Source: Fodinibius sediminis (GTDB lineage Bacteria; Bacteroidota; Rhodothermia; Balneolales; Balneolaceae). Taken from it: 64,000 nucleotides of DNA. This document shows positions 1 to 64,000 of this stretch, in pieces. The notes under the pieces were generated by a model. That model searched no databases. It was given only the letters and a program-made list of their open reading frames with translations, and was not told where the DNA came from. How positions within the stretch are numbered: the stretch's first letter is position 1; each line of letters starts with the position of its first letter. The stretch covers positions 62,001 to 126,000 of the forward strand of contig NZ_FXTH01000007.1 of assembly GCF_900182555.1 (NCBI RefSeq), in the 5' to 3' direction. Both the position numbers and the translations under genes were made by a program.

Positions 1-1666
1 CACTCTCATTACCGAGTTCATCGACCAGCGAAACAGCTGCCCCGGTAAATGTCCCATGGCCATTGGTTTCCGGCAATCTGATATTTTGCTGTGATCCCGG
101 GTAGATCGCTATTTCCCAGTGCGATCCGTATCGCTTCTTGACAACCCACAGCCAGGGCTCTTTCTCCCCGCGATCGTCCGGGTACGCACGTAGCAGAAAT
201 TGATCATCCATCTTCAGGGCCTGCACATTCGGACGTTTTGGCAGTGAGTCTGTCAGCCAGTGCGTAGCCGGTACCAGGGCTTCACCAGGATAAAGCCCGG
301 CAAGCGGAGGATTGCTGTTTCCATCGGGCATCAGGGCCTTCATGCTAAAGTGAATACTTCCGCTTGCTCCGGGGTGACTGCGGGCAATCTGCACCTGTTG
401 TTCAATTTCCCGCTCGGGCCATGCATTGGATTTGGATTGAAGGCGGCTCGTATAGATACCCGGCCACAAGTGCCGTTCTTTGTTATTTTGCTGATGCCAC
501 CATTCCAGCAGAACGGGAAAACTCTGGGCTTCCTGGGCTACAGGCCAATATAACTGGGGGGCCAGGTAATCGACCCATCCCTCCTGCAGCCATTTCCGGG
601 CATCGGCGTAAATTCTGTTGAAGGCATCCAGCCCCTTGATTTGTTTGGGATGACCCGGCCGCCAGATGCCGAACGGCGATATTCCAAAGCGGATGTGGGG
701 ATCAATAAGCTTAATCTCACTGTTCAAACGTTTAATAAAATCATTGACATTCTCTCTCCGCCAGTCATCCCGCTGCCGGCCTCTGTTTCTTTTCCTGTGC
801 CGACCAAAAGAATGTCCGTCGGGGAAAGGAAGAAATTTTCCATTTTCCATGCGCTTTGGATAGGGATAGAAATAATCGTCCAGGTGAACCCCGTCAATGT
901 CATAGCGCCGGACAACATCAGTGATAATATTGATGGAATACTGTTGAACCTTTTCTTGTCCCGGATCCAGCCACAAATAATCACCATACTGTACCACCAT
1001 CTCTGGATGGAGATTTTTGATATGATCAGGAGCCAGTCCGCTATCCGCAGACGGATGGTAGGCACGGAAAGGATTAAACCAGGCATGCAGTTCCAAGCCC
1101 CGCTGGTGAGCTTCCTTTACTGCAAACTTCAGCGGGTCATAGAAAGGTTCCGGAGCCTTGCCCTGGCGACCGGTCAGGTATTCAGACCAGGGCTCAAAAG
1201 GCGAATGATAAAAGGCGTCTGCAGCAGGTCGTACCTGCAGGATTATGGCGTTCATATTCATTCCCACAGCGCGATCCATCATCGTTTTGAGCTCCTCTTT
1301 CTGATGGTCCACGGAGAGTCCCGGCTCTGAGGGCCAGTCAATATTATCCACCGTAGCGATCCAGACCCCTCGGAATTCACGAGGGGTTTCAGGAAGGTTG
1401 TTATAAGGAGCCCGAAGTGTGTAAGTGGCATAAGGAGCCGCAGGCTCCTCCGGCAACTGCTCCCCCGGGGGTTCCTCATCAGCTGAATCATCCTCCGACG
1501 GTGTCTCAGGCTCAACCTGTTCAGGCTCTTTTTGAGAACCTTCTGTTATAACAGCTCTGGGAGACGAACACCCCAGGAAAAGAACCATAAGCATGGCTAA
1601 CAGGATCCATCCCGATACCTGCGCCTTTCTATTGGATATATTCTGGCCAGAACCCTGATTACTCAT
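1..1666 (-). CDS. GHL10/DUF187 family glycoside hydrolase lipoprotein, 3' end outside the window
   Basis: The open reading frame begins at ATG 1666 and is still open at base 1, so about 555 residues are visible and the C-terminus is missing. A signal peptide ends in a lipobox (VLFLGC, Cys near residue 33), followed by an acidic, proline-rich linker of about 45 residues. The catalytic TIM barrel shows the family signatures FRGVWIATV, HAWFNPFR, IDGVHLDDYFYPYP and YLAPQLYWP. GHL10 proteins include the E. coli glycan hydrolase DigH, which acts on denuded peptidoglycan, and are related to the PNAG hydrolase domain of PgaB. A periplasmic or surface hydrolase for an amino-sugar glycan is therefore a reasonable inference that fits nagA and nagB elsewhere in the window. 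The exact substrate is unknown. Family assignment is firm. Confidence 0.9.
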   Translation of the reverse strand, partial: MSNQGSGQNISNRKAQVSGWILLAMLMVLFLGCSSPRAVITEGSQKEPEQVEPETPSEDDSADEEPPGEQLPEEPAAPYATYTLRAPYNNLPETPREFRGVWIATVDNIDWPSEPGLSVDHQKEELKTMMDRAVGMNMNAIILQVRPAADAFYHSPFEPWSEYLTGRQGKAPEPFYDPLKFAVKEAHQRGLELHAWFNPFRAYHPSADSGLAPDHIKNLHPEMVVQYGDYLWLDPGQEKVQQYSINIITDVVRRYDIDGVHLDDYFYPYPKRMENGKFLPFPDGHSFGRHRKRNRGRQRDDWRRENVNDFIKRLNSEIKLIDPHIRFGISPFGIWRPGHPKQIKGLDAFNRIYADARKWLQEGWVDYLAPQLYWPVAQEAQSFPVLLEWWHQQNNKERHLWPGIYTSRLQSKSNAWPEREIEQQVQIARSHPGASGSIHFSMKALMPDGNSNPPLAGLYPGEALVPATHWLTDSLPKRPNVQALKMDDQFLLRAYPDDRGEKEPWLWVVKKRYGSHWEIAIYPGSQQNIRLPETNGHGTFTGAAVSLVDELGNES

Positions 1667-1840
1667 GAATAATTATAATACTAATGATTTTTAGCCATCT
1701 TTCCTGGTCTGTCTTCATCTTGGGTATCCGTACCACCCAAGTGCCCCAGCTCGCCAAAGTGATCCAGAATGCTTTAACAAGCAGAAAATGTCTCGGTATA
1801 CCCTCAAGGCCGTTCAAAATATCATAAATTTCTCCCTATT

Positions 1841-4800
1841 TTAATAGCGAAATGTGTAAGCCCTCCCCTCTTCAGACAGTTCTCTGATTTCTGTGGTACC
1901 GTCAAACCAGCGTATTTCCAATGAAGACGCCTTTTCCTCTGTTCCCAAAACCTGAGCAGCACTGTGCTGCGAGCGATATCCTGAGCCCGCCTGTATTTCC
2001 CTGGCGGGTCCTTTGCTCCCATCTTCGTAAACCAGGCGCATGGAAGAGCCTATGGCATTCCTGTTTCCTGCAGGACCTATCAGCCGAACATACAATCCCT
2101 GTCTTTGGGCCTGGTTGATATAGAGGACAGCAGGTCCCCCGTTTTGGGATACCGCTAAGTCAGCTCGTCCGTCTTTGTTGAAATCACTTACGGCAGCACC
2201 CCGCTGTTCCCCGTAAATCTCTATACCGCTCTGGTGGCCCGGAACCGCTCGGAAATGCCCATGGCCATCCCCCAGCAACAAAAGTCCCCGTCCGGCATCC
2301 AGCCGAAAAATACCAGATGGAAACGAAAAGTCGTTCTGACTCAAAAAAAGATCCTCTTTTCCATCATTATTAAAATCGGCAGTGCCTGCATGAAACGCAG
2401 CTGAAAACTGAGCCTTCCGGGGCAAAGGATAAGCAGAAAACCCACTTTCCGAACTCAAAAATATCATGTGCTGTACCGTATTGATTTCCCTTGAGGGAAT
2501 AGTGCCCGGATCCTGCCCGACGATATCCCCCACCGATGACCGGGCATACTGTTTATGCGAGGTAATACGTCCCAGTAACGAGGGCATGGAATCCATTTCA
2601 TATAATTTGCGGCGGGGTACATAGGCCTGCAGATCAGACTCGTAATAGCTGTCAATAATATCCAGTGTCCCATTTACGTCAAAATCACCGTAGAATAATT
2701 TGAGCGGATGTCCCCCGGTCGGCTTATAAATGCTGTTACTCCCGATGTTTGTAGCAACAATATCAGGGCATCCATCCCCATTAAAATCACCGGTAGCAAC
2801 GCCGTGCCACCATCCCTTGTAGTTATTAAACCCGTAATCAGTACTTACGTCAATAAAATTGCCGTCCCGATTTTCCAACAGTGCAATGGAATCCCACGAA
2901 CGGCTCAGCACAAGATCCGGATCACCATCCCGGTCATAATCGGTAAACACGGCTCCCGACACCAGGCCAATTTCGTTAAACCTTCTCGAATTCACTGGAT
3001 CCCTCACAAAATGCCCATTCTCATTCCTGAAAAGCCGTGAAGAGGCATTGCGTGGGTATTCGCCCGGCATAAATGCTCCCCCGATGAAAAGGTCAAGATC
3101 ACCATCGCCGTCATAATCCGAGGCGGCTACTGGTCCCGTCGTAGAAAGAACCCCCGGCAGTTCCTGTACATCTGCGGATGTGTTATCAATATTATACATA
3201 AAGCCGGAAGGCACCTGCGGACTGCCCTGTTCAAAATTTGCACTACCCAGTACCAGCTTCAGTCTTTTTTCCGTCTGCCACCCGGCCAGCCCCGTTTGAT
3301 CTCCCCCTGCTGAACGGCTGAGTTCTTCTATTTCAGTTCTTTCCAGCTCACTGTTTCCATTATTTCTAAATATACCAATCTGACCTCCTTTCCCGGACGT
3401 AATAAACAGATCATCATATCCATCCCGATCATAATCCATCCATCCCACCCCGGGACCCTGCCGACTCAGCAGCGCAGGCAGCAAAGGTTGCACATTAAAA
3501 TCCGTATATCTGTCTTCATGATGGACATATGCAATCTGATCGGAGGCGTCCCTGAATAAAGGCGGCTCGCCTTCCGATGATGAATCCCTCCTACTTTTCA
3601 TCACAGCTGATGATTGATCTACAACATACACCCGATTGGATTGCACGCCATCGATCGTGCTTACCGATTCATCCGGCCAGGTGACGGTTAACTGGTGATT
3701 AATATTTTCAGGATCGGCCGCAAAAAAGGCCATGGGTTGAGATCCTGATACATAGGAGCCGCCGGCACTAATCTGCTTCTGCTGAACCACTTTTGCCCCC
3801 TCCAACCGTATTTTTGCTCCAATTCCTGCAGTATTGGGAGGTTTGCCCTTCAACGTAACCGCAATACGTGGGGCACTGGTCTGGTTCTGATAAACCACGG
3901 CTTCTGTATTAAACCTGTTGATGACAAAGTCTGCATCCCCGTCGTTGTCCAGATCAGCAATAGCCATTCCCAGAGAGATATCATCCTCGGTGAAACCCCA
4001 TGACTCACTCTTATCGGTGAAGGTTAAATCCTGATTATTACGGAGCATTCTATTGGGCAGGTCCAGCCGTGGATAGCGTAAGATATCGCCCGTGCTTTGC
4101 ATAGTCCGGGATGTCTGTCGATTCAGTTCAATTTGGGTATCCAGGTCCTGGTAATCAAAGGCGTATCCGGTCGTCAGAATCAAATCTTCATAACCGTCCA
4201 GATCAATATCAAGAAAATTCGTTGCCCATGACCATTCGGTGGCCGTTACATTGGCATAGCTGGAAATTTCCGCAAAGGTGTGATCTCCACGATTTAGGTA
4301 AAGAGAATTACGATTATACTGGGGACGTCCATCAATGGGATCTAGATGCTCGGAAAGCTGGCGCAGCCTGCGCTGATGCCTGCTGCTCAGCATCTCAGAA
4401 ACAAAAAAATCGGTAAATCCATCCCGGTTGATATCTGAAAAGTCCACTCCCATGGAAGAAAAACTCATACTTCGAATCGCATGCTTGTCAGCACTTCTGA
4501 ATGTTCCATCCCCCTGGTTCATCCACAGCCGATCCGGCGTCCAAAAATCGTTGGCGACAAAAAGGTCGGGATGGCCATCGCTGTTGATATCCTGAAACTT
4601 TGCGGTCAGTCCCCAGTCCCGGAAGAGGCCGACCGGTCTCCCTTCGGCATTTAAAAAGTGTTTTTTTTCATCCGTCACTTTCTCGAAGGTGCCGTCACCC
4701 CGGTTAATATACAGATGGTCTTTGGCCCCGTATTCATTACGATAAGAACGGCCGTCCGTTTTGATAATGCCGTAATATTGATCAAAGGGAGGAACCACCA

Positions 4801-5497
4801 CCAGCGAGTCTCCCTGTTTGCGAACCGTATTTTCGGTAGATAATTCATCTGCTGAATAAAGGTCCCGCACGGTCTTCAACTTATAGTTTGATATGTACAG
4901 GTCCAGATCACCATCCGCATCAATATCGGCGAGTGCCATCGTATTGCTGCCCCGGGAGTCCTGAAGCCCGCTGTTTTCTTTCAGGGTAAACCGTCCCTTC
5001 CCATCATTGATGTAAAGCACATTTTCTTTCGTCAGGGAGGTGATTAGAAGATCGGGATGGGAGTCACCATTCACATCCGCAAAGATTACCCCCGTGGAGT
5101 TGTAGCCCTTATGTGCCAAATTGGCTTCTTCAGTAATATCAACAAATTGAAGCCCGCCTATATTTCTATAGAGTTTGTTGGGACCTTCAAGGCTGGCCAG
5201 ATAGATGTCAACCCATCCATCTCCATCCACATCCGCTGTTGTCACGCCCGAACCGTTTAGAAAATTACGATTTTCTTCAATACTCGCCCGACTGACGGAA
5301 TTGATAAAATCGATATTACTGTCAGAAGCATCTACTTTTTTGAAACCGGTGCTCCCAAAAAAACCCGGAGAAAGCTCGGCCCACTGGTAGCCCTCCTCCT
5401 GGTGCCACTGCAAGTCATCCGAGGAACTGCAGCTTCCCATTAGAACCATCAACAGAAAAAATCCAGTAATTTTTTTAAAGTGCCCGAATAAGCTCAT
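1841..5497 (-). CDS. FG-GAP/VCBS repeat lipoprotein with two ASPIC/UnbV domains
   Basis: This 1218-residue protein starts with a signal peptide and lipobox (LMGSC, Cys near residue 23). It contains many calcium-binding-like FG-GAP/VCBS repeats of the form DxDxDGxxDL. An ASPIC/UnbV module ends each half: one near residues 545-600 (GIGAKIRLEG, ISAGGSYVSGSQP) and one near 1135-1210 (AIGSSMRLVYEDG, IQAGSGYRSQHS). The protein thus looks like a tandem duplication of the usual single propeller plus ASPIC/UnbV unit, which is typically about 550-650 residues. The family (CRTAC1-like) is common beside SusC/SusD genes in Bacteroidota and is thought to bind carbohydrate or protein at the cell surface. 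No catalytic function is established. It lies after a terminator, so it may have its own promoter within 5498-5598. Confidence 0.9.
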   Translation of the reverse strand: MSLFGHFKKITGFFLLMVLMGSCSSSDDLQWHQEEGYQWAELSPGFFGSTGFKKVDASDSNIDFINSVSRASIEENRNFLNGSGVTTADVDGDGWVDIYLASLEGPNKLYRNIGGLQFVDITEEANLAHKGYNSTGVIFADVNGDSHPDLLITSLTKENVLYINDGKGRFTLKENSGLQDSRGSNTMALADIDADGDLDLYISNYKLKTVRDLYSADELSTENTVRKQGDSLVVVPPFDQYYGIIKTDGRSYRNEYGAKDHLYINRGDGTFEKVTDEKKHFLNAEGRPVGLFRDWGLTAKFQDINSDGHPDLFVANDFWTPDRLWMNQGDGTFRSADKHAIRSMSFSSMGVDFSDINRDGFTDFFVSEMLSSRHQRRLRQLSEHLDPIDGRPQYNRNSLYLNRGDHTFAEISSYANVTATEWSWATNFLDIDLDGYEDLILTTGYAFDYQDLDTQIELNRQTSRTMQSTGDILRYPRLDLPNRMLRNNQDLTFTDKSESWGFTEDDISLGMAIADLDNDGDADFVINRFNTEAVVYQNQTSAPRIAVTLKGKPPNTAGIGAKIRLEGAKVVQQKQISAGGSYVSGSQPMAFFAADPENINHQLTVTWPDESVSTIDGVQSNRVYVVDQSSAVMKSRRDSSSEGEPPLFRDASDQIAYVHHEDRYTDFNVQPLLPALLSRQGPGVGWMDYDRDGYDDLFITSGKGGQIGIFRNNGNSELERTEIEELSRSAGGDQTGLAGWQTEKRLKLVLGSANFEQGSPQVPSGFMYNIDNTSADVQELPGVLSTTGPVAASDYDGDGDLDLFIGGAFMPGEYPRNASSRLFRNENGHFVRDPVNSRRFNEIGLVSGAVFTDYDRDGDPDLVLSRSWDSIALLENRDGNFIDVSTDYGFNNYKGWWHGVATGDFNGDGCPDIVATNIGSNSIYKPTGGHPLKLFYGDFDVNGTLDIIDSYYESDLQAYVPRRKLYEMDSMPSLLGRITSHKQYARSSVGDIVGQDPGTIPSREINTVQHMIFLSSESGFSAYPLPRKAQFSAAFHAGTADFNNDGKEDLFLSQNDFSFPSGIFRLDAGRGLLLLGDGHGHFRAVPGHQSGIEIYGEQRGAAVSDFNKDGRADLAVSQNGGPAVLYINQAQRQGLYVRLIGPAGNRNAIGSSMRLVYEDGSKGPAREIQAGSGYRSQHSAAQVLGTEEKASSLEIRWFDGTTEIRELSEEGRAYTFRY

Positions 5498-5598
5498 TCA
5501 TTTAAAACTAAGAAAATACGATTATCAGCGGTTTGTCATCCAGCAGCAGGCAGAAGTCAACAAACTGCTTATCTTGATAAACTGACCCTTGTTGATAT

Positions 5599-5637
5599 AA
5601 AAAAAGGCAACATCCCCGGGAGAGGATATTGCCTTTT
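5599..5637 (-). terminator. Rho-independent terminator after the Gfo/Idh/MocA gene
   Basis: Arms 5602-5615 and 5624-5637 form a 14-bp stem with one mismatch and an 8-base loop. On the minus strand the stem is followed directly by seven T residues (5605-5599, partly overlapping the arm). It begins 16 bases after the stop codon at 5654. The stem also starts with a run of A, so it could act in the opposite direction too, but no plus-strand gene is present. Confidence 0.85.
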
Positions 5638-5653
5638 GAGATTGATCTGCGAT

Positions 5654-6997
5654 TTACAGCACCTCTGTTTGTCCCGGTACCGGTACAGGATATTTCCCGT
5701 CTTCGTTGGGTACCACTGGAGGCGTTGCTTCCCATCCATACTCTTCTGGCATGACACTTTTCTGGGAGTTTAGCGCCTCTTCCCAGTTGATCACTTTGCC
5801 GGAATAGGTGGCCATTCGCCCCATGAGAGCCGTCATGGTACTTTTAGCTCCATATTCGGTGTTGTTAATATGATCACCATTGCGGATGGCCGCAAAAAGT
5901 TCATCATGTTCCTGCTGATAGGGGTTGGGATCTCCCTCCCCGTCATGATCGTAAAGGGTTTCGCCGTCCCAGCTCTTCAGCACAGCTGTATCTCCGCTTG
6001 TATGAATCGAACCCCGGGTTGTCTGGAATGACTCCGCCACGCGGTTCATCGTATCGGGCTGGTGTCGGCACTGGCTGGCAATGACCGCCCCGCTGGGATA
6101 GGTGAATTCCACAAAGTGATGATCAAAGATCTGGCCGTGATCACGGCCGGTCCGGACTTCTCGTCCACCCATGCCCTGAGCAGATATGGGGTATTCACCG
6201 ATAAGCCAGTTCGCCACATCAATATTATGAATATGCTGTTCCATAATATGATCTCCGCAAAGCCATACAAAGTAGTACCAGTTGCGCATCTGGTATTCCA
6301 TTTCATTTTGATGAGGCTTGCGTGGACGCACCCATACGCCGGCACTGTTCCAGTATACCTGTCCGGATACGATATTCCCCACGGCGCCGTCATCTATGCG
6401 CTTTACGGCTTCACGGTAGCTGTTCTGATAATGGCGTTGCAGCCCAACTACCACGTTGAGGCCTTTCTCATCAGCTTTTTTCCCGACTTCAAGCACCTTG
6501 CGTACGCCCGGTGCATCGGTGGCCAGCGGCTTTTCCATAAATACGTGCTTGCCGGCATCAATAGCCTCTTCGAAATGATAGGGCCGGAAGCCGGGAGGCG
6601 TTGCCAGGATGACCACATCCGCCAGTGAAATGGCGTCCTTGTAGCCTTCGAAACCGGTAAACTTATGCTCTTCCGGTACATTGAGCTTCTCTTTTTCGTC
6701 GGCAAAGACCTTGGTCAGTGTTTCATAGCTGTCATCCAGCCGGTCGCGGAAAGCATCAGCCATAGCCACCAGCTGTACCCCATCGCCCGTGCTAAGGGCC
6801 TGTCGTGCGGCTCCCGTTCCACGGCCGCCACACCCTACCAGTGCAATTTTGAGGGTTGCCGCTCCAGCGGATTTTGCACGTGCACTGAATGGAAGGGAAC
6901 CAAGCATAAGTCCCCCTGCCGCCAGCGATGACGCCTTGACAAAATCCTTGCGCGAAATATTCTTGTTATCTACATGATTGTCATTGTTTGAACTCAT
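5654..6997 (-). CDS. Gfo/Idh/MocA family oxidoreductase, exported
   Basis: A 447-residue NAD(P)-dependent oxidoreductase of the Gfo/Idh/MocA family. The N-terminal Rossmann fold shows ALVGCGGRGTG near residue 52, and the family motif MEKPLA follows. The C-terminal half carries HIHNIDVANW, typical of the substrate domain. The first 45 residues resemble a Tat signal (SRKDFVK, then a hydrophobic AAGGLMLGSL stretch), but the second Arg is Lys. Tat export with bound cofactor is known for glucose-fructose oxidoreductase. It is the last gene of the operon SusC-SusD-TIM barrel-oxidoreductase and is followed by a strong terminator. A role in oxidising or reducing an imported sugar, possibly at C3, is inferred from its neighbours; the substrate is not visible. 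Confidence 0.92.
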   Translation of the reverse strand: MSSNNDNHVDNKNISRKDFVKASSLAAGGLMLGSLPFSARAKSAGAATLKIALVGCGGRGTGAARQALSTGDGVQLVAMADAFRDRLDDSYETLTKVFADEKEKLNVPEEHKFTGFEGYKDAISLADVVILATPPGFRPYHFEEAIDAGKHVFMEKPLATDAPGVRKVLEVGKKADEKGLNVVVGLQRHYQNSYREAVKRIDDGAVGNIVSGQVYWNSAGVWVRPRKPHQNEMEYQMRNWYYFVWLCGDHIMEQHIHNIDVANWLIGEYPISAQGMGGREVRTGRDHGQIFDHHFVEFTYPSGAVIASQCRHQPDTMNRVAESFQTTRGSIHTSGDTAVLKSWDGETLYDHDGEGDPNPYQQEHDELFAAIRNGDHINNTEYGAKSTMTALMGRMATYSGKVINWEEALNSQKSVMPEEYGWEATPPVVPNEDGKYPVPVPGQTEVL

Positions 6998-7055
6998 AAT
7001 TCTTACTCTGTTGTTAAGGTTAATTTCTGTGTTTCATCCGTTATGAAGATCTTCA

Positions 7056-7979
7056 TCAAAGAAAATTGTCGGCTTCCTTGTACGCATCAATGACAGCCTG
7101 CTCTCCTTCCCTGCCGTCCATTGAATTTCCGTGCTCCATACCGGCAATGCCATCAAACCCTTTCTCATAAATATATTTGAAGACATTTTTAAAGTTAATT
7201 TCCCCGGTCCCCGGCTCGTTGCGGCCCGGAACATCGCCCTGTTGGAAATAGGCAATTTCATCCCAGCACAGATCAATGTTTCTAATCAGGTTACCCTCAT
7301 TTTTCTGCATATGATAAATATCATACAGAATTTTGCATGAGGGACTGTTAACAGCCTTGCAGATCATATGCGTTTGGGTAGAAGTACGCAGAAAAAGGTC
7401 CGGCGTGTCACTCAGCGGCTCCAGTACCATTACCAGGTCGTGCGGTTCCAGCACTTCAGCTCCTCGCCGCAGGGTTTCAATGACATTGCTTGTCTGGATC
7501 CCGATCGGCAGGTCGCGCGTAAAATTACCCGGGACCACCGTCATCCATTTGGCGTTAACCCGTTTCGCTACTTCTACGGCTTCCTTACAGGCTTTCACAA
7601 AAATATCGGTGTATTCCTGTTTGCCGGCCGTAAATGAGTTGGCCGAGTTACCACCCTTGTCTATTACAAAGACCCCCATCTGCATATCCTGGCGGTCCAG
7701 TTCTTTCCCGATTTGCTCCTGCATGGCCGGCGAGCGGCCCATGAGTCCATTATCCTCGAGGGCGGTAAAACCTGCATCCGCCATAAATTTTATCTGGTCG
7801 ATGAGGTCATCACCGGCATGGTGACGGAACATCCCGAAATGGGGTGCATAATTTAAATTAAAAGTATCCTTTTGTTTTGTTTTCTCCCGGTGACGGGTGT
7901 TGCCAAGCGCAGCCGGGCTTGCCGCCATAACCGAAGCCCCTGCCAGCATACCGCTACGTAAAAAATTCTTCCTGTCCAT
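7056..7979 (-). CDS. Hydroxypyruvate isomerase-like TIM-barrel sugar isomerase/epimerase
   Basis: This 307-residue protein belongs to the xylose isomerase-like TIM-barrel family (AP endonuclease 2 fold). The metal-site motifs of hydroxypyruvate isomerases are present: VLEPLSD, LYDIYHMQKNEGN and, near the C-terminus, GMEHGNS. These supply the usual Glu, Asp, His and Glu ligands. A signal-like N-terminus (DRKNFLRSG then GASVMAASPAALG) suggests export; again the twin-arginine pair reads RK. It lies 58 bases upstream of the Gfo/Idh/MocA gene, a pairing typical of keto-sugar pathways in which the TIM barrel epimerises, isomerises or eliminates on the oxidised sugar. The true substrate cannot be read from the sequence, and true hydroxypyruvate isomerase activity is less likely for an exported protein. 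Confidence 0.85.
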   Translation of the reverse strand: MDRKNFLRSGMLAGASVMAASPAALGNTRHREKTKQKDTFNLNYAPHFGMFRHHAGDDLIDQIKFMADAGFTALEDNGLMGRSPAMQEQIGKELDRQDMQMGVFVIDKGGNSANSFTAGKQEYTDIFVKACKEAVEVAKRVNAKWMTVVPGNFTRDLPIGIQTSNVIETLRRGAEVLEPHDLVMVLEPLSDTPDLFLRTSTQTHMICKAVNSPSCKILYDIYHMQKNEGNLIRNIDLCWDEIAYFQQGDVPGRNEPGTGEINFKNVFKYIYEKGFDGIAGMEHGNSMDGREGEQAVIDAYKEADNFL

Positions 7980-8043
7980 GTTGATTATTTTATTACTAAT
8001 CTTGCAAATTATTTATCAGTACCAGCCTATTAAAATACCAAAT

Positions 8044-8109
8044 GCTTGTGGTCCCGGTAATGAATAAAGTCATTTATTGTCTCTTTATCCACTACCGGAC
8101 GTCACAAGC
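8044..8109 (-). repeat. Long imperfect inverted repeat between susD and the TIM-barrel gene
   Basis: Arms 8044-8069 and 8083-8109 pair over about 25 positions with a 13-base loop. The outer part is GCTTGTG against CACAAGC and the inner part is 8056-8069 against 8083-8096. The two mismatches in the inner arm become G-U wobbles only in minus-strand RNA, which is the direction of transcription. It starts 47 bases after the susD stop. It may be an attenuator or an RNA processing/stability hairpin that sets lower expression of the downstream enzymes. There is no long T run. Confidence 0.6.
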
Positions 8110-8156
8110 AGGAGGCATAATTGTTATTATGTAATTAAACTACCTTCAGAGGAATA

Positions 8157-9962
8157 TTAATAGTTTGGATTTTGAATCAGGTTATCGTTCCTGTTCATCT
8201 CCTCGAACGGTATGGGCTGGAAGTACATCTTGTCATCCCAGGTTCGGTTGCCCGGTACCTGAGAGCGGACCTGGTAGTTGTAGTTTGAATAGGTACTGCG
8301 GTCAGCCTGGTTCTCCCCATCAACCGTAATATGAATGTTTTGCGCCTGTTCATTCATCACTTCAGGGGCTATCATCCAGCGCCGGACGTCAAAATAGCGC
8401 TGCTCTTCAAACGCCATCTCAATACGGCGCTCGTTGCGATAGGCTTCCATCAGCTCTTCACCGCTTACCGTGGCATCATAGGTTGGCATGCCGGCACGTG
8501 TCCGTATCTTGTTCAGCTCACGGCGGGCATCGGCATATTCACCCAGCTCAATGGATGCTTCCACATAGTTCAGCAGAATTTCCGTATAGCGGAAGAAGAT
8601 CCAGGATCCCTCCTGCTTATTGCTGGAGCCGTGCTGTATGTCATTGCGAATAAACTTTTTCAAGTAATAGCCGGTATAGCTCCCGTTCCAGTCTTCAATA
8701 GGACCGTCGCGCGTATCCACTCCCGGTACCACGGACCCGTCGGGAAGCGTAAGCTCGGCAAAGGTCTGTATAACGTTGTCACCGTCATACTGTACGGCAT
8801 CAGACGGCCGCTCTACCCAGTCGGAGCCGTCGTGCAGGATTGAAGCTTCCAGCCGGGGATCCCGATCTTCGTAGGGATTGGCCGCGTGCTCGGGGTTATT
8901 CCAGTCAAACTCCGAACCATCTTCCATTTCGTAGTCGTCTACCAGGTTCTGAAGCGGGGTGTTCCCGGCCCAGTTGTGATAACCGTTCGGACCATTATCC
9001 AAACCGGGATTGTGGCCGTCATCACGGGTCTCCAGGAAATAGCGCTCCATAATGGTTTCGGGATTTGCGGGTTTTTCAGTAAGAAAGAGCTCATAGTAAT
9101 TCTGGCTCGCCTCTTCATCGCTTGATGGATTGGGACGAAATAGTTCATAAGCCCCAAGGTCCATAACATCCTGGGCGGCCTGTTTAGCAGCTCGCCACAT
9201 TTCCTCCTGGCTTTTGCCTCCGGTATAACCGGTAACATCCATTCCGCTGGGATTCTGATGGTACAGATCACTGGCCGCAAAAAGCAGTATGCGGGATTTG
9301 AGGGCCATCGCCGCACCGGCACTTGCACGTCCCAGGTCATCGCCACTCTGTTCCACAGGAAGCAGGGCGGCAGCCGAATCCGCTTCTGCCACGATGAAGT
9401 CCACCGTCTCCGCAAACGTATTTCGTGCAGGGGTCAGGTCTTCATCGTTCAATGAAGCAGGAGACGTCAGGATGGGAACCCCGCCATAGATACGCAGCAG
9501 ATTATGGTAAAAGTACGCACGCAGGAAGTGAGCCTGCCCTACATAAGAATCGATCACGGTCTGGTCTTCAATGGCTGAATCCCTGATCTCGGACAGCAGG
9601 GTGTTTACCTGCTGTATCCGGAAATAAAGGTCCGCCCAGTCCCAATGGTTAAAATCACCGCGACTTTCAAAACTTCCCCGGTTACTGGGAGAAACGGTGG
9701 ATTCCACGATATCAGGAATACCGTAGCCGTGGGTAAAATGGGTTTCGTCAGCTGCCGATGACAGCATGACTTCATACAGTCCATGCCCCATACCCAGATA
9801 TATGTCGTTGAGATAAGCCTCGATAAGGGCCGGATCATCCCAGACCGCCTCCTCAGAGATCTGGTCCAGCGGCTCCTGTTCTATCGCTTCCTGAATGTCG
9901 CAGGACGCCATAGCCAGCAGCATCACGCAAAATAAGGTTAATTTATAAGTTATGTTCTTCAT
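8157..9962 (-). CDS. SusD/RagB family nutrient-binding outer-membrane lipoprotein
   Basis: 601 residues with a lipoprotein signal (MLLAMASC, Cys near residue 21) and the SusD N-terminal pattern in which short helices follow EQEPLDQIS. TPR-like helices carry the family wording (AHFLRAYFYHNLLRIYGGVP, residues about 145-165), and the C-terminus has RTRAGMP, NERRIEMAFEEQRYFDVRRW and the closing PIPFEEMNRN. SusD proteins form a hinged lid over a SusC channel at the outer membrane and bind oligosaccharides. The partner SusC gene is 20 bases upstream, so the two are co-transcribed. The bound glycan is not predictable from sequence alone. Confidence 0.95.
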   Translation of the reverse strand: MKNITYKLTLFCVMLLAMASCDIQEAIEQEPLDQISEEAVWDDPALIEAYLNDIYLGMGHGLYEVMLSSAADETHFTHGYGIPDIVESTVSPSNRGSFESRGDFNHWDWADLYFRIQQVNTLLSEIRDSAIEDQTVIDSYVGQAHFLRAYFYHNLLRIYGGVPILTSPASLNDEDLTPARNTFAETVDFIVAEADSAAALLPVEQSGDDLGRASAGAAMALKSRILLFAASDLYHQNPSGMDVTGYTGGKSQEEMWRAAKQAAQDVMDLGAYELFRPNPSSDEEASQNYYELFLTEKPANPETIMERYFLETRDDGHNPGLDNGPNGYHNWAGNTPLQNLVDDYEMEDGSEFDWNNPEHAANPYEDRDPRLEASILHDGSDWVERPSDAVQYDGDNVIQTFAELTLPDGSVVPGVDTRDGPIEDWNGSYTGYYLKKFIRNDIQHGSSNKQEGSWIFFRYTEILLNYVEASIELGEYADARRELNKIRTRAGMPTYDATVSGEELMEAYRNERRIEMAFEEQRYFDVRRWMIAPEVMNEQAQNIHITVDGENQADRSTYSNYNYQVRSQVPGNRTWDDKMYFQPIPFEEMNRNDNLIQNPNY

Positions 9963-9982
9963 AGTGATCTAATATTTAGTAC

Positions 9983-12900
9983 TTAAAATGTTAAGGAAAT
10001 GCCAGCATTAAATACTCTTTTCTGCGGATAATAGGAACCTGCGCCATTTTGGGTCTCCGGGTCCATGAGACCAAAAGAGTCCCAGGTAAGCAGGTTAAAT
10101 CCGTTGAGATATACGCGCATGTTTTTCATACCTATTTTGCTGGTCAGGTCTGACGGCATGTTATAGCCAATTTCCAACGTTTTAAGCCGTACATAATCAG
10201 TGTTTCTAAAGAAGTAGGTATTTTGATTTGCTATCCAGTACTCCTCTGTACGCTGGAACGCCCGCGGTCCTTCTGCATGAGACTGGTCAGGGTGCTGGAG
10301 CATCGGGTTATCCGGATCGGGTCTCCATCGCTTCTCGGCAAATTGGGCAAAGTAGTTTCCGAAATCGCCAGACTCGGTCTGAATATACTGCGAAGCGCCT
10401 GCAGCCCCCTGGAAGAAGGCCGTAAAGTCAAACTGCTTGTAACTGGCCGAGAAGGTGATCCCTCCTGTCCACTCAGGAATGTTGTTTCGGTCGGAGCGAA
10501 CGCGGTCATCAGCAGTGATTTCGCCGTCTCCATCGATATCTTTAAACTTGATATCTCCTGGTCGGACAGCATCTTTATTACCGCCCCAGTATGCCCCATA
10601 TTGGTCAATATCTTCCTGATTCTGGAAGACGCCGTCTGCCACATAATACAGTTCAGTCTCCATCTTTGAACCGGTCGACTGCTGCCACTCAGGAGCGCCG
10701 GGAGCTTCATCCCAGTACTTGATCTCGTTGGTAGCCCAGCCGGCATTCAGCGAGATGTCATAAATGAAGTCTTCATTTACCTGGTCGCTCCAGTTAATGG
10801 AACCGTCAACCCCGTAGCTCGAAACTTCCCCGATATTTTCTTCCGGGAGCGTAAGTCCGGATGTTTGCGGTATCGAAGCGTTACGCTGGGTAAGAATATC
10901 CGTTCTCAGGTAATCGAAGTAGTCGACTTCAACCGAAAGGCGGTTGTCAAGCATAGAGGCCTCGATACCCACGTCAAACTGGTTGGCAACTTCCCAGGTA
11001 ATATTGGGATTCGGTGTGCGTGTCTGATACAAGCTGGGAACTTCTACGCCACCACCAAAAATGTATCCGCCGCCAAAGCCATAGCTGGCCAGGTACTGGT
11101 ACGGATCCACACGGTCGTTACCGGTTTGACCCCAGGAGGCACGCAGTTTAAAGTTGTCAAAGAATTCCACGTTGTTGGTAAAGAACTCTTCTTCCGTAAG
11201 TCTCCACCCAACAGATACCGCCGGGAAGAATCCATAACGGTCATTTTGGGGGAACTTGTACGAACCGTCATAGCGTGCCACCAGTTCAATCAGGTATTTG
11301 CTTTGGTAATCATAATTGATGCGGCTGAAGAAGCTCTGCCATTTTTCCTTATATCCGCTTCCGTCGTTGGAACGCTGAGCTTCACCGCCAGCAAAAAGCT
11401 GGTCAATAGCGGGGGATATATAGTTACGTCTGAAGGCCGTAAACCATGCATTCTTGCTTTCACGGCGCTCAATACCACCCAGCAGGCTGAGGTAGTGATC
11501 GTCAAAATCCCGCTGATACTGAACCACGGCGTTATACAGCAGGTCATAGTTATCATCACTCCACTGTGTCAGCTGGGGTTCCTGGCCGGACGGTCTTGAG
11601 GCCCCGGTTAAATACTGCTCGGGATCACCGCCATTGGCTCTGTAGCCGTCGGCGTCAAAGCCGTAGAGGGTCCATGGCGTCAGCCATTGCTTGCGTTCTC
11701 GCAGCTCTTTGTTATAGGAGAAGGTCCCGCGAACATTCAAGCCTTCAACTCCCGGAATTTCGATATCGGTCACCAGGTTGGTGGTTAAGTAATAGCGATC
11801 ATCCTGGTCATAGCCGGTTGCATCCGTTCCGGTAACCACAGGATTTTGCCCGTTTTCAATATCAGGACCCGGCAGTCCGTTGGGCCAGTATGCAGGGAGC
11901 TGCGGCTTTCCGCGCATCAGCATGCGGAAGGTAGCGCCTGCAGGTTGAGTAGGGAAATTGCGATCTTCATATCGTCCGCTAACATCAAACTGGATGTTAA
12001 TGTTTTCATTCACCTGTCCGTCAATATTACTCCTGAAATTATATTGATTAAAACCGGTCGCACTGTTTTCATAGTATCCATCTTCGGTCAGCGCACCCAG
12101 TGAAATACGATATTGCATGTTCTCACTTCCACCGGACATGGCAAGATCGGCCTGTGTCTGGAGAGAGATGGGCTTAAGCGCTTCAGCGAACCAATCCGTA
12201 TCATGGTACAACCAGGGATCCTGCTGGTCGATATTCTCATGTTTCTGAATCTCCTCCTGAGAATACCGGGGGTCGTTGCCTCGATACATATCCACTTCGT
12301 TCAGCATCCGCAGATAGGTGGGGGCATCCGCCATATCCGGAATGCGCGTCGGCTGGTTAAAGCCCTGGTTGAAGTCGATCGTCAGCTCGGGTTCACCTGA
12401 AGCGCCCCGTTTGGTCGTTACCAGGATGACCCCGTTGGCAGCCTGTGAACCATAGATGGCAGCAGAAGCGTCCTTGAGCACCGTCATATCTTCAATATCC
12501 TGTGGATTCAGGCGATCAAGGGCATTGGCATCCGACGGAATCCCGTCAATTACAACGAGCGGGCTGTTATCCCCCAGCGTATGCTGACCACGAATACGAA
12601 TGGTAGATCCATCATAGCCTGGCTCACCGCTGCTGGTCACAGAAACAACACCGGGCAATTTACCTCCAATGGAGTTTGACGTATTGGCCACCGGACTTTT
12701 TTGCAGTTCTTCTCCACCGACAGCGCTTACCGATCCTGTCAGCGTTTCCCTCTTCTGGGTTCCATAGCCAACTACCACGAGCTCTTCGCCTGCATAGGTC
12801 TGAGAAACCATTTGAATATTGATGGTCTCCCGTCCATCTATGGGGACTTCCTGTCGCTGAAAGCCAATAAACGAAAATACCAGTGTATCTTGAAGAGAAG

Positions 12901-13174
12901 GAACATTCAGCTGGAAGGCTCCATCACTTCCTGTGGTTGTCCCTGTTGTGGTTCCCTTTACAAGGATGTTGACCCCGGGTAACGATTCACCGGATCCGTC
13001 CACAACGGTTCCCGATACTTGCTGAGCCTGAGCCGAAGCCCCCAGCCCCAGCAGTAAAAATGCTATTACCAGCATACTGTTAAAAAACAGAAACCTGGAC
13101 GTGGAATCCGGTCCTTTTCCAACAGTAGTGATATCCAGCAACGTGCCTAATTTTTGTATCACCTTAGTAGTCAT
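9983..13174 (-). CDS. SusC/RagA family TonB-linked outer-membrane transporter
   Basis: 1063 residues. After an unusually long N-terminus a hydrophobic signal segment (near residues 34-50, ending ASAQAQ) precedes a carboxypeptidase-like regulatory domain (VSGTVVDGSGESLPGVNI). The plug domain follows (EELVVVGYGTQKRE, then PLVVIDGIPSDANAL and DASAAIYGSQAANGVILVTTKRG), then a 22-strand type barrel ending in NAGISLTF. There is no STN domain, so it is a transporter without the signalling extension. An internal start near residue 34 would give a more normal signal peptide; I kept ATG 13174. It heads the operon with SusD, the TIM barrel and Gfo/Idh/MocA, and has a 12-bp palindrome just upstream. Confidence 0.95.
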   Translation of the reverse strand: MTTKVIQKLGTLLDITTVGKGPDSTSRFLFFNSMLVIAFLLLGLGASAQAQQVSGTVVDGSGESLPGVNILVKGTTTGTTTGSDGAFQLNVPSLQDTLVFSFIGFQRQEVPIDGRETINIQMVSQTYAGEELVVVGYGTQKRETLTGSVSAVGGEELQKSPVANTSNSIGGKLPGVVSVTSSGEPGYDGSTIRIRGQHTLGDNSPLVVIDGIPSDANALDRLNPQDIEDMTVLKDASAAIYGSQAANGVILVTTKRGASGEPELTIDFNQGFNQPTRIPDMADAPTYLRMLNEVDMYRGNDPRYSQEEIQKHENIDQQDPWLYHDTDWFAEALKPISLQTQADLAMSGGSENMQYRISLGALTEDGYYENSATGFNQYNFRSNIDGQVNENINIQFDVSGRYEDRNFPTQPAGATFRMLMRGKPQLPAYWPNGLPGPDIENGQNPVVTGTDATGYDQDDRYYLTTNLVTDIEIPGVEGLNVRGTFSYNKELRERKQWLTPWTLYGFDADGYRANGGDPEQYLTGASRPSGQEPQLTQWSDDNYDLLYNAVVQYQRDFDDHYLSLLGGIERRESKNAWFTAFRRNYISPAIDQLFAGGEAQRSNDGSGYKEKWQSFFSRINYDYQSKYLIELVARYDGSYKFPQNDRYGFFPAVSVGWRLTEEEFFTNNVEFFDNFKLRASWGQTGNDRVDPYQYLASYGFGGGYIFGGGVEVPSLYQTRTPNPNITWEVANQFDVGIEASMLDNRLSVEVDYFDYLRTDILTQRNASIPQTSGLTLPEENIGEVSSYGVDGSINWSDQVNEDFIYDISLNAGWATNEIKYWDEAPGAPEWQQSTGSKMETELYYVADGVFQNQEDIDQYGAYWGGNKDAVRPGDIKFKDIDGDGEITADDRVRSDRNNIPEWTGGITFSASYKQFDFTAFFQGAAGASQYIQTESGDFGNYFAQFAEKRWRPDPDNPMLQHPDQSHAEGPRAFQRTEEYWIANQNTYFFRNTDYVRLKTLEIGYNMPSDLTSKIGMKNMRVYLNGFNLLTWDSFGLMDPETQNGAGSYYPQKRVFNAGISLTF

Positions 13175-13191
13175 ATGAATTATTAATTGAA

Positions 13192-13203
13192 GTTAACGTT
13201 AAC
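13192..13203. promoter_or_regulatory. Candidate LacI-type operator upstream of susC
   Basis: The sequence GTTAACGTTAAC is a perfect 12-bp palindrome with a central CG, the hallmark of LacI-family operators. It ends 18 bases upstream of the susC ATG at 13174, where a repressor would block transcription or initiation. No LacI-type regulator is encoded in the window, so the assignment rests on the motif and its location only. The other two susC genes lack this palindrome. Confidence 0.45.
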
Positions 13204-13825
13204 ATAGCATTAGTTGGTTGTGCCATTTTCAGGTCAATGTGTGTCCATATTTCATAGTGCAACAGAAGGGATACCGTTTTGAGAAGAGAAAACCTCACCA
13301 CCTATTTTATTCCCTGCTGCTATTATGCAACTATTTCCTATGTCCTTTGAACTTTTATATTCTTATTATCTGGTATTTGCTACACTTATTCAATTTAATT
13401 TTCTCACAATAAAAAACTTTCTCTTTCCTTCGCTGGCTTGACCTTCGGGTTTTTGTTTGCATACATCCTGAAATGAGCAATGTTTCTTTTATACCACCGC
13501 CCATTTAGAATATTTCCCGCTTACCGTTTCTTAATCACGCATTTTTTCTTGAAGAAAAGCAGCCATTATGAAAATTTTTTTCACATAAATGCAATAAAAA
13601 GAGCTACATAACACTACATCTTGCAATGAAACTTTATGCTTTTTTAATCGCACGTTGTGCGAGACCAAGAGGCAAAAATGGCCATTTTTTTGTGAAGGGA
13701 ACAGCTGAAATAAATAAAAAAGGGGTTCACCAGAGGAGAGCAATAATATTAATGAAAATATGGTCAGTCTGAACAAAGATGATGAGAACAACGATTTATG
13801 GATCTAAATCTTAGCTGTGAGATGC
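13204..13825. other. AT-rich non-coding spacer between two operons
   Basis: No convincing gene is visible. The stretch is AT-rich with several oligo-T and oligo-A runs, which suits a promoter region for the leftward susC operon. It holds a perfect 6-bp stem with a 3-base loop (13648-13662) and a 16-bp palindrome, AAAAATGGCCATTTTT, at 13674-13689. Neither is followed by a T run. Short open frames here (such as 13531-13791 minus) have no recognisable domain or ribosome site. Confidence 0.6.
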
Positions 13826-13851
13826 AAAATAATCCCCTCTTGCAAAGGGAT
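13826..13851 (-). terminator. Probable terminator after the cytochrome c-tailed propeller gene
   Basis: In minus-strand RNA, bases 13851-13832 form an 8-bp stem including two G-U pairs, closed by a GCAA tetraloop of the GNRA class, followed by TATTTTGC. It lies about 110 bases after the stop codon at 13963. The T run is short, so termination may be partial. Confidence 0.5.
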
Positions 13852-13962
13852 GGAATGCTGCCGAAGATCCTGTTGATCCAAAAATACGAAGGCCAGTATA
13901 CAAAGAAGCTGAGTTCACCGTCTTTCGGCAACGGAACCCAGCTATCGGAATTATGAAATGCG

Positions 13963-15891
13963 TCAGTCGTTCAGGGCGTTAATCCAGTCCGCTATTCTAA
14001 GAGCCTCCTCCTCGGGTACAATGGTCATGGGAGGCATGGCTGTAGCATAGTCGGGCCAGTTAGAAAGGTCGGGATTATATATCAATTCAACCATTTCTTC
14101 ATTGCTGTATCCCCGTTTGGCTATCTCGGCAAAAGGAGGTCCTACCATGCGTTTATTTTGCTGGTGGCAGGAGGTACAGGTATACTGTGAAAGCAGGGGC
14201 TTGATCTCCTCGTAGCTCGGGCTCTCCCCGCTCTGAAGCTGTTCATCTCCGCCCGCTTTCCCGGCTTCCACATCTTCCTTCTGAATGGAGTTCATAGTGC
14301 TTACCTCCTCCATGGAGAGCCGTTCGCCCTGGGGTATTTCCTTAAGTGTATAATAGGCGGAACTATGCAAAAGCGGATTTCCGTCTTTTTTGGATCGAAT
14401 GCCATCCAATTCAATATGGTGTATATAATTTTTTCGCAGATTGTCCACGATAATACGAACACCCATACCGTCTTCAGTTACCTTTACCCCTCTGACTTCC
14501 CCCTGTCCGGGATCAATCATCGGACTTCCATATACAGGGTGATATTTGTATATAAAACTGGATACAGCATAGGAAGCCAGATCCTCAGCCGACGCCCGGT
14601 CAACCGGTTTTGTAAAACGGATCTCGAAGCCATCCGGTCTTACTCTGATTGTTTTCATCTCAAACGGCAGCTGTCGATTCCATACCAGTCGCTGAAGTCC
14701 TTCATCAGCAGTCCCGGCTGATCCCCAGCCCCGGTTTGTCTCGCCAATGAACAGCGAACCATCATCAGCCCAATCCATGCGAAGGACGCCCGACTGAAAC
14801 CCACTGCGGAAGTCCAGAGCAGCCCCCTGGTAGGTTCCATTCACTTTTTCCAGGATAACCCGCATAATCTTGCTTTGTCCCTGGTCACCCACGAGGATCT
14901 GGCCTTCAAAAGGCCCAAAATGTCCTTCAGGAATCTGCTGAATATCAGAGTTGGAAATACCGAGTATTCCATGCGGCAACCACACAGCCGGCGTCTTCAA
15001 GGCAGGAAGTTCATCCTGCAGTTCAAACAATGTCCGGTATTCTTCTTCGTCCGGCTCGTTCTCGGGTTTGATATAGTTGCCGTCTTCATCTTTGTTAAAT
15101 TCCGGGTCTACAAGCTCGTACAGTTCCTCCGCTGTCAAAGAGAGGGGAGCATTCTTTTTATCTGTCCACCGGAGTCCGGCCGGGTGGCCCATAAAATCTC
15201 CTTTCTCAACATGCCATATTCCGCCGGACCCTATCCAGTCTCCCTGATTTTCAGCATAAAACAGCTCGCCGTCCACCAGGCCAAGGCCGGCCGGCGATCG
15301 CATTCCGGTTGCCCAGGGCTGCATCTTTCCATCCGTAGTAATATTCATCATCCACCCTCTCCAAGGCACTCTGCTCTCGCCCCTCCACCACTGTTGGTCG
15401 CCAAATGCCACATTTCCCGAAACAAAAAACGATCCGTCGGGCGCAATAAGCGGTCCATAGCTGTATTCATGATAGTGTCCGGAGAGCGGCCAGGCATAAA
15501 CCGTTTCAATGACATCCGCACGGCCATCCATATCGGAATCCTCCAGCCGTGTAAGTTCTCCACGCTGCACGCAGTAAAGCGCCCCATCCTTATAGGCCAG
15601 TCCCAGTACTTCATGGAGACCTGTGGCAAATTTTTTGAAATGAGGATCCCCGCTGGCTGGGTTTTCAACTATGATAATATCGCCTCTTCGGGTGGCAATA
15701 CCCAGATCCCCGTCCGGCAAAACAGTAAGTCCACCCACTTCCAATAAATAACCTTCGGGGCTTGGAATATCCACAATCGGAAAATAGTCTGCTTCAGCAG
15801 GTGCATCCTGTCCAAAAGAAGGGCTGTTTACAGCCAGCAACATGATCAACACAACATAACAACGACGCAGGTAATACATATACATTTTCAT
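13963..15891 (-). CDS. Dehydrogenase-like beta-propeller with C-terminal cytochrome c domain
   Basis: 642 residues with a Sec signal (residues 1-28, ending SFGQ). A sugar dehydrogenase-like six-bladed propeller fills residues about 35-400, with motifs YHEYSYGP, GMRSPAGLG, NQGDW and FMGHPAGLRW shared with the protein at 21579-23084. A linker leads to a class I cytochrome c domain with CTSCH at 572-576 and a probable axial Met in TAMPPM near 619-622. The family is common in Planctomycetes and Bacteroidota and is presumed to oxidise a substrate in the periplasm and pass electrons to the fused haem; no activity has been shown. It follows the DUF1080 gene by 13 bases, so the two form an operon. 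Confidence 0.85.
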   Translation of the reverse strand: MKMYMYYLRRCYVVLIMLLAVNSPSFGQDAPAEADYFPIVDIPSPEGYLLEVGGLTVLPDGDLGIATRRGDIIIVENPASGDPHFKKFATGLHEVLGLAYKDGALYCVQRGELTRLEDSDMDGRADVIETVYAWPLSGHYHEYSYGPLIAPDGSFFVSGNVAFGDQQWWRGESRVPWRGWMMNITTDGKMQPWATGMRSPAGLGLVDGELFYAENQGDWIGSGGIWHVEKGDFMGHPAGLRWTDKKNAPLSLTAEELYELVDPEFNKDEDGNYIKPENEPDEEEYRTLFELQDELPALKTPAVWLPHGILGISNSDIQQIPEGHFGPFEGQILVGDQGQSKIMRVILEKVNGTYQGAALDFRSGFQSGVLRMDWADDGSLFIGETNRGWGSAGTADEGLQRLVWNRQLPFEMKTIRVRPDGFEIRFTKPVDRASAEDLASYAVSSFIYKYHPVYGSPMIDPGQGEVRGVKVTEDGMGVRIIVDNLRKNYIHHIELDGIRSKKDGNPLLHSSAYYTLKEIPQGERLSMEEVSTMNSIQKEDVEAGKAGGDEQLQSGESPSYEEIKPLLSQYTCTSCHQQNKRMVGPPFAEIAKRGYSNEEMVELIYNPDLSNWPDYATAMPPMTIVPEEEALRIADWINALND

Positions 15892-15904
15892 CTGTTCAGG
15901 AAAG

Positions 15905-17716
15905 TTAAAAAAGAATGGTATAAGTTAGCTTAGGCCGAACCGGTACGAGAAGCTCTTCTTGCTCACCAACCGATCGTATAAAAGGCTGGGGGGATTCCTC
16001 ACCTTCAATATCCAGGTAGTACGATTGATCATCTACCAGGTAGCGGTTCTCATTATCCTCCGCAATTGAACGACCGATAGCAAGACGGACATACAGATTG
16101 TCAGGACTATTTGAAAAAGTCAGGGTTCTTTGTATCCCCCGGCCTTCAGAAACCACGCGTATTTTATCTTGCACAGACGTACCATAAATTTCGTATCTGA
16201 AGGTTGGATTATCCTTGTCATCAAGCAGGTACCCCCGGGACTTAAAATCAACTCCTGACGTATCATTCTGCCATTTTGCCTGCCTGTCTTTTAGTTCATT
16301 GACCAGGAGTGCAGGATGCTCAACCAGATATTCCACCGAGCCATTGGGCCGTGACGTGCCGTTACCCCTGCTGTGCCACATCGGGGTGGCATCCAGAAAT
16401 TCGCCCCGCCAGATCTGGACCATATTCCCGCGGTTCAGGTCGTAGGTATAATGTACGTTGTCCAGGCTGCTGACAGAGGCCGCATGTGTGATGCGATCAC
16501 CTTTGGGCAAATCCATGAAGCTCCGCAATATCGGCTTCTCCCCCGCCTTCACATAAATGGGGTTTGGGCCGTTGGTTTCGCCCAGCAGGTCTTCACTCAG
16601 CACATGACGACGGAGGCCTTCACCAGAAACGGAAAGTACGAATCCCGGGCTGCCCCAGCTGGCTTGCCGGGCATACATCAGCTCAACTGCAGCGGCTCCT
16701 TTTGGAAGGGAGATGGTACCCTGATTGTTTTCAATGGATACGGTCGGCTGCCCGTTGATGCGCAGTACCCCTGCACCTCCAGAGGCATTAAGGGTAAAAC
16801 GGTAGTCGCCCGCTTCTTTTATATCAAGCGTGCCGGCATAGTGAATCAAAAATTGATTCGGAAGTGTTCCTACATCGGTCGTCAACGACTCCGACGCCCC
16901 TGATTTTACTACTTTCAGCGTATCAAAATCGGGTACTTCGGTAAATAATCCTTCGAATACCTTATAGGACAAACCGTTGACAGACGGGGCCGGGCGATCG
17001 TATTGCCTGATGGAAATATTGCGAAAAGCTACTGCTCCATGGTCGCCCTGTAGCCGCAACGGCCCCCTGGAAACCTCGCCATCTCCCAACGCCCCGCGGG
17101 TAGGTCCCGATAGCTCAACATCCTCATGGATGGTTACCCCATTCAGGGTGGCCCGGATAATTTTTGCATTCGCTATTTTCCGACCCTGCGAATCAAACCG
17201 CGGAGCCCGAAATGAAATCTCTAGATGCTGCCACAACCCCGGGGCCCGGCTAGCATTCTGTCGGGGTGGATGCCCCTGGTATCCCCTCTCGCCTTCCGGT
17301 CTGTTCTCGTCCCATCGCTCGTAGATTCCTCCGTTGTCTCCGGCAGTGGGCTGCTTTACATTCCAGCTATCCAGCAGCTGCACCTCATACCGCCCCTGCA
17401 GATAGATACCAGAGTTGGACCCCCTGGCCATCATATAGTCAAGCTCAAGATCAATATCCCCGTGTTCGAAATTGGTTAGCAAATCCCTGCCCTGGTGACC
17501 TTGGGGAATATTGACCAGCACACCGGTACCCGGTGAAATATCAAGCTGGTTATCCGTTTCCAGGGATGCCGTTACGCCGCCTGAAATAGCCCAGCTTTCG
17601 CCCGGATTTTCAAATGCAGCTAAACCCTCCAGGGCCACCGGATGGGTATCCTGTGCCTGCAGCGGCAAAGCAAGAAACAGTGCCACAACTAAAAAATGGA
17701 TTGGAATTCTTTCCAT
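15905..17716 (-). CDS. DUF1080 (3-keto-disaccharide hydrolase-like) protein with PA14-like and extra C-terminal domain
   Basis: I chose ATG 17716 because it gives a clean signal peptide (MERIPIHFLVVALFLALPLQA). The frame is open to ATG 17806, which would add 30 residues without a signal. A DUF1080/concanavalin-like domain spans residues about 25-240 (MMARGSNSGIYLQGRYEVQLLDSW; PLRLQGDHGAVAFRNI). A PA14-like sandwich follows, near 250-370 (AGDYRFTLNASGGAGVLRING). The last 230 residues resemble the C-terminal half of the blue-copper protein at 23087-24169. DUF1080 enzymes cleave 3-keto-glycosides, so this protein would hydrolyse an oxidised sugar in the periplasm. It precedes the cytochrome c propeller in a two-gene operon. 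Confidence 0.82.
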   Translation of the reverse strand: MERIPIHFLVVALFLALPLQAQDTHPVALEGLAAFENPGESWAISGGVTASLETDNQLDISPGTGVLVNIPQGHQGRDLLTNFEHGDIDLELDYMMARGSNSGIYLQGRYEVQLLDSWNVKQPTAGDNGGIYERWDENRPEGERGYQGHPPRQNASRAPGLWQHLEISFRAPRFDSQGRKIANAKIIRATLNGVTIHEDVELSGPTRGALGDGEVSRGPLRLQGDHGAVAFRNISIRQYDRPAPSVNGLSYKVFEGLFTEVPDFDTLKVVKSGASESLTTDVGTLPNQFLIHYAGTLDIKEAGDYRFTLNASGGAGVLRINGQPTVSIENNQGTISLPKGAAAVELMYARQASWGSPGFVLSVSGEGLRRHVLSEDLLGETNGPNPIYVKAGEKPILRSFMDLPKGDRITHAASVSSLDNVHYTYDLNRGNMVQIWRGEFLDATPMWHSRGNGTSRPNGSVEYLVEHPALLVNELKDRQAKWQNDTSGVDFKSRGYLLDDKDNPTFRYEIYGTSVQDKIRVVSEGRGIQRTLTFSNSPDNLYVRLAIGRSIAEDNENRYLVDDQSYYLDIEGEESPQPFIRSVGEQEELLVPVRPKLTYTILF

Positions 17717-18036
17717 AACAGCATTGCTGAACCGGGATAGAATAGTTTCCTTTTGCCTGATAATCCTCTCATCGGCAGCTGACCTTGGGACCACTTGTAT
17801 AGCCATTTAAATAAGGTGATAAATTTAGTATTAATTTGAATGATTCGTATCAGCGCATACCCTCCACAGCAACCCGCATTGCTCTTCATGATGCCAAGGT
17901 ATAAAGAGCATCTATTGGAGAATTCATTGTCAGAAAGGGTACCAAAAAATCAACTCAATAAAAGAATGATTTTTATTGGAGGCAAATGATATTGGTCCCA
18001 CAGATATCGCCTTCCAGGTATCCAAACGGGCCAAAG
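17717..18036. other. Intergenic region with an AT-rich hairpin
   Basis: No gene is supported here. Bases 17956-17963 (CAATAAAA) and 17971-17978 (TTTTATTG) form a perfect 8-bp, AT-rich stem with a 7-base loop about 60 bases after the aldolase stop at 18037. On the minus strand a T run follows nine bases later. It may be a weak terminator for the aldolase operon. The remainder probably carries the promoter of the DUF1080 operon, but I see no clear boxes. Confidence 0.4.
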
Positions 18037-19110
18037 TCACCCCCTTAGCTGCTGAGCTATTGGGTCGGAATTCAAAAAGTTTTTAACAAAATCATCATCA
18101 TTCAAATGAGGATAACTCTCATAAATCCGGTCTATTTCCTCTTCCTGGCCGGGAGAAAGCATTTCTTCCGGATTCAGGCACCAGCGTCCCTCCAAAAGCC
18201 CCTGCCTGCGAAGAATTTCGTGGATGCCTGGAATACAACCATGAAAATTGTTGGCGGCATCGAAAATGACGGAGTTGGTATCGGTAATCTCTATGCCCCT
18301 TGTCAACAGCTCTTCTATCCGGGCTGAATCACGCTCTTTGAGCTCTTTTATTTCTTTCAGTAAATCCACGGCCTTTCGGGTCCATACCGCCCAGTGTCCC
18401 AACAAACCACCAACAATGGATTTGCTGCGTTCTTCCCCATTGATGTTGAACCGATAAGTCGTTAATAAATCAGGAATAATGTTATCGTCATTGCCCGTAT
18501 ATAAAGCAATATCATCATGCCTTGAGGAATGACAGACAGCCCGTACAACATCCAGCGTCTGGTAGCGGTTAAAGGGAGCCATTTTAATGGCATGGACAGC
18601 GGGAATATCGGCGAAGTCGCGCCAGAAATCAAAGCTGAGCAGCTGGCCACCGACGGCGGGCTGAAGGTAAAAGCCGAACAGGGGTATTTTCTGCCCCACT
18701 TTCTCGGCCCGTTTGATCAGTTCCATTTCAGAATAGTCAGAAAGCCCGCCCATGCTCAGCAGTCCCAGGTCATAACCGAGTGATGCAGCCAGTTCCGCTT
18801 CTTCAATAGCCTGTTCTGTAGGGCCGACCAGCCCGGCAACCTTAATGAACGGTCGTTCCAAATCTGCCTGTTCCACTTCCTCGGCTGCTATCCTGAGCAC
18901 GGGTTCCAACAGGTCAATGCCCTCGTCCCTGATTTCAAACTGTGTTGAATGGACTCCTACAGCTATTCCTCCGGCTCCACTGGCCATATAGTAACGACTG
19001 AGCAATCGCTGTCGTTGCTCATCCAAGTTTCGTTCGGCATCCAAAGCCAATGGGTGAGCGGGTATAACCGTTCCATTCTGCAATTGTTCTTTTACTTCTT
19101 TCTCGATCAT
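18037..19110 (-). CDS. Dihydrodipicolinate synthase/N-acetylneuraminate lyase family aldolase
   Basis: 357 residues, no signal peptide, so cytosolic. The DHDPS/NAL TIM barrel is recognisable from ALDAERNLDEQRQRLLSRYYMASGAGGIAVGVHSTQF at the N-terminal end, AGLVGPTEQAIEEAELAASLGYD in the middle and HAIKMAPF, whose Lys is the expected Schiff-base residue. Members cleave or form 2-keto-3-deoxy acids and related aldols. The gene follows the epimerase by 15 bases and the Nramp-related transporter, and closes the operon, so it probably acts on a sugar acid produced by these partners. It is about 50 residues longer than typical DapA and NanA, with an extended C-terminus. Confidence 0.85.
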   Translation of the reverse strand: MIEKEVKEQLQNGTVIPAHPLALDAERNLDEQRQRLLSRYYMASGAGGIAVGVHSTQFEIRDEGIDLLEPVLRIAAEEVEQADLERPFIKVAGLVGPTEQAIEEAELAASLGYDLGLLSMGGLSDYSEMELIKRAEKVGQKIPLFGFYLQPAVGGQLLSFDFWRDFADIPAVHAIKMAPFNRYQTLDVVRAVCHSSRHDDIALYTGNDDNIIPDLLTTYRFNINGEERSKSIVGGLLGHWAVWTRKAVDLLKEIKELKERDSARIEELLTRGIEITDTNSVIFDAANNFHGCIPGIHEILRRQGLLEGRWCLNPEEMLSPGQEEEIDRIYESYPHLNDDDFVKNFLNSDPIAQQLRG

Positions 19111-19125
19111 CTGCCTGTTGTTGAT

Positions 19126-20142
19126 TTAAAATTTACCTGAGCGCACCTGAAAATGAGTCGGTTTGTTGATCGTTTTCTTATCCCCCTCCACCCACTCGGC
19201 TGTCCATTCGATGAGCTGAAGCAGCGAAACGGATGGATACCCAAAAAGCTTATGAGACAGCGAAGCGTTGTTGAGCAGGGAGGTCGGTTGTTCTTCATTT
19301 TTGAATTTGGGCTTCTTATCGAATATTGTCCCGAATTTATGGGCAACCTCGCGGATGGAGATCGTCTCTGGCCCTGTAACGTTCAGGAGCTTCGGCGGAC
19401 TTGTACAGTGCAGCAGGGATCGCAAGGCGATTTCATTGGCATCTCCCTGCCATATCACATTCATATGACCGTTTCTCAGGTCAATGGGATGCTCGTTGTA
19501 AACCAACTGGGCAATTTCCAGCAGATTCCCATAACGCATCTCAACGGCATAGTTCAGCCGGAAAAGAAGCATTGGTATATTGTACCAGTGAGAAAAATGT
19601 TCAAACACACGTTCCCTGCCGAGACAAGACTGGGCGTATTCCCCCACCGGTCCCGGTGCGGTCTCCTCTGTTGCACCCCCTGAACCAAAAGGCACAAATG
19701 GATAGATATTCCCGGAAGAAAAAGCCACGATCCGGCCATTCTTAAATTTTTCAGAAACCCGGCCGGGAAGATAGGAATTCATGGCCCAGGTAAGATGTTC
19801 ATTGCCAGAAGTTCCAAACTTTTTTCCTACCAGATAAATGACATTCCGTGTTTCAGGAAGGGACTGAAGCTCTTTCTCCTTGAGTAAGTCTGCAGCAATT
19901 GTCTTGACTCCCGAGGCCTCCAGCTCCTCCCTCAGGCCCTCATCAGAAAACCGGGAAACCCCGATTACTTTTTGACTGCTTCCGCTTTTTTTGAAGGCTC
20001 GCACGGCCAGACGGGCCATGCTGGGTCCCATTTTCCCTCCCACTCCCAGTATCAAAATGTCTCCATCAATCTTTGGTATATCTTTAAGCAAGCGTTCTGA
20101 GGGCGACGAAAGTTGATCTTTTAATTCTTCAACAGATTTCAT
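19126..20142 (-). CDS. NAD-dependent epimerase/dehydratase (extended SDR)
   Basis: 338 residues, cytosolic. The nucleotide-binding motif ILILGVGGKMGPSMARLA lies near residues 29-46. The active-site region includes FSSGNIYP and VGEYAQSCLGRERVFEHF; the YAQSCLGRE segment replaces the canonical YxxxK Lys with a Gly-Arg pair in a straightforward alignment, so the catalytic Lys is not obvious. The start codon overlaps the stop of the transporter gene by four bases (ATGA), which implies translational coupling. A role in converting the transported or produced sugar acid before the aldolase step is inferred. The substrate is unknown. Confidence 0.82.
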   Translation of the reverse strand: MKSVEELKDQLSSPSERLLKDIPKIDGDILILGVGGKMGPSMARLAVRAFKKSGSSQKVIGVSRFSDEGLREELEASGVKTIAADLLKEKELQSLPETRNVIYLVGKKFGTSGNEHLTWAMNSYLPGRVSEKFKNGRIVAFSSGNIYPFVPFGSGGATEETAPGPVGEYAQSCLGRERVFEHFSHWYNIPMLLFRLNYAVEMRYGNLLEIAQLVYNEHPIDLRNGHMNVIWQGDANEIALRSLLHCTSPPKLLNVTGPETISIREVAHKFGTIFDKKPKFKNEEQPTSLLNNASLSHKLFGYPSVSLLQLIEWTAEWVEGDKKTINKPTHFQVRSGKF

Positions 20143-21362
20143 AAGAAGATATTTTTAAAGTTTCCTATTGCCAGTCCGAATAATACGATTAATCCAATGA
20201 TACCCATAACGTTATCAATTTTTTTATTAACCAGTGTTCCCATTAGCGATTCATCATTAGCTAATACAAAAATACCCACGCCGATAAATGGAACAACAAA
20301 AATAGTAACCCCCTGGGCAAAAACAATGAGTTCGAGGGGTAGCTCTCCAAATATAATTGCTATTGTTGCTCCCGCTACCATAATTAATGAAATACAGATC
20401 CTCACCGGTTTGCTGCTCAAATCCCGTCCCATTGATAAAGCGTCTGCCAGTAACGTACCTCCGATGGTTGCATTACCGATAAGCGACGAAAAGGATGCCC
20501 CGAACAACCCTGCCATGAACAGAGCCGTCGCCCACTCTCCATACAGCGGGGTCAGGGCCAGGCCCATATCCGAGGCGGAAGCAACTTCGATACCCTGTGG
20601 AAACAAGATTGCCCCGCTGCTAACCAGAATCATGGCAGAAATACATCCCAGGATGAAAATACCTGAAAAACTCTCCTTGACCACCTTTTTTACCTCTCCT
20701 TTGCGCCATCCTTTTTCCTGAACCAGATATGACTGATAGAAAGCCCCAACAATGGAAAAACTAGACGCCACCAGTGCCACAACCAACAACAACGAACCAG
20801 CGGGGATAGAAGGTATGATTCCTGCCCCGACCTTCCCCAGGTCGGGCTGCGTTATAACCAGGGTCAGCAGGAACGAAATCAGCATAACCCCTACCATGGC
20901 AATCATCACTTTTTCCAGGATCTTATAAAAGGATTTAAAGAACAGCAGTATAATTCCGCATACCACCACAAATATAATCCAGGGAGAGGTGCTCGTATTC
21001 AGCATCTCCGCAAAAGCGACTCCTGCCGCAACAGAGTTCCCCGCCTGGAATGACACAGTCACCAAAAAAATACCAATCCCGGTGAACAGGGAGGCCCATT
21101 TCCCCCACCTGTTCTTAAACCCCTGCAGCATTGAACGGTCTGTAGCAATTCCAATCCGGGCTCCCATACTGGTAAAGGCCATCATCAAAATAGTAGAAAT
21201 AACGATCACCCATAAAAGTTCAAACTCATAGATCGCCCCCAGTTTAGAGGTAATGGTTAAGCTGCCGGGTCCAAAAACCAAGGCGGCTGTAATAATGCCG
21301 GGCCCCAGGTAGGTCAACCACTTTTGAGTTACCGAATCCACCGTTTTGTCGTTGTCATTCAT
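20139..21362 (-). CDS. Nramp-family related membrane transporter lacking the metal-binding motifs
   Basis: 407 residues with about 11 predicted membrane helices and the Nramp fold pattern (LGPGIITAALVFGPGSLT in helix 1). The canonical helix 1 metal motif DPGN reads GPGS (residues 31-34), and the helix 6 MPH motif is absent, with SIVGAFYQSYLV near residues 203-214 in its place. Nramp proteins use these residues to bind Mn or Fe, so this protein probably moves something else. It heads an operon with an epimerase and a DHDPS-family aldolase, so an organic acid or sugar acid is a plausible cargo; this is inference. The first copy of the shared 17-base-spaced promoter element lies about 165 bases upstream. 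Confidence 0.83.
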   Translation of the reverse strand: MNDNDKTVDSVTQKWLTYLGPGIITAALVFGPGSLTITSKLGAIYEFELLWVIVISTILMMAFTSMGARIGIATDRSMLQGFKNRWGKWASLFTGIGIFLVTVSFQAGNSVAAGVAFAEMLNTSTSPWIIFVVVCGIILLFFKSFYKILEKVMIAMVGVMLISFLLTLVITQPDLGKVGAGIIPSIPAGSLLLVVALVASSFSIVGAFYQSYLVQEKGWRKGEVKKVVKESFSGIFILGCISAMILVSSGAILFPQGIEVASASDMGLALTPLYGEWATALFMAGLFGASFSSLIGNATIGGTLLADALSMGRDLSSKPVRICISLIMVAGATIAIIFGELPLELIVFAQGVTIFVVPFIGVGIFVLANDESLMGTLVNKKIDNVMGIIGLIVLFGLAIGNFKNIFL

Positions 21363-21525
21363 AATACCAGACTAACCTAAATGCTGCATTTCAGAGTCCC
21401 CGCCCCAACCGTTCCGGATCTTTTGCCATACAAACGGAGAAATTTAAATATAATGCCATCCCATCAAAATACCTGTTATGCATACAGAACAAGCGTTGCC
21501 CAATGCCTGCAGCTCTCCTGTTACT

Positions 21526-21554
21526 TAATACACATGAACCGTTCAAGAGTATTA
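21526..21554 (-). promoter_or_regulatory. Shared TAATAC-N17-GTATTA element, copy 1 (upstream of the Nramp-related operon)
   Basis: In the minus direction the site reads TCTAATACT, 13 bases, TGTGTATTA. It is preceded by a seven-T tract like the one at copy 4. The distal half is 21549-21554 and the proximal half 21526-21531. It lies 25 bases after the stop of the upstream propeller gene and about 165 bases before the transporter ATG, so it would allow this operon to be transcribed on its own. Interpretation as an alternative-sigma promoter or a dyad operator is inference. Confidence 0.65.
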
Positions 21555-21578
21555 GAAAAAAATTGTTCAATTGACAGT

Positions 21579-23084
21579 CTATTTCCGGGATTTCAATTTA
21601 TTTACCGTATAACAAATCAGGCTGTTATCCAGCGTATCTCCTGTAACTGATATGAGATTTTCCAACCGTATCTGGTAGACACGCCCTTCCTGCATAGGCT
21701 GTATATCCAGGGATATCCTTTTGCTGTCTTCAGAACTTCTGACCTCGTTTATTTTTATGGGTTTGATATCCGTGCGATCTGAGCCATATTCCCGGTGGTA
21801 CTTGTAAAAATAGCTTACCACTTCATAATTACTCTTTCTGAGTGCTGTACTATCCCTCACGGCCTTGGTAAAGGTTAAATCAAACCCCTTCGCTGTGAGA
21901 TTGATGTCGTGCACATCCATGGGCTGTTTCCCGGTATAGACAATGCGCTGGATGCCCTGATCGCCGGCCCATCCGCTGGCATTTTGCCCTACCCAGAGGC
22001 TTCCGTCGGGGGCAAAAGCCATCCGGTTATTTCCCTTCCTTAACCCCTGCCCGTCCATGAAGGGAATGGCAGCGCCCTGAAGTACACCGCCAACTTCTTC
22101 CAGCATCACGCGAACAATGCGCTCCCGGTTCATTTCTCCCACAAGTACCTGCCCTGAAAACGGACCAAAAGTGCCATTTGTATCATCTACCAGGGGCTGC
22201 GTCGGTGAATTGGCCATAATATCATGGGGAAATAAAACGGCCGCCTCGGTCCGCATGGCGTCCAGCTCCTCAACCGGCAGCTCTGCGGGCTTTCCGCGGG
22301 CCCAGCCTTCACGCCAAACGAGACTTGCCGGGTGCCCGTAAAAATGATTCTTCCTGACGTTATACAAGGTGCTTGTGCCCACCCAGTCGCCCTGGTTGTC
22401 GGTAACGAGCAGTCGGTCTTGCTGATCAAATCCCAGTCCATTGGGCGAGCGGAACCCAGAGGCATAGGGACGGAGTTCCCCGCCCGGTCCCAGCTGCATA
22501 ACCCAGCCCCGGTATGGAACGGCTGAGTACATCCCCTCGCTGCGGAACCCCAGCCCGTTAATTTCACCGCGAGCGACCTCTCTTCTCATACGCCCCCCGC
22601 TCGATGTCGCATTCAACGCTATGTAGAGGTTTCCCTCCTCGTCACGAACCGGTCCGTAGCTGAATTCGTGGTAATTGCCTGAAATTCCAAAATCATCCGC
22701 TACCTTCTTGTACTGTTCAGCGCGACCATCCCCGTCGGTATCGATAAGCCGTGTCAGCTCGGCATACTGCATTACCAACACTTCGGACTTGTTGACAGCC
22801 AGTATCCCCAGCGGTAGCTGGAGTCCGCTGGCAAAGAAAGTCCATTTTTTTGATTCGGGATGATACGTCATTACTTCCCCCCTTCGGAAGGCTGCAATGA
22901 GGCGGCCGTCGGGCATAAAATCAAGCGCCCCCACTTCACCGCTGAGTCCTTCCGGCAACGGGATATTCTCCACCCGGTATGAGACCTCCGGCTCTTGCGG
23001 CCATCCGGCTTTTGAGCAGCCGGTAAGGCCTGCAGAGATGAGGAAAAAGAAATAGAAAACCGCTCTTATTTTTGGGTTTTGCAT
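21579..23084 (-). CDS. Dehydrogenase-like beta-propeller lipoprotein without haem domain
   Basis: 501 residues with a lipobox (AGLTGC, Cys near residue 23). It is clearly related to the propeller half of 13963-15891: YHEFSYGP, GFRSPNGLG, NQGDWVG and FYGHPASLVW occur in the same order. The cytochrome c domain present there is missing; this protein ends soon after the propeller with a small beta domain. The gene starts two bases after the stop of the blue-copper protein, which could act as its separate electron acceptor. Sugar or polyol oxidation is inferred from the fold only. The lipid anchor would place it on a periplasmic or surface membrane face. Confidence 0.83.
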   Translation of the reverse strand: MQNPKIRAVFYFFFLISAGLTGCSKAGWPQEPEVSYRVENIPLPEGLSGEVGALDFMPDGRLIAAFRRGEVMTYHPESKKWTFFASGLQLPLGILAVNKSEVLVMQYAELTRLIDTDGDGRAEQYKKVADDFGISGNYHEFSYGPVRDEEGNLYIALNATSSGGRMRREVARGEINGLGFRSEGMYSAVPYRGWVMQLGPGGELRPYASGFRSPNGLGFDQQDRLLVTDNQGDWVGTSTLYNVRKNHFYGHPASLVWREGWARGKPAELPVEELDAMRTEAAVLFPHDIMANSPTQPLVDDTNGTFGPFSGQVLVGEMNRERIVRVMLEEVGGVLQGAAIPFMDGQGLRKGNNRMAFAPDGSLWVGQNASGWAGDQGIQRIVYTGKQPMDVHDINLTAKGFDLTFTKAVRDSTALRKSNYEVVSYFYKYHREYGSDRTDIKPIKINEVRSSEDSKRISLDIQPMQEGRVYQIRLENLISVTGDTLDNSLICYTVNKLKSRK

Positions 23085-23086
23085 CG

Positions 23087-24169
23087 TTATTCTTTTTCCT
23101 TCTTCATTATTATAGTGAAGGCGCCTGCCTCCTGCGGGTTCAATTCAAGCAGCGAACCATTCCAGGTCCCCTTGCTGGATTTGACAATGACATCCTCTTG
23201 CGGGGAATAGCTAAAATACACCTTCTGCCCGACCTCCGGGATCCTGAAGCTGCGTTGTATGCTTCTCCCGTTGCCTGCCGGTTCTATCCGTTCATACACA
23301 GCTTCTCCCTGCACCCTATAATGAAACTCCGGGTATCCTTTTTCAGTCACCTTAAACCCCAGGTATTCAACGTTTGGCTCTTGCTGAGGCGCTCCAACCC
23401 GCAACGGAAATTTTTTCTGCTCGCGATAGAATACCGTACCCATAAGCTGAGCAACAGCATCTCCCTTCGTTGACCATCGCACGGAATTGTCTACAAAACC
23501 GCCCGTCCACACATACTGAAGGCGGCAAACATCCGGATCCCAGCAATAGGACAGGTTCTCAGAAAGTCTGACGGCAATGGAAGCCGGTCCTGCACCGGGC
23601 ATGGAGGTGCGATACCAAAAGGGCGGATTTTCTGTTTTGTAAGGTCGCAGTATGCTGTTTGAATCATCCTTGATCATTCTGCGTTCAGCTGGTATATGCA
23701 AATCTTCCGTCAATGGTGGCAGCTTGTTTTCTGATACATACATAGCGCCGTACATGATAATTCCGTGGCCCGGGAATGTACATACGTATGGATAAACACC
23801 CTGCTGCACCGGAGCTTTAAATGAAATCGTATACGAATCGCCAGGTGACAACATCGGAGTAGCCCAAAGTACTTTTTCTGTTTCCGGGATAAAATCCATT
23901 TCTTCTCCTTCCGTCCCAAGCTTCAGTGCTGCTTCAACAACGCTTTTCCGGGCGCCGGGTTCAGTAATCAAGAGGTTATGATCCAGGTCATCCGCATTTT
24001 CAAAAACAAGCTGTATCTCCTCTCCCGGATTCACCCGGAACCGGACCTTGTCATACTGCATTCCGGGGATGGCGCGAATGGTGACGACCTGCTCTTTATC
24101 CTGGGCCCTACTCTCCGGTATCCATATCAGCAAAAAGCATGCAAGGAAAATATTACGGAGAATAGTCAT
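23087..24169 (-). CDS. Auracyanin/azurin-like blue-copper protein with extra C-terminal domain
   Basis: The start is ATG 24169; a TTG sits one codon upstream. A signal peptide (residues 1-22) precedes a cupredoxin domain with all type 1 copper ligands in azurin spacing: His64 (DDLDHNLLI), Cys130, His135 and Met139 (YVCTFPGHGIIMYG). The C-terminal 190 residues form a second domain that resembles the end of the DUF1080-PA14 protein at 15905-17716, sharing the pattern WxGxFxD, then GYPEFHYRVQG and GRSIQR. The gene lies between a PQQ-type dehydrogenase (32 bases upstream) and a haem-free propeller (2 bases downstream), which marks it as a periplasmic electron carrier for one or both. Confidence 0.88.
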   Translation of the reverse strand: MTILRNIFLACFLLIWIPESRAQDKEQVVTIRAIPGMQYDKVRFRVNPGEEIQLVFENADDLDHNLLITEPGARKSVVEAALKLGTEGEEMDFIPETEKVLWATPMLSPGDSYTISFKAPVQQGVYPYVCTFPGHGIIMYGAMYVSENKLPPLTEDLHIPAERRMIKDDSNSILRPYKTENPPFWYRTSMPGAGPASIAVRLSENLSYCWDPDVCRLQYVWTGGFVDNSVRWSTKGDAVAQLMGTVFYREQKKFPLRVGAPQQEPNVEYLGFKVTEKGYPEFHYRVQGEAVYERIEPAGNGRSIQRSFRIPEVGQKVYFSYSPQEDVIVKSSKGTWNGSLLELNPQEAGAFTIIMKKEKE

Positions 24170-24201
24170 CAAAAAATCTATTACCAGTTTAAAATAACGC
24201 T

Positions 24202-25755
24202 TTATTTCCCTGTCGATCTGTTGTCCCTCAGGTTTTCCACTTCTTCCGGCCGGATCCCAGTGGCATTGTTCCCAAAATGGGAACGGATATAGGTTAGCAG
24301 TTCAGCGATCTCTTTGTTACTTAAAAAGCTAAAAGCCGGCATTGCTTCCCTATAGTCTCCTCCTTCACCACTGACTCCCTCCAGTACCATGCTGATCAGT
24401 GCTTTCTTATCGCCGGAGATGACGGGTGTTTCCTCAAGGGAAGGGAAAGTGCCCGAAAGCCCGCCTCCTCCCGGCATATGACAGGAAGCACAATACTTCT
24501 GATAGGCCAGGGCACCTTTCGACAGAGTTGCAGAGAAACTCTTCAGAGAATCTGATACCATCTCCCGGACTGAGACTACTCCGCTGAGTTCCTCCTCATT
24601 GGTTATTTTCGAAAGCCTCAGTATACGATCATCTTCAGGGACGGGGAAATTTTCCTGTGGTTTCCAGTCGTGATTACTCGTGGATACGTAGACATCGCCT
24701 GCGGGCGAAATGCATACATCCCGAAGACGGCCGAATATTTTCTCCATTAAGGTCCGCTCTCCGCGAATGGCCGTGCCTTTGTCGTTCAGCGAGAGCACAT
24801 GCAGGGTGGCATTCTTCAAGGTGGCAAGAATCAGGGAATTCTCCCACTCGGGGATATGATCGGAACCATAATACGCCAACCCGGCCGGGGCAATGGTAGG
24901 CGTCCATGTTTTCAACGGCTCTGCAACTGAAGAATCAGCGCAGACTTCCCTTTCTTCCGGGCCATCACACTTTCCTTCCACATGCGGCCATCCATAATTT
25001 CTCCCCTTCTCAATCAAATTGATTTCATCATCCGTGGCTTGGCCATGCTCAGAGGTATAAAGACGGCTGTTATTACCAAAGGTCAGCCCCTGCTGGTTCC
25101 GATATCCCCACGACCATACCGGACTGCCGGGGAAAGGGTTATCTTCGGGAATACTCCCGTCAATGTTCAACCGCAGGATTTTTCCACCGAGTGAATGGAT
25201 ATCCTGGGCATTGGCTGCGTGGCCCGCTTCTCCGGTTGCAACGATTACTTTATCCTCCGGCGAAATGGCAAGCCGCGATCCGTTATGCCCCTTGCCCCCG
25301 GGAATCTCCAGCAACAAAGTTGGTTTTACCAGGCTGTCGCCGTCAACCGTGTAACGCACCAGATTCAATACTATCGCTTCATCCTCATCCATTGAGTTAT
25401 ACAAGAGAAAGACATACGGTGACGCCCCCTGGTTGGGATGGATATCCATGCCCAGCAAGCCGGGGGTCGTTCTCAAATAAACATCGTCCAGCTCAAGCAT
25501 GGTAACCTTTTCACCCGTACGGGGATTCAGTCTTTTGACCACCCCCTTCTGTTCCGTTATCCATATCCAATCATCGGGTCCCCAGGTAATTTCCCAGGGT
25601 ACATCAAGGCCGGCTGCAACGGTACTGATGCCCACCATGGTAGAATCCAGGGTGACATAGGTGTCAATAGAAGGATTTTGAGACGGGGCGTCCTGTTTGT
25701 TTTGACAACTATATAAACAGAGCATACCCAGTATGACAGTAAAATAATTTCTCAT
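24202..25755 (-). CDS. PQQ-dependent aldose/sorbosone dehydrogenase-type lipoprotein with cytochrome c domain
   Basis: 517 residues from ATG 25755 (a TTG lies one codon earlier). The lipobox is CLYSC, Cys near residue 17. The propeller shows the soluble glucose dehydrogenase motifs: GHNGSRLAIS with the catalytic-type His, GGKILRLNIDG, and WSWGYRNQQGL with the Arg that contacts PQQ. A cytochrome c domain follows, with CASCH at 422-426 and a likely Met ligand in EAMPAF near 472. It should oxidise aldoses in the periplasm and pass electrons to the fused haem and then perhaps to the cupredoxin encoded next. PQQ dependence is an inference from the motifs. No pqq genes are in the window. Confidence 0.9.
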   Translation of the reverse strand: MRNYFTVILGMLCLYSCQNKQDAPSQNPSIDTYVTLDSTMVGISTVAAGLDVPWEITWGPDDWIWITEQKGVVKRLNPRTGEKVTMLELDDVYLRTTPGLLGMDIHPNQGASPYVFLLYNSMDEDEAIVLNLVRYTVDGDSLVKPTLLLEIPGGKGHNGSRLAISPEDKVIVATGEAGHAANAQDIHSLGGKILRLNIDGSIPEDNPFPGSPVWSWGYRNQQGLTFGNNSRLYTSEHGQATDDEINLIEKGRNYGWPHVEGKCDGPEEREVCADSSVAEPLKTWTPTIAPAGLAYYGSDHIPEWENSLILATLKNATLHVLSLNDKGTAIRGERTLMEKIFGRLRDVCISPAGDVYVSTSNHDWKPQENFPVPEDDRILRLSKITNEEELSGVVSVREMVSDSLKSFSATLSKGALAYQKYCASCHMPGGGGLSGTFPSLEETPVISGDKKALISMVLEGVSGEGGDYREAMPAFSFLSNKEIAELLTYIRSHFGNNATGIRPEEVENLRDNRSTGK

Positions 25756-25888
25756 CAACAGCCGGTAGTATTAAGAACGGTTAGTTTCATCTGTATCCCT
25801 TCATTTTGTCAAATAATCATGCCATACAACTTTTGAATCTCCCTGTTTGCTCATTGCGCTGCAACCAGCATCCGTGCCTCTTTGCCCA

Positions 25889-27229
25889 TTACAGCTCGCG
25901 AATGGTACCCAGTACCTCCAGATCGTAGTCCTCATAACTGGTATATCGCCCGTTGAGCCAAAGAACAGCTTCATAATTCGTATTGCTTACCACAATCGGA
26001 CGAATATTATCCTGTTCCGAATCTTCCGTCAGAGCTTCCCAGTTCCAGGTCACTCCCTGATCGGCAGTGTGTCCCCTGAAAATTTCGTAATGTCCCGATG
26101 CCAGAGGCTCACCGGTACGGGGATGAACATCTGTTGAAATATATACCTCATTTGGATTGCGGGGATGCAGGGAAATGAGACCGGTATATTCGTTCTCTCC
26201 CGGGTAAAGGCGAGTGCCGGCATAAGCAATTTCATATTCCTGCCACTGCTCACCGTCCCACCGGGCATAGTGGTAACGATGATCAAAGCCCCCCTTCTCG
26301 GTATGATCAGTTTCTCCACGCCGAATCGGATCTTTGGTAACGGAAAATGCAACGTAGGGATAGCCATTGTCATCCAATTCAATATCACTGGTCCAGGCTA
26401 CATCAGCCCGTGTCGTTGAGTCACCGTCAAAAACGGTGGTAAACTGCCGGGGTCCCAAAGAGGTGCTTTCATCCCTGCTCAGAGGACCTGCTTTGCTGCC
26501 ATCAGAAAGGTAAACCGACTTCCCATCGGTATAGCCGTGATAAATGCTGTTATTTTTATGCCTCGGGTGTCCTTCGGTGGTAATAAAATGAATGCGATCT
26601 GTGTTGTTGCTGGCATACCGCAGGTAAGGGCGACCGTCAAAAGCCAGTAACTGCCCCCCATATTGCCATGATTCCCCATGGTCATCCGATACCATATAGT
26701 TTGGATTCCACCCCACCCCCCGATGGAAGTTATACACCTTTCCGCGCTCCGAGAGACGATATACATTGGAATAGGTTGTACTTCCCCGGGTATCAGCAGA
26801 CTTTTCTGGCAGCCACCTGCTGATATCGCCCGGATTCTCGGTTATGCGATATCGCATCTTGCTCTCATCCCCATGTCCGGCATACACCGTCAGGTACCGG
26901 CCATCAGGTCTCTTTAAAAGCACACCTACATTATGATCGTCGGGACCAAAAGCCTGATCGTTCATTACAGCTGTTTCTTTTTCGCCGGTTTCCATGTCAT
27001 AACGCGAAACTTTGATAGCACCTTCCGAAGTTACGCCTGTAAACAGCAGCTGATGACCGTCAATGACTGCTCTTTCATCCTGAAACCAGCACCAGCTGGA
27101 ATCGTTATCAAGGTGCACAATGTGATCATTGGTGTTCGAAGGTTGCAGGTACTTGTATCCCATCATGCTAAGCGCTCCCGCTGCCAACAGCACTGCAATA
27201 AAGACACGTTCTTTAGTAAATGGAATCAT
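25889..27229 (-). CDS. BNR-4 repeat (sialidase-like propeller) protein
   Basis: The start ATG 27229 is preceded by an in-frame GTG. The 446-residue protein has an N-terminal hydrophobic helix (residues 7-24) acting as signal anchor or signal peptide. The body has the BNR-4 pattern: SSWCWFQDERAVIDG at the start, GPDDHNVGVLLKRPDGR, RGVGWNPNYMVSDDHGESW and GEQWQEYEIAYAGTRLYPGENEYTGL. Proteins of this type include families active on uronic acid-containing polysaccharides (rhamnosidases and lyases with a seven-bladed propeller), so an enzyme is possible. The His in DDHNVG is a candidate catalytic residue, but I cannot confirm it. It sits at the end of the long 25-43 kb gene series. Confidence 0.8.
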   Translation of the reverse strand: MIPFTKERVFIAVLLAAGALSMMGYKYLQPSNTNDHIVHLDNDSSWCWFQDERAVIDGHQLLFTGVTSEGAIKVSRYDMETGEKETAVMNDQAFGPDDHNVGVLLKRPDGRYLTVYAGHGDESKMRYRITENPGDISRWLPEKSADTRGSTTYSNVYRLSERGKVYNFHRGVGWNPNYMVSDDHGESWQYGGQLLAFDGRPYLRYASNNTDRIHFITTEGHPRHKNNSIYHGYTDGKSVYLSDGSKAGPLSRDESTSLGPRQFTTVFDGDSTTRADVAWTSDIELDDNGYPYVAFSVTKDPIRRGETDHTEKGGFDHRYHYARWDGEQWQEYEIAYAGTRLYPGENEYTGLISLHPRNPNEVYISTDVHPRTGEPLASGHYEIFRGHTADQGVTWNWEALTEDSEQDNIRPIVVSNTNYEAVLWLNGRYTSYEDYDLEVLGTIREL

Positions 27230-27301
27230 CACCGTTACGATTTTTATGTTAAAGCGTTTTATAATGTCTAAATAAGAATTAATGCTGGAAATCCTTAAAC
27301 C

Positions 27302-28573
27302 TCACTTCAGCGGATCTGGTATCCTCACAAGATCCTGGATGGTTTTTCCCTGATGAGTCATGCGAGCCAGGGTATAGATATAGCCCTCCTGCCCAACAGC
27401 AATGGAATTGACATAGGTCGGGCGCGATCCATCTTCATAAAACACCGGTCCGTGATCCTGATATTGGTCTGTTGGAAGATGATAGGTAACCAGGTGCAGA
27501 TTTTCCAGTCCCCGGGCGGCCCCCTTGGCAATCTGATCTTTTCCCTTGACCCTGCGATTATTTTTGTAGATCGGTCCGCCGGTTAAATAATAGATGGTCT
27601 CCTGATCAGGCCCCAGTGTAAAGCCCAGGTAGCCATAGCTAAACTGATCAAAAAATCCGCTTTTCCTGGAGGGCTCGGAAGTTAACCGTTCGACCAGTGT
27701 TATTTTTTGTTTGTGGGGATCGAAGCGGAACAGGTAGCCGGAGTTCCCGTGCACCCCGTAAACCACTTCTTCTGTGGGATGCCAGAATACCTTGCGCCAG
27801 TTGTAGGCCATATCTCCGGGCTGCGTGGGATCATAGGTCCCGAAATAATCCAGTCGCAGATGAACGTTCTCCAACTTGCCAACCTCTTCGTCCCCGGCCC
27901 TGTAATAAAGGATATCCCCTTCTGCATTGGAAAAATATACGATACCGGTCCGGGGATCTGTCACCAGGGATCGGCATAACACCCGGAAATCGCCCCCGGG
28001 GGTGCCGGCTTCTCCCCGATGAGAGATTGGACCATGATCCTTAAGGATATCCTTTTCAAGGTCATAGTGTATGAAATGGCCGGTGGGCCAGCTAATTCCA
28101 TAAATATGACCCCTCACGGCATCCATGGTCATTGACACCATGCCCTCGCCGTTGGGCAGTTTAGCCAGATCGATGCAATCACCTGTTTCGAGGTCATAGG
28201 CTAATATATGTCCCCCCGGATACAGGCCGTAGCCGTCCGGAGGATCAACGGGCAGGCGGTCCATACCGTCAATCTGCTCATAAAAACCCACGTGTGTAGC
28301 AAAATACAAGCGGTGGCCCCGTTCGTAAAACTGAACATGGCTTTTCCCCTGACCTATAACCTTATCCCCGCCTTCACCACACAATTCTGTCAGATCTCCT
28401 ATCAGCCGGATGTCATCCTTCCGGGGGTTATACCGATAGAAATGCCCACCAATAGTGATGTCCTCCGACGATAACACGTAATAGACGTTGCCATCACTTG
28501 CAATCGACAACGCATTATACACATCGTGAGCCAGTTCAAATCCGGAATAGTAGCGGTGAGCCGTCAATGCCAT
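27302..28573 (-). CDS. Beta-propeller protein of unknown function, no signal peptide
   Basis: 423 residues without a signal or membrane segment, so apparently cytosolic. Repeats of about 50 residues such as GHFYRYNPRKDDIRLIG, GHILAYDLETGDCIDLAKL, GHFIHYDLEKDILKDHG and GYLFRFDPHKQKITLVERL suggest a six- or seven-bladed propeller. The overall feel is that of oligogalacturonide lyase-type or SMP-30-like propellers, but no known catalytic set is clear, so I do not name an activity. Its stop lies 73 bases upstream of the start of the BNR-4 gene, and its start follows the ceramidase-like gene by 50 bases. A cytosolic propeller amid exported enzymes is unusual. Confidence 0.75.
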   Translation of the reverse strand: MALTAHRYYSGFELAHDVYNALSIASDGNVYYVLSSEDITIGGHFYRYNPRKDDIRLIGDLTELCGEGGDKVIGQGKSHVQFYERGHRLYFATHVGFYEQIDGMDRLPVDPPDGYGLYPGGHILAYDLETGDCIDLAKLPNGEGMVSMTMDAVRGHIYGISWPTGHFIHYDLEKDILKDHGPISHRGEAGTPGGDFRVLCRSLVTDPRTGIVYFSNAEGDILYYRAGDEEVGKLENVHLRLDYFGTYDPTQPGDMAYNWRKVFWHPTEEVVYGVHGNSGYLFRFDPHKQKITLVERLTSEPSRKSGFFDQFSYGYLGFTLGPDQETIYYLTGGPIYKNNRRVKGKDQIAKGAARGLENLHLVTYHLPTDQYQDHGPVFYEDGSRPTYVNSIAVGQEGYIYTLARMTHQGKTIQDLVRIPDPLK

Positions 28574-28623
28574 TTAGTGCAGTCTTGTTTTGTGTTTAAG
28601 CGGTAGGATATGCCACATTTATC

Positions 28624-30003
28624 CTACTCCAGCAAATCATTGTCTACAGGAGCCACCCCCGTCTCTTTGGCAAGCTTAACCATTCCGTCCATAATTGTTG
28701 TCTCGATGTCGTAACTCCAGGTTGACGGGAGGCCATATACCACCTGAGAAGACGCCCCCTCGTACCCTCCTTCATGCAACACTTCAGCAGTGGGAATGTA
28801 GGCCATCACGTCGTTGGAATATCCCATAACAATACTATCATGGCCAAAAATCTCTTTCAGCTGTATAGCGTACTCAATCAACAACTCCCCGCCGAGGGCA
28901 AAAACAGGCTGATTTCCGATCTTCCAGACCTGCAAGGGAAAGGGATACGTTTGTCGGAATGATTCTCCGTTGTCAATTTTCTTCAGCATCCGGTCGGCCC
29001 ATCTTTTATAATACCCCGACGCCGTTTCGGACTGCTGGGCCAGTTCCTCCCGGGAGGGCGGTTCGTTGAGATTCAGGTCAACCTCCGTATAGCCCGTTGC
29101 CAGCGTGGGTGTTAGCTGCTGCATTTCTTCTTCCAGTACGCGATCAACGGCTGCTGCCAACGTGCGCCCATACTGTTTTGCCAGGGCGACAGTACGACGC
29201 GGCAGGGGATTCTGATCCGCCCCCGCTCCCTGGAAAAACATTGCGGTGGCTCCCGGATGGTCCTTTTCCAGTTCAAGTTGCGCAAAACCGGGATAGTCAC
29301 CCGACCACTGATTACTGCTCAGAACCGTTGGATGGCAGGCATAGCCAAAGGTAAGGGCCTTAAGTTCACCCTCCGAGTTCAACACCTTCAGCACAGGCAC
29401 GGCATAGTCATTGGGGCCTTCCAGATCACTTTTCCTGAAGAGTGTAGCCGCCTCATTATTACGGCGATTCACCTGGAATCTTGCAACCCCGCTGCCCTTG
29501 TATATTTCCGAGGGTTCCAAATCATTAAACGCCTGCTGCACCAGTTGTACAATACGATCGACCAGGGCATCGGTGTAGCGGTTTATCTTGCCGGTTTCCT
29601 CCTGGTTCAGCGGGTAGATATCCTGCAGAGAATGCCCCAGTACAGGACCGGTGTGGGTATGCGAGCTGTTCAGCAGCACTTGTGCCTTTGTGAGATTCAG
29701 CTCCTCCTGCAAACGCTCCCTTATTTCATCCGACATGCCCTTGGGCCATCCCAGTATGTCAGCAGTGACCAGTACCGCCCGGTGTCCGGATGCATCTTCC
29801 AGGGCCAGCGCTTTTGCCCAGATCTGGTGCAGAGTACCGCTGGAAGGTTCTGTCCTGTTCCCATAGCCGGCCATCCACATTGAGAATTCGGGCGTTATAT
29901 CAATTTTGGCTACGCCAGTCTTCCATTGTTCCTTTTCAGTATCCTGAGCAAATCCATCCATAAACACCAGTGCAAGTGTGAATAGGAGAAGTATTTTTTT
30001 CAT
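28624..30003 (-). CDS. Neutral/alkaline ceramidase-like hydrolase (second copy)
   Basis: Starts at ATG 30003 (GTG one codon earlier), 459 residues, signal peptide ending MDGFA. The N-terminal domain of neutral ceramidases is marked by GVAKIDITP near residue 35, MAGYGNR, and LLNSSHTHTGPVLG with the zinc-site His residues; TFGYACHPTVLSSNQWSGDYPG and FFQGAGADQNPLPR follow. The protein is shorter than true ceramidases (about 650 residues) and lacks their C-terminal immunoglobulin-like domain. Members next to sugar genes are usually of unknown substrate and may hydrolyse amide or ester bonds. It lies 21 bases downstream of the HiPIP gene in the same operon; a paralogue is at 33331-34746. Confidence 0.87.
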   Translation of the reverse strand: MKKILLLFTLALVFMDGFAQDTEKEQWKTGVAKIDITPEFSMWMAGYGNRTEPSSGTLHQIWAKALALEDASGHRAVLVTADILGWPKGMSDEIRERLQEELNLTKAQVLLNSSHTHTGPVLGHSLQDIYPLNQEETGKINRYTDALVDRIVQLVQQAFNDLEPSEIYKGSGVARFQVNRRNNEAATLFRKSDLEGPNDYAVPVLKVLNSEGELKALTFGYACHPTVLSSNQWSGDYPGFAQLELEKDHPGATAMFFQGAGADQNPLPRRTVALAKQYGRTLAAAVDRVLEEEMQQLTPTLATGYTEVDLNLNEPPSREELAQQSETASGYYKRWADRMLKKIDNGESFRQTYPFPLQVWKIGNQPVFALGGELLIEYAIQLKEIFGHDSIVMGYSNDVMAYIPTAEVLHEGGYEGASSQVVYGLPSTWSYDIETTIMDGMVKLAKETGVAPVDNDLLE

Positions 30004-30024
30004 CACCGATCAATTAAGTTAATA

Positions 30025-30393
30025 TTACGTTTCCTGCGGGGCCCAGTAGGTACAGTACCCCTCCTCAAAAACAGGGCCTTCAAAAAGAATACAGCCCCCG
30101 CAGGCCTGTCCTTCTTTGGGAGGAATATACAAATTACAATTCTCGCATTTTTTATCCGGGATCGGCGTTTCCTCCACATAACCAAATCCTTTTCGTTTCT
30201 TCAGTTCGGCCTCGCTTACCTTGGACAAATCATCACACGAATCGACATCCAGGGGATCTGCCTGGTCTGGCGAGGAATCCTCACCAGACTGGCATCCTCC
30301 CAGGAACATACTGCCCGCGAGTAAAGCTGAACCTCCCACTACCTGCTGAAAACAACGTTTAAAAAAAACACGGCGACTGTATTCCTTGTCCAT
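30025..30393 (-). CDS. High-potential iron-sulfur protein (HiPIP), Tat-exported lipoprotein
   Basis: 122 residues. A complete twin-arginine signal (SRRVFFK, residues 6-12) is followed by a hydrophobic stretch and a lipobox (FLGGC, Cys34), so the protein should be folded with its cluster, exported by Tat and lipidated. The [4Fe-4S] ligands are Cys83, Cys86, Cys101 and Cys114 (CENC, ACGGC, GYCTYWAP), the HiPIP pattern; Cys98 is an extra cysteine next to the third ligand. HiPIPs shuttle electrons between periplasmic or membrane oxidoreductases. The gene starts five bases after the stop of a dehydrogenase-like propeller that has no haem, which suggests it is that protein's electron acceptor. Confidence 0.93.
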   Translation of the reverse strand: MDKEYSRRVFFKRCFQQVVGGSALLAGSMFLGGCQSGEDSSPDQADPLDVDSCDDLSKVSEAELKKRKGFGYVEETPIPDKKCENCNLYIPPKEGQACGGCILFEGPVFEEGYCTYWAPQET

Positions 30394-30398
30394 AGCTG

Positions 30399-32501
30399 TT
30401 ATGATTCTATAATATTGGAAATTATGTTTTTCAGCTCCTCATCCCCGTCCCCGGCCAGTGCCTGAAGCTGCTCTTCAACATCGGATGGAAGATCGGCCTC
30501 GGACTTGGCAAGCCCCCCGGAGAACCCTTCAGCGACCATTTTTCGAGAATCAACGGGTAAACCGCTCACCGCTTCCAAAAGCTGTGCCATATCTTCCCCG
30601 TTATTTCGTGCGGCCGTTACATAAGAAAAGTCGTGCAAAAACTGTTCTTTTTCCTCGTCCCAGGATCCAAAGAAGCCGGTTTCATCCTGCAGGGTTTCAA
30701 ACAACGCCATCGAAGAACCCGCATCGGAGCTAAGCACTCCCAGTCGGATCCAGTGATCTCTATAATGTTCCTGCAGAATATCAGCCAGCGGTTCCGTCAC
30801 TGCCTCAGACTCAAATTCACCCAGGCTCAGAGCTGCCTGTAATACCACCTTGTGGGAAGGGTCGCTGGACAATGTTATAGCCTCCGGCAGTACTTCCGGG
30901 AACCGTTCCGATAGTATTAAAGCATGCTCCCGTACTCCCGGAGACGCATCATTCAATGCCTCCCGGATGATATTTAGTGTCAGTGCATCCATTCCCTCCA
31001 TCACATACAAGGCATGCAAGCGGGTCACCGCATTTTCGTTCTCCATAAACAGCTCTTCAACAGCAGGTAATACCGATTTATCCTGCTTCTGCAGCAGCAT
31101 GCGCTGGGCATTCAGGCGGAACCACCGGTTCGGATGACTGAGCCATTCAACATACTGGTTGGAGGCCGTTGTGTTGTTAAGCTCCCCGAGAGGCAAAGTT
31201 GGCGCCTGGTCCTTGGGCACTATTCTATAGATTCGCCCCATATCATCGCCCCGCAGAAAATCCATATCCTCTTTCAGATCTTCCGGTATGGAAAGAGGCG
31301 TTTCGATATGCTGCCGGTAATAATCGAGCAGGTACAACGCCCCGTCCGGTCCGACTGTGAAGTTTGTCGGCCGGAACCAGGGATCCACTGAAGCCAGGAA
31401 TTCCCTGTCCTGTTCATTCTCCGGCCGCTGAGCCGTATACTCGACCTGGTCCGGAGAGCTTACCAGCTGGTCTCGATGCACCAAATTACCAGCCACCTCA
31501 CCCGTGAAAATATTGTCCCGGTATTCCTTCGGAAAGAGGTCGGCCCCGTAATAAGTGCCGCCCGAGGCCCCGGTAAAGTGATCATCGGCATATTCCACCC
31601 GATCCAGATCCTGTTCCTGGTAGCGTTTATTTCTACGCTTTGTCCGCTCGGCCCGCCAGTAGGGCGCTTCCGTCAGCTGATACATGGGCAAACCGTGATC
31701 ATTGATATTGGCCATTCCATTTGTTGTAGGAAGATACGAATGACGATGCAGATAGCGATAAGGGATAACCATCTGCTGAATGTGCCTGGTATTCTGGGTA
31801 ACAAATCGATTCCCCCATTTATCAAAAGTCTGTCCGAATTGCCCGGGCGCCGTTTCCGGCTCAAACTCCCCGCGGTCGAGTCGAAACCGAAAGTCCGCGC
31901 CCGCCATCGACAGGGGTTCAGCATCCGGGTCACGATTGAAATGGACCTCGCCGGCCTGGCCATGATTAGAGGCATAGATCCAATTGTCCACATTGAAGCG
32001 AAGGTTGGTAATTTGAGCTTCCTGGTTATTTTCAAAAAAGCCGGAAAAAACCTTCTCCTTATCATCAGCGCGGTCATCGCCATCGGTATCCCTGAAATAC
32101 CAGATGTTGGGCGCAGCTGTGACCAACAGTCCCTCTTTCCAGGGCAGGATACTTGTAGCATCAGTGATGCTGTCTGCAAATACAACGGAATCGTCAATCC
32201 GTCCATCTCCGTCCCTGTCCATCAGTTTCTTAATCTTTCCCCGTCCGGGTCCTTCCTCAGGCTTAAAGGGATAGTCCGGCATTTCCACCACATAGACATT
32301 CCCCTTTTCATCGAACACCATGGAGGTAGGGTCCATCACATGGGGCTCCGAGGCATAGACCTGCACCTCGAACCGGTCGTCCACCCGAAAACTGTCCAGT
32401 GCCTCCTCGACATTCATCGGTTCGGGATATTTTTTCTCACCGCATGAAATGAAGGTTAAGGCCATCACAACAGCCATGCCACCAATTATATATCTCCTCA
32501 T
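30399..32501 (-). CDS. Membrane-bound dehydrogenase-like propeller plus HEAT repeats, no cytochrome domain
   Basis: 700 residues with a lipobox (TFISC, Cys near residue 20). The N-terminal two thirds is the propeller of the PVC-type putative membrane-bound dehydrogenase family (FEVQVYASEPHVMDPTSMVFDEKGNVYVVEM; GNLVHRD; FRPTNFTVGPDGALYLLDYYR). Residues about 470-690 form HEAT-like alpha repeats. Relatives, including the protein at 59918-62449, end in a CxxCH cytochrome c domain; this one has no CxxCH anywhere. The HiPIP gene next door may replace the missing haem domain. It lies in the operon with ThuA and two ceramidase-like genes. The substrate is unknown; oxidation of a sugar or alcohol is inferred. 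Confidence 0.85.
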   Translation of the reverse strand: MRRYIIGGMAVVMALTFISCGEKKYPEPMNVEEALDSFRVDDRFEVQVYASEPHVMDPTSMVFDEKGNVYVVEMPDYPFKPEEGPGRGKIKKLMDRDGDGRIDDSVVFADSITDATSILPWKEGLLVTAAPNIWYFRDTDGDDRADDKEKVFSGFFENNQEAQITNLRFNVDNWIYASNHGQAGEVHFNRDPDAEPLSMAGADFRFRLDRGEFEPETAPGQFGQTFDKWGNRFVTQNTRHIQQMVIPYRYLHRHSYLPTTNGMANINDHGLPMYQLTEAPYWRAERTKRRNKRYQEQDLDRVEYADDHFTGASGGTYYGADLFPKEYRDNIFTGEVAGNLVHRDQLVSSPDQVEYTAQRPENEQDREFLASVDPWFRPTNFTVGPDGALYLLDYYRQHIETPLSIPEDLKEDMDFLRGDDMGRIYRIVPKDQAPTLPLGELNNTTASNQYVEWLSHPNRWFRLNAQRMLLQKQDKSVLPAVEELFMENENAVTRLHALYVMEGMDALTLNIIREALNDASPGVREHALILSERFPEVLPEAITLSSDPSHKVVLQAALSLGEFESEAVTEPLADILQEHYRDHWIRLGVLSSDAGSSMALFETLQDETGFFGSWDEEKEQFLHDFSYVTAARNNGEDMAQLLEAVSGLPVDSRKMVAEGFSGGLAKSEADLPSDVEEQLQALAGDGDEELKNIISNIIES

Positions 32502-32511
32502 ATTGCTTCCT

Positions 32512-33315
32512 CTATTCTGTGTCTGTTAAAAATTGTACTGCATTTGTCAATAAACTCAAGAAGGTATCTGTCTCAAAATCGGACGGATGTCCCAGTGAGG
32601 TATAAAAAACCCGGCTTCCCGAAGCTGTTTCCCTGACCCATGCTACAGGTTCCGTATTTCCTTCAGCGGTTCCCCTGATCAGTACCTCTGAGTGGTCGTC
32701 TACCAGGGGAGCCACCTTGTAGACATTTCCTTCACTGTGCCACTCCAGTTCTGGAAGATTTCTAATGATCGGATGATTCTGCATCTCCTGCACAACCGAT
32801 ACATCCGTACCGTAGGCTACGGGACCATAGCCCCGGTTTTTGCATCCCAGAATGTCCGGTACAAACGCCCACCAGTCCTCGTATCCTTCCTCAATCTCTT
32901 CACGGACAGAAAATGCATGATTTGCCGTTCGGATTCCCAGGAGGGGTCTTCCCGCTTTCAAATACGTCTTTATCCGATTCATTTGTCCCGGTGTAAGGGC
33001 TACTCTTCGTGCAAAGATGACCAACAGATCCGCTTCCTCCAGCACTTCCAAACCGGGAAAATGAAAAGCTGTCCGCTCTCCCTCTCCCCGTAACACGGTG
33101 GTCTTATACGGATGCTGCTCTTCAAGTTCTTGAGCAAATTCAGGGATGGTTCGATGCGCTTCATAATTGTTCTCATCCTTGCTTATGAGAAAAACGACAT
33201 GCTTTCGTTCGTGCTGTTCAACGGTATCTAACCCCGGAGCCGGGGTACTACCCCCAGCTACCCCACCTGCAAGCTGACAGCACGTATAAAGAAAAGCCAG
33301 TAAGACGGTAGTCAT
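32512..33315 (-). CDS. ThuA-domain lipoprotein
   Basis: 267 residues with a signal and a probable lipobox (FLYTC, Cys near residue 12). The ThuA-like glutamine-amidotransferase fold is shown by VVFLISKDENNYEAHRTIPEFAQEL, the segment EADLLVIFARRVALTPGQMNRIKTYLKAGRPLLGIRTANHAF and the closing GSRVFYTSLGHPSDF. The family is named after trehalose utilisation protein A and is thought to help process keto-sugars, but its reaction is not established. It sits 10 bases before the haem-free dehydrogenase-like gene and 15 bases after a ceramidase-like gene, so it is part of the same operon. ThuA near membrane-bound dehydrogenase-like proteins is a recurring association in this group of bacteria. Confidence 0.85.
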   Translation of the reverse strand: MTTVLLAFLYTCCQLAGGVAGGSTPAPGLDTVEQHERKHVVFLISKDENNYEAHRTIPEFAQELEEQHPYKTTVLRGEGERTAFHFPGLEVLEEADLLVIFARRVALTPGQMNRIKTYLKAGRPLLGIRTANHAFSVREEIEEGYEDWWAFVPDILGCKNRGYGPVAYGTDVSVVQEMQNHPIIRNLPELEWHSEGNVYKVAPLVDDHSEVLIRGTAEGNTEPVAWVRETASGSRVFYTSLGHPSDFETDTFLSLLTNAVQFLTDTE

Positions 33316-33330
33316 TGTATATTATTTGCC

Positions 33331-34746
33331 TTATAATTTTCGATTTTCGTTGTACGACTGCACAAGCAAATCCACCGCCGCATCAACCATTATCTGTCCC
33401 GCCCTATCTGTCCCGATATTGGTTTTCCTGCCGGTCTCATACCCCCCGCGGGCTTTTTCACCGGGCATGCCGACATAATGCACACCGTTGCCGTTTGAAT
33501 AACCCAGCACCAGCGTCTGCGGATAGGGGGATTGCCTCTTTATAGCCACCCCCAATTCGGTCATAGGCTCCCCCGGCAGTGTAACTATTGCCAGGGAACC
33601 GTAGGCCACAACCTGTATTTCCGAGGGCATAACCGCCAGCCCTGTTCTTTCCCGTCCATAGTCGGTCAGCGGGAGGCCGACATGGGTTTGGTGCGTCTTC
33701 AAGGGTCCCGGTTTCAGCTCTGCACTGTAATCATAGACTGTCTGAGCATAGTCTGTGAGCCCTTCTGCCATCTTGTTAACGGCATCAGTCCCCCTCCGCC
33801 AGGGGTTAATATCACCGGCTGTACCCTGAAGGAAAAGACTTTCCCCTCCCATTTGGTTATTCATTCTCCTCATGGTTTCCCCGGGCCAATCTGCCGAAAT
33901 ACTCTCCATGAAAGGATATATGGATACGGCATGACAGGCCATGTGAAATATGTTCGCAATGCTCTGCCCTGAACTGTCTCTGAATGAAATCAGCGTCATG
34001 GCCCGGTCTACCGGGCCAAAAGTTTTGTCTCCGCTCAGGATATTGGGATTCCAATCCTCATGACGATAATTAAAATTATCGGGCAGATCGGATTCCCTGA
34101 TGCCGTGTGTGACAGGACGCGGCCGCCTATTTCTGAGGTAGGCCGACACATCAGCCCGACCTATCCAAAGCGAGGCCGGTTGCAGTTGCTGTGCTGCCCT
34201 CAGGGCAGCTTCTACCGACTGATCAATCAGCCGATCCATCCATCGTTTAAATGAAGGATCATCATTCTGCGGCGGCATATATCGAACGGCCCACCATGTA
34301 TCCCGCTCTTTTCCACGGTGCTGGTCATCATATACCGGTGCCCATGGAGCCGAATGATTGTGTGATGCATTGACAAGGATATGGTTGGCAGCTATGCCCA
34401 GGGCTTCCGCGATAGCTGTGCGCACCCTGTAGACTGACGACTCTCCCGCATCCACCAGATCCCACTGAAGAAGAACCACCTTTTCCGATCCCTGACTCAT
34501 CACTAATGCCCGAACATACAGAGCGTCGCGAACCTTACCATATTTCTCACCCGTGACCCAGTTTTTTATATTGGTATCGGGTGTAATATCTGCTTTCGCT
34601 ATGCCGACCTTCAGCTGCAACTCAGTCGCCCCGGCCGGTTCGTTGTTTTGGGCACAGAGCATCACCGGCAGGCCTATCACCAACAGTAGCGGAAGACTCA
34701 GGATATGGATCTTCAATAATGCCATCAAACTTTGCTGATCTCTCAT
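33331..34746 (-). CDS. Neutral/alkaline ceramidase-like hydrolase (first copy)
   Basis: 471 residues with a signal peptide ending VMLCAQ. Signatures of the ceramidase N-terminal domain are VGIAKADITP near residue 47, ILVNASHNHSAPWAP with the probable zinc-site His residues, HMACHAVSIYPF and FLQGTAGDINPW. It differs from the second copy at 28624-30003 in having NASHNHSAP rather than NSSHTHTGP and shares only family-level similarity, so the two probably have distinct substrates. The ATG at 34746 overlaps the stop of the aminotransferase gene by four bases, which supports this start and implies translational coupling. Like the other copy it lacks the C-terminal domain of true ceramidases. Confidence 0.86.
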   Translation of the reverse strand: MRDQQSLMALLKIHILSLPLLLVIGLPVMLCAQNNEPAGATELQLKVGIAKADITPDTNIKNWVTGEKYGKVRDALYVRALVMSQGSEKVVLLQWDLVDAGESSVYRVRTAIAEALGIAANHILVNASHNHSAPWAPVYDDQHRGKERDTWWAVRYMPPQNDDPSFKRWMDRLIDQSVEAALRAAQQLQPASLWIGRADVSAYLRNRRPRPVTHGIRESDLPDNFNYRHEDWNPNILSGDKTFGPVDRAMTLISFRDSSGQSIANIFHMACHAVSIYPFMESISADWPGETMRRMNNQMGGESLFLQGTAGDINPWRRGTDAVNKMAEGLTDYAQTVYDYSAELKPGPLKTHQTHVGLPLTDYGRERTGLAVMPSEIQVVAYGSLAIVTLPGEPMTELGVAIKRQSPYPQTLVLGYSNGNGVHYVGMPGEKARGGYETGRKTNIGTDRAGQIMVDAAVDLLVQSYNENRKL

Positions 34747-36113
34747 TTAAGGCTTTCGGCATTCTTGTGAATCTTATCGATGGCCCCCGCAATTAAATCC
34801 ATGTCGTTACGGCTCCCCAGCAGGATATTCTGAGTGAACCATACCGCTTCTTCGTTGCAAATTTTTTCATTTGAAGGACATTGATTTTCCGCTGCGTACT
34901 CTTCGTAATCCAGCCGGTCCTCACTATATATCTTGCGGAACTTCGAGGAGTTGAAAGCGTTTTCCAGGAAGGGCATTTTATTGAGCTCATTATAACCGCT
35001 TGAGCAGGGAACGCCCTCTGCCCTGAGTGCTTTAAGAAATCTGCTCCGGGGCAGCCCCTGGAATTCCTCTTTGTGGTATCGGAATGGGAACAGGTGGTAG
35101 GCTGCCCGCGTGACGCTGGGATAGAGCCTGGCAGGAGTTATGCCCGGAATATCCTCAAGCTGATCCCTCAGGTAACGGGCATTCTCACTACGCGTCCTGG
35201 TCTGTTCCTCCAGACGTTTTAACTGTGCCAGCCCGATCGCGGCCTGGTACTCGGTGAGTCGCAATTTAGTGCCAACCATATAGGTCCCCGGCCGAGCCCC
35301 TTCCCCTACCGATCCATAGGGATTGCCATAGTTGTGGTACGAACGGCAGCGATCCATAAACTCTTCATTATCGCTGACAATTGCACCCCCTTCACCCATC
35401 GGGAGATTTTTTGAATTCTGGAAGCTAAAACATCCGGCATCGCCAAATGTACTAACTTTTTGCCCATTGATCTCTGCCATCCAGGCCTGGCAGGCATCCT
35501 CAACAACAAGCAGGTCATGCTTGCGTGCAATATCCATAATACGGACCATGTCTGATGGCAATCCGGCGATATGTACCGGAAGGATGGCCTTGGTATTGGC
35601 CGTGATCTTATCTTCAATCTGGTCCGGATCCATCTGGAAGGTATCCGGGTCAATATCCACAAAAACAGGAATGGCCCCATTAAAGACGATACAAGAAACC
35701 GAAGCAATAAAGGTATAGGGAGTGACCAGGACCTCGTCCCCCCATCCAATATCGAGCTGCGCGAGGGAGGTATTGAGTGCATTGGTTCCATTGACCACGG
35801 TCAGGCATCGTTTCGTACCCATGAGTTCAGCCCACTTCTGTTCAAACTCGGTAACTACCTCATCCCGTGACCAGACACCACTCCTGATGACATCAAGCAA
35901 GCGTTCTTCATCCTGCTGTGGTTTCCAAATGGGCCATGAGGGCCAATCCGGAGAGATGACGGGCTCTCCGCCCAATAACGCGGGGGTATTATGACGTTTT
36001 GACAAATAACTGAACACCTTTCCGCTGGGCAATGCCAACGCCGCCGCTGCACCCAGTCCAGCTATCGAATTCTTCTTCAAAAACTCTCGTCGGGTATATC
36101 TTTTTTTTTCCAT
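34743..36113 (-). CDS. DegT/DnrJ/EryC1/StrS family PLP aminotransferase with Tat signal
   Basis: 456 residues. The first 40 form a convincing twin-arginine signal (TRREFLKKN, then AGLGAAAALALPSG). The remainder is a sugar aminotransferase of fold type I: VNGTNALNTSLAQLDIGWGDEVLVTPYTF, VVEDACQAW, and FSFQNSKNLPMGEGGAIV, whose Lys would bind PLP; the small-domain loop YHNYGNPYG follows. Such enzymes usually work in the cytosol on nucleotide keto-sugars. Export with PLP bound via Tat would be compatible with keto-sugars formed in the periplasm, and this is the main oddity. It leads the ceramidase-ThuA-dehydrogenase operon. In some relatives the same fold is a dehydratase or isomerase, so amination is not certain. 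Confidence 0.88.
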   Translation of the reverse strand: MEKKRYTRREFLKKNSIAGLGAAAALALPSGKVFSYLSKRHNTPALLGGEPVISPDWPSWPIWKPQQDEERLLDVIRSGVWSRDEVVTEFEQKWAELMGTKRCLTVVNGTNALNTSLAQLDIGWGDEVLVTPYTFIASVSCIVFNGAIPVFVDIDPDTFQMDPDQIEDKITANTKAILPVHIAGLPSDMVRIMDIARKHDLLVVEDACQAWMAEINGQKVSTFGDAGCFSFQNSKNLPMGEGGAIVSDNEEFMDRCRSYHNYGNPYGSVGEGARPGTYMVGTKLRLTEYQAAIGLAQLKRLEEQTRTRSENARYLRDQLEDIPGITPARLYPSVTRAAYHLFPFRYHKEEFQGLPRSRFLKALRAEGVPCSSGYNELNKMPFLENAFNSSKFRKIYSEDRLDYEEYAAENQCPSNEKICNEEAVWFTQNILLGSRNDMDLIAGAIDKIHKNAESLK

Positions 36114-36252
36114 AATCTTCCTCTGTTTGAATTAATATCACTGGTCTTATCATTAGGTGCTATATGCAAACAAAGTCGCATCGAGAAAGGACCTGTCACT
36201 TGCCAGGCACACCTTCATATTCCTTCTCAATCACCGCCCCTGTACCTGTTTC

Positions 36253-37041
36253 CTACAGATTCAAATATCTCCTGATATTACCGGAAAGCATTTTTTCTTT
36301 GGCCTTTTGATCAGCCTCATCAGGACGCAGAGACTGAATCCGCAACAGTCCCGTACAATAATCCAAAATGGGAGAATGCGTGCCAAATACAAATTTTTCC
36401 TCTCCGTAGGTTTCAAGCAGCCCCACAATATTATTGAGGCCCCTGCCAGAGGTATCCATAACAACATCCGCCTGTTTCAAAAGGGCGGTTTCTTCCTCAT
36501 CCAGGCTCGTATTGTTGGCTACATTCACAATCATATATTTAGCATCCGGCACCTCCCTGATGAGAGGCATGACGTCACTCAGGGCCCACTCCTCTTCGAT
36601 GTCGTTCCATGAGCTTGTCCGACTGTCAACCATCCGCAGGCAGAGCGACACCGGAAGTCCATTGTCCCGCGCCATCTTTACCAGTTCTATGCACGCTGGG
36701 TTATCCAGATTATAGCCGTGATATTTCGGGTACAACCGAATGCCCTTCATTTTATACTGATCCCGGCATGTTTTAAAGTCGTCTTCCCATCCATTATAAA
36801 TGGGATTGATGACAGCAAACGGGATGAACCGGTCCCGAAAAGCATTCCTGGAGTTGATTTCATTATATAATTCTTCATTGGCCTTCTGGGTATTCTTGTA
36901 GAATATACCATTCAGGTTACTGATGATCGATAGCTCAACCCCAAATGGATCCATCCGTTCATTAAGCAGCGTTTCACATGCATTAAACCTCCGGTACCTG
37001 AACGGCCAATGTCCTATATATGCATTACTGTCAATCAACAT
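36253..37041 (-). CDS. Amidohydrolase-2 family protein, cytosolic
   Basis: 262 residues without signal peptide. The N-terminus MLIDSNAYIGHWPFR matches the start of the amidohydrolase-2 barrel, but the usual HxH metal pair reads NAY, so the first metal site is altered. Later elements are GIRLYPKYHGYNL, LPVSLCLRMVD, YMIVNVANNT and FVFGTHSPILDY; the His of GTHSP replaces the usual GSD/GTD. It overlaps the next gene upstream by 11 bases (37031-37041), and that gene encodes a second member with an intact HxH. The pair may form a heteromeric enzyme in which this subunit is inactive or regulatory. Decarboxylase or lactonase activity is typical of the family; which one cannot be told. Confidence 0.8.
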   Translation of the reverse strand: MLIDSNAYIGHWPFRYRRFNACETLLNERMDPFGVELSIISNLNGIFYKNTQKANEELYNEINSRNAFRDRFIPFAVINPIYNGWEDDFKTCRDQYKMKGIRLYPKYHGYNLDNPACIELVKMARDNGLPVSLCLRMVDSRTSSWNDIEEEWALSDVMPLIREVPDAKYMIVNVANNTSLDEEETALLKQADVVMDTSGRGLNNIVGLLETYGEEKFVFGTHSPILDYCTGLLRIQSLRPDEADQKAKEKMLSGNIRRYLNL

Positions 37042-37954
37042 TATTTCCCGACTTTTTTAAGATGTTGTTATAATTTTCAAAAAATATTTTCTCACGCTGC
37101 CGTTCTGTGAGCTTGGCAGCTAATACATGCCCGACTCCCTGGAAAAAACTGTTGTCGCAGCCAAAAAACATTCGGTCTTCTCCAACATACTCCAGAGCAA
37201 AATCAATAATATTCGCATCATTGTTACTGCCGGATATATCTACATATACATTGGGGCAGTCCTTTACGGCTTTGCAGGCCGCTTCCCAGTCGATACCGCC
37301 TCCAAGATGAGCCAGCTGAAACATCGCCTCGGGATACCGCTTTGATATTTCAGCAAAGTCGGTAGCTACAGAAACTGAATCCAACTCTGAGGGAGCGGGC
37401 TCAATCCGAGACCTTCCGATTCCATGATGCATCAGAATGATCATATCCAGGTCAATAAATTTTTCGATAATCGGGTAAAATGCCGGATCGGTGATATTTA
37501 CATGGCTGTATACCTTCAAGCCAACCATGCCCTGGTCCGTGCACCGCTTAATCTCCTCCAGCGATTCCTCTTTATATTTCGGATTCAACGTCATCTGTCC
37601 AATGAATCGGTCGGGATATTGATTGACGCAATCCAGAACCAGGTTATTACACCGCCTGAAATCCTCCGGCGTTGCATCGCCCCCGCGCGACATCGGCCGG
37701 GAGATCACCAGCTTTTCAATGCCCAGTCGGTCGGCAAAATCGATCTGCATGCCGGGGCTTTGGTCCCTGAAATACACGTGGGCATGGGAATCTATCATCC
37801 GGTATTTGTTTACTTCCTCCATGATATCAAAATCAGACGCGGACATGGCAGAAGAAGTCGAACCGGAAGCTTTTGCGATAGTGCCTCCCATCATCAGTCC
37901 CGCAGCAGAAAGTGCCGAATTTTTCAAAAATTGTTTTCGATCAATACCTGACAT
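37031..37954 (-). CDS. Amidohydrolase-2 family protein with Tat-like signal
   Basis: 307 residues. The N-terminus has a Tat-like signal (DRKQFLKN, then SALSAAGLMMGGTIAKASG), again RK in place of RR. The barrel keeps the metal motif MIDSHAHVYF near residue 55, then LKVYSHVNITDPAFYP, MHHGIGRS, LAHLGGG and FFGCDNSFF, in line with a TIM-barrel hydrolase or decarboxylase. It is the first gene after the susC-susD pair at 38133-43103, separated by a hairpin, and overlaps the gene downstream by 11 bases. One partner is apparently exported and the other not, so a stable complex in one compartment is doubtful unless the signal is not used. Confidence 0.83.
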   Translation of the reverse strand: MSGIDRKQFLKNSALSAAGLMMGGTIAKASGSTSSAMSASDFDIMEEVNKYRMIDSHAHVYFRDQSPGMQIDFADRLGIEKLVISRPMSRGGDATPEDFRRCNNLVLDCVNQYPDRFIGQMTLNPKYKEESLEEIKRCTDQGMVGLKVYSHVNITDPAFYPIIEKFIDLDMIILMHHGIGRSRIEPAPSELDSVSVATDFAEISKRYPEAMFQLAHLGGGIDWEAACKAVKDCPNVYVDISGSNNDANIIDFALEYVGEDRMFFGCDNSFFQGVGHVLAAKLTERQREKIFFENYNNILKKSGNNVD

Positions 37955-38080
37955 ATCATCTTATTTATTGTCATTGAAAGTGAAAGGGAATCAAATCGCA
38001 ACCATGATTATTCATGGGCACATGCAAATGAAATGCCCGGTAAATTGAGCTTGACGGCTGCAATGATGCTCTCAGAAGTT

Positions 38081-38110
38081 GGGTCCCAACAGCACAAACC
38101 ATTGGGACCC
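38081..38110 (-). repeat. Perfect hairpin just after susD
   Basis: GGGTCCCAA (38081-38089) and TTGGGACCC (38102-38110) form a perfect 9-bp GC-rich stem with a 12-base loop, 22 bases after the susD stop. No T run follows on either strand, so it is unlikely to be a standard terminator. A role as an mRNA 3' stabiliser that separates the abundant susCD message from the enzyme genes is possible. Confidence 0.55.
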
Positions 38111-38132
38111 TGTTAAGCGAATTGTTATTCCG

Positions 38133-39629
38133 CTAATACCCCTCATTTTGCTCAAGCACCCCTGGATTTGCCTGGTTGATCTCATGCTGAGGTATGGGAA
38201 ACCGGGCCTGGTGCGGCTGTACATCATAAGTAACCGTTGTAGCCTGCCCCGTTTCAGGATTGTAGTTTCGCTCATGCTCCTGCAGGGCCTCCATAAAACG
38301 TCCTGTTCGCACCAGGTCAAACCAGCGCTGATTTTCAAATGCCAATTCCAGCTGACGCTCAAGCATCAGTTTATCCATAAACTGTTCCTCGGTGCTGATA
38401 TCGGCCAGGGTATAATTATGAGAGGCATCGCCAAAAGCTCTTTCCCGAATGCTGTTAAGGTTTTCCAGGGCCTGTGTGATATTACCCTCAAAATAGTTTG
38501 CCTCAGCCATTAGCAGCACAGTATCGCCGTATCTCAGCACCGGAAGGTCAAGACCCGAGGAATTGGGCGGATGCGGGACCGCATATTTGCCGACAAAGGG
38601 ATACCACTCCTCCTGGTCAGGGCTGCTCGGATGAGCCCAGTACTCATTGACCGTCACATCCTTGCGGCTGTCCTCCTCCTCAAAGAGCTTGTGCACGCTC
38701 CACGACAAGAGCGCCACTTCACCCCCGCTCGAAGTGATGCCGGCCGCCCCGTCATACGGCACAAAATCTGATGAGAGCGGATTACCTTCGATGTTTTCGA
38801 TATAGTTCATCTGGAAGATAAACTCATCATTATCCCCGGAACCTTCAATAGTAAACAGATCGGCATAATTTTCCTCCAGCTGAAAGCCGTAATCCGCTAC
38901 ACTTTCAAGGTAGTTCAGGGCCTCACTGTAATTTTCGCGGTACACATAGACCTTGCCCAGCAGTGCCGCAGCTGCACCTTTATTGGCTCGACCAAGATCC
39001 GTATTCTCCGGGCGGGGCAGCAATTCTATGGCCTGTTCCAGATCGGAAATAATAAGCGAATAGATTTCCTCTTCAGAAGAACGGGGAATCTCCATCGACT
39101 CATTAACCGATATCTTGCTCGTCACCTCCGGCACCCCGCCAAAAGCGCGAACCAGGTCAAAATAGTAGAGCGCACGCATAAACTTTGCCTCGCCCTCGTA
39201 CTGCTGTTTTTCACTGCCCTGGTAATCCTGGGGATTGTCAAGATTAGCTAACACCGAGTTGGCCCGGTATATCCCATTGTAATTATTCTGCCAGAAACTG
39301 GAAAAAATAGGATTGCTCGGTTCAAACGCAAGCTCCCCTACCGCATTAAGCCCCGTTATAAACCGGTAGGTGGAGATATGCAGATGGTCCGTTGGAAACT
39401 CTTTCAGGTGCCAGTCGTTGGGCAACTTACTCTGATAATGCGAATAGATTCCCACAACGGCATCATTTATCTGATTTGCCTGTTTGAAGTAGTTTGCTTC
39501 CGTCAGCTCCGATTGCGGCGTCAAATTAACGACGCTGTCTTCACAACCGCTCCAGCTCAATGTCAACAACCCCAACATTGCTGCTACAAAATATCTGTTG
39601 TATTTCATCATTCTGTTATGCTGTTTCAT
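38133..39629 (-). CDS. SusD/RagB family nutrient-binding outer-membrane lipoprotein
   Basis: 498 residues with a signal and lipobox (LSWSGC, Cys near residue 29). SusD features are LTPQSELTEANYFKQANQINDAVVGIYSHY at the N-terminus, AKFMRALYYFDLVRAFGGVPEV near residue 148, ANKGAAAALLGKVYVYRENYSEAL, and the C-terminal LNSIRERAF, LERQLELAFENQRWFDLVRTGRF and FPIPQHEINQAN. It is the smallest of the three SusD proteins here. It lies 18 bases after its SusC partner. The lid-forming lipoprotein would bind an oligosaccharide whose identity is not evident. The next genes encode amidohydrolases and an exported aminotransferase, so a modified or amino-bearing glycan is possible. Confidence 0.95.
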   Translation of the reverse strand: MKQHNRMMKYNRYFVAAMLGLLTLSWSGCEDSVVNLTPQSELTEANYFKQANQINDAVVGIYSHYQSKLPNDWHLKEFPTDHLHISTYRFITGLNAVGELAFEPSNPIFSSFWQNNYNGIYRANSVLANLDNPQDYQGSEKQQYEGEAKFMRALYYFDLVRAFGGVPEVTSKISVNESMEIPRSSEEEIYSLIISDLEQAIELLPRPENTDLGRANKGAAAALLGKVYVYRENYSEALNYLESVADYGFQLEENYADLFTIEGSGDNDEFIFQMNYIENIEGNPLSSDFVPYDGAAGITSSGGEVALLSWSVHKLFEEEDSRKDVTVNEYWAHPSSPDQEEWYPFVGKYAVPHPPNSSGLDLPVLRYGDTVLLMAEANYFEGNITQALENLNSIRERAFGDASHNYTLADISTEEQFMDKLMLERQLELAFENQRWFDLVRTGRFMEALQEHERNYNPETGQATTVTYDVQPHQARFPIPQHEINQANPGVLEQNEGY

Positions 39630-39647
39630 AATATTCTTGGTTAACCA

Positions 39648-42600
39648 TTAAAAATCTAAATTGACACCCAGTACCACGGTCCGGTTCAGTGGTTCGGCCC
39701 CGGTGTTGTAACCAGGCAAACTGCCCGTTCCACTGATAGCTCCCGTCGTATATCCTTCTGGATTGTAGGCTTTAAATTCACTGCGGGTGAACATAAAGGC
39801 ATTCTGGACAGACAAATAAGCACGGAGATTATCAACGCCTAAATAATTTTTAATGGATGAAGGGAGTTCATATCCAAAATTGATGTTCCTGATGGCTACA
39901 TAATCGGCCGGTTCAAGGTAATAGTCCGTATCCGATACGTAGTCCAGATAGGCCAGTGAAGTGGCGGGCGTTTCTCCATCCCCCGGATCATCCGGCGACC
40001 ACCACTGCCCCTCGATGGTAGGTTTCAGGAATGCACTGACGGTCGGTCCCTGGTACCAGAGGTTTTCCAGGTTGTACCGGTACCCGCCAATTTTGGACTG
40101 TATGTGGATACTCAGATCAAAATTTCTCCACTGTACGTTATTGGTCATCCCCCATTCGAAATCGGGCATGAAATTTCCTAGTATCTCCCGGTCTTCATCG
40201 GTGATTTCCCCATCGCCATTGGTATCCTTATACATGGCCGTACCGGGCACCGCTCCGGCCTTGGAGGGATTATTGTCAATAGACGCCTGGTCCATATGCA
40301 CCCCTATCATTTCATGACCGTAAAATGAAAACATGGGTTCTCCCTTGCGCAGGATCCACCCCATACCCCGGGAATGAAGGTTAATGACTTCCTCTACATC
40401 CCCCCTCAAGCTTGTAACTTCATTCCTGTTGCGGCTGAAGTTGAAAGCGGTCTGCCAGCTGACGTCTTTCCCCCTGATATTCGTCGTATTCAATTCAAGC
40501 TCAATACCTCGGTTGACAATATCACCCACATTTACCAGTGTACTGGAAAAGCCTGAAATAGAGGGAATACTGACAGCATACAGCAAGTCAGAAGTATTTT
40601 TCTCATAATAGTCGAACATGAGGCTCACCCGACGGTCAAACATGGAAACATCCAGGCCGACGTCCATACTTTTGGTGGTTTCCCAGCGGAGTTCTTCATT
40701 GCCGAAGTTACTCTGTGCACGGCCCACGAAGCGTTCCCCGTTAAGTGCATAGGCGGCATCGCTGATGGTTCCCAAATACTGGAAGTTTCCGATTCCGAAG
40801 TTACCGACCTCGCCATAGCCAGCGCGCAGCTTAAGCTCATTGATGAAATCAACTTCCTGCATGAAAGCTTCTTCTGAAACAAGCCATCCTATGGAAGCCG
40901 AGGGAAAGGTTCCCCATCGATTCTTTGGACCAAAGCGGGAGCTGCCGTCCACCCGGTATGATGCAGAAAGCAGGTACTTGTCATCGAAATCGTAGTTGAC
41001 CCGTCCGAAATAGGAGGCAAGGCCCCACTGGGTCTTGGAACTGCCTGAATAAGGGGCGGCCGTGGCATTATTCAGCGTTCGTATTACCTCGTCCTGGTAG
41101 GTGTCGGTAAGTGCATAAATATTCTCTGACCGCGATTCACTCTTCTGGTAGGTAGCCCCCGCCAGAGCAGTAATGTTGTGGACCCCCAGTAAAGAAGTGG
41201 TATAATTCAGGGTGTTTTCCACCAGCCATGAATGGTTTCTCCAGGAACCTGCGGACCCTGTATTCTGGTTTCGGCCGCTCGACGTCTTTTCTGTGAAGCG
41301 ATCATAAGTGTTGTAGGCCACGTCTGTTCCGAGATTAACCTCATAGGTCAGGTTATCCAACAAATCCACGCCAAGTCTTGCCTCCGCCATATTTTTGAAG
41401 GAATCATTATAGAAATGAGAACCATAGAGAGCGTTCAGCGGGTTTGCAGCTGCAGAAACCCGGTAACTCCAGTAATCTGAAGCCTCATAGTATTTGCCAG
41501 TCTCCGGGTTCATTTTTGGTTCAACAAAGGGCGGCATCTTGATCTGGTTGTTGATTCCGCTCCCCCCTTTGTTTCGCTGACGGGAATAGCGCGGATTAAT
41601 TCTGAAGTCCACCCGGACGTTATCGGTAATATCTGCATGCAGGTTGGTGCGAAGTGAATACTGCTTGTACCAGCTCGTGGGCATTACCCCTTCTTCATTC
41701 TGGTAGGTACCGGAAACATAATATGTAAAGTTTTCCGATCCGCCCTGGGCCGACATCTGGTAATTTTGAATGGGGGACGGTTCGAATAGAATAGACTCCC
41801 AGTTGTTATCACCCTGGGCCACGACCGGGTTTACCCGGAAGTTATTGGGACGTCGTTCATCACCCCACATCGGTATGTCCGGATCTCCACCTTCCCAGAT
41901 CCACTCCCGGTTGATGTACTTCTCGATGGTCTCCTTATAAGCTTGACCACCATCGACCCAGTTTTCTTCGCCGTGGATCATGGGATATTGAATACCGGCG
42001 TAACTGCTGAGGCTGAATTTCGCTCCCTCACGGGCGCCGCCTGACTTGGTCGTCACCATGATGACGCCTCCCGATCCCCTGGATCCGTAAATGGCTGCAG
42101 CGGAAGCATCCTTCAATACCTCGATGGATTCGACATCATTCATATTTATATTATCGAAACTGCCACCCGGGAACCCATCTATGACAATGAGCGGATCATT
42201 GCTTGCAGATATTGAGGAAGGCCCCCGAACACGAATCGTTGGCGAGGCACCTGGGGTATTCCGGGCTTTTGTTATACTAACGCCTGCCAGACGACCTGCG
42301 AGGGCATCACCCGGCTGCATGACAGGTTGCTGGTCCAGATCATCATTTTCCACCTGTGAGATCGATCCCGTCAGAGATCTTCTTTCCATCTCACCGTAGC
42401 CGACAACCACCACTTCGTCCATGGTTTGCGCCCCCTGCACCAGGTCAACATCAATGACCTGCTGATCCCCTACGGTTACCCGCTGGGTCTCATACCCCAC
42501 ATATGAAAAGACGATTACAGATTCCGCATCAGGGACCTCCAGACTGTATTCTCCGTTCTGGTCGGTTATTGTCCCAATATTGGTACCCTGCACGGCAACG

Positions 42601-43103
42601 TTCACGCCGGTAAGGGGCTGTCCGGTCTGGCTATCCGTGACCGTACCGGTTACTTGCTGCACGATTTTAACAATCTCTTCTTTATCTTTTTTGAGCACCA
42701 GCACATCCCTGCTCGACGCCAATGTGGGTCTAAGGCTGGTGTCTTCCAAGAGCTTGTCAAGCGCTTCATAAAAAGGAACAGCACTGAAATTTACGGTTAC
42801 TTTTTTATCCGGGATAAGATGTGATTCAAATGATAGTCCCACCCGGGCCTCATGGGCCAACCGACGAAGTGATTCTACCAAATCCACATTATCCAGTTCC
42901 AAGGTCACCAGTCGCTGTTCGCTGACATTTGCACTCACAAAATGATTCTCAATGATATTACGACCCTGCATATCAGCAGTCTGGAATCCCAGACCGGCAG
43001 CTGGTTGTGTCACGTATGCGAACAATACGCTCAAAAACGCGACGACACCTCTGATCCACCTTCGTCTGACGAGCTCATCTGTATTTATTCTATCCATAAT
43101 CAT
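39648..43103 (-). CDS. SusC/RagA TonB-linked transporter with N-terminal STN signalling domain
   Basis: 1151 residues. After the signal segment (near residues 18-40) an STN domain spans about residues 62-140 (LVTLELDNVDLVESLRRLAHEA; VNFSAVPFYEALDKLLEDTS). A carboxypeptidase-like domain follows (VTGTVTDSQTGQPLTGVNV), then the plug (DEVVVVGYGEMERRS, PLIVIDGFPGG, DASAAAIYGSRGSGGVIMVTTKSGG) and the barrel ending in VVLGVNLDF. STN domains touch FecR-type anti-sigma factors in the periplasm, so this is a transducer as well as a transporter. The only FecR in the window, at 56340-57386, shares the same upstream promoter element as this gene. The start ATG 43103 has an alternative ATG two codons later. 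Confidence 0.95.
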   Translation of the reverse strand: MIMDRINTDELVRRRWIRGVVAFLSVLFAYVTQPAAGLGFQTADMQGRNIIENHFVSANVSEQRLVTLELDNVDLVESLRRLAHEARVGLSFESHLIPDKKVTVNFSAVPFYEALDKLLEDTSLRPTLASSRDVLVLKKDKEEIVKIVQQVTGTVTDSQTGQPLTGVNVAVQGTNIGTITDQNGEYSLEVPDAESVIVFSYVGYETQRVTVGDQQVIDVDLVQGAQTMDEVVVVGYGEMERRSLTGSISQVENDDLDQQPVMQPGDALAGRLAGVSITKARNTPGASPTIRVRGPSSISASNDPLIVIDGFPGGSFDNINMNDVESIEVLKDASAAAIYGSRGSGGVIMVTTKSGGAREGAKFSLSSYAGIQYPMIHGEENWVDGGQAYKETIEKYINREWIWEGGDPDIPMWGDERRPNNFRVNPVVAQGDNNWESILFEPSPIQNYQMSAQGGSENFTYYVSGTYQNEEGVMPTSWYKQYSLRTNLHADITDNVRVDFRINPRYSRQRNKGGSGINNQIKMPPFVEPKMNPETGKYYEASDYWSYRVSAAANPLNALYGSHFYNDSFKNMAEARLGVDLLDNLTYEVNLGTDVAYNTYDRFTEKTSSGRNQNTGSAGSWRNHSWLVENTLNYTTSLLGVHNITALAGATYQKSESRSENIYALTDTYQDEVIRTLNNATAAPYSGSSKTQWGLASYFGRVNYDFDDKYLLSASYRVDGSSRFGPKNRWGTFPSASIGWLVSEEAFMQEVDFINELKLRAGYGEVGNFGIGNFQYLGTISDAAYALNGERFVGRAQSNFGNEELRWETTKSMDVGLDVSMFDRRVSLMFDYYEKNTSDLLYAVSIPSISGFSSTLVNVGDIVNRGIELELNTTNIRGKDVSWQTAFNFSRNRNEVTSLRGDVEEVINLHSRGMGWILRKGEPMFSFYGHEMIGVHMDQASIDNNPSKAGAVPGTAMYKDTNGDGEITDEDREILGNFMPDFEWGMTNNVQWRNFDLSIHIQSKIGGYRYNLENLWYQGPTVSAFLKPTIEGQWWSPDDPGDGETPATSLAYLDYVSDTDYYLEPADYVAIRNINFGYELPSSIKNYLGVDNLRAYLSVQNAFMFTRSEFKAYNPEGYTTGAISGTGSLPGYNTGAEPLNRTVVLGVNLDF

Positions 43104-43169
43104 CCCTTACCCATTATTGTTTTATTGTTGTCTTTATTTATGCATAAATGCCCATCATACTGCCTAAAA

Positions 43170-43201
43170 GCGCTGGTAGACTAGCATTAGTCTTCCAGCG
43201 C
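43170..43201 (-). promoter_or_regulatory. Hairpin in the predicted susC leader
   Basis: Arms 43170-43182 and 43189-43201 match over 13 bp with one mismatch, around a 6-base loop. The minus-strand RNA places it between the promoter element at 43282-43310 and the susC ATG at 43103, followed by TTTTA. It could be an attenuator, a protein-binding leader structure or a dyad operator. The short T tract argues against strong termination. Confidence 0.5.
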
Positions 43202-43281
43202 AACTGGAAAGAGGCCATTTATACATGTGAAAGAACCAAAGAAGACGCATGCAACCGTGTTTCACATCCCCTTCTATTAGT

Positions 43282-43310
43282 TAATACACATAAAATGTCC
43301 AAAAGTATTA
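43282..43310 (-). promoter_or_regulatory. Shared TAATAC-N17-GTATTA element, copy 2 (upstream of STN-type susC)
   Basis: Minus-strand reading TCTAATACT, 13 bases, TGTGTATTA, with halves at 43305-43310 and 43282-43287. The nine bases of each half are identical to the other three copies and the spacing is the same. The predicted leader to the susC ATG at 43103 is about 175 bases. It also shares an AGAAGGG-type stretch just downstream with copy 3. Confidence 0.7.
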
Positions 43311-43529
43311 GAGATAACTGGAAAAACTTTCCAGGTAGAACCTAATTCGTCCACTGCTGGTACTAACAGGATGGCTGCTCATGAAACAGTTTCGGAGTGT
43401 AACGGTATAGGAAGGAATCAATAAGGGTGTACCGACACGGGGTCATCACCTCCAATTCGATGGTAATCGAAAAAATCAAGGGCTCCAGCGGATAGGCGTT
43501 TTCGGGGGGAGGGAAACCCAATCATTAAT

Positions 43530-44828
43530 TTATGTCACAGAGAGCAGCTTCTCATAATGGGAAGAGGGGTAGAAGATTCCGGCACTCTCCTCATAAAAAT
43601 CATCGCCCAGCTCGAAGGTCCCCTCTGTCACCTCTGTCCAGGAGGCATCCCCGCTTGGATGATAGCTTTTCATCTGGGACCAGTTCTGATAATTCATATC
43701 GCCATTGGTTTCCATGATGCCCATATCCAGGCCCGGAAATGGGGGCAAGTGCGCAGCCAGTAGTTTATGCCAGTCAACCAGTATGGGATTCACCGTAAGG
43801 TCTGAGCAGACACAGGGGATACCTTCCTTGTGAGCCAGGCGGGCCATTTTGAGTGACAGGCTGAGCGTCTTGGCTATCCCTTTAAGTACAATTACCTCAT
43901 ACCCCTGCTCTATGCGTTTTCTGACATCCTCCTCGCAGTGCAGACTGTCATCAGCCGCAATGGGGATACCCAGGCCTGATACCTTTTGTTCGTTATCATC
44001 ACTCAGGGGTTCTTCAATAAAGAGAATATGGTCCCAGGCTCCGATTTTTTCAGCGTGATTGATCAATTCCTCCAGCGTTTCTCTTTTCTTATACCTACCA
44101 TTGGCATCCAGTGTGTACAAAATGCGGCCATCCTCTGTTTGAACGGTCGAACGATCGTTGAGCAGATCATGAATTTCTGACAGGCGGTCCTTGTCTTTCT
44201 GCAGCATCTCCCGCTGAGTACCCGGCTGGCCGGTTTTTATTTTGATAATGAAATATCCCCTATTCACGGCCTCACGGATATCCTCCAGCGACATTCCATA
44301 GGAAACCTGGAACATCACTCCTATTTGATCATTATGATGAGAGAGGGCGGGCTTGTACGCAGCCGGTATCATCTTTTCAAAGGTATTGCGGCCCGTCTCC
44401 GCTGCATATAACAACCAGGCCGCATTATCCAACCCTACCAGTGCATTCAGTACAAAGTTCTCGTTGACATCCTGCTTCCCTGTTATGCGTCGAGCCTCAC
44501 GCCGCAAGTCCGGCACTAACTCTTCCATCAACCCCACCGGTGTATCGAATGACATGGATTCAACCAGCTGAAGGGCCCGTTCAGTCAGGGCATACATTAG
44601 CGCATTACTTCCTGCTTCGGACCATGAACTAAAAATATCCGGGTCTCCATACAATACACTCTGGGTGCCCAGTCCAATACTGCGGTTTCCTTTTGCCGAG
44701 GTCAGCCGCACCCCTGTCTGCCAAAGCTCCGACAGGTATCCCCCCTTGAATCCGAAGGGTATTTTGAGCTTTTCTCGTTCAAAATCAGAGTAGGTATCAG
44801 TGATCTGTATGTTATTGTTTTTGGGCAT
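43530..44828 (-). CDS. Enolase-superfamily (mandelate racemase/muconate lactonizing) enzyme
   Basis: 432 residues, no signal, cytosolic. The C-terminal barrel has the acid/base Lys pair in YFIIKIKTGQPG, then metal ligands in YTLDANGRY (Asp), LFIEEPLSDD (Glu) and IPIAADDSLHCEED (Asp), and a second Lys in VIVLKGIAKT. This set resembles the dipeptide epimerase/muconate lactonizing subgroup rather than sugar-acid dehydratases, but dehydration of a sugar acid or epimerisation remains possible. The protein is longer than typical members (about 360-380 residues) by an N-terminal extension. It is placed after the terminator at 44958-45030, so probably has its own promoter between 44829 and 44957. Confidence 0.87.
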   Translation of the reverse strand: MPKNNNIQITDTYSDFEREKLKIPFGFKGGYLSELWQTGVRLTSAKGNRSIGLGTQSVLYGDPDIFSSWSEAGSNALMYALTERALQLVESMSFDTPVGLMEELVPDLRREARRITGKQDVNENFVLNALVGLDNAAWLLYAAETGRNTFEKMIPAAYKPALSHHNDQIGVMFQVSYGMSLEDIREAVNRGYFIIKIKTGQPGTQREMLQKDKDRLSEIHDLLNDRSTVQTEDGRILYTLDANGRYKKRETLEELINHAEKIGAWDHILFIEEPLSDDNEQKVSGLGIPIAADDSLHCEEDVRKRIEQGYEVIVLKGIAKTLSLSLKMARLAHKEGIPCVCSDLTVNPILVDWHKLLAAHLPPFPGLDMGIMETNGDMNYQNWSQMKSYHPSGDASWTEVTEGTFELGDDFYEESAGIFYPSSHYEKLLSVT

Positions 44829-44957
44829 ATCTGATGTTTAGCCATTATTACTAAAAGAGAGCACGCGGTTTATTGTAACAAGGCCGCTTTGAAAGCTGAA
44901 AATGGTAAATGCTCAACAGGTTGAAAAGATCTCTTTATTCAGTATCGGCTAATGAAT

Positions 44958-45030
44958 AAAAAATGGAAGATGATGCCCTGTTCTGCAACCGCCATTGGCT
45001 GGTTCCGCAGCCATCAAAAAGGGCATGATC
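44958..45030 (-). terminator. Elaborate terminator between Gfo/Idh/MocA and enolase-type genes
   Basis: Arms 44969-44979 and 45020-45030 pair over 11 bp with one mismatch and enclose a second nested stem (CTGC/GCAG, AACC/GGTT, GCC-ATT-GGC) between 44983 and 45010. On the minus strand the outer stem is followed after a few bases by six T residues (44963-44958). It lies about 50 bases after the stop at 45078. The nested fold is larger than a usual terminator. Confidence 0.65.
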
Positions 45031-45077
45031 CTCCATCGTTTCGGAAGTGAATAATTTCTTAAACACCCGCCGTTCGT

Positions 45078-46097
45078 TTATCGCGCTTCAGCAATCACTT
45101 CATCCAGGGTAACGGATTCCCCGCCCCTGCGCTTACTTTCATCTGCCGCTTCCATGAAGGCATATATCTCGAGGATTTCCTCCTTGCTGACCGGGGGCTT
45201 TCCGGTCTTGAAAAATTCGATGACTTTCACCAACAGCGGCCGATAGCCATTGTAGGGACCAATTTTTGTTTCTCCCTCTTCTCCGAACGCAATGCCGCCA
45301 TAGCTGTGTTTCCCGGTCCGGCGGCCCCGGAAGGTGCCAACCCGTCCGTCTTCCCAGGTTCCGACAACAATGTCCGTACCGTCGGTATGCACGCGGACCA
45401 CGCTCTCGCATCCCGTACCCATCACCGTGAAAAGTGTCTCCACCCCGTGAACACCATACCAGTAGAGATCCGGATGCGATTCCTCGAGACTCGCCGGACT
45501 GTAGGTATCGGCCCCTGTTACCTGCCCGATGGCTTCTCCGTTTCTGATGGCCTGCGCGTTCTCCATGTACCGCAGAGAGGACGAACAAAATGTAGGTATT
45601 CCGTACTTTTCAGATGCTTCAAAGATAGCGATGGTATCCGAAAGGGACCCGGCGATAGGCTTATCGATGAAAACCGGTTTTCCGGCCTTAAAAACAGGCA
45701 GCACCTGCTCCAGGTGTCGATTGCCGTCATTGGTTTCCAGCAGGACTACATCCACCTTATCCAGCAATTCGTCTATGGAGTCAACAATTTCGACCCCCAT
45801 TTCCTTGACCTGCTCGGTGTACTTCGGGATGCGGCTGTAGCTCGACTCAATCGCTAAACTCCCCTTCGGGTAGGCTGCTACGACCGGGAACCCGGCAAGG
45901 TCAGGCGCCACATCCGGGTCATTGAGTGCCTTGGCAAATGCGATGCTGTGCGAGGTGTCGAGCCCGATAATTCCCACTTTGGTATCTTCCGTGGAAGGCG
46001 TTTTGCCCCACAAGGTGGCAGGTCCCTGCAAACTCATTCCAAGCCCCGCGGTTGCCGCCAGCTTGATGAAATTTCTCCGATTAACTGAAGTATCCAT
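45078..46097 (-). CDS. Gfo/Idh/MocA family oxidoreductase with Tat signal, divergent nucleotide loop
   Basis: 339 residues with a twin-arginine signal (NRRNFIK, residues 6-12, then AATAGLGMSL). The Rossmann domain begins VGIIGLDTSHSIAFAKAL near residue 41, in which the usual GxGxxG loop reads GLDTSH, so cofactor binding may be altered. The family motif is retained as IDKPIAG. The C-terminal domain is shorter than in most relatives, without the usual GG-D-HxxD stretch, but with WYGVHGVETLFTVMG. It follows a DUF1080 gene by 27 bases and ends at a terminator. It may oxidise, reduce or simply bind a sugar; the altered loop makes a catalytic role less certain. Confidence 0.86.
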   Translation of the reverse strand: MDTSVNRRNFIKLAATAGLGMSLQGPATLWGKTPSTEDTKVGIIGLDTSHSIAFAKALNDPDVAPDLAGFPVVAAYPKGSLAIESSYSRIPKYTEQVKEMGVEIVDSIDELLDKVDVVLLETNDGNRHLEQVLPVFKAGKPVFIDKPIAGSLSDTIAIFEASEKYGIPTFCSSSLRYMENAQAIRNGEAIGQVTGADTYSPASLEESHPDLYWYGVHGVETLFTVMGTGCESVVRVHTDGTDIVVGTWEDGRVGTFRGRRTGKHSYGGIAFGEEGETKIGPYNGYRPLLVKVIEFFKTGKPPVSKEEILEIYAFMEAADESKRRGGESVTLDEVIAEAR

Positions 46098-46124
46098 GAT
46101 GTAATAGGTTATATTTGTTTAATA

Positions 46125-46952
46125 TTAATTTTTGTTCAGGTCAATTTCCCTGATTTTAATATTCCGAAAGGCCACCTCATGTCCGTGGTCCTGCAGCAGG
46201 ATATGTCCCTCTTCCGCTTCCCCGAAATTTTCATAATCGCTGTACTTGCTCTCCGAGACAAGCTGACGGAACTCCTCGCTTCCGCGGGTATATTCCAATA
46301 CCTTAACTCCATTCAGCCAGTGCTCCACCCGGTCGCCCCTGGCAATGATGCGAGCTTTGTTGAATTCTCCTATGGGGTTCACCTGCTTGTTTTCGGCCCG
46401 GTACAGCTCATACAGCGAAGCTAACGTCCAGGTACCCTCCACATCGGGACGGCTGTCGTCGATGAGCTGGTACTCCAGGCCAATGGCGGAACCTTCCGGC
46501 CGGGGCCGAATCTCCTTCACAAAATACTTGATGCCGCTGTTAGCGCCTTCGGTAAGCTTGAATTCCAGGGAGAATTCAAAATTGCCGTATTGATTTTCAG
46601 TGATGATGTCTCCGCCGAATTCGGATTCACCGCCGCCTGAGGCCACAACCTTCAGAAGACCATCCTCCACTTTCCAGCCCTTTTCAGGAAACGCCTCCTT
46701 GTAAACGCCTCTCCAGCCGTTGGTCGTTTCTCCATCAAAGAGCAGCACCCAGCCCTCCTCTTTCTCCTGGCTGGTGAGGGTGTTGACCTGTTCCGCCTGT
46801 GGGGCTTCCTGCTGACTCTCTTCCGCATTGCTTTCCTGGGAGGCCTCCTCGGAGCTGCACCCTCCCAAAGCCAGCAGAGCTGCCAGCACTACCGCTCCCA
46901 TAGAGCGATACAGTTTACTATTTTTCACTAAATAATGATTCCACTTCTTCAT
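46125..46952 (-). CDS. DUF1080 (3-keto-disaccharide hydrolase-like) lipoprotein
   Basis: 275 residues with a lipobox (LALGGC, Cys near residue 32), then a linker rich in Glu, Gln and Ser up to residue 60. The DUF1080 domain contains EGWVLLFDGETTNGWRG, YGNFEFSLEFKLTEGANSGIKYFVKE, YQLIDD, EHWLNGVKVLEYTRG and the closing HILLQDHGHEVAFRNIKIREI. Enzymes of this type hydrolyse 3-keto-glycosides formed by partner oxidoreductases. It sits between two exported Gfo/Idh/MocA genes (27 and 44 bases away), the layout expected for a periplasmic oxidation-then-hydrolysis module. Unlike the larger DUF1080 protein at 15905-17716 it has no PA14 domain. Confidence 0.92.
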   Translation of the reverse strand: MKKWNHYLVKNSKLYRSMGAVVLAALLALGGCSSEEASQESNAEESQQEAPQAEQVNTLTSQEKEEGWVLLFDGETTNGWRGVYKEAFPEKGWKVEDGLLKVVASGGGESEFGGDIITENQYGNFEFSLEFKLTEGANSGIKYFVKEIRPRPEGSAIGLEYQLIDDSRPDVEGTWTLASLYELYRAENKQVNPIGEFNKARIIARGDRVEHWLNGVKVLEYTRGSEEFRQLVSESKYSDYENFGEAEEGHILLQDHGHEVAFRNIKIREIDLNKN

Positions 46953-46996
46953 AGACCGTAAGTGATTAAAATTGATAGAATTGTTAATTTTTTATC

Positions 46997-48331
46997 TTAA
47001 ATGGTGGGTTCCCAGCCGGGCTCATACTCCCGTGACCATAATTTCATGGCTTCCTCATCGTCCAGGATTTTACCGGTATTCACATCGCAGTTCAGGGTTC
47101 GCCCCGTACGATGGGCAATATTCCCGAGCTGACAGAGCAACACACTTTTATTGGCATCCTCGATGGGAGAATTAAGGCTGCTTCCGTTACGGATGGCATC
47201 CCTGAAATTCGCCAGGTGATCAGCATCCAGATCAAAGCCGGGACCGGTGGTGTCAAGGGCATCGCCACTGTCAACGGTAACCTTCTTAAGCTCGTTGCCA
47301 TCGTTATCGAAGGTGGAATAGCCATTACCGTGAATCACCAGACTGCCCTCCGTGCCGTGGAAAGAGGCCCCTACAGAATTACCTTCAATATGCTGGCCAT
47401 TGCAGCTTCTTCCCTCCCAGGAAATGGTTTTTCCTTCCTGGAAATCATAGGAAGTGATCTGGGTATCCGGTGTTTCCCAGTCATCGTCATAGGCATACCG
47501 CCCGCCCTGCGAGCTGACCTGCTCCGGATAGTCCACTTCAAGTCCCCAGCGGCAGAGATCGATGAAATGGGTCCCGTTATTGAGAATTTCGCCGGTCCCC
47601 CAGTGCCAGAACCAGTGCCAGTTATAGTGGATCAGGTTGTCCTTGTATTCCCTGCGGGGAGCGGGACCCTGCCACAGATCATAGTCCAGGCCCGAAGGTA
47701 CCGGGGCCGTCTGGCCGTGTCCGATGGATCCCCGGGTATTGGCATACCAGGCACGGGCGAAATAGGCATCTCCGATCACCCCCTCTTTTACTTCCTGGAT
47801 GCCCTGCACCACATTGGGCCAGGAACGCCGCTGGTTGCCCATCTGAACCACTTTTCCGTATTTTTTGGCGGCCTGCACCAGCAGCTCACCTTCATGTGGA
47901 TTGTGGCTGCAGGGCTTTTCAACATACACATGCTTTCCTGCTTTCAGAGCCAGTATAGACGCAGGAGCGTGCCAGTGATCCGGAGCTGCAATAGCCAGGG
48001 CATCCAGGTCCTTGTCCTCCAGGATGCGGCGAAAATCTTTCACGCCCTCCGGTGTTCGCTTCTGTCCCCCGGCTTCCACCGCTTCAATTCCATTCTGTAT
48101 TGCCTGGTCATCCACATCACAGATATAAGCCACTTCAGCACCCGGAAGTTTGGAGAACCCCTCGGCCACAGCCGCACCGCGACTGTTGGTCCCCATAACC
48201 CCGACAATGATTTTTTCATTTGGCGAACCGTCTGCAAAAACCTGCGGAGCACTTGCACCCACGAGCCCCATTCCCAATCCAAAAGTTGAAATTTTCTTTA
48301 TGAATTCCCTTCGTTCTATTTTGTTATCCAT
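46997..48331 (-). CDS. Gfo/Idh/MocA family oxidoreductase with Tat signal
   Basis: 444 residues, with a full twin-arginine signal (ERREFIKK, then TFGLGMGLVGASAPQVFA). The Rossmann loop is VGVMGTNSRGAAVAEGF near residue 43, the family motif is VYVEKPCSHN, and the C-terminal domain contains HYNWHWFWHWGTGEILNNGTHFIDLCRWGL, typical of the bacterial subgroup found with DUF1080 genes. It should carry NAD(P) to the periplasm and oxidise an imported or surface-released glycoside. It is first of the trio oxidoreductase, DUF1080, oxidoreductase, and follows nagB by 63 bases. The substrate is unknown. Confidence 0.92.
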   Translation of the reverse strand: MDNKIERREFIKKISTFGLGMGLVGASAPQVFADGSPNEKIIVGVMGTNSRGAAVAEGFSKLPGAEVAYICDVDDQAIQNGIEAVEAGGQKRTPEGVKDFRRILEDKDLDALAIAAPDHWHAPASILALKAGKHVYVEKPCSHNPHEGELLVQAAKKYGKVVQMGNQRRSWPNVVQGIQEVKEGVIGDAYFARAWYANTRGSIGHGQTAPVPSGLDYDLWQGPAPRREYKDNLIHYNWHWFWHWGTGEILNNGTHFIDLCRWGLEVDYPEQVSSQGGRYAYDDDWETPDTQITSYDFQEGKTISWEGRSCNGQHIEGNSVGASFHGTEGSLVIHGNGYSTFDNDGNELKKVTVDSGDALDTTGPGFDLDADHLANFRDAIRNGSSLNSPIEDANKSVLLCQLGNIAHRTGRTLNCDVNTGKILDDEEAMKLWSREYEPGWEPTI

Positions 48332-48394
48332 GTCGCTGTGATTGATATGTTAATTATTAACTGATATTCCTTCTGTGCTATGTAATGTCACTGC

Positions 48395-49180
48395 TTAATC
48401 ATCTTTAAGGCCGGAAGCCGAGTTCGCATCCAAAAAGAGAACAGCTTCCTTGTGTGTTCGCAAGACAGAGGCCGGGCAATCGGTCGTAATCGGTCCGTAC
48501 AGGGCATCGTGTACAGCCTGCGCCTTCCTGCTGTCGGGTACGACGCAGCTTATGACCTCACTGTTCAGGATCGCGGGTATGGTCAGGGAAAGCGCCTGTT
48601 TCGGGACCTCTTCCAAACTGTCAAACCATCCTTCACCCACCTGCTGATTGCGTGATTTCTCATCCAGTTCTACAATTTTGACCAGCTTGGGGTCATTAAA
48701 ATCTGCTATGGGAGGGTCGTTAAAGGCAATATGCCCGTTTTCTCCTATCCCGATACACGCCACATCGATGGGATGGGTCTTCAGCAGCTCCTCATACCGA
48801 TCAATCTCTTTCTGAATGTCACTGACATCGCCATTCAGGAAATAAGCTTCCCTGGGTTGTACCTCGTCGATAATGCGTTCGTGTAAATATTTTCGAAAAC
48901 TGGCCTTGTGATTTTCACTCAAGCCGATATATTCATCCAGATGGAAGGTGGTTATCCTGGACCAGTCGATGTTTTCCATGCTTTTAAAAGCATTTAGAAA
49001 GGTGAACTGGGAAGCCCCGGTGGCCAGCATCAGGTTAGCCTCTCCTTTATCATCTATTACAGACTGCAGGTGTTCAGCCACAAACCAGGCAGCTGCCCGT
49101 CCCATGTTATCGGCCGTATCATAAGCCCGTACAGTTAAATCGTCAACTTTTGTTTGTTGTATTATATGTTCCTGTATCAT
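48395..49180 (-). CDS. nagB: Glucosamine-6-phosphate deaminase
   Basis: 261 residues, cytosolic, normal length for NagB. Diagnostic motifs are LMLATGASQF for the phosphate loop, TTFHLDEYIGLSENHKASFRKYLHERI with the Asp-Glu-Tyr catalytic region, and CIGIGENGHIAFNDPP with the active-site Glu and His. It converts glucosamine 6-phosphate to fructose 6-phosphate and ammonia, the last step of GlcNAc use. Its likely partner nagA is on the other strand at 58745-59728, so the two are not in one operon. LMLATGAS differs slightly from the usual LGLATGST of E. coli NagB, and a 6-phosphogluconolactonase is excluded by the IGENGH motif. It lies 63 bases upstream of an exported oxidoreductase gene. Confidence 0.93.
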   Translation of the reverse strand: MIQEHIIQQTKVDDLTVRAYDTADNMGRAAAWFVAEHLQSVIDDKGEANLMLATGASQFTFLNAFKSMENIDWSRITTFHLDEYIGLSENHKASFRKYLHERIIDEVQPREAYFLNGDVSDIQKEIDRYEELLKTHPIDVACIGIGENGHIAFNDPPIADFNDPKLVKIVELDEKSRNQQVGEGWFDSLEEVPKQALSLTIPAILNSEVISCVVPDSRKAQAVHDALYGPITTDCPASVLRTHKEAVLFLDANSASGLKDD

Positions 49181-49349
49181 TATTTGGTTTTAGTAGGTGG
49201 TTAACTCAGATCATAAACGTGCCCTAAACACTGTTCAAATATATAAATAGGACCATTTCCCATTGAACCCCGTTTAGAATTTATTTCTATATCAAAAAAT
49301 GCTTCACTAAAATTTTCACCATAAAATAGAACCCTTTTTTATTTCTTTA

Positions 49350-50531
49350 TCAAATATTTTTGGAAATTATTTCATTGTATTTTAAAAAGTATTCAAAAAA
49401 AAGATAAGCGATCTCATTGGAATGGCTATTGGGTGAATGGTCGGGCCGGTTGCTCATCGCCACGCGGTTTTCATAACCCAGCAAGCGGTTAACCGCGATC
49501 GTATGGTTCAACGGGACCCAGCGCTTGGGAGGATCCTCAGCCCCTCCTGATACCAAAAATGGGCGTGGAGCCATCAAAGCATGCAGTTCGTGCAGATCAT
49601 ATCCTTCTTCTATCAACCTGGGATAAAGCCCTTTTGCCGGATTGTCCTCCGTGGGAATACCCCGCTCGCGCCATGGCGGAGGGTGATAGCCGAGATACCA
49701 TGGTTCCCAATAATTTATATTCGGCCTGGACTGTTCGAAAACAATTCCCGGATCCGACCATACCGCCGCAGCAAATTTGTCAAAAAGAGTGGAGGCAAAC
49801 ATAGCCCATTTACCTCCAAAGGAATGTCCCATGATACCTATACGTGTAGAATCAACTTCCGGTCGCTTGGCGAGCACGTGCCAGGCATTGGATGCCGCAT
49901 AGGCAAGCATTGACAGGGGCTCTACCCGGGCATCCTCCAGGTTGGGGTAGTACAGGGAGTACGTTTTTTCTTCTGTTGCACGGGTCGTTCCCAGCGACAT
50001 TGTCACAAAGCCTCGTTTGGTGAGCTGGTAAGCAAAATCACGATGGGGTCTGCCCTCTCCTATGGCCGTTTCCGGCTCATAATAAACGGTAATAACGGCC
50101 GGGTGAGGCCCCTGCCCTGCGGGAACAAGCAGGTACCCCTCCGTTTCCTGATCCGGCATCCAGTTAAAGCGGATGCGGTGCTCTGTGAAGCCTTCCCGTT
50201 GCCGCGAGGCAATAATTTCCAGTTGCTGGTTCTTCAGCAGGGATGGCCATGGCCCCATCAGTTCGTGCCAGCGCTGCCGTATTTCTTTTTTTCTTTTCTG
50301 CCATTGCCCCCTGGTTGTTACCGGCTGTCCGTCATAAAAGGCAAGAGGTGACTGATATGTCCCGTATTCACCTGCATATTGCTCCGGTGGCGAGAAATAG
50401 GGACGGATCTTCTCCCATATCTCGGAAACCTTCTCTCTGTTCTCTTCATCTTTTAAAACCTGGGCCCTGGTGATTGCCGATGAAACCGTCAACAGTAGAA
50501 CCAGCAATATAATACCCACGGAAAATCTCAT
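49350..50531 (-). CDS. Alpha/beta hydrolase, dienelactone hydrolase/acetyl xylan esterase type
   Basis: Starts at ATG 50531 (GTG one codon earlier), 393 residues, signal peptide ending SSAITRAQ. The hydrolase fold has an N-terminal extension of about 80 residues, then GYLLVPAGQGPHPAVITVYY, the nucleophile elbow GIMGHSFGGKWAMFAS with the catalytic Ser, MAPRPFLVSGGAEDP with a probable Asp, and NRPDHSPNSHS near the C-terminus holding candidate catalytic His residues. Members of this group deacetylate or de-esterify sugars in polysaccharide loci. It follows the susD terminator at 50683-50721 and lies 169 bases before nagB. An esterase removing acyl groups from the imported glycan is the best guess. 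Confidence 0.85.
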   Translation of the reverse strand: MRFSVGIILLVLLLTVSSAITRAQVLKDEENREKVSEIWEKIRPYFSPPEQYAGEYGTYQSPLAFYDGQPVTTRGQWQKRKKEIRQRWHELMGPWPSLLKNQQLEIIASRQREGFTEHRIRFNWMPDQETEGYLLVPAGQGPHPAVITVYYEPETAIGEGRPHRDFAYQLTKRGFVTMSLGTTRATEEKTYSLYYPNLEDARVEPLSMLAYAASNAWHVLAKRPEVDSTRIGIMGHSFGGKWAMFASTLFDKFAAAVWSDPGIVFEQSRPNINYWEPWYLGYHPPPWRERGIPTEDNPAKGLYPRLIEEGYDLHELHALMAPRPFLVSGGAEDPPKRWVPLNHTIAVNRLLGYENRVAMSNRPDHSPNSHSNEIAYLFFEYFLKYNEIISKNI

Positions 50532-50682
50532 CACAATGTATCGAATCTCTAATCTGATTAATCTATAAACTCAACATTTAATATTAACAAGCACAGAAGT
50601 AGAAGGCAACGTTATCTGCCTTTTTATGTTACAGGAATGGAACAGCTGGGCACGATAATACCCTGACAACAGCCGATGTTAC

Positions 50683-50721
50683 AAAAAACATTACTGCCCC
50701 CTTCTGATACAGGGGACAGCA
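50683..50721 (-). terminator. Rho-independent terminator after susD
   Basis: In minus-strand RNA an 11-bp stem (50721-50711 with 50702-50692, including two G-U pairs) and an 8-base loop are followed by a run of six U residues (50688-50683). It starts about 74 bases after the susD stop at 50795 and would separate the susCD message from the enzyme genes downstream. Confidence 0.8.
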
Positions 50722-50794
50722 ATGCGTGAGCAGCTTCAAAACAGAAGCATTCCTCAGTCAACCGATCTGACTATTATCCATTGTTAGTCATAAT

Positions 50795-52648
50795 TTAATA
50801 AGGGCTTTCATATTTAATAGTCTCAAGAGGCGGTTCATTATTTTCGGCGCCCGGGTATCCAAGATTCTGATTGACCGTCCCCAGGGTATTCGACTCAATC
50901 ATATTGTCCGCAACCGGCCACAAAAAGTTATGGGGGTTGATATGGGGATGAATGCCGCCGACAATTTCTATCTGGTCGCCGATGGGATAGGGGATACCGA
51001 TAGAAATGCTCGTCCCACTTTTCGGATGCTCCGGGTAATAAAAATTTCGGGAGATAACCCTGTCGTACCACCAATTATCCTGGTGCAGGCTTTCCGGGCT
51101 GTATCCATTGACTCCAAGTTCGGCCATGGTAAAAGACACTCTGGCCAATTCATTCTGATGCATACCCTCTGCAAACAGTTCACGAACCCGCTCGTCAAAA
51201 ATATAATCGATCGTGACATCGCCGGCAGTAATCAGCGGAGCATTCGCACGGGCCCGAATGGCATTAATATCATCGGCTGCAGCCTGTAAGTTATCGAGCC
51301 AGTAATTAGCTTCTGCCCTGATCAGATAGGTTTCGGCCAAACGAAAGAGGTACCAGTCCCCGTTCCCCCCATAGGGCCGTGCATCGGTACTTTCTTCGGG
51401 CACATAAGTCTTGTAAAAAGGCATGGCATACATGGAGGTAATGGCACGGGCCGGATCCCCGGTGGTATATTCAAGGGTCCAGGGTTCACCATAATCCACT
51501 GATTCGGGATTGTTATACCGCATTTCATCTACATCCACCCAGTTGATGTCGGCCCTGCGCAGGTCCGGAGTATCTTTCCAGGTGTACCCCTGCCCCTCCC
51601 AGGCGTGGTACTGTAAAAATTCGGTTAATGCGATATCAGGATTTCCGCGTCCCAGGGTATCATACATGGGCCCCTCGTCAACCATGCCCGCATTCCCTTC
51701 ACTATCGCGGTGACGGGAATGCCACCAATCGGGATGAAATGTCCTCATCGTAAAAAGTCCCCTGCTGTCTCGTGCTCCCACGGGTGCTTCATAACGGTCC
51801 ACAATTGCTAAAATGGTCTCGGTATTGGCAGGGATGTTTTTGTTCATAGGACGGTGGAGGTCCCATATTACATTCCGCTTGGGATCATCGGCATCCTGGC
51901 CAAACCGTTCTGTCATCAGCGCGTACGGACCGTTGATAACCTCCGTCGCCGCATCTCTTGCATTTTCAAACTCCATGTTGGCCAGGTAGATCTTGGCCAG
52001 CAGATGATAACCCGCTCCACGGGTTACCGCGCCCGGAACAGCCTCCTCGGGCAGATGCTGAACAGCAAATTCCATATCCTGCTGGATTACATCCAGGATG
52101 GCCCATCGGCTGTGGGTTTTAAAATCAAGTTTGGCCTCCTTGATCTCCTCTTGTACAAAAGGGACATCCCCATAACTGTGCACCAGCCGGTTGTACCAGT
52201 ACGCCCGGTGCCACAGGGCTTCCGCCAAAATTTCATTCCTGTGCTGCTGGTCGTCCCATTCGATATCATCAATTCGGGAGATAACCACATTGGCATCTTT
52301 TATATAGGTATAGACGTCATTTATCATGCTGGCCTGCTCGTAAAATCCCACGTATGTACTCGGACTCCCGTTTAGATGATCTTTATCCATGGCCCAGATT
52401 CCAATACCCGCCTCGGTGGCGTCCCACTGCCCAATCATCAGTGCACTGCCTCGTCCACCCGTAAATTCGGCATCGGCCAGTGTCTTGCGCATCGTCACCA
52501 GCTGGGCTTCAAACCCTTCAGCGTTAACATATGTATTTTCGGGGGCGAAGAAAGACTTGGGCTCAGGTTCCAAGAAATTATCGGAACATGATATGACAGC
52601 AAAACAACCCACCGTAAAAATAAAAACATGCTTTATGATCCGTTTCAT
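50795..52648 (-). CDS. SusD/RagB family nutrient-binding outer-membrane lipoprotein
   Basis: 617 residues with a signal and lipobox (FAVISC, Cys near residue 21). The N-terminal FLEPEPKSFFAPENTYVNAEGFEAQL, the TPR helices with EALWHRAYWYNRLVHSYGDVPFV near residue 128, AGYHLLAKIYLANMEFENARDAATEVI, and the C-terminal LIRAEANYWLDNLQAAADDINAIRARANAP and FDERVRELFAEGMHQNELARVSF all match SusD. It is 49 bases downstream of its SusC and is followed by a clear terminator. With SusC it forms the third glycan uptake pair of the window, next to the FecR gene. Confidence 0.95.
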   Translation of the reverse strand: MKRIIKHVFIFTVGCFAVISCSDNFLEPEPKSFFAPENTYVNAEGFEAQLVTMRKTLADAEFTGGRGSALMIGQWDATEAGIGIWAMDKDHLNGSPSTYVGFYEQASMINDVYTYIKDANVVISRIDDIEWDDQQHRNEILAEALWHRAYWYNRLVHSYGDVPFVQEEIKEAKLDFKTHSRWAILDVIQQDMEFAVQHLPEEAVPGAVTRGAGYHLLAKIYLANMEFENARDAATEVINGPYALMTERFGQDADDPKRNVIWDLHRPMNKNIPANTETILAIVDRYEAPVGARDSRGLFTMRTFHPDWWHSRHRDSEGNAGMVDEGPMYDTLGRGNPDIALTEFLQYHAWEGQGYTWKDTPDLRRADINWVDVDEMRYNNPESVDYGEPWTLEYTTGDPARAITSMYAMPFYKTYVPEESTDARPYGGNGDWYLFRLAETYLIRAEANYWLDNLQAAADDINAIRARANAPLITAGDVTIDYIFDERVRELFAEGMHQNELARVSFTMAELGVNGYSPESLHQDNWWYDRVISRNFYYPEHPKSGTSISIGIPYPIGDQIEIVGGIHPHINPHNFLWPVADNMIESNTLGTVNQNLGYPGAENNEPPLETIKYESPY

Positions 52649-52697
52649 AATAATACCCTTTAAATCGTTTTATATTCGGTCTGATTATTTCCGTTTG

Positions 52698-55600
52698 TTA
52701 CAATGACAAATTAAGCCCAACCGTAAAGGTACGCGGCATGGGCGTCATCCCCGATTCGGGGTCCCATCCGGGCCAGTTGTCAAAGCTGTACAGGTTTCGT
52801 ACAGAGCCAAATAACCGTAGGTTCTGTAGCTGAATTCGCTGGACAAGATCCTCAGGCAAGGTGTATCCCAGGGTCAAATCCTGGATTCTCACAAACGATG
52901 CATCTTTATAAATCATGATTCCTCCGCCGAAAGGATCATCGGTCAGCGAGGTCCTTGGCCATTCATTCGACCGGTTCTCTTTTGTCCAGTACGGAGTTGG
53001 AGGTGTATTTCTCCTGTCGTAGGTGGAATGCTCATGCATGGCGTCCGGGAAAGGTCGTATGTGGCCCAGGTTGGCACGAAGAAATACAGAGAGTGAAAAA
53101 TTCTTATAAGACACATCATTGCGCAATCCCATGCGGAACCGCGGTTCGGTATGCCCGATAAATCGCTTATCCTGCTGCGAGGTGTAGGATCCGTCGTCGT
53201 TAACATCAACGGCCTTGATATCGCCCGGACTCAGGTTATACACATCGGCCTGCTCAGCTTCTTCCACCTGCCACATTCCAGTGATGTCGTAATCCCAGAC
53301 AACATCGATCGATTCCCCGGGAAACCAGTTATTGGAATAGTCCGGGATTTCTCCCTCATATTCCCTGCCCTCCAGAGTATAGGTTCCGGTATCACCAAAA
53401 AGAGTTTTGATCTCATTTCTATTCAATGAAAAATTGAAGCTCGATTGCCAGTTGACGTCTTCAGTACTGACATTCAGGGTATTCAGGGTAAGCTCAAAGC
53501 CCTTGTTACCCAGCTCTCCAATGTTGGTTGTCACCCCGTCAAAGCCGGTAAGCATGGGTAATGTCCGGTCCACCAGGAGGCTTTCCGTCGTCATATCATA
53601 ATAATCGAGACTTCCGTTGATACGCCCCTCCAGGATGCCAAAATCCAGCCCGACATTGAAAGACTCGGTCTCCTCCCAGCGCAACCCCGGGTTGGCCAGC
53701 GAATTGGTTCGCACCCCGACCTGGACCTGCGAGCCATCATAATACAAATTGGTTCCCAGCTGGGCCAGAGATGAATAGGCCCCGATATTTCGATTCCCGT
53801 TCTGTCCGTAGGATAGCCGAAGTTTCAGGTTGCTGATCAGATCACTGTCAAAGAAATCTTCTTCCGAGATTTGCCAGGCAAAAGCGCCCCCTGGAAATAT
53901 GGCCCGGGGATTTTCCTGGCCAAATGCCGAGTACCCATCCCGTCGGACCGAGGCTGTAAACAGATATTTGTCGTGCAGCGTATAATTAAGCCGGGCCAGC
54001 ATGCCCTCACCTGTAGTTTTCGTATCAACGGTCTCCAGGTAAGGATTGGTGCCGTACTGCAGACCGCTGTATCCCAGGCTTGCGGAAGGAAGGAAACCGG
54101 TATTTTGCTGAAAACTGCTCCATGAGCGGTTTTCTTCTACTTCGTGCACCAGCGTCAGATCAAATTCATGTACTCCATAGGTTTTACTCCAGGTCAGCAT
54201 ATTCGTCAGCATCCAGTCGAAGCGGGTGGCATCCTGCCGGTCAGCCCGACCGCCCGAAACAGACTGTCCCCCCACCTGGGTGTCCTCGCCCCAGAACTGA
54301 TAGTCTTTAAAAACACGATAGCGGGGTTGAAAAGTAACCCGGTGTGTAAAGTTATACGGCAGTGACACTTCCACGAACGGAGAGGCAAAAAGATTGTTAA
54401 TTTTGCGATTTCGATCCGCATTCAATGTGTTCAGGGCGGGATTGGAAACAATATATCCGTGCGGGAACCACTCCACATTACCCGACTCATCATAAAGCCG
54501 GGAAAAAGGGCTCATCAAATAGGGGTTGCTCGCTGGTATTGTACTTTCATCACGATCAGAATATTCGGCATTGATGCCTGCGCTCAGCCAGTCGGTTACG
54601 TGAAAATCCACATTCAGCCGGGTACGAATAGCCTCAAAATAGTCGCCGAGCCTCACCCCTTCGTTATCCACTCGTCCTATTGACCAGTAGTACTGCACAT
54701 CCTCCGTCCCACCCGAAATACTCAGGTCGGCCTCCTGGCGTACGCCTGTTGGAAAGATATATCCCCCCCAGTCAAACGTTTCGCCGGCCAGATACTGCTC
54801 TCGTTCCAGCGGAAAGAAATTCATTCGACTCATCCATTCCTCTTCATTATCGGAGAGCGGATTTTCATTAAGCTGTCGCCATTCGTCCGTTGAAACCCCT
54901 TCCGGCAGGTTGTCCGGGTGCGTCCAGTAATGATCAGGCTGGCTCAACCCCTGGGACCTGAAATAATTTTGTCGAAAGTCGATATACTCTTCAGGCCCCC
55001 GGTACTTGTAATGATCGGTGGTGGTCTCCGTTACTCCAACCTTGGTGCTGAATTCAACGACAGGCTTGCCCACCTGCCCCCGGGTTGTAGTGATAACTAC
55101 AACACCGGACGCCGATCTCGCTCCATAAACAGCCGCAGAGCTGGCATCTTTCAGAATGTCAATCGATTCAATGTCATTGGGATTAATATCACGCAGCTGG
55201 CCCCGGTAGATCACCCCGTCCAGTACAATCAGTGGATCACTGCCTGCCGTCAGGGAGTTCGGTCCCCGAATCTGGAAATTTGTAGCCCCGCTGGCGGAAG
55301 TCCCCTGGGTTGCATTAAAACCGGCAATAGTTCCGGTCAGCATGTCAGAAACATTGGTGATTCCCTGGTCTTTAAACTGTTCGCCGTCTATGCGGTCCAC
55401 CGAACCCGTCAAATCCTCCCTTTCCCGGGTGCCGTAGCCAACAACGATAACCTCATCCAGTCTCCCAAGGTCAACCGCCATACTCACATTAATGACCTCA
55501 CGATCCTGAACCGTAATTTGCTGTGATTTATATCCCACAAATGAGAAGACCAGTATTGACTCCGAACCTGGAACTTCAAGGCTGTACTCTCCGTCAATAT

Positions 55601-55808
55601 TCGTCGCCGTTCCTCTGCTTGTGGCCTGTATCATCACATTAACCCCCGGCAGAGGCTCTCCAGTCTCAGCATCGGTCACTGTCCCCGTTACGACGCGCTG
55701 TTCTGATGATTGTTGAGCCTGAACCGTTCGCGTCAACCCCATAAGCATAAGACAGGTTACGGCCATCCCCAGTACTCCAATCGCTACTTTTTCATAGAAC
55801 TGTGCCAT
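52698..55808 (-). CDS. SusC/RagA family TonB-linked outer-membrane transporter
   Basis: I prefer ATG 55808, preceded at a good distance by a purine-rich AGAAGGGTGG; the frame runs up to a GTG at 55820. That gives 1036 residues, a signal peptide ending RTVQAQ, a carboxypeptidase-like domain (VTGTVTDAETGEPLPGVNV), the plug (DEVIVVGYGTRERED, PLIVLDGVIYRG, DASSAAVYGARSASGVVVITTTRG) and a barrel ending FTVGLNLSL. There is no STN domain, although the gene lies directly downstream of fecR. It has the shared promoter element about 315 bases upstream, so a long untranslated leader is expected. Confidence 0.95.
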   Translation of the reverse strand: MAQFYEKVAIGVLGMAVTCLMLMGLTRTVQAQQSSEQRVVTGTVTDAETGEPLPGVNVMIQATSRGTATNIDGEYSLEVPGSESILVFSFVGYKSQQITVQDREVINVSMAVDLGRLDEVIVVGYGTREREDLTGSVDRIDGEQFKDQGITNVSDMLTGTIAGFNATQGTSASGATNFQIRGPNSLTAGSDPLIVLDGVIYRGQLRDINPNDIESIDILKDASSAAVYGARSASGVVVITTTRGQVGKPVVEFSTKVGVTETTTDHYKYRGPEEYIDFRQNYFRSQGLSQPDHYWTHPDNLPEGVSTDEWRQLNENPLSDNEEEWMSRMNFFPLEREQYLAGETFDWGGYIFPTGVRQEADLSISGGTEDVQYYWSIGRVDNEGVRLGDYFEAIRTRLNVDFHVTDWLSAGINAEYSDRDESTIPASNPYLMSPFSRLYDESGNVEWFPHGYIVSNPALNTLNADRNRKINNLFASPFVEVSLPYNFTHRVTFQPRYRVFKDYQFWGEDTQVGGQSVSGGRADRQDATRFDWMLTNMLTWSKTYGVHEFDLTLVHEVEENRSWSSFQQNTGFLPSASLGYSGLQYGTNPYLETVDTKTTGEGMLARLNYTLHDKYLFTASVRRDGYSAFGQENPRAIFPGGAFAWQISEEDFFDSDLISNLKLRLSYGQNGNRNIGAYSSLAQLGTNLYYDGSQVQVGVRTNSLANPGLRWEETESFNVGLDFGILEGRINGSLDYYDMTTESLLVDRTLPMLTGFDGVTTNIGELGNKGFELTLNTLNVSTEDVNWQSSFNFSLNRNEIKTLFGDTGTYTLEGREYEGEIPDYSNNWFPGESIDVVWDYDITGMWQVEEAEQADVYNLSPGDIKAVDVNDDGSYTSQQDKRFIGHTEPRFRMGLRNDVSYKNFSLSVFLRANLGHIRPFPDAMHEHSTYDRRNTPPTPYWTKENRSNEWPRTSLTDDPFGGGIMIYKDASFVRIQDLTLGYTLPEDLVQRIQLQNLRLFGSVRNLYSFDNWPGWDPESGMTPMPRTFTVGLNLSL

Positions 55809-56339
55809 ATATAATACCACCCTTCTTTATTGGTTCCCGTTATTTGTTTGGGATGAGAATCTGCAAGTGCGCAATCAGCAGCAGGATATGACTGTTACCC
55901 ATATCCAAAATGGAGGTCCGAACGCCTCTAACCTTATAGAGAACAGTAGCTGAACGCTGACCTGCTGTTATATCCCCATGGTTATGATCCAGGCCACGGA
56001 TCGCCCCTTCAATATTAACAGTCTCACAGCGTAATACGGTCAGCCCGATCCTGCTAATAACGAGGGGGCACAGGTGCCTGGTTCGACAGCGTAACTTGTT
56101 GAGTCACCATCCCTTCTGTATACATAATACACACAAGTGGTGCAAAAGTATTAGAAAATATCTGTTATCAATACTATGATTCATTTCCTATTCACCCCAG
56201 CCCGGATTCTGCTCCAGATCTGAGTTCCGTGCAGGAGATAAAGCTTTTCCCCTTATCCGAGATTCATAAGCTGATTCAGATATACAGCAGAGAGGTATAA
56301 ACGATACATTCCATCCCTATTTGCCCCACACAACCTCTT
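55809..56339. other. Long leader and promoter region between fecR and susC
   Basis: No gene is supported in this stretch. The shared promoter element lies at 56125-56153, leaving about 310 bases of predicted leader before the susC ATG. A 7-bp inverted repeat (GGATATG/CATATCC) occurs near 55884-55906. I see no strong terminator after fecR, so read-through from fecR into susC is possible. Confidence 0.55.
56125..56153 (-). promoter_or_regulatory. Shared TAATAC-N17-GTATTA element, copy 3 (upstream of susC)
   Basis: Halves at 56148-56153 and 56125-56130 on the minus strand, TCTAATACT, 13 bases, TGTGTATTA. It shares CTAATACTTTTG with copy 2 and a purine-rich AGAAGGG stretch downstream. It lies 187 bases after the fecR stop, so it would drive susC independently of fecR. 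Confidence 0.7.
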
Positions 56340-57386
56340 TCAACTGCTCTCAGCTCCTGTCTTACTTCCCTGATGCCCCCGCTCCCACCGGATCCTATTT
56401 TCGGTGCGGTTGTACGATAAATCCAGAGTCAGCGCAACAACCTCCAGCGCTTTCTCCAGGGATCCCCGTTCAAAGGTAGACGACAAGGTCAACTCTTTGA
56501 TCACAGGCGATGCATATTCAAAGGATACATCATAAATACGACTGAGCTGCCTGCTAACATCCTTCAATTTCATGTTATCAAAAATGATGCGCCTGTTCAT
56601 CCAGCTCAAATAGTTGTTATGTTCAAACTCATCTATCTCAATGGTTTGATTGTCAAGGTTAAGGTAGCCGAACTGCCCCGGATTGAGGATGGCAGCCTCA
56701 GTTTCAACCTGCTGAGAAGACCATAATGAAACTTTTCCCTCATTAACCGACACCTGCACATTATCGTCGTCCGGAAATGCCCTGACATTGAAAACCGTAC
56801 CCAAATCCTTTACCGATGCATTCGGCGTGTGTATGATGAACGGCCTGTCTTCATCATGGACAACCTCAAAATACGCTTCCCCTTTCAATCGGACTTTCCT
56901 TTCACCCTCTCCGAAGGGTTCGTATATCCATAGCTTTGAATTACTGTTCAACCGTATTTTTGATCCATCTCGCAGCGTCAAGGCTTTTTGCTGGTTGTTA
57001 CCGGTCTGGTAATAAATGGGGTCAGGAGAAGCTTCGGGAGTCGTAGTGGCGTAAGGCCAAAGATAAAACATGGATGCGGCCAGTATGGCAAACGCAGCGG
57101 CAACGGCTCCCCAGTATGCCGCAGGCTTTCTCATTTTCTTTTTCCGGATGGAATGGGGTCCATATCTGTAGTCCAGGTTATTCCTGATTACGCCCCACAT
57201 TTTCTGAGATTTCGTTTCCGAAACCAGCGACTGAATTCTTTCATCCTGCAGGAGTGTGTAGTCTTCCCCTATTTTTTCTTCAAGATACTGCTGCCCTTCA
57301 GTAGTTGACAGCCAATTCAACACCTGCTCAGCTTCTTCCGCCGTGCAGTCGTCATCGATAAATTTTTCTATTAAACCTGCCCGCAT
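56340..57386 (-). CDS. FecR family anti-sigma factor/sigma regulator
   Basis: 348 residues from ATG 57386; the frame continues upstream to 57479, but that extension would cover the promoter element and lacks homology. A cytosolic anti-sigma region occupies residues 1-85 (IEKFIDDDCTAEEAEQVLNWL). A single membrane helix lies near 90-110, followed by the FecR domain (LRDGSKIRLNSNSKLWIY, GEAYFEV, VKDLGTVFNVRAF, VSVNEGKVSLW) and a C-terminal STN-like domain (near 275-345: FDNMKLKDVSRQLSRIYDV). FecR proteins relay a signal from an outer-membrane STN transporter to an ECF sigma factor. No sigma gene is adjacent or anywhere in the window. The STN-type SusC at 39648-43103 is its likely partner. Confidence 0.9.
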   Translation of the reverse strand: MRAGLIEKFIDDDCTAEEAEQVLNWLSTTEGQQYLEEKIGEDYTLLQDERIQSLVSETKSQKMWGVIRNNLDYRYGPHSIRKKKMRKPAAYWGAVAAAFAILAASMFYLWPYATTTPEASPDPIYYQTGNNQQKALTLRDGSKIRLNSNSKLWIYEPFGEGERKVRLKGEAYFEVVHDEDRPFIIHTPNASVKDLGTVFNVRAFPDDDNVQVSVNEGKVSLWSSQQVETEAAILNPGQFGYLNLDNQTIEIDEFEHNNYLSWMNRRIIFDNMKLKDVSRQLSRIYDVSFEYASPVIKELTLSSTFERGSLEKALEVVALTLDLSYNRTENRIRWERGHQGSKTGAESS

Positions 57387-57413
57387 ATTCTTCTTCTTTC
57401 GATAGTTTATTAG

Positions 57414-57442
57414 TAATACACATAACAGAACGAGAAGTATTA
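57414..57442 (-). promoter_or_regulatory. Shared TAATAC-N17-GTATTA element, copy 4 (fecR promoter)
   Basis: Halves at 57437-57442 and 57414-57419, minus-strand TCTAATACT, 13 bases, TGTGTATTA, with the same seven-T tract upstream as copy 1. The proximal half ends 27 bases before the fecR ATG at 57386, the distance expected if it is a -10 box, and a purine-rich GAAAGAAGAAGAAT follows as ribosome site. This copy gives the best support for the promoter reading and for the fecR start. Confidence 0.75.
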
Positions 57443-57635
57443 GAAAAAAATTAAATAGCTTTAAAAACTCTTCTATCAATGTTTTAGCATCAGAATAAAT
57501 AATACTTCTTAAACCGGCTATTAATGTTCAAAAGGGATTTGAGTATTTTTCTTTTTTGATTTTATTAAGTAGGTTAAGCGCAGATTTTCCTACCCTTTCT
57601 GTAAATTTTTTATCTATCTAATATTGACCAGGATT

Positions 57636-58703
57636 ATGAATACAGAACAAAATACGTACGGTATTGGAATTGTCGGATGCGGTAACATATCAGAAACCCA
57701 TGCCGAAGCCATTATAAGGACCGGCCGGGGTCAACTCATTGCTGCACATAGCAGAACAGAACAAACCGTTGAAGCATTCAGTAGTAAATATGACATCAGT
57801 GGCTACACTTCATTTCATGAATTTCTGAAAGCCCCTGACCTCGATGTCGTCGTTATCTGCACCCCTACGGGTACCCACCTGGACTATGGCCAGGCAGCCG
57901 CAGAAGCAGGCAAACACGTGATTGTTGAAAAACCAATAGAAATTACTGTTGCCCGCGGACAATCTCTCATAGACAGCTGCAAGGATAATGAGGTCAAGCT
58001 TGCTGTCATCTACCAAAGTAGATTTATTGATGATGTCAAAAAGATGAAAGAGCTTGTCGATAATAAAACCGTGGGCGATGTTGTCATGGCCAGCGCCTCC
58101 GTCAAGTGGTTCCGTGACCAGGAGTATTATAGCGGTTCTTCATGGCGGGGCACTTTTGAACTGGACGGCGGGGGAGCGGTCATCAACCAGTCTATTCACA
58201 CTATTGATCTTTTGCAGTGGTTTGTTGGAGGCGTTAAATCCATTGCTGCCTTCAAGGGAACCTTCACACACGAAGGCATCGAAGCCGAAGATAATGCAGT
58301 GGCTTGCCTTGAATTTAATAACGGTGCCATCGGCGTTTTTGAGGCCTCTACTTCCATCACGCCTCCGCAGGATCGAACGGTAGAAATCAATGGCACCAAA
58401 GGTACGCTCCTACTTGAGGGAGATCGTCTGCAAAAGACCCTTCAGGATCAGTCTGGGGAGCCTAAACAAGATTCTCCGGGCGATGCAGCCGGGGCAGCCA
58501 GTCCTTTGGCCGGCATGACGTTTAAGAATCATAAAAACCAGTATGATGCCATACTTGATGCCTTTCACAGCGACACTGCCCCCGTTGTTTCCGGTGAAGA
58601 CAGCCTGCAGTCGCTGGCAATAGTTGAGGCTTTGTACACCTCCGCCGACAAGCAGGAAGTCATTTATATTGATGATATTCTTGACACGGGTGACGTCGAT
58701 TAA
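57636..58703 (+). CDS. Gfo/Idh/MocA family oxidoreductase, cytosolic
   Basis: The start ATG 57636 has AGGA just upstream; a TTG at 57624 would add four residues. The 355-residue protein has no signal, so it differs from the exported relatives on the minus strand. The Rossmann loop is IGIVGCGNISETHAEAI near residue 10, the family motif is VIVEKPIEI, and the substrate domain has GGGAVINQSIHTIDLLQWFVGG, whose His-xx-Asp is typical of inositol/sugar dehydrogenases. It is the first gene of a plus-strand trio with nagA (41 bases away) and a propeller-cytochrome c lipoprotein. Reaction on an amino sugar or its acid is inferred from the neighbour nagA. Confidence 0.9.
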   Translation: MNTEQNTYGIGIVGCGNISETHAEAIIRTGRGQLIAAHSRTEQTVEAFSSKYDISGYTSFHEFLKAPDLDVVVICTPTGTHLDYGQAAAEAGKHVIVEKPIEITVARGQSLIDSCKDNEVKLAVIYQSRFIDDVKKMKELVDNKTVGDVVMASASVKWFRDQEYYSGSSWRGTFELDGGGAVINQSIHTIDLLQWFVGGVKSIAAFKGTFTHEGIEAEDNAVACLEFNNGAIGVFEASTSITPPQDRTVEINGTKGTLLLEGDRLQKTLQDQSGEPKQDSPGDAAGAASPLAGMTFKNHKNQYDAILDAFHSDTAPVVSGEDSLQSLAIVEALYTSADKQEVIYIDDILDTGDVD

Positions 58704-58744
58704 CAGTAGCATTAATTTTAAAAATACGGAGATCAAACATACCA

Positions 58745-59728
58745 ATGAACATCCCTGGATTCGTAGACCTTCAGGTTAATGGCTACAAGGGCATTGATTT
58801 TTCAAATCCGGAGCTGACGGAAGAAGAATTCACAGCTGCATGCCATGCCCTGCTTGACCACGGTACCGTTGCTTTTTTACCAACGATTATAACCTCTTCT
58901 GCTGAAACCTTCGAGCGGAATCTGCGCCTCATGGCTCGGTCTATCATTGATAATGATCTCCGGGAATCCATCCCCGGCTTTCACGTAGAAGGGCCTTTTA
59001 TTTCGGGCGAAGATGGCGCACGGGGGGCACATAATGCCGAATGGGTGCGTAAGCCGGATATCAACTTTCTCCAGAAACTTGATGAGTGGTCGGGTGGCAA
59101 TATCAAGCTGCTAACCATTGCCGCGGAAACAGAGGGCGCTGATGATCTGTGTCGATATGCCACCGACAACCTGGGAATAACCGTCTCCCTCGGTCATCAA
59201 ATGGCGGGGGAAAATGATCTGGATAAATTAGCCCATTCCGGGGCCCGGTCTCTCACTCATCTGGGCAACGGCATACCGAGACTGCTGCCACGGCATCATA
59301 ATCCACTGTGGGCCGGGATCGGCAATGATGATCTGACAGCAATGATTATTGCCGATGGGCATCATCTCCCACCGGCTATTCTCAAGGCGATCATCAGGAC
59401 AAAGGGAACCTCAAAGATCATTGTGGTCAGTGATGCCTCCCCTATTGCCGGCCTTCCGCCGGGGACCTATAACACCCTCGGCAATGACGTAATCCTGGAA
59501 GAGTCGGGACTCCTGCACAACCCCGAAACAGGATACCTGGTAGGCTCTTCCTCATCCATGCTGGAATGCATGAATTACCTGAAGACACTCGATCTGTTAT
59601 CCGGGGAAGAGCTTGCCAGAGTGGGATTTTATAATCCCCTCGAACTCATCGGCATCGCTCCATCAGATGTACTGGCCCATGCTGATCCCTCAATTGAGCT
59701 AAAGGACGGTCAGTTTTGTCTCATCTGA
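58745..59728 (+). CDS. nagA: N-acetylglucosamine-6-phosphate deacetylase-like amidohydrolase, short form
   Basis: 327 residues, cytosolic. NagA motifs in order: PGFVDLQVNGYKGIDF at the start, FHVEGPFIS with the metal-binding Glu, VSLGHQMAG with a metal His, SLTHLGNGIPRL with the second His, IADGHHLPP and VVSDASPIAG with the catalytic Asp. It begins directly at PGFVDLQVNG, so the N-terminal part of the small beta-sandwich domain (about 50 residues in usual NagA of about 380) is missing, and no in-frame start upstream would restore it. Deacetylation of GlcNAc 6-phosphate feeds NagB (48395-49180). The short form and the altered SLGHQ and THLGNG motifs leave room for another acylated amino sugar or lactone as substrate. 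Confidence 0.82.
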   Translation: MNIPGFVDLQVNGYKGIDFSNPELTEEEFTAACHALLDHGTVAFLPTIITSSAETFERNLRLMARSIIDNDLRESIPGFHVEGPFISGEDGARGAHNAEWVRKPDINFLQKLDEWSGGNIKLLTIAAETEGADDLCRYATDNLGITVSLGHQMAGENDLDKLAHSGARSLTHLGNGIPRLLPRHHNPLWAGIGNDDLTAMIIADGHHLPPAILKAIIRTKGTSKIIVVSDASPIAGLPPGTYNTLGNDVILEESGLLHNPETGYLVGSSSSMLECMNYLKTLDLLSGEELARVGFYNPLELIGIAPSDVLAHADPSIELKDGQFCLI

Positions 59729-59917
59729 TAAACCATGGTCCTGTTACCTATGGTGAATGTGCGAGGTTTGAAGTTTCCGTCCCGCAAGGCATTCCGTCCC
59801 TTTCCATCCATCCCTCTCTCCTGCCCCCGGAGGTTCCGGGCGGAAACAGTTGCAACTGGTTCAATAACACTATTCCGAATTAATCATATTCAAAGCTTAA
59901 AAGTTATTTATTTCCTT

Positions 59918-62449
59918 ATGAAGCAGCATAATAGGTCCCGTCGTTCAACCGCCTATTTGTTCATATTCATACTGATTCCCCTTATGCTGTCTCTGGCGGC
60001 ATGCGGGGAACAATCCTGGCCGCCCGAGGTGCAGCCTGCACCTGATAAATCGCCAGTGCTTTCACCTGCGAAAGCCCTGGAATCTTTCTACCTTCCTCCC
60101 GGCTATGACATCCAGCTCGTTGCCAGTGAGCCCCTGGTGGTTGATCCTGTAGCTATGGATTTTGACGCGCAGGGTCGCCTTTGGGTAGCAGAGATGCGTA
60201 GTTACATGCCCAATGTAGAGGGAGAAGGAGAAAAGAAACCAACCGGAAAAATTGTCGTGCTCGAAGATACTTCGGGCAACGGCAGGATGGACAAGCGCAC
60301 CGTGTACCTGGACAGCTTGATCCTTCCCCGTGCCGTCAAGGCCCTGGATCACGGAGTACTCGTGGGAGCTCCGCCCAACCTCTGGATGACAGAGGATACA
60401 ACGGGGGATCTAAAGGCCGATGCCATACATAAAATCCGATCGGATTTTGGTGATCTTTCTGTTAATCCCGAATCCAATCCCAATGGCCTGATGTGGGGTA
60501 TTGATAACTGGATCCATACTACTCACTATGACGGGCGTTTTCAGTTGCGGGACGGACAGCTACACTACGACAAGACACCCAGCCTGGGGCAGTGGGGAAT
60601 AACGAAGGACAGCTATGGCCGCATTTACCGCAACAGCAATTCGAATCCCATGGCCGTTGACTATATCTCTTCGCACTATTACAGTCGAAACAAGGATCTG
60701 GACCAGCAGCGCGGGCTCTATGAGTCAATCTATAAAAATAAAACCGTATGGCCGGTACGCCCCACAACTGGCATAAACCGCGGCTATCGTGAGGGCATGC
60801 TGCGGGATGACAGCACCCTCACCCGCTATACCTCAGCCAGCGCCCTGGCTGTTTACCGGGGTGACAAGCTTCCCGGGGAACTTCGCGGTGATGTCTTTGT
60901 CCCGGAACCCGCCGGTAACCTGGTTCAGCGATATGTGCTTAAAAAGCAACGCGATGGATCTCTTATCGGTCATAACCCGTACGAAGACCTTAAGGCAGAC
61001 TTTCTGACCTCCACCGACGAGCGATTCCGACCGGTCAATATTTACACAGCGCCCGACGGAACATTATATATTCTGGACATGTACCGCGGGATCATCCAGA
61101 ACCAGCTGTTTCTTACCAATTATCTTAAAACCGAAATTGAAAAACGAGGCCTGGAAAAACCGATTGGCCTCGGACGGATATACCGCATCATTCACGACTC
61201 CACGATCCCCGGTCCAACACCCGACCTTTCATCAAAATCACCTGAAGAGCTTGCTTCATATCTCAACCACCCCAACGGATGGTGGCGAGACACAGCGCAG
61301 CGGCTTCTTGTTGAACGCCAGGCGGATTCTGTTGTACCAAAACTCCGTCAACTGGCTACAGACAGCGAAAAGGATTATGCCCGTCTGCATGCGCTGTGGA
61401 CGCTGAACGGACTTGACGCAATAAATGACGACCTATTGGATGCTGCTTTATCGGATTCCTCTCCACACCTTCGGGCCGCAGCCATACGTATTGCTGAAGC
61501 TGAATTTTCCAGCCATACTGACTCTTACCATCAAAAGCTGATAAGCCTGCTGGATGATTCAGCTCATGTGGTTCAGCGACAGCTGGCAGCCTCCATCGGT
61601 GAACTTCCCTCACCTGAACGTTCTGCGGCCCTGATGAAGATGGTAAAAGCCCATGGTAATGATCCCATCGTGGTGAATCTTGTCCTCAGCGGTTTAGGCA
61701 ACCAGGAGTTTTCCTTTTTGAGTGGGCTCCTTGACCAGTTTCCCGACCAACAAATCGCTTCCAAGACCATCGAAAGGTTAACACGCGCTGTACTCAACTC
61801 CGGGTCGGGCAATCATATAAGCAGCCTGCTGAACAGGATAGGTGATCAACAGAAACCAGTATGGCAACGGCGTTCCCTGCTTGCGGGATTGGAGGAGGTA
61901 GCCCCCGAGCCTTCTTCCGGCGGCAGCCCCAGACTCTTTGAACTTGACAACAAACCCATCGCCTTGCTGGATGCCACCAGCGAAACCGGTGATCCCCTTG
62001 CCAGGCGAATTGACAAAATGATTAAACGCCTCGACTGGCCGGGAAAACCAAAAGCCGAGCCCACTCCGGAACCGCTGACACCAGATGAAAAAGAACGCTT
62101 TGAACTCGGAAAACAACTGTTTGCAACATCCTGCGGTTCCTGCCACCAGGAAGACGGAAAGGGCATGAAAGGCATGGCACCACCCCTGGTCAATTCAAAA
62201 TGGGTGCTTGGAAAACCAAGTCACTTGATTCGCATCCTGCTGGACGGCAAGGAAGGTGAAATGAGGATGCCTCCTGTAGGCGACCGATATTCCGACGAGG
62301 AGATTGCTGCTATAGCAACCTACATCCGTCAAGCATGGGGGCACAAGGAACATCCAGTACCACCATCCCTGGTCATGGAAGTTCGCGGAGCTTCCACAGG
62401 CCGCGACCATCCATGGACAGACGAAGAATTGAACAGCCACAGGCACTGA
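59918..62449 (+). CDS. Membrane-bound dehydrogenase-like propeller with HEAT repeats and cytochrome c domain, lipoprotein
   Basis: I chose ATG 59918, which gives a signal with lipobox (SLAAC, Cys near residue 28); the frame is open from 59735 but that stretch has no domain. In 843 residues a propeller (residues about 50-430: YDIQLVASEPLVVDPVAMDFDAQGRLWVAEM, GNLVQRY, FRPVNIYTAPDGTLYILDMYRG) is followed by HEAT-like repeats (about 450-700) and a cytochrome c domain with CGSCH at 739-743 and MRMPP near 784. It is the full-length counterpart of the haem-free protein at 30399-32501. Periplasmic oxidation of a sugar or alcohol with electron transfer to the haem is inferred. It closes the plus-strand operon with nagA. 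Confidence 0.87.
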   Translation: MKQHNRSRRSTAYLFIFILIPLMLSLAACGEQSWPPEVQPAPDKSPVLSPAKALESFYLPPGYDIQLVASEPLVVDPVAMDFDAQGRLWVAEMRSYMPNVEGEGEKKPTGKIVVLEDTSGNGRMDKRTVYLDSLILPRAVKALDHGVLVGAPPNLWMTEDTTGDLKADAIHKIRSDFGDLSVNPESNPNGLMWGIDNWIHTTHYDGRFQLRDGQLHYDKTPSLGQWGITKDSYGRIYRNSNSNPMAVDYISSHYYSRNKDLDQQRGLYESIYKNKTVWPVRPTTGINRGYREGMLRDDSTLTRYTSASALAVYRGDKLPGELRGDVFVPEPAGNLVQRYVLKKQRDGSLIGHNPYEDLKADFLTSTDERFRPVNIYTAPDGTLYILDMYRGIIQNQLFLTNYLKTEIEKRGLEKPIGLGRIYRIIHDSTIPGPTPDLSSKSPEELASYLNHPNGWWRDTAQRLLVERQADSVVPKLRQLATDSEKDYARLHALWTLNGLDAINDDLLDAALSDSSPHLRAAAIRIAEAEFSSHTDSYHQKLISLLDDSAHVVQRQLAASIGELPSPERSAALMKMVKAHGNDPIVVNLVLSGLGNQEFSFLSGLLDQFPDQQIASKTIERLTRAVLNSGSGNHISSLLNRIGDQQKPVWQRRSLLAGLEEVAPEPSSGGSPRLFELDNKPIALLDATSETGDPLARRIDKMIKRLDWPGKPKAEPTPEPLTPDEKERFELGKQLFATSCGSCHQEDGKGMKGMAPPLVNSKWVLGKPSHLIRILLDGKEGEMRMPPVGDRYSDEEIAAIATYIRQAWGHKEHPVPPSLVMEVRGASTGRDHPWTDEELNSHRH

Positions 62450-62591
62450 CTGTCACGCAATCTGCAGCAGTATAAGATGCTTACTGCAGTTAATGGGTTA
62501 AAGAAACGTACCGGGTCTATGCCGATAGTACCCTGAAGGAGCGATAAACCCGGTGAAAGCAGTACCCCCTTCCGCCGAATCCTGTTATTTT

Positions 62592-63851
62592 TTATTCCTC
62601 TTTCTCTGCCAGCAGATCGATGATCAGAATCATATTGCGAAGGATATGGAATGGATCCTTTACCGGCAGGGCAGCAATCTTATCGATGGGTTTTCCTTTT
62701 CTGTCCCGTATCTGTATCCATTCCCCGATATTCTTGTCAGGATTTGGAAAGGTGTTAAAGACGTACTGCTCCACTTTTTCATAGAGCTTTAGCATCTTTT
62801 CATCGCGAGTAAGATCATAAGCCAACAGCAGTGCGTACAATGCCTCGGAGTGGGGCCACCAGAGCTTCATATTCCATGAACCGAGAATCAGCTCTTCATA
62901 GGCCGTCTCCCCGGCGGCTCCCCGGGGCTTCCCTCCTTCCCGGTCTACAAATCTCAGCAGACCGCCGTACTGTTCATCCCATCCTAATGTCACAGCATGT
63001 CGTATGGCTTTAACAGCCTGTTCAACATAGTTCTTATACCCCTGCTCTCGGGCGGTATGGATGACAAACCACATCGACTCAATCGTGTGACCAGGATTGA
63101 GGTGGCGGTAAAGCAGCGACTTATCTTCATTGGTCGACCGCTGAATCGGTAACATTTCAACAACCCGGTGATCAGGCATGTAAAAATGCTCCATGATATC
63201 TTCCATGTACTCCACGCTGTGGGCCACCAGCTGCTGCCTGGCCGGGTGAATCATACGGACAGCCACCTCCGCCATTTCCTGGGCAACATTCAGCATGATC
63301 ATCGGAATGGAATGAGCACGGTAATCCTTTGGAATCGGATACGGTTCAGTAGAAATACTTCCCTTTTCGATTCGTCTGCGAATGCGATGATAAAGGTCGA
63401 GTACCCGTTCGAAGCGCTTCTCATCATGAGTGAGTCCAGCAACTTTAGCCAATCCCAGGGCAACAAAACAATCCGCATAAATACTGCTGTCATAGCCCGC
63501 ACCGGCTACGCTTTCCTTCTTATGTCCCTCTTTGGTTAGCAGAAAGGCGCAGTTACCATTTGGAAGGAATACATGTTCTTCCAGGAAAGAGGCACTCCTG
63601 TTCAGGTGCCGAAGGTACTCTTCCCGTTCACCCTTGAGTATATTTTGGTCAATAAGGCGTATTATTTCGGACCACAGCCATAAGAACCGGCCCTGCGACC
63701 AGGTATATTTATCCGTGCTGACCAATGCATCGCCCCTGTTGTTAAAACAGGTAAAAATGCCTCCGTGCTTTTGGTCCAATGCCCTGTTCCAGAATGGAAG
63801 CAGGACATCCTCAACCTGCTTAAGGTAAAAATCAGCTAACCCTTTTTCCAC
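62592..63851 (-). CDS. AGE family epimerase/isomerase
   Basis: 419 residues, GTG start at 63851, cytosolic. The (alpha/alpha)6 barrel of N-acylglucosamine 2-epimerases is indicated by DQKHGGIFTCFNNRGD, KYTWSQGRFLWLWSEI, the glycine-rich GYDSSIYADCFVALGLAK, NPGHTIESMWFVIHTAREQG with a catalytic His, DEQYGGLLRFVDREGG and LWWPHSEALYALLLAYDLT with the second His. Members interconvert GlcNAc and ManNAc or epimerise mannose/glucose or cellobiose. The neighbours nagA and nagB support an N-acylated substrate, but a cellobiose-type epimerase cannot be ruled out. It follows a transporter gene by three bases, and the two form an operon. The gene converges with the plus-strand cytochrome c lipoprotein across 142 bases. 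Confidence 0.88.
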   Translation of the reverse strand: MEKGLADFYLKQVEDVLLPFWNRALDQKHGGIFTCFNNRGDALVSTDKYTWSQGRFLWLWSEIIRLIDQNILKGEREEYLRHLNRSASFLEEHVFLPNGNCAFLLTKEGHKKESVAGAGYDSSIYADCFVALGLAKVAGLTHDEKRFERVLDLYHRIRRRIEKGSISTEPYPIPKDYRAHSIPMIMLNVAQEMAEVAVRMIHPARQQLVAHSVEYMEDIMEHFYMPDHRVVEMLPIQRSTNEDKSLLYRHLNPGHTIESMWFVIHTAREQGYKNYVEQAVKAIRHAVTLGWDEQYGGLLRFVDREGGKPRGAAGETAYEELILGSWNMKLWWPHSEALYALLLAYDLTRDEKMLKLYEKVEQYVFNTFPNPDKNIGEWIQIRDRKGKPIDKIAALPVKDPFHILRNMILIIDLLAEKEE

Positions 63852-63854
63852 GAA

Positions 63855-64000
63855 TTAAAAGGTTTCTTCAATCACTTCCCGTTTGTCCAGCTCCAGTTTA
63901 TCCAGCAATTCATCCACTTCGGCCGGAACTTCATCTTTCTTGTTAAACCAGCCGATTGATACATAGAGAATAAACGATATAAACAGCGGCGATGCGATCT
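63855..64000 (-). CDS. C-terminal end of a membrane transporter, probably sodium:solute symporter family; 5' end outside the window
   Basis: Only the last 47 residues are visible, ending at a TAA (63857-63855). They consist of the end of a membrane helix (SPLFISFILYVSIGWF) and a charged cytosolic tail (KKDEVPAEVDELLDKLELD). This form is common at the C-terminus of sodium:solute symporters encoded beside AGE epimerases. The stop lies three bases before the GTG start of the epimerase, so the genes are coupled and the transporter probably supplies its sugar. The family call is an inference from the tail and context, not from a diagnostic domain. Confidence 0.55.
   Translation of the reverse strand, partial: IASPLFISFILYVSIGWFNKKDEVPAEVDELLDKLELDKREVIEETF

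Follow-up and report, generated by a model that had tools for sequence, protein, structure and literature searches.

In a 64,000-nucleotide stretch of the Fodinibius sediminis genome (contig NZ_FXTH01000007.1; hereafter the window), two secreted proteins with different N-terminal-side domains end in similar regions, which raises the question of what the shared region does. The initial annotation proposed a common adaptor that recruits diverse partners to a propeller of the YHE-SYGP type. Each protein is the upstream half of a gene pair on the reverse strand. In pair 1, the DUF1080-PA14-DUF6797 protein (15905..17716, −; assigned from the ORF and Pfam) begins with a Met at 17716 that opens, by eye, a signal-peptide-like stretch; the longest ORF begins at 17806. 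Its DUF1080 (3-keto-disaccharide hydrolase) domain (PF06439; 17006..17527, −; E 1.3e-27) scores 97.5 bits, above the cut-off of 26.8. It is followed by a PA14-like domain (PF07691; 16700..16879, −) that lies below the cut-off here and above it in two orthologues (L041 and L042), and by the DUF6797-type domain (15908..16591, −; Pfam match 16169-16447). After 13 nt comes the gene of a YHEYSYGP propeller (13963..15891, −) with a C-terminal cytochrome c domain (13972..14193, −) as the sole electron carrier of the pair. This domain has the CxxCH motif (CTSCH) and matches PF00034 (E 0.0081) and PF13442 (E 0.0014), each below the cut-off. In pair 2, the cupredoxin-DUF6797 protein (23087..24169, −; ORF and Pfam) has a start at 24169, an ATG just inside a TTG, that is sensible by eye. 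Its cupredoxin domain (PF00127; 23735..24064, −), the sole carrier of this pair, has the type-1 copper ligands His, Cys, His and Met (HN...CTFPGH....M) and precedes the DUF6797-type domain (23090..23686, −; Pfam match 23291-23545). The gene of a YHEFSYGP propeller (21579..23084, −), with a lipoprotein-like N-terminus by eye and without a carrier of its own, follows after 2 nt. The propeller gene is thus directly downstream of both proteins, in agreement with the initial annotation.

The two C-terminal regions share the motif order WRGEF/WTGGF, NPTFRYEIYG/YPEFHYRVQG and IQRTLTFS/IQRSFRIP. Pairwise BLASTP gave 48.5 bits with 23% identity over 124 aa (E 2e-10 for this single comparison), and hhalign of one subfamily against the other (15 versus 7 sequences) gave 98.8% and E 9.5e-17 over 143 columns. 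These values rule out chance similarity, and the profile-profile comparison, which the initial annotation had itself named as able to refute its proposal, found the regions to be homologous. Against the Pfam DUF6797 model (PF20601), they scored 20.9 and 18.6 bits without reaching the gathering cut-off of 24.9; one orthologue in the same genus scored 25.2 bits. An alignment of 50 of the 52 candidate split-type regions (the truncated L127 and the fused L032 were left out) matched one of canonical DUF6797, built from 10 chosen fused chains, with 95.3% and E 2.2e-8 in hhalign. By profile comparison, the window regions are divergent homologues of Pfam DUF6797 rather than scoring members. In canonical members of PF20601, which score 64-126 bits, DUF6797 and the propeller share a chain, with DUF6797 on the N-terminal side, whereas in the window the domain is C-terminal and on a protein separate from the propeller. 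DUF6797 is predicted to be a beta-sandwich, and the predicted fold is similar to the C-terminal sandwiches of GH38 and LacZ and to mutarotase-like sandwiches (Z 11.3 to ~9); since many unrelated rows score alike, only the general arrangement is shared with them. The DUF6797 profile found a single chance match among PDB sequences (E 0.38) and no relative of solved structure. A full-text literature search returned, in the collection searched, no publication on DUF6797, DUF7133, PVC-type heme-binding or 3-keto-disaccharide hydrolase, and one on DUF1080 with cytochrome and PA14 returned off-topic papers (e.g., on Pseudomonas strains).

To map the distribution of the domain, we surveyed 395 genomes from the phylum of the window, which its named relatives indicate to be Bacteroidota. 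Split-type DUF6797 was matched 51 times, in 33 genomes. The YHE-SYGP-type propeller likewise had 51 strong matches (E below 1e-175); these came from exactly those 33 genomes, and in each of them the two numbers were equal. Every candidate propeller was scored in these 33 genomes, where the number of strong propellers stayed at 51, and at most three candidates per genome were scored in the other 362. A DUF6797 match in G081 that by eye adjoins a carbamoyl-phosphate-synthase-like ORF was rejected as chance. At 50 of the 51 loci, the next gene downstream of the DUF6797 gene, on its own strand, is that of the propeller, at a spacing of 60 nt or less or with overlap in 47 and at 84, 162 and 362 nt in the remaining three; a 118-aa ORF was called within the widest spacing (L095). 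In the exception (G258), the DUF6797 gene (L101) and the propeller gene (L211) are unlinked in one genome. Named genomes, for which a contig scan covered the 80 closest of 556 relatives, have the DUF6797 gene directly upstream of the propeller in 78 of the 80 loci kept; a propeller without a DUF6797 gene upstream occurs in Runella zeae (L161). One alignment from the named genomes comprised the 2 window rows with 73 of 77 named rows, and another the 2 window rows with 46 of 78. The count proposed in the initial annotation, that of these domains beside YHE-SYGP propellers, supports a near-exclusive link of the split type to this propeller. An indirect link through DUF1080 alone was rejected: the window genome has 23 matches to DUF1080, of which only the two on DUF6797 ORFs are next to such propellers, and by coordinates none of the other 21 lies beside any of its three strong propellers. 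Distances among the DUF6797 partners and among the propellers correlate (r 0.876, 40 pairs; 0.744 for the 33 pairs outside the cupredoxin-DUF6797 clade). Co-inheritance alone also gives such a correlation.

DUF6797 and the propeller also occur in one chain. In the survey, all 31 canonical DUF6797 proteins (64 bits or more), one of them from the window genome, have the propeller next in the same ORF and in the same order, and one chain (L033) reads DUF6797-propeller-cupredoxin. L212 and L214, the two on which Pfam was run among five like chains (L212-L216), are single polypeptides of ~1,220 residues that contain cytochrome c, PA14, a propeller and DUF1080. The N-terminal domain of chains of this type (nine such N-termini) matched the DUF6797 profile with 95.3% and E 2.4e-8 in hhalign. 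The YHE-SYGP motif was not found in the fused chains examined. Adjacency and fusion of DUF6797 and the propeller show functional linkage, not binding.

Both partners of the 50 linked pairs were scored for cytochrome c and cupredoxin, and every pair has exactly one carrier kind: cytochrome c on the propeller in 15, cupredoxin on the propeller in 28 and cupredoxin on the DUF6797 protein in 7. All 36 cupredoxin copies, one of them an extra fragment, have the copper ligands H, C, H and M (recognized by pattern in 32 and by eye in 4). On a tree of 40 propellers, the number aligned out of 50, carrier type and place require three changes and the cytochrome c state requires two. The partner domain of split-type DUF6797 is DUF1080 in 42 of the 51 cases and cupredoxin in 7; neither was detected in one, and one is cut by a contig end. 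When cupredoxin is on the DUF6797 protein, it matches in kind the C-terminal one of the propeller and is therefore better explained as a relocatable carrier than as a recruited partner. With moderate confidence, we propose that DUF6797 and the YHE-SYGP propeller function as a single unit within a secreted oxidoreductase, split over two adjacent genes and with one carrier kind.

This proposed two-gene enzyme probably oxidizes sugars outside the cell; its propeller is predicted to be sugar-dehydrogenase-like. The six best VIA rows are all glucose or aldose sugar dehydrogenases, with Z from 28.5 (2ism) to 25.7. The His of YHE is kept in 38 of 40 propellers (Ala in L124 and L128), and Arg198, invariant in all 40, faces a GxRN motif in a weak alignment with the canonical glucose/sorbosone dehydrogenase (GSDH) of the window, a propeller with cytochrome c that adjoins pair 2 (24202..25758, −; context only). 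This His and Arg198 are putative counterparts of the catalytic residues of sGDH. The hhalign comparison of the propeller with the window's GSDH was not significant (1.2%). For PF07995 (GSDH), the propeller of pair 2 reached 23.2 bits, below the cut-off of 25, and that of pair 1 was not listed; for PF23500 (DUF7133; cut-off 27 bits), the pair 2 propeller scored above (32.9 bits) and the pair 1 propeller below (13.9 bits). The two window propellers scored 18.9 and 54.6 bits against TIGR02604 and did not reach its cut-off of 122.2. Matches of the propeller profile in the PDB (28 rows), to designed 'Pizza' and PknD-type kinase propellers, were discarded as a repeat effect. PqqE, the sole PQQ gene looked for, had no match at E 0.001 in the window genome; PQQ would thus need uptake, or another cofactor would have to serve.

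Alternatively, the propeller might be a glycoside-cleaving or sugar-binding enzyme instead of a dehydrogenase, with heme or copper serving, for example, in sensing or oxygen protection. SMP30-type propellers also match its predicted fold (Z 24.4), the YHE motif is not universal, and, according to PMC5342196, a purified TIGR02604-type propeller-HEAT-cytochrome c protein freed glucose from lactose in a reaction reported as hydrolysis. The latter result is also an outside lead for the split oxidoreductase. We consider this unlikely in view of the sugar dehydrogenases that fill the six best structural rows and of the single carrier kind that each pair keeps despite two cytochrome c changes on the tree, a behavior expected of an exchangeable electron exit.

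A docking adaptor through which a shared propeller scaffold gathers a wide range of proteins would account for the different N-terminal-side domains of split-type proteins and for fused chains that carry ThuA (L034), cytochrome c (L039) or five CxxCH motifs and a sub-cut-off PA14 (L031) N-terminal to DUF6797. Fusion to the propeller in every canonical case and the 1:1 genome counts, however, do not fit a tag on otherwise free proteins, and the 'diverse' partners of the split type come down to a single enzyme domain plus a carrier also found on the propeller, which makes this reading rather improbable. Of the initial proposal, the shared homologous domain and its link to the propeller are supported, and the adaptor with diverse partners is not: because its family is fused to the propeller throughout the canonical cases examined, DUF6797 is better read as one half of the propeller enzyme, a constant partner within a secreted oxidoreductase that has been split, than as a tag for free recruitment. 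Least probable of all is that the two proteins are successive, non-contacting members of one pathway and that their adjacency and fusion reflect no more than shared use; although DUF1080 without DUF6797 is common in the window genome, so that cleavage needs no complex, the single carrier kind in 50 of 50 pairs has no easy explanation if the propeller does not come into contact with the carrier, the canonical fusions keep one order, and the partner distances correlate, as co-inheritance alone could also bring about.

In the proposed split oxidoreductase, the propeller, with the predicted fold of aldose sugar dehydrogenases, would act outside the cytoplasm to oxidize a glycoside or a sugar (its activity, cofactor and substrate are what we infer), and electrons would exit via cytochrome c or cupredoxin, on either partner, to the respiratory chain. 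DUF6797 would hold the upstream domains against the propeller in a putative complex and may shape the sugar site, and the DUF1080 domain would cleave the oxidized glycoside. Downstream of pair 1, the same strand encodes (5654..13174, −; context only) a SusC-like protein by eye (9983-13174), SusD (8157-9962), an AP_endonuc_2 TIM barrel (7056-7979) and a GFO/IDH/MocA oxidoreductase (5654-6997). Of 49 survey loci (window excluded), iterated searches from these genes found SusC in the neighborhood of 21, SusD in that of 14 and AP-endonuclease-like or GFO/IDH genes in that of only 6; the AP-endonuclease search found 2 proteins in all and was probably insensitive. DUF1080 suggests 3-keto-glycoside chemistry, for which the context at those 6 loci gives weak support. 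We put forward only tentatively a modular secreted 'oxidative glycosidase', in which a glycoside would be oxidized (e.g., at C3), electrons would pass to the exchangeable built-in carrier, and DUF1080, kept in place by DUF6797, would cleave the keto-glycoside before its exit.

From the 1:1 pairing, the one kind of carrier per pair and the fused forms, the DUF6797 and DUF7133 families gain a testable joint role: they would make up a secreted sugar oxidoreductase that exchanges cytochrome c for a copper carrier, or the reverse, with the rest unchanged. If right, extracellular glycoside breakdown would gain an electron-transfer enzyme, and proteins now annotated only as DUFs or cytochromes would gain a role. 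GFO/IDH enzymes are dehydrogenases of the 3-keto route. A LacABC-type dehydrogenase also serves this route according to PMC9007349, and an oxidative glycosidase, if true, would add to these two another type of dehydrogenase in 3-keto glycan breakdown.

In its fold, the predicted propeller resembles the GSDH-fold aldose sugar dehydrogenases 2ism, 3a9g, 3das, 7cgz, 7cdy and 2g8s and the soluble quinoprotein GDH 1qbi (Z 22.5-28.5); it differs in that there is no significant profile match, the His of YHE is not universal and the window genome has no PqqE match. DUF7133 (PF23500) and TIGR02604 (Piru_Ver_Nterm) proteins are similar in that both models match the propeller region and cytochrome c fusions occur; the window pairs differ from these in comprising two genes, in having no HEAT match and in the presence of DUF6797 with DUF1080 or cupredoxin. 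PMC9007349 also describes a DUF1080 endo-xanthanase/lichenase and, among ten DUF1080 genes from a Pedobacter strain, none with a phenotype on lactose, so that DUF1080 need not mean 3-keto chemistry. The same paper proposes periplasmic hydrolysis of 3'-ketolactose beside a lactose 3-dehydrogenase. As in the DUF1080 3-keto-glycoside hydrolases BT2157 and (proposed) CCNA_01705, the window DUF1080 is on an exported protein. Those two have a single DUF1080 domain, with CCNA_01705 near LacABC, whereas in the window DUF1080 shares its protein with DUF6797 and has a propeller as the other member of the pair.

The minus strand carries both ORFs, 15905–17716 for the DUF1080-PA14 protein and 23087–24169 for the cupredoxin protein, and the C-terminal domain that the initial annotation had proposed for both proved to be real. 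The two C-terminal regions align with a BLASTP E value of 2e-10 (2e-11 for the domain-only cut; each E value refers to a single comparison). The proposed profile-profile comparison set a subfamily profile from 15 DUF1080-and-cytochrome domains against one from 7 cupredoxin-type domains and indicated homology at 98.8% with an E value of 9.5e-17. Both regions match Pfam DUF6797 with scores under the gathering cut-off, and the profile of 50 split-type domains (A3; DUF6797 protein and propeller in two genes) matches the canonical, one-chain DUF6797 domains at 95.3% (E value 2.2e-8). A sequence search with A3 for relatives of solved structure found none. The AlphaFold2 model of the window domain, calculated with 74 other rows, is nearly all beta (mean pLDDT 94.0, pTM 0.90), and its best structural matches are the C-terminal regions of GH38 (Z 11.3), the periplasmic domain of YidC (10.9) and PL33 lyases (10.6), with further matches to the C-terminal regions of LacZ (about 10) and a putative mutarotase (9.4). 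As modeled, the domain is a beta-sandwich arrangement that is widespread among carbohydrate enzymes, and Z values of this size are no proof of function.

The association with the propeller was surveyed in 395 genomes of the same phylum (Bacteroidota, as inferred from the named relatives). A3 gave 51 matches in 33 genomes (E value at most 1e-5), and the propeller profile (A4) gave 51 matches at E values below 1e-175 in exactly these 33 genomes, with equal counts per genome. A4 scoring covered at most three candidates per genome, and the number was still 51 when all candidates of the 33 genomes were scored. With A4 matches down to an E value of at most 1e-20, the total rises to 47 genomes; the weaker matches are ORFs of 793–1239 residues, apart from two partial ones that fall within known pairs or close to them. 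Inspection of the surroundings of each split-type match placed the propeller gene next downstream on the same strand in 50 of 51 cases. The two genes overlap or lie within 60 nt in 47 of the 50 linked pairs, and in L095 a 118-aa ORF is called in a gap of 362 nt. The sole unlinked case is genome G258, where contig 2 has a DUF1080-DUF6797 gene (L101) and contig 26 a propeller-cupredoxin gene (L211), the latter behind a malate-dehydrogenase-like gene. Among 80 named propeller loci, a set biased by being the closest relatives (including Chitinophaga, Pedobacter, Spirosoma, Algoriphagus and Pontibacter), a DUF6797 gene is directly upstream in 78. The other two are L182, a locus truncated by its contig end, and L161 of Runella zeae, whose propeller-cytochrome c gene (5995–7923) has no DUF6797 gene upstream. 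In Lunatimonas salinarum (L163, 5938–7887), the propeller gene is split into two ORFs beside an intact DUF1080-DUF6797 gene.

The two parts also occur in one chain. In the 395 genomes, Pfam DUF6797 matched 31 times at 64 bits or above; each match lies in an ORF of 793–1446 residues and is followed by a propeller in that ORF (18 + 1 in separate checks, 12 by a propeller-profile match). The remaining ten matches (25.2 bits or less) are nine split-type proteins and one G108 chain. The window genome itself also encodes a canonical DUF6797 protein of this kind. Single fused chains additionally carry ThuA (L034), a cupredoxin at the C-terminus (L033), a cytochrome c at the N-terminus (L039) or a sub-cutoff PA14 followed by cytochrome domains (L031). 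At locus L031, two adjacent genes (3681–8003 and 8634–12929) are transcribed divergently; each encodes about 1,440 residues with five CxxCH motifs, DUF6797 and a propeller. Five further chains of about 1,220 residues (L212–L216) contain a propeller and one CxxCH, and in two of them Pfam located cytochrome c, PA14, propeller and DUF1080 on the same polypeptide. The N-terminal domain of the five, aligned with those of L217–L220, matches A3 at 95.3% (E value 2.4e-8), and Pfam DUF6797 is weak in it (E value 0.0042 in L214, none in L212). The parts of the split pair at 13963–17716 thus exist elsewhere in one chain, in a different order. Five shorter split proteins of 472–491 aa (L089, L090, L091, L094 and L096) have DUF1080 near DUF6797 with no space for PA14, which therefore seems dispensable.

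Every linked pair has one kind of electron carrier. The propeller bears cytochrome c in 15 of the 50 pairs and cupredoxin in 28, and in the other 7, including the window pair 21579–23084 and 23087–24169, cupredoxin is on the DUF6797 protein and absent from the propeller; when both kinds were counted on both partners, every pair had one and only one. In all 36 copies of the cupredoxin the copper ligands look intact, 32 judged by pattern and 4 by eye. In a tree built from 40 propellers, the 7 rows with cupredoxin on DUF6797 cluster together with support, and two changes are needed to explain the cytochrome c state. The pairwise distances of the partners correlate (r 0.876, 40 pairs, reached by none of 2000 permutations), as co-inheritance would also give. 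One cupredoxin-DUF6797 protein (L130, 7954–9633) is extended at its C-terminus by about 200 residues that look LamG-like by eye.

The top six VIA rows of the AlphaFold2 model of the propeller 13963–15891 (mean pLDDT 86.9, pTM 0.80) are glucose/aldose sugar dehydrogenases (Z 28.5 to 25.7, two titled PQQ), followed by SMP30 (24.4). Arg198 is present in 40 of 40 propellers and His141 of the YHE motif in 38. In L124 and L128, two close relatives of the window's genus with the cupredoxin-DUF6797 type, the propeller has YAE for YHE and the cupredoxin PAH for PGH. From the fold plus the carrier we infer that the pair would be an oxidoreductase. Four results speak against this. The propeller profile did not significantly match the canonical GSDH that the window itself encodes, and Pfam GSDH had no match above the cut-off in the pair propellers. 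The YHE-SYGP motif was not found in the fetched fused chains, nor a PqqE match in the window genome. The DUF7133 propeller at 30399–32501 is full, has HEAT repeats and scores 392.7 bits; the window thus has at least four related propellers, including the GSDH at 24202–25758.

Of the new findings, three are the strongest: domain and propeller co-occur 51 to 51, canonical fusions keep one order, and each pair has a single carrier that is movable. The earlier reading of the shared domain as an adaptor that recruits diverse partners to the propeller is partly supported; its tie to the propeller stands, and the recruiting role gives way to that of a probable fixed half of an oxidoreductase split over two genes. 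No paper naming DUF6797 or DUF7133 turned up in one open-access library, which lacks most subscription papers, so it may have been described elsewhere.

By analogy, the DUF1080 in the pair suggests 3-keto chemistry, to which ThuA on the fused L034 chain presumably also points. Genes for SusC-like, SusD, AP-endonuclease-type TIM-barrel and GFO/IDH proteins are downstream of the pair 13963–17716; of 49 survey loci, only 6 have an AP-endonuclease-type or GFO/IDH gene nearby. One study names two single-domain DUF1080 proteins that have been characterized, BT2157 as a 3-ketotrehalose hydrolase and another as an endo-xanthanase/lichenase; it proposes a periplasmic 3′-ketolactose hydrolase for Caulobacter, and in a Pedobacter strain it found no lactose phenotype for any of the ten DUF1080 genes (PMC9007349). 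With these mixed activities and no lactose phenotype, DUF1080 hints at 3-keto chemistry and is no proof of it. In an Agrobacterium operon, 3-keto-glucosides are the substrates of a TIM-barrel eliminase and a Gfo oxidoreductase (PMC10628242); the window likewise has TIM-barrel and GFO/IDH genes, a likeness by gene type only. When purified, a TIGR02604-type propeller-HEAT-cytochrome c protein reportedly freed glucose from lactose (PMC5342196); being a distant relative, described without DUF1080, it favors a disaccharide substrate and lends no support to the DUF1080 step.
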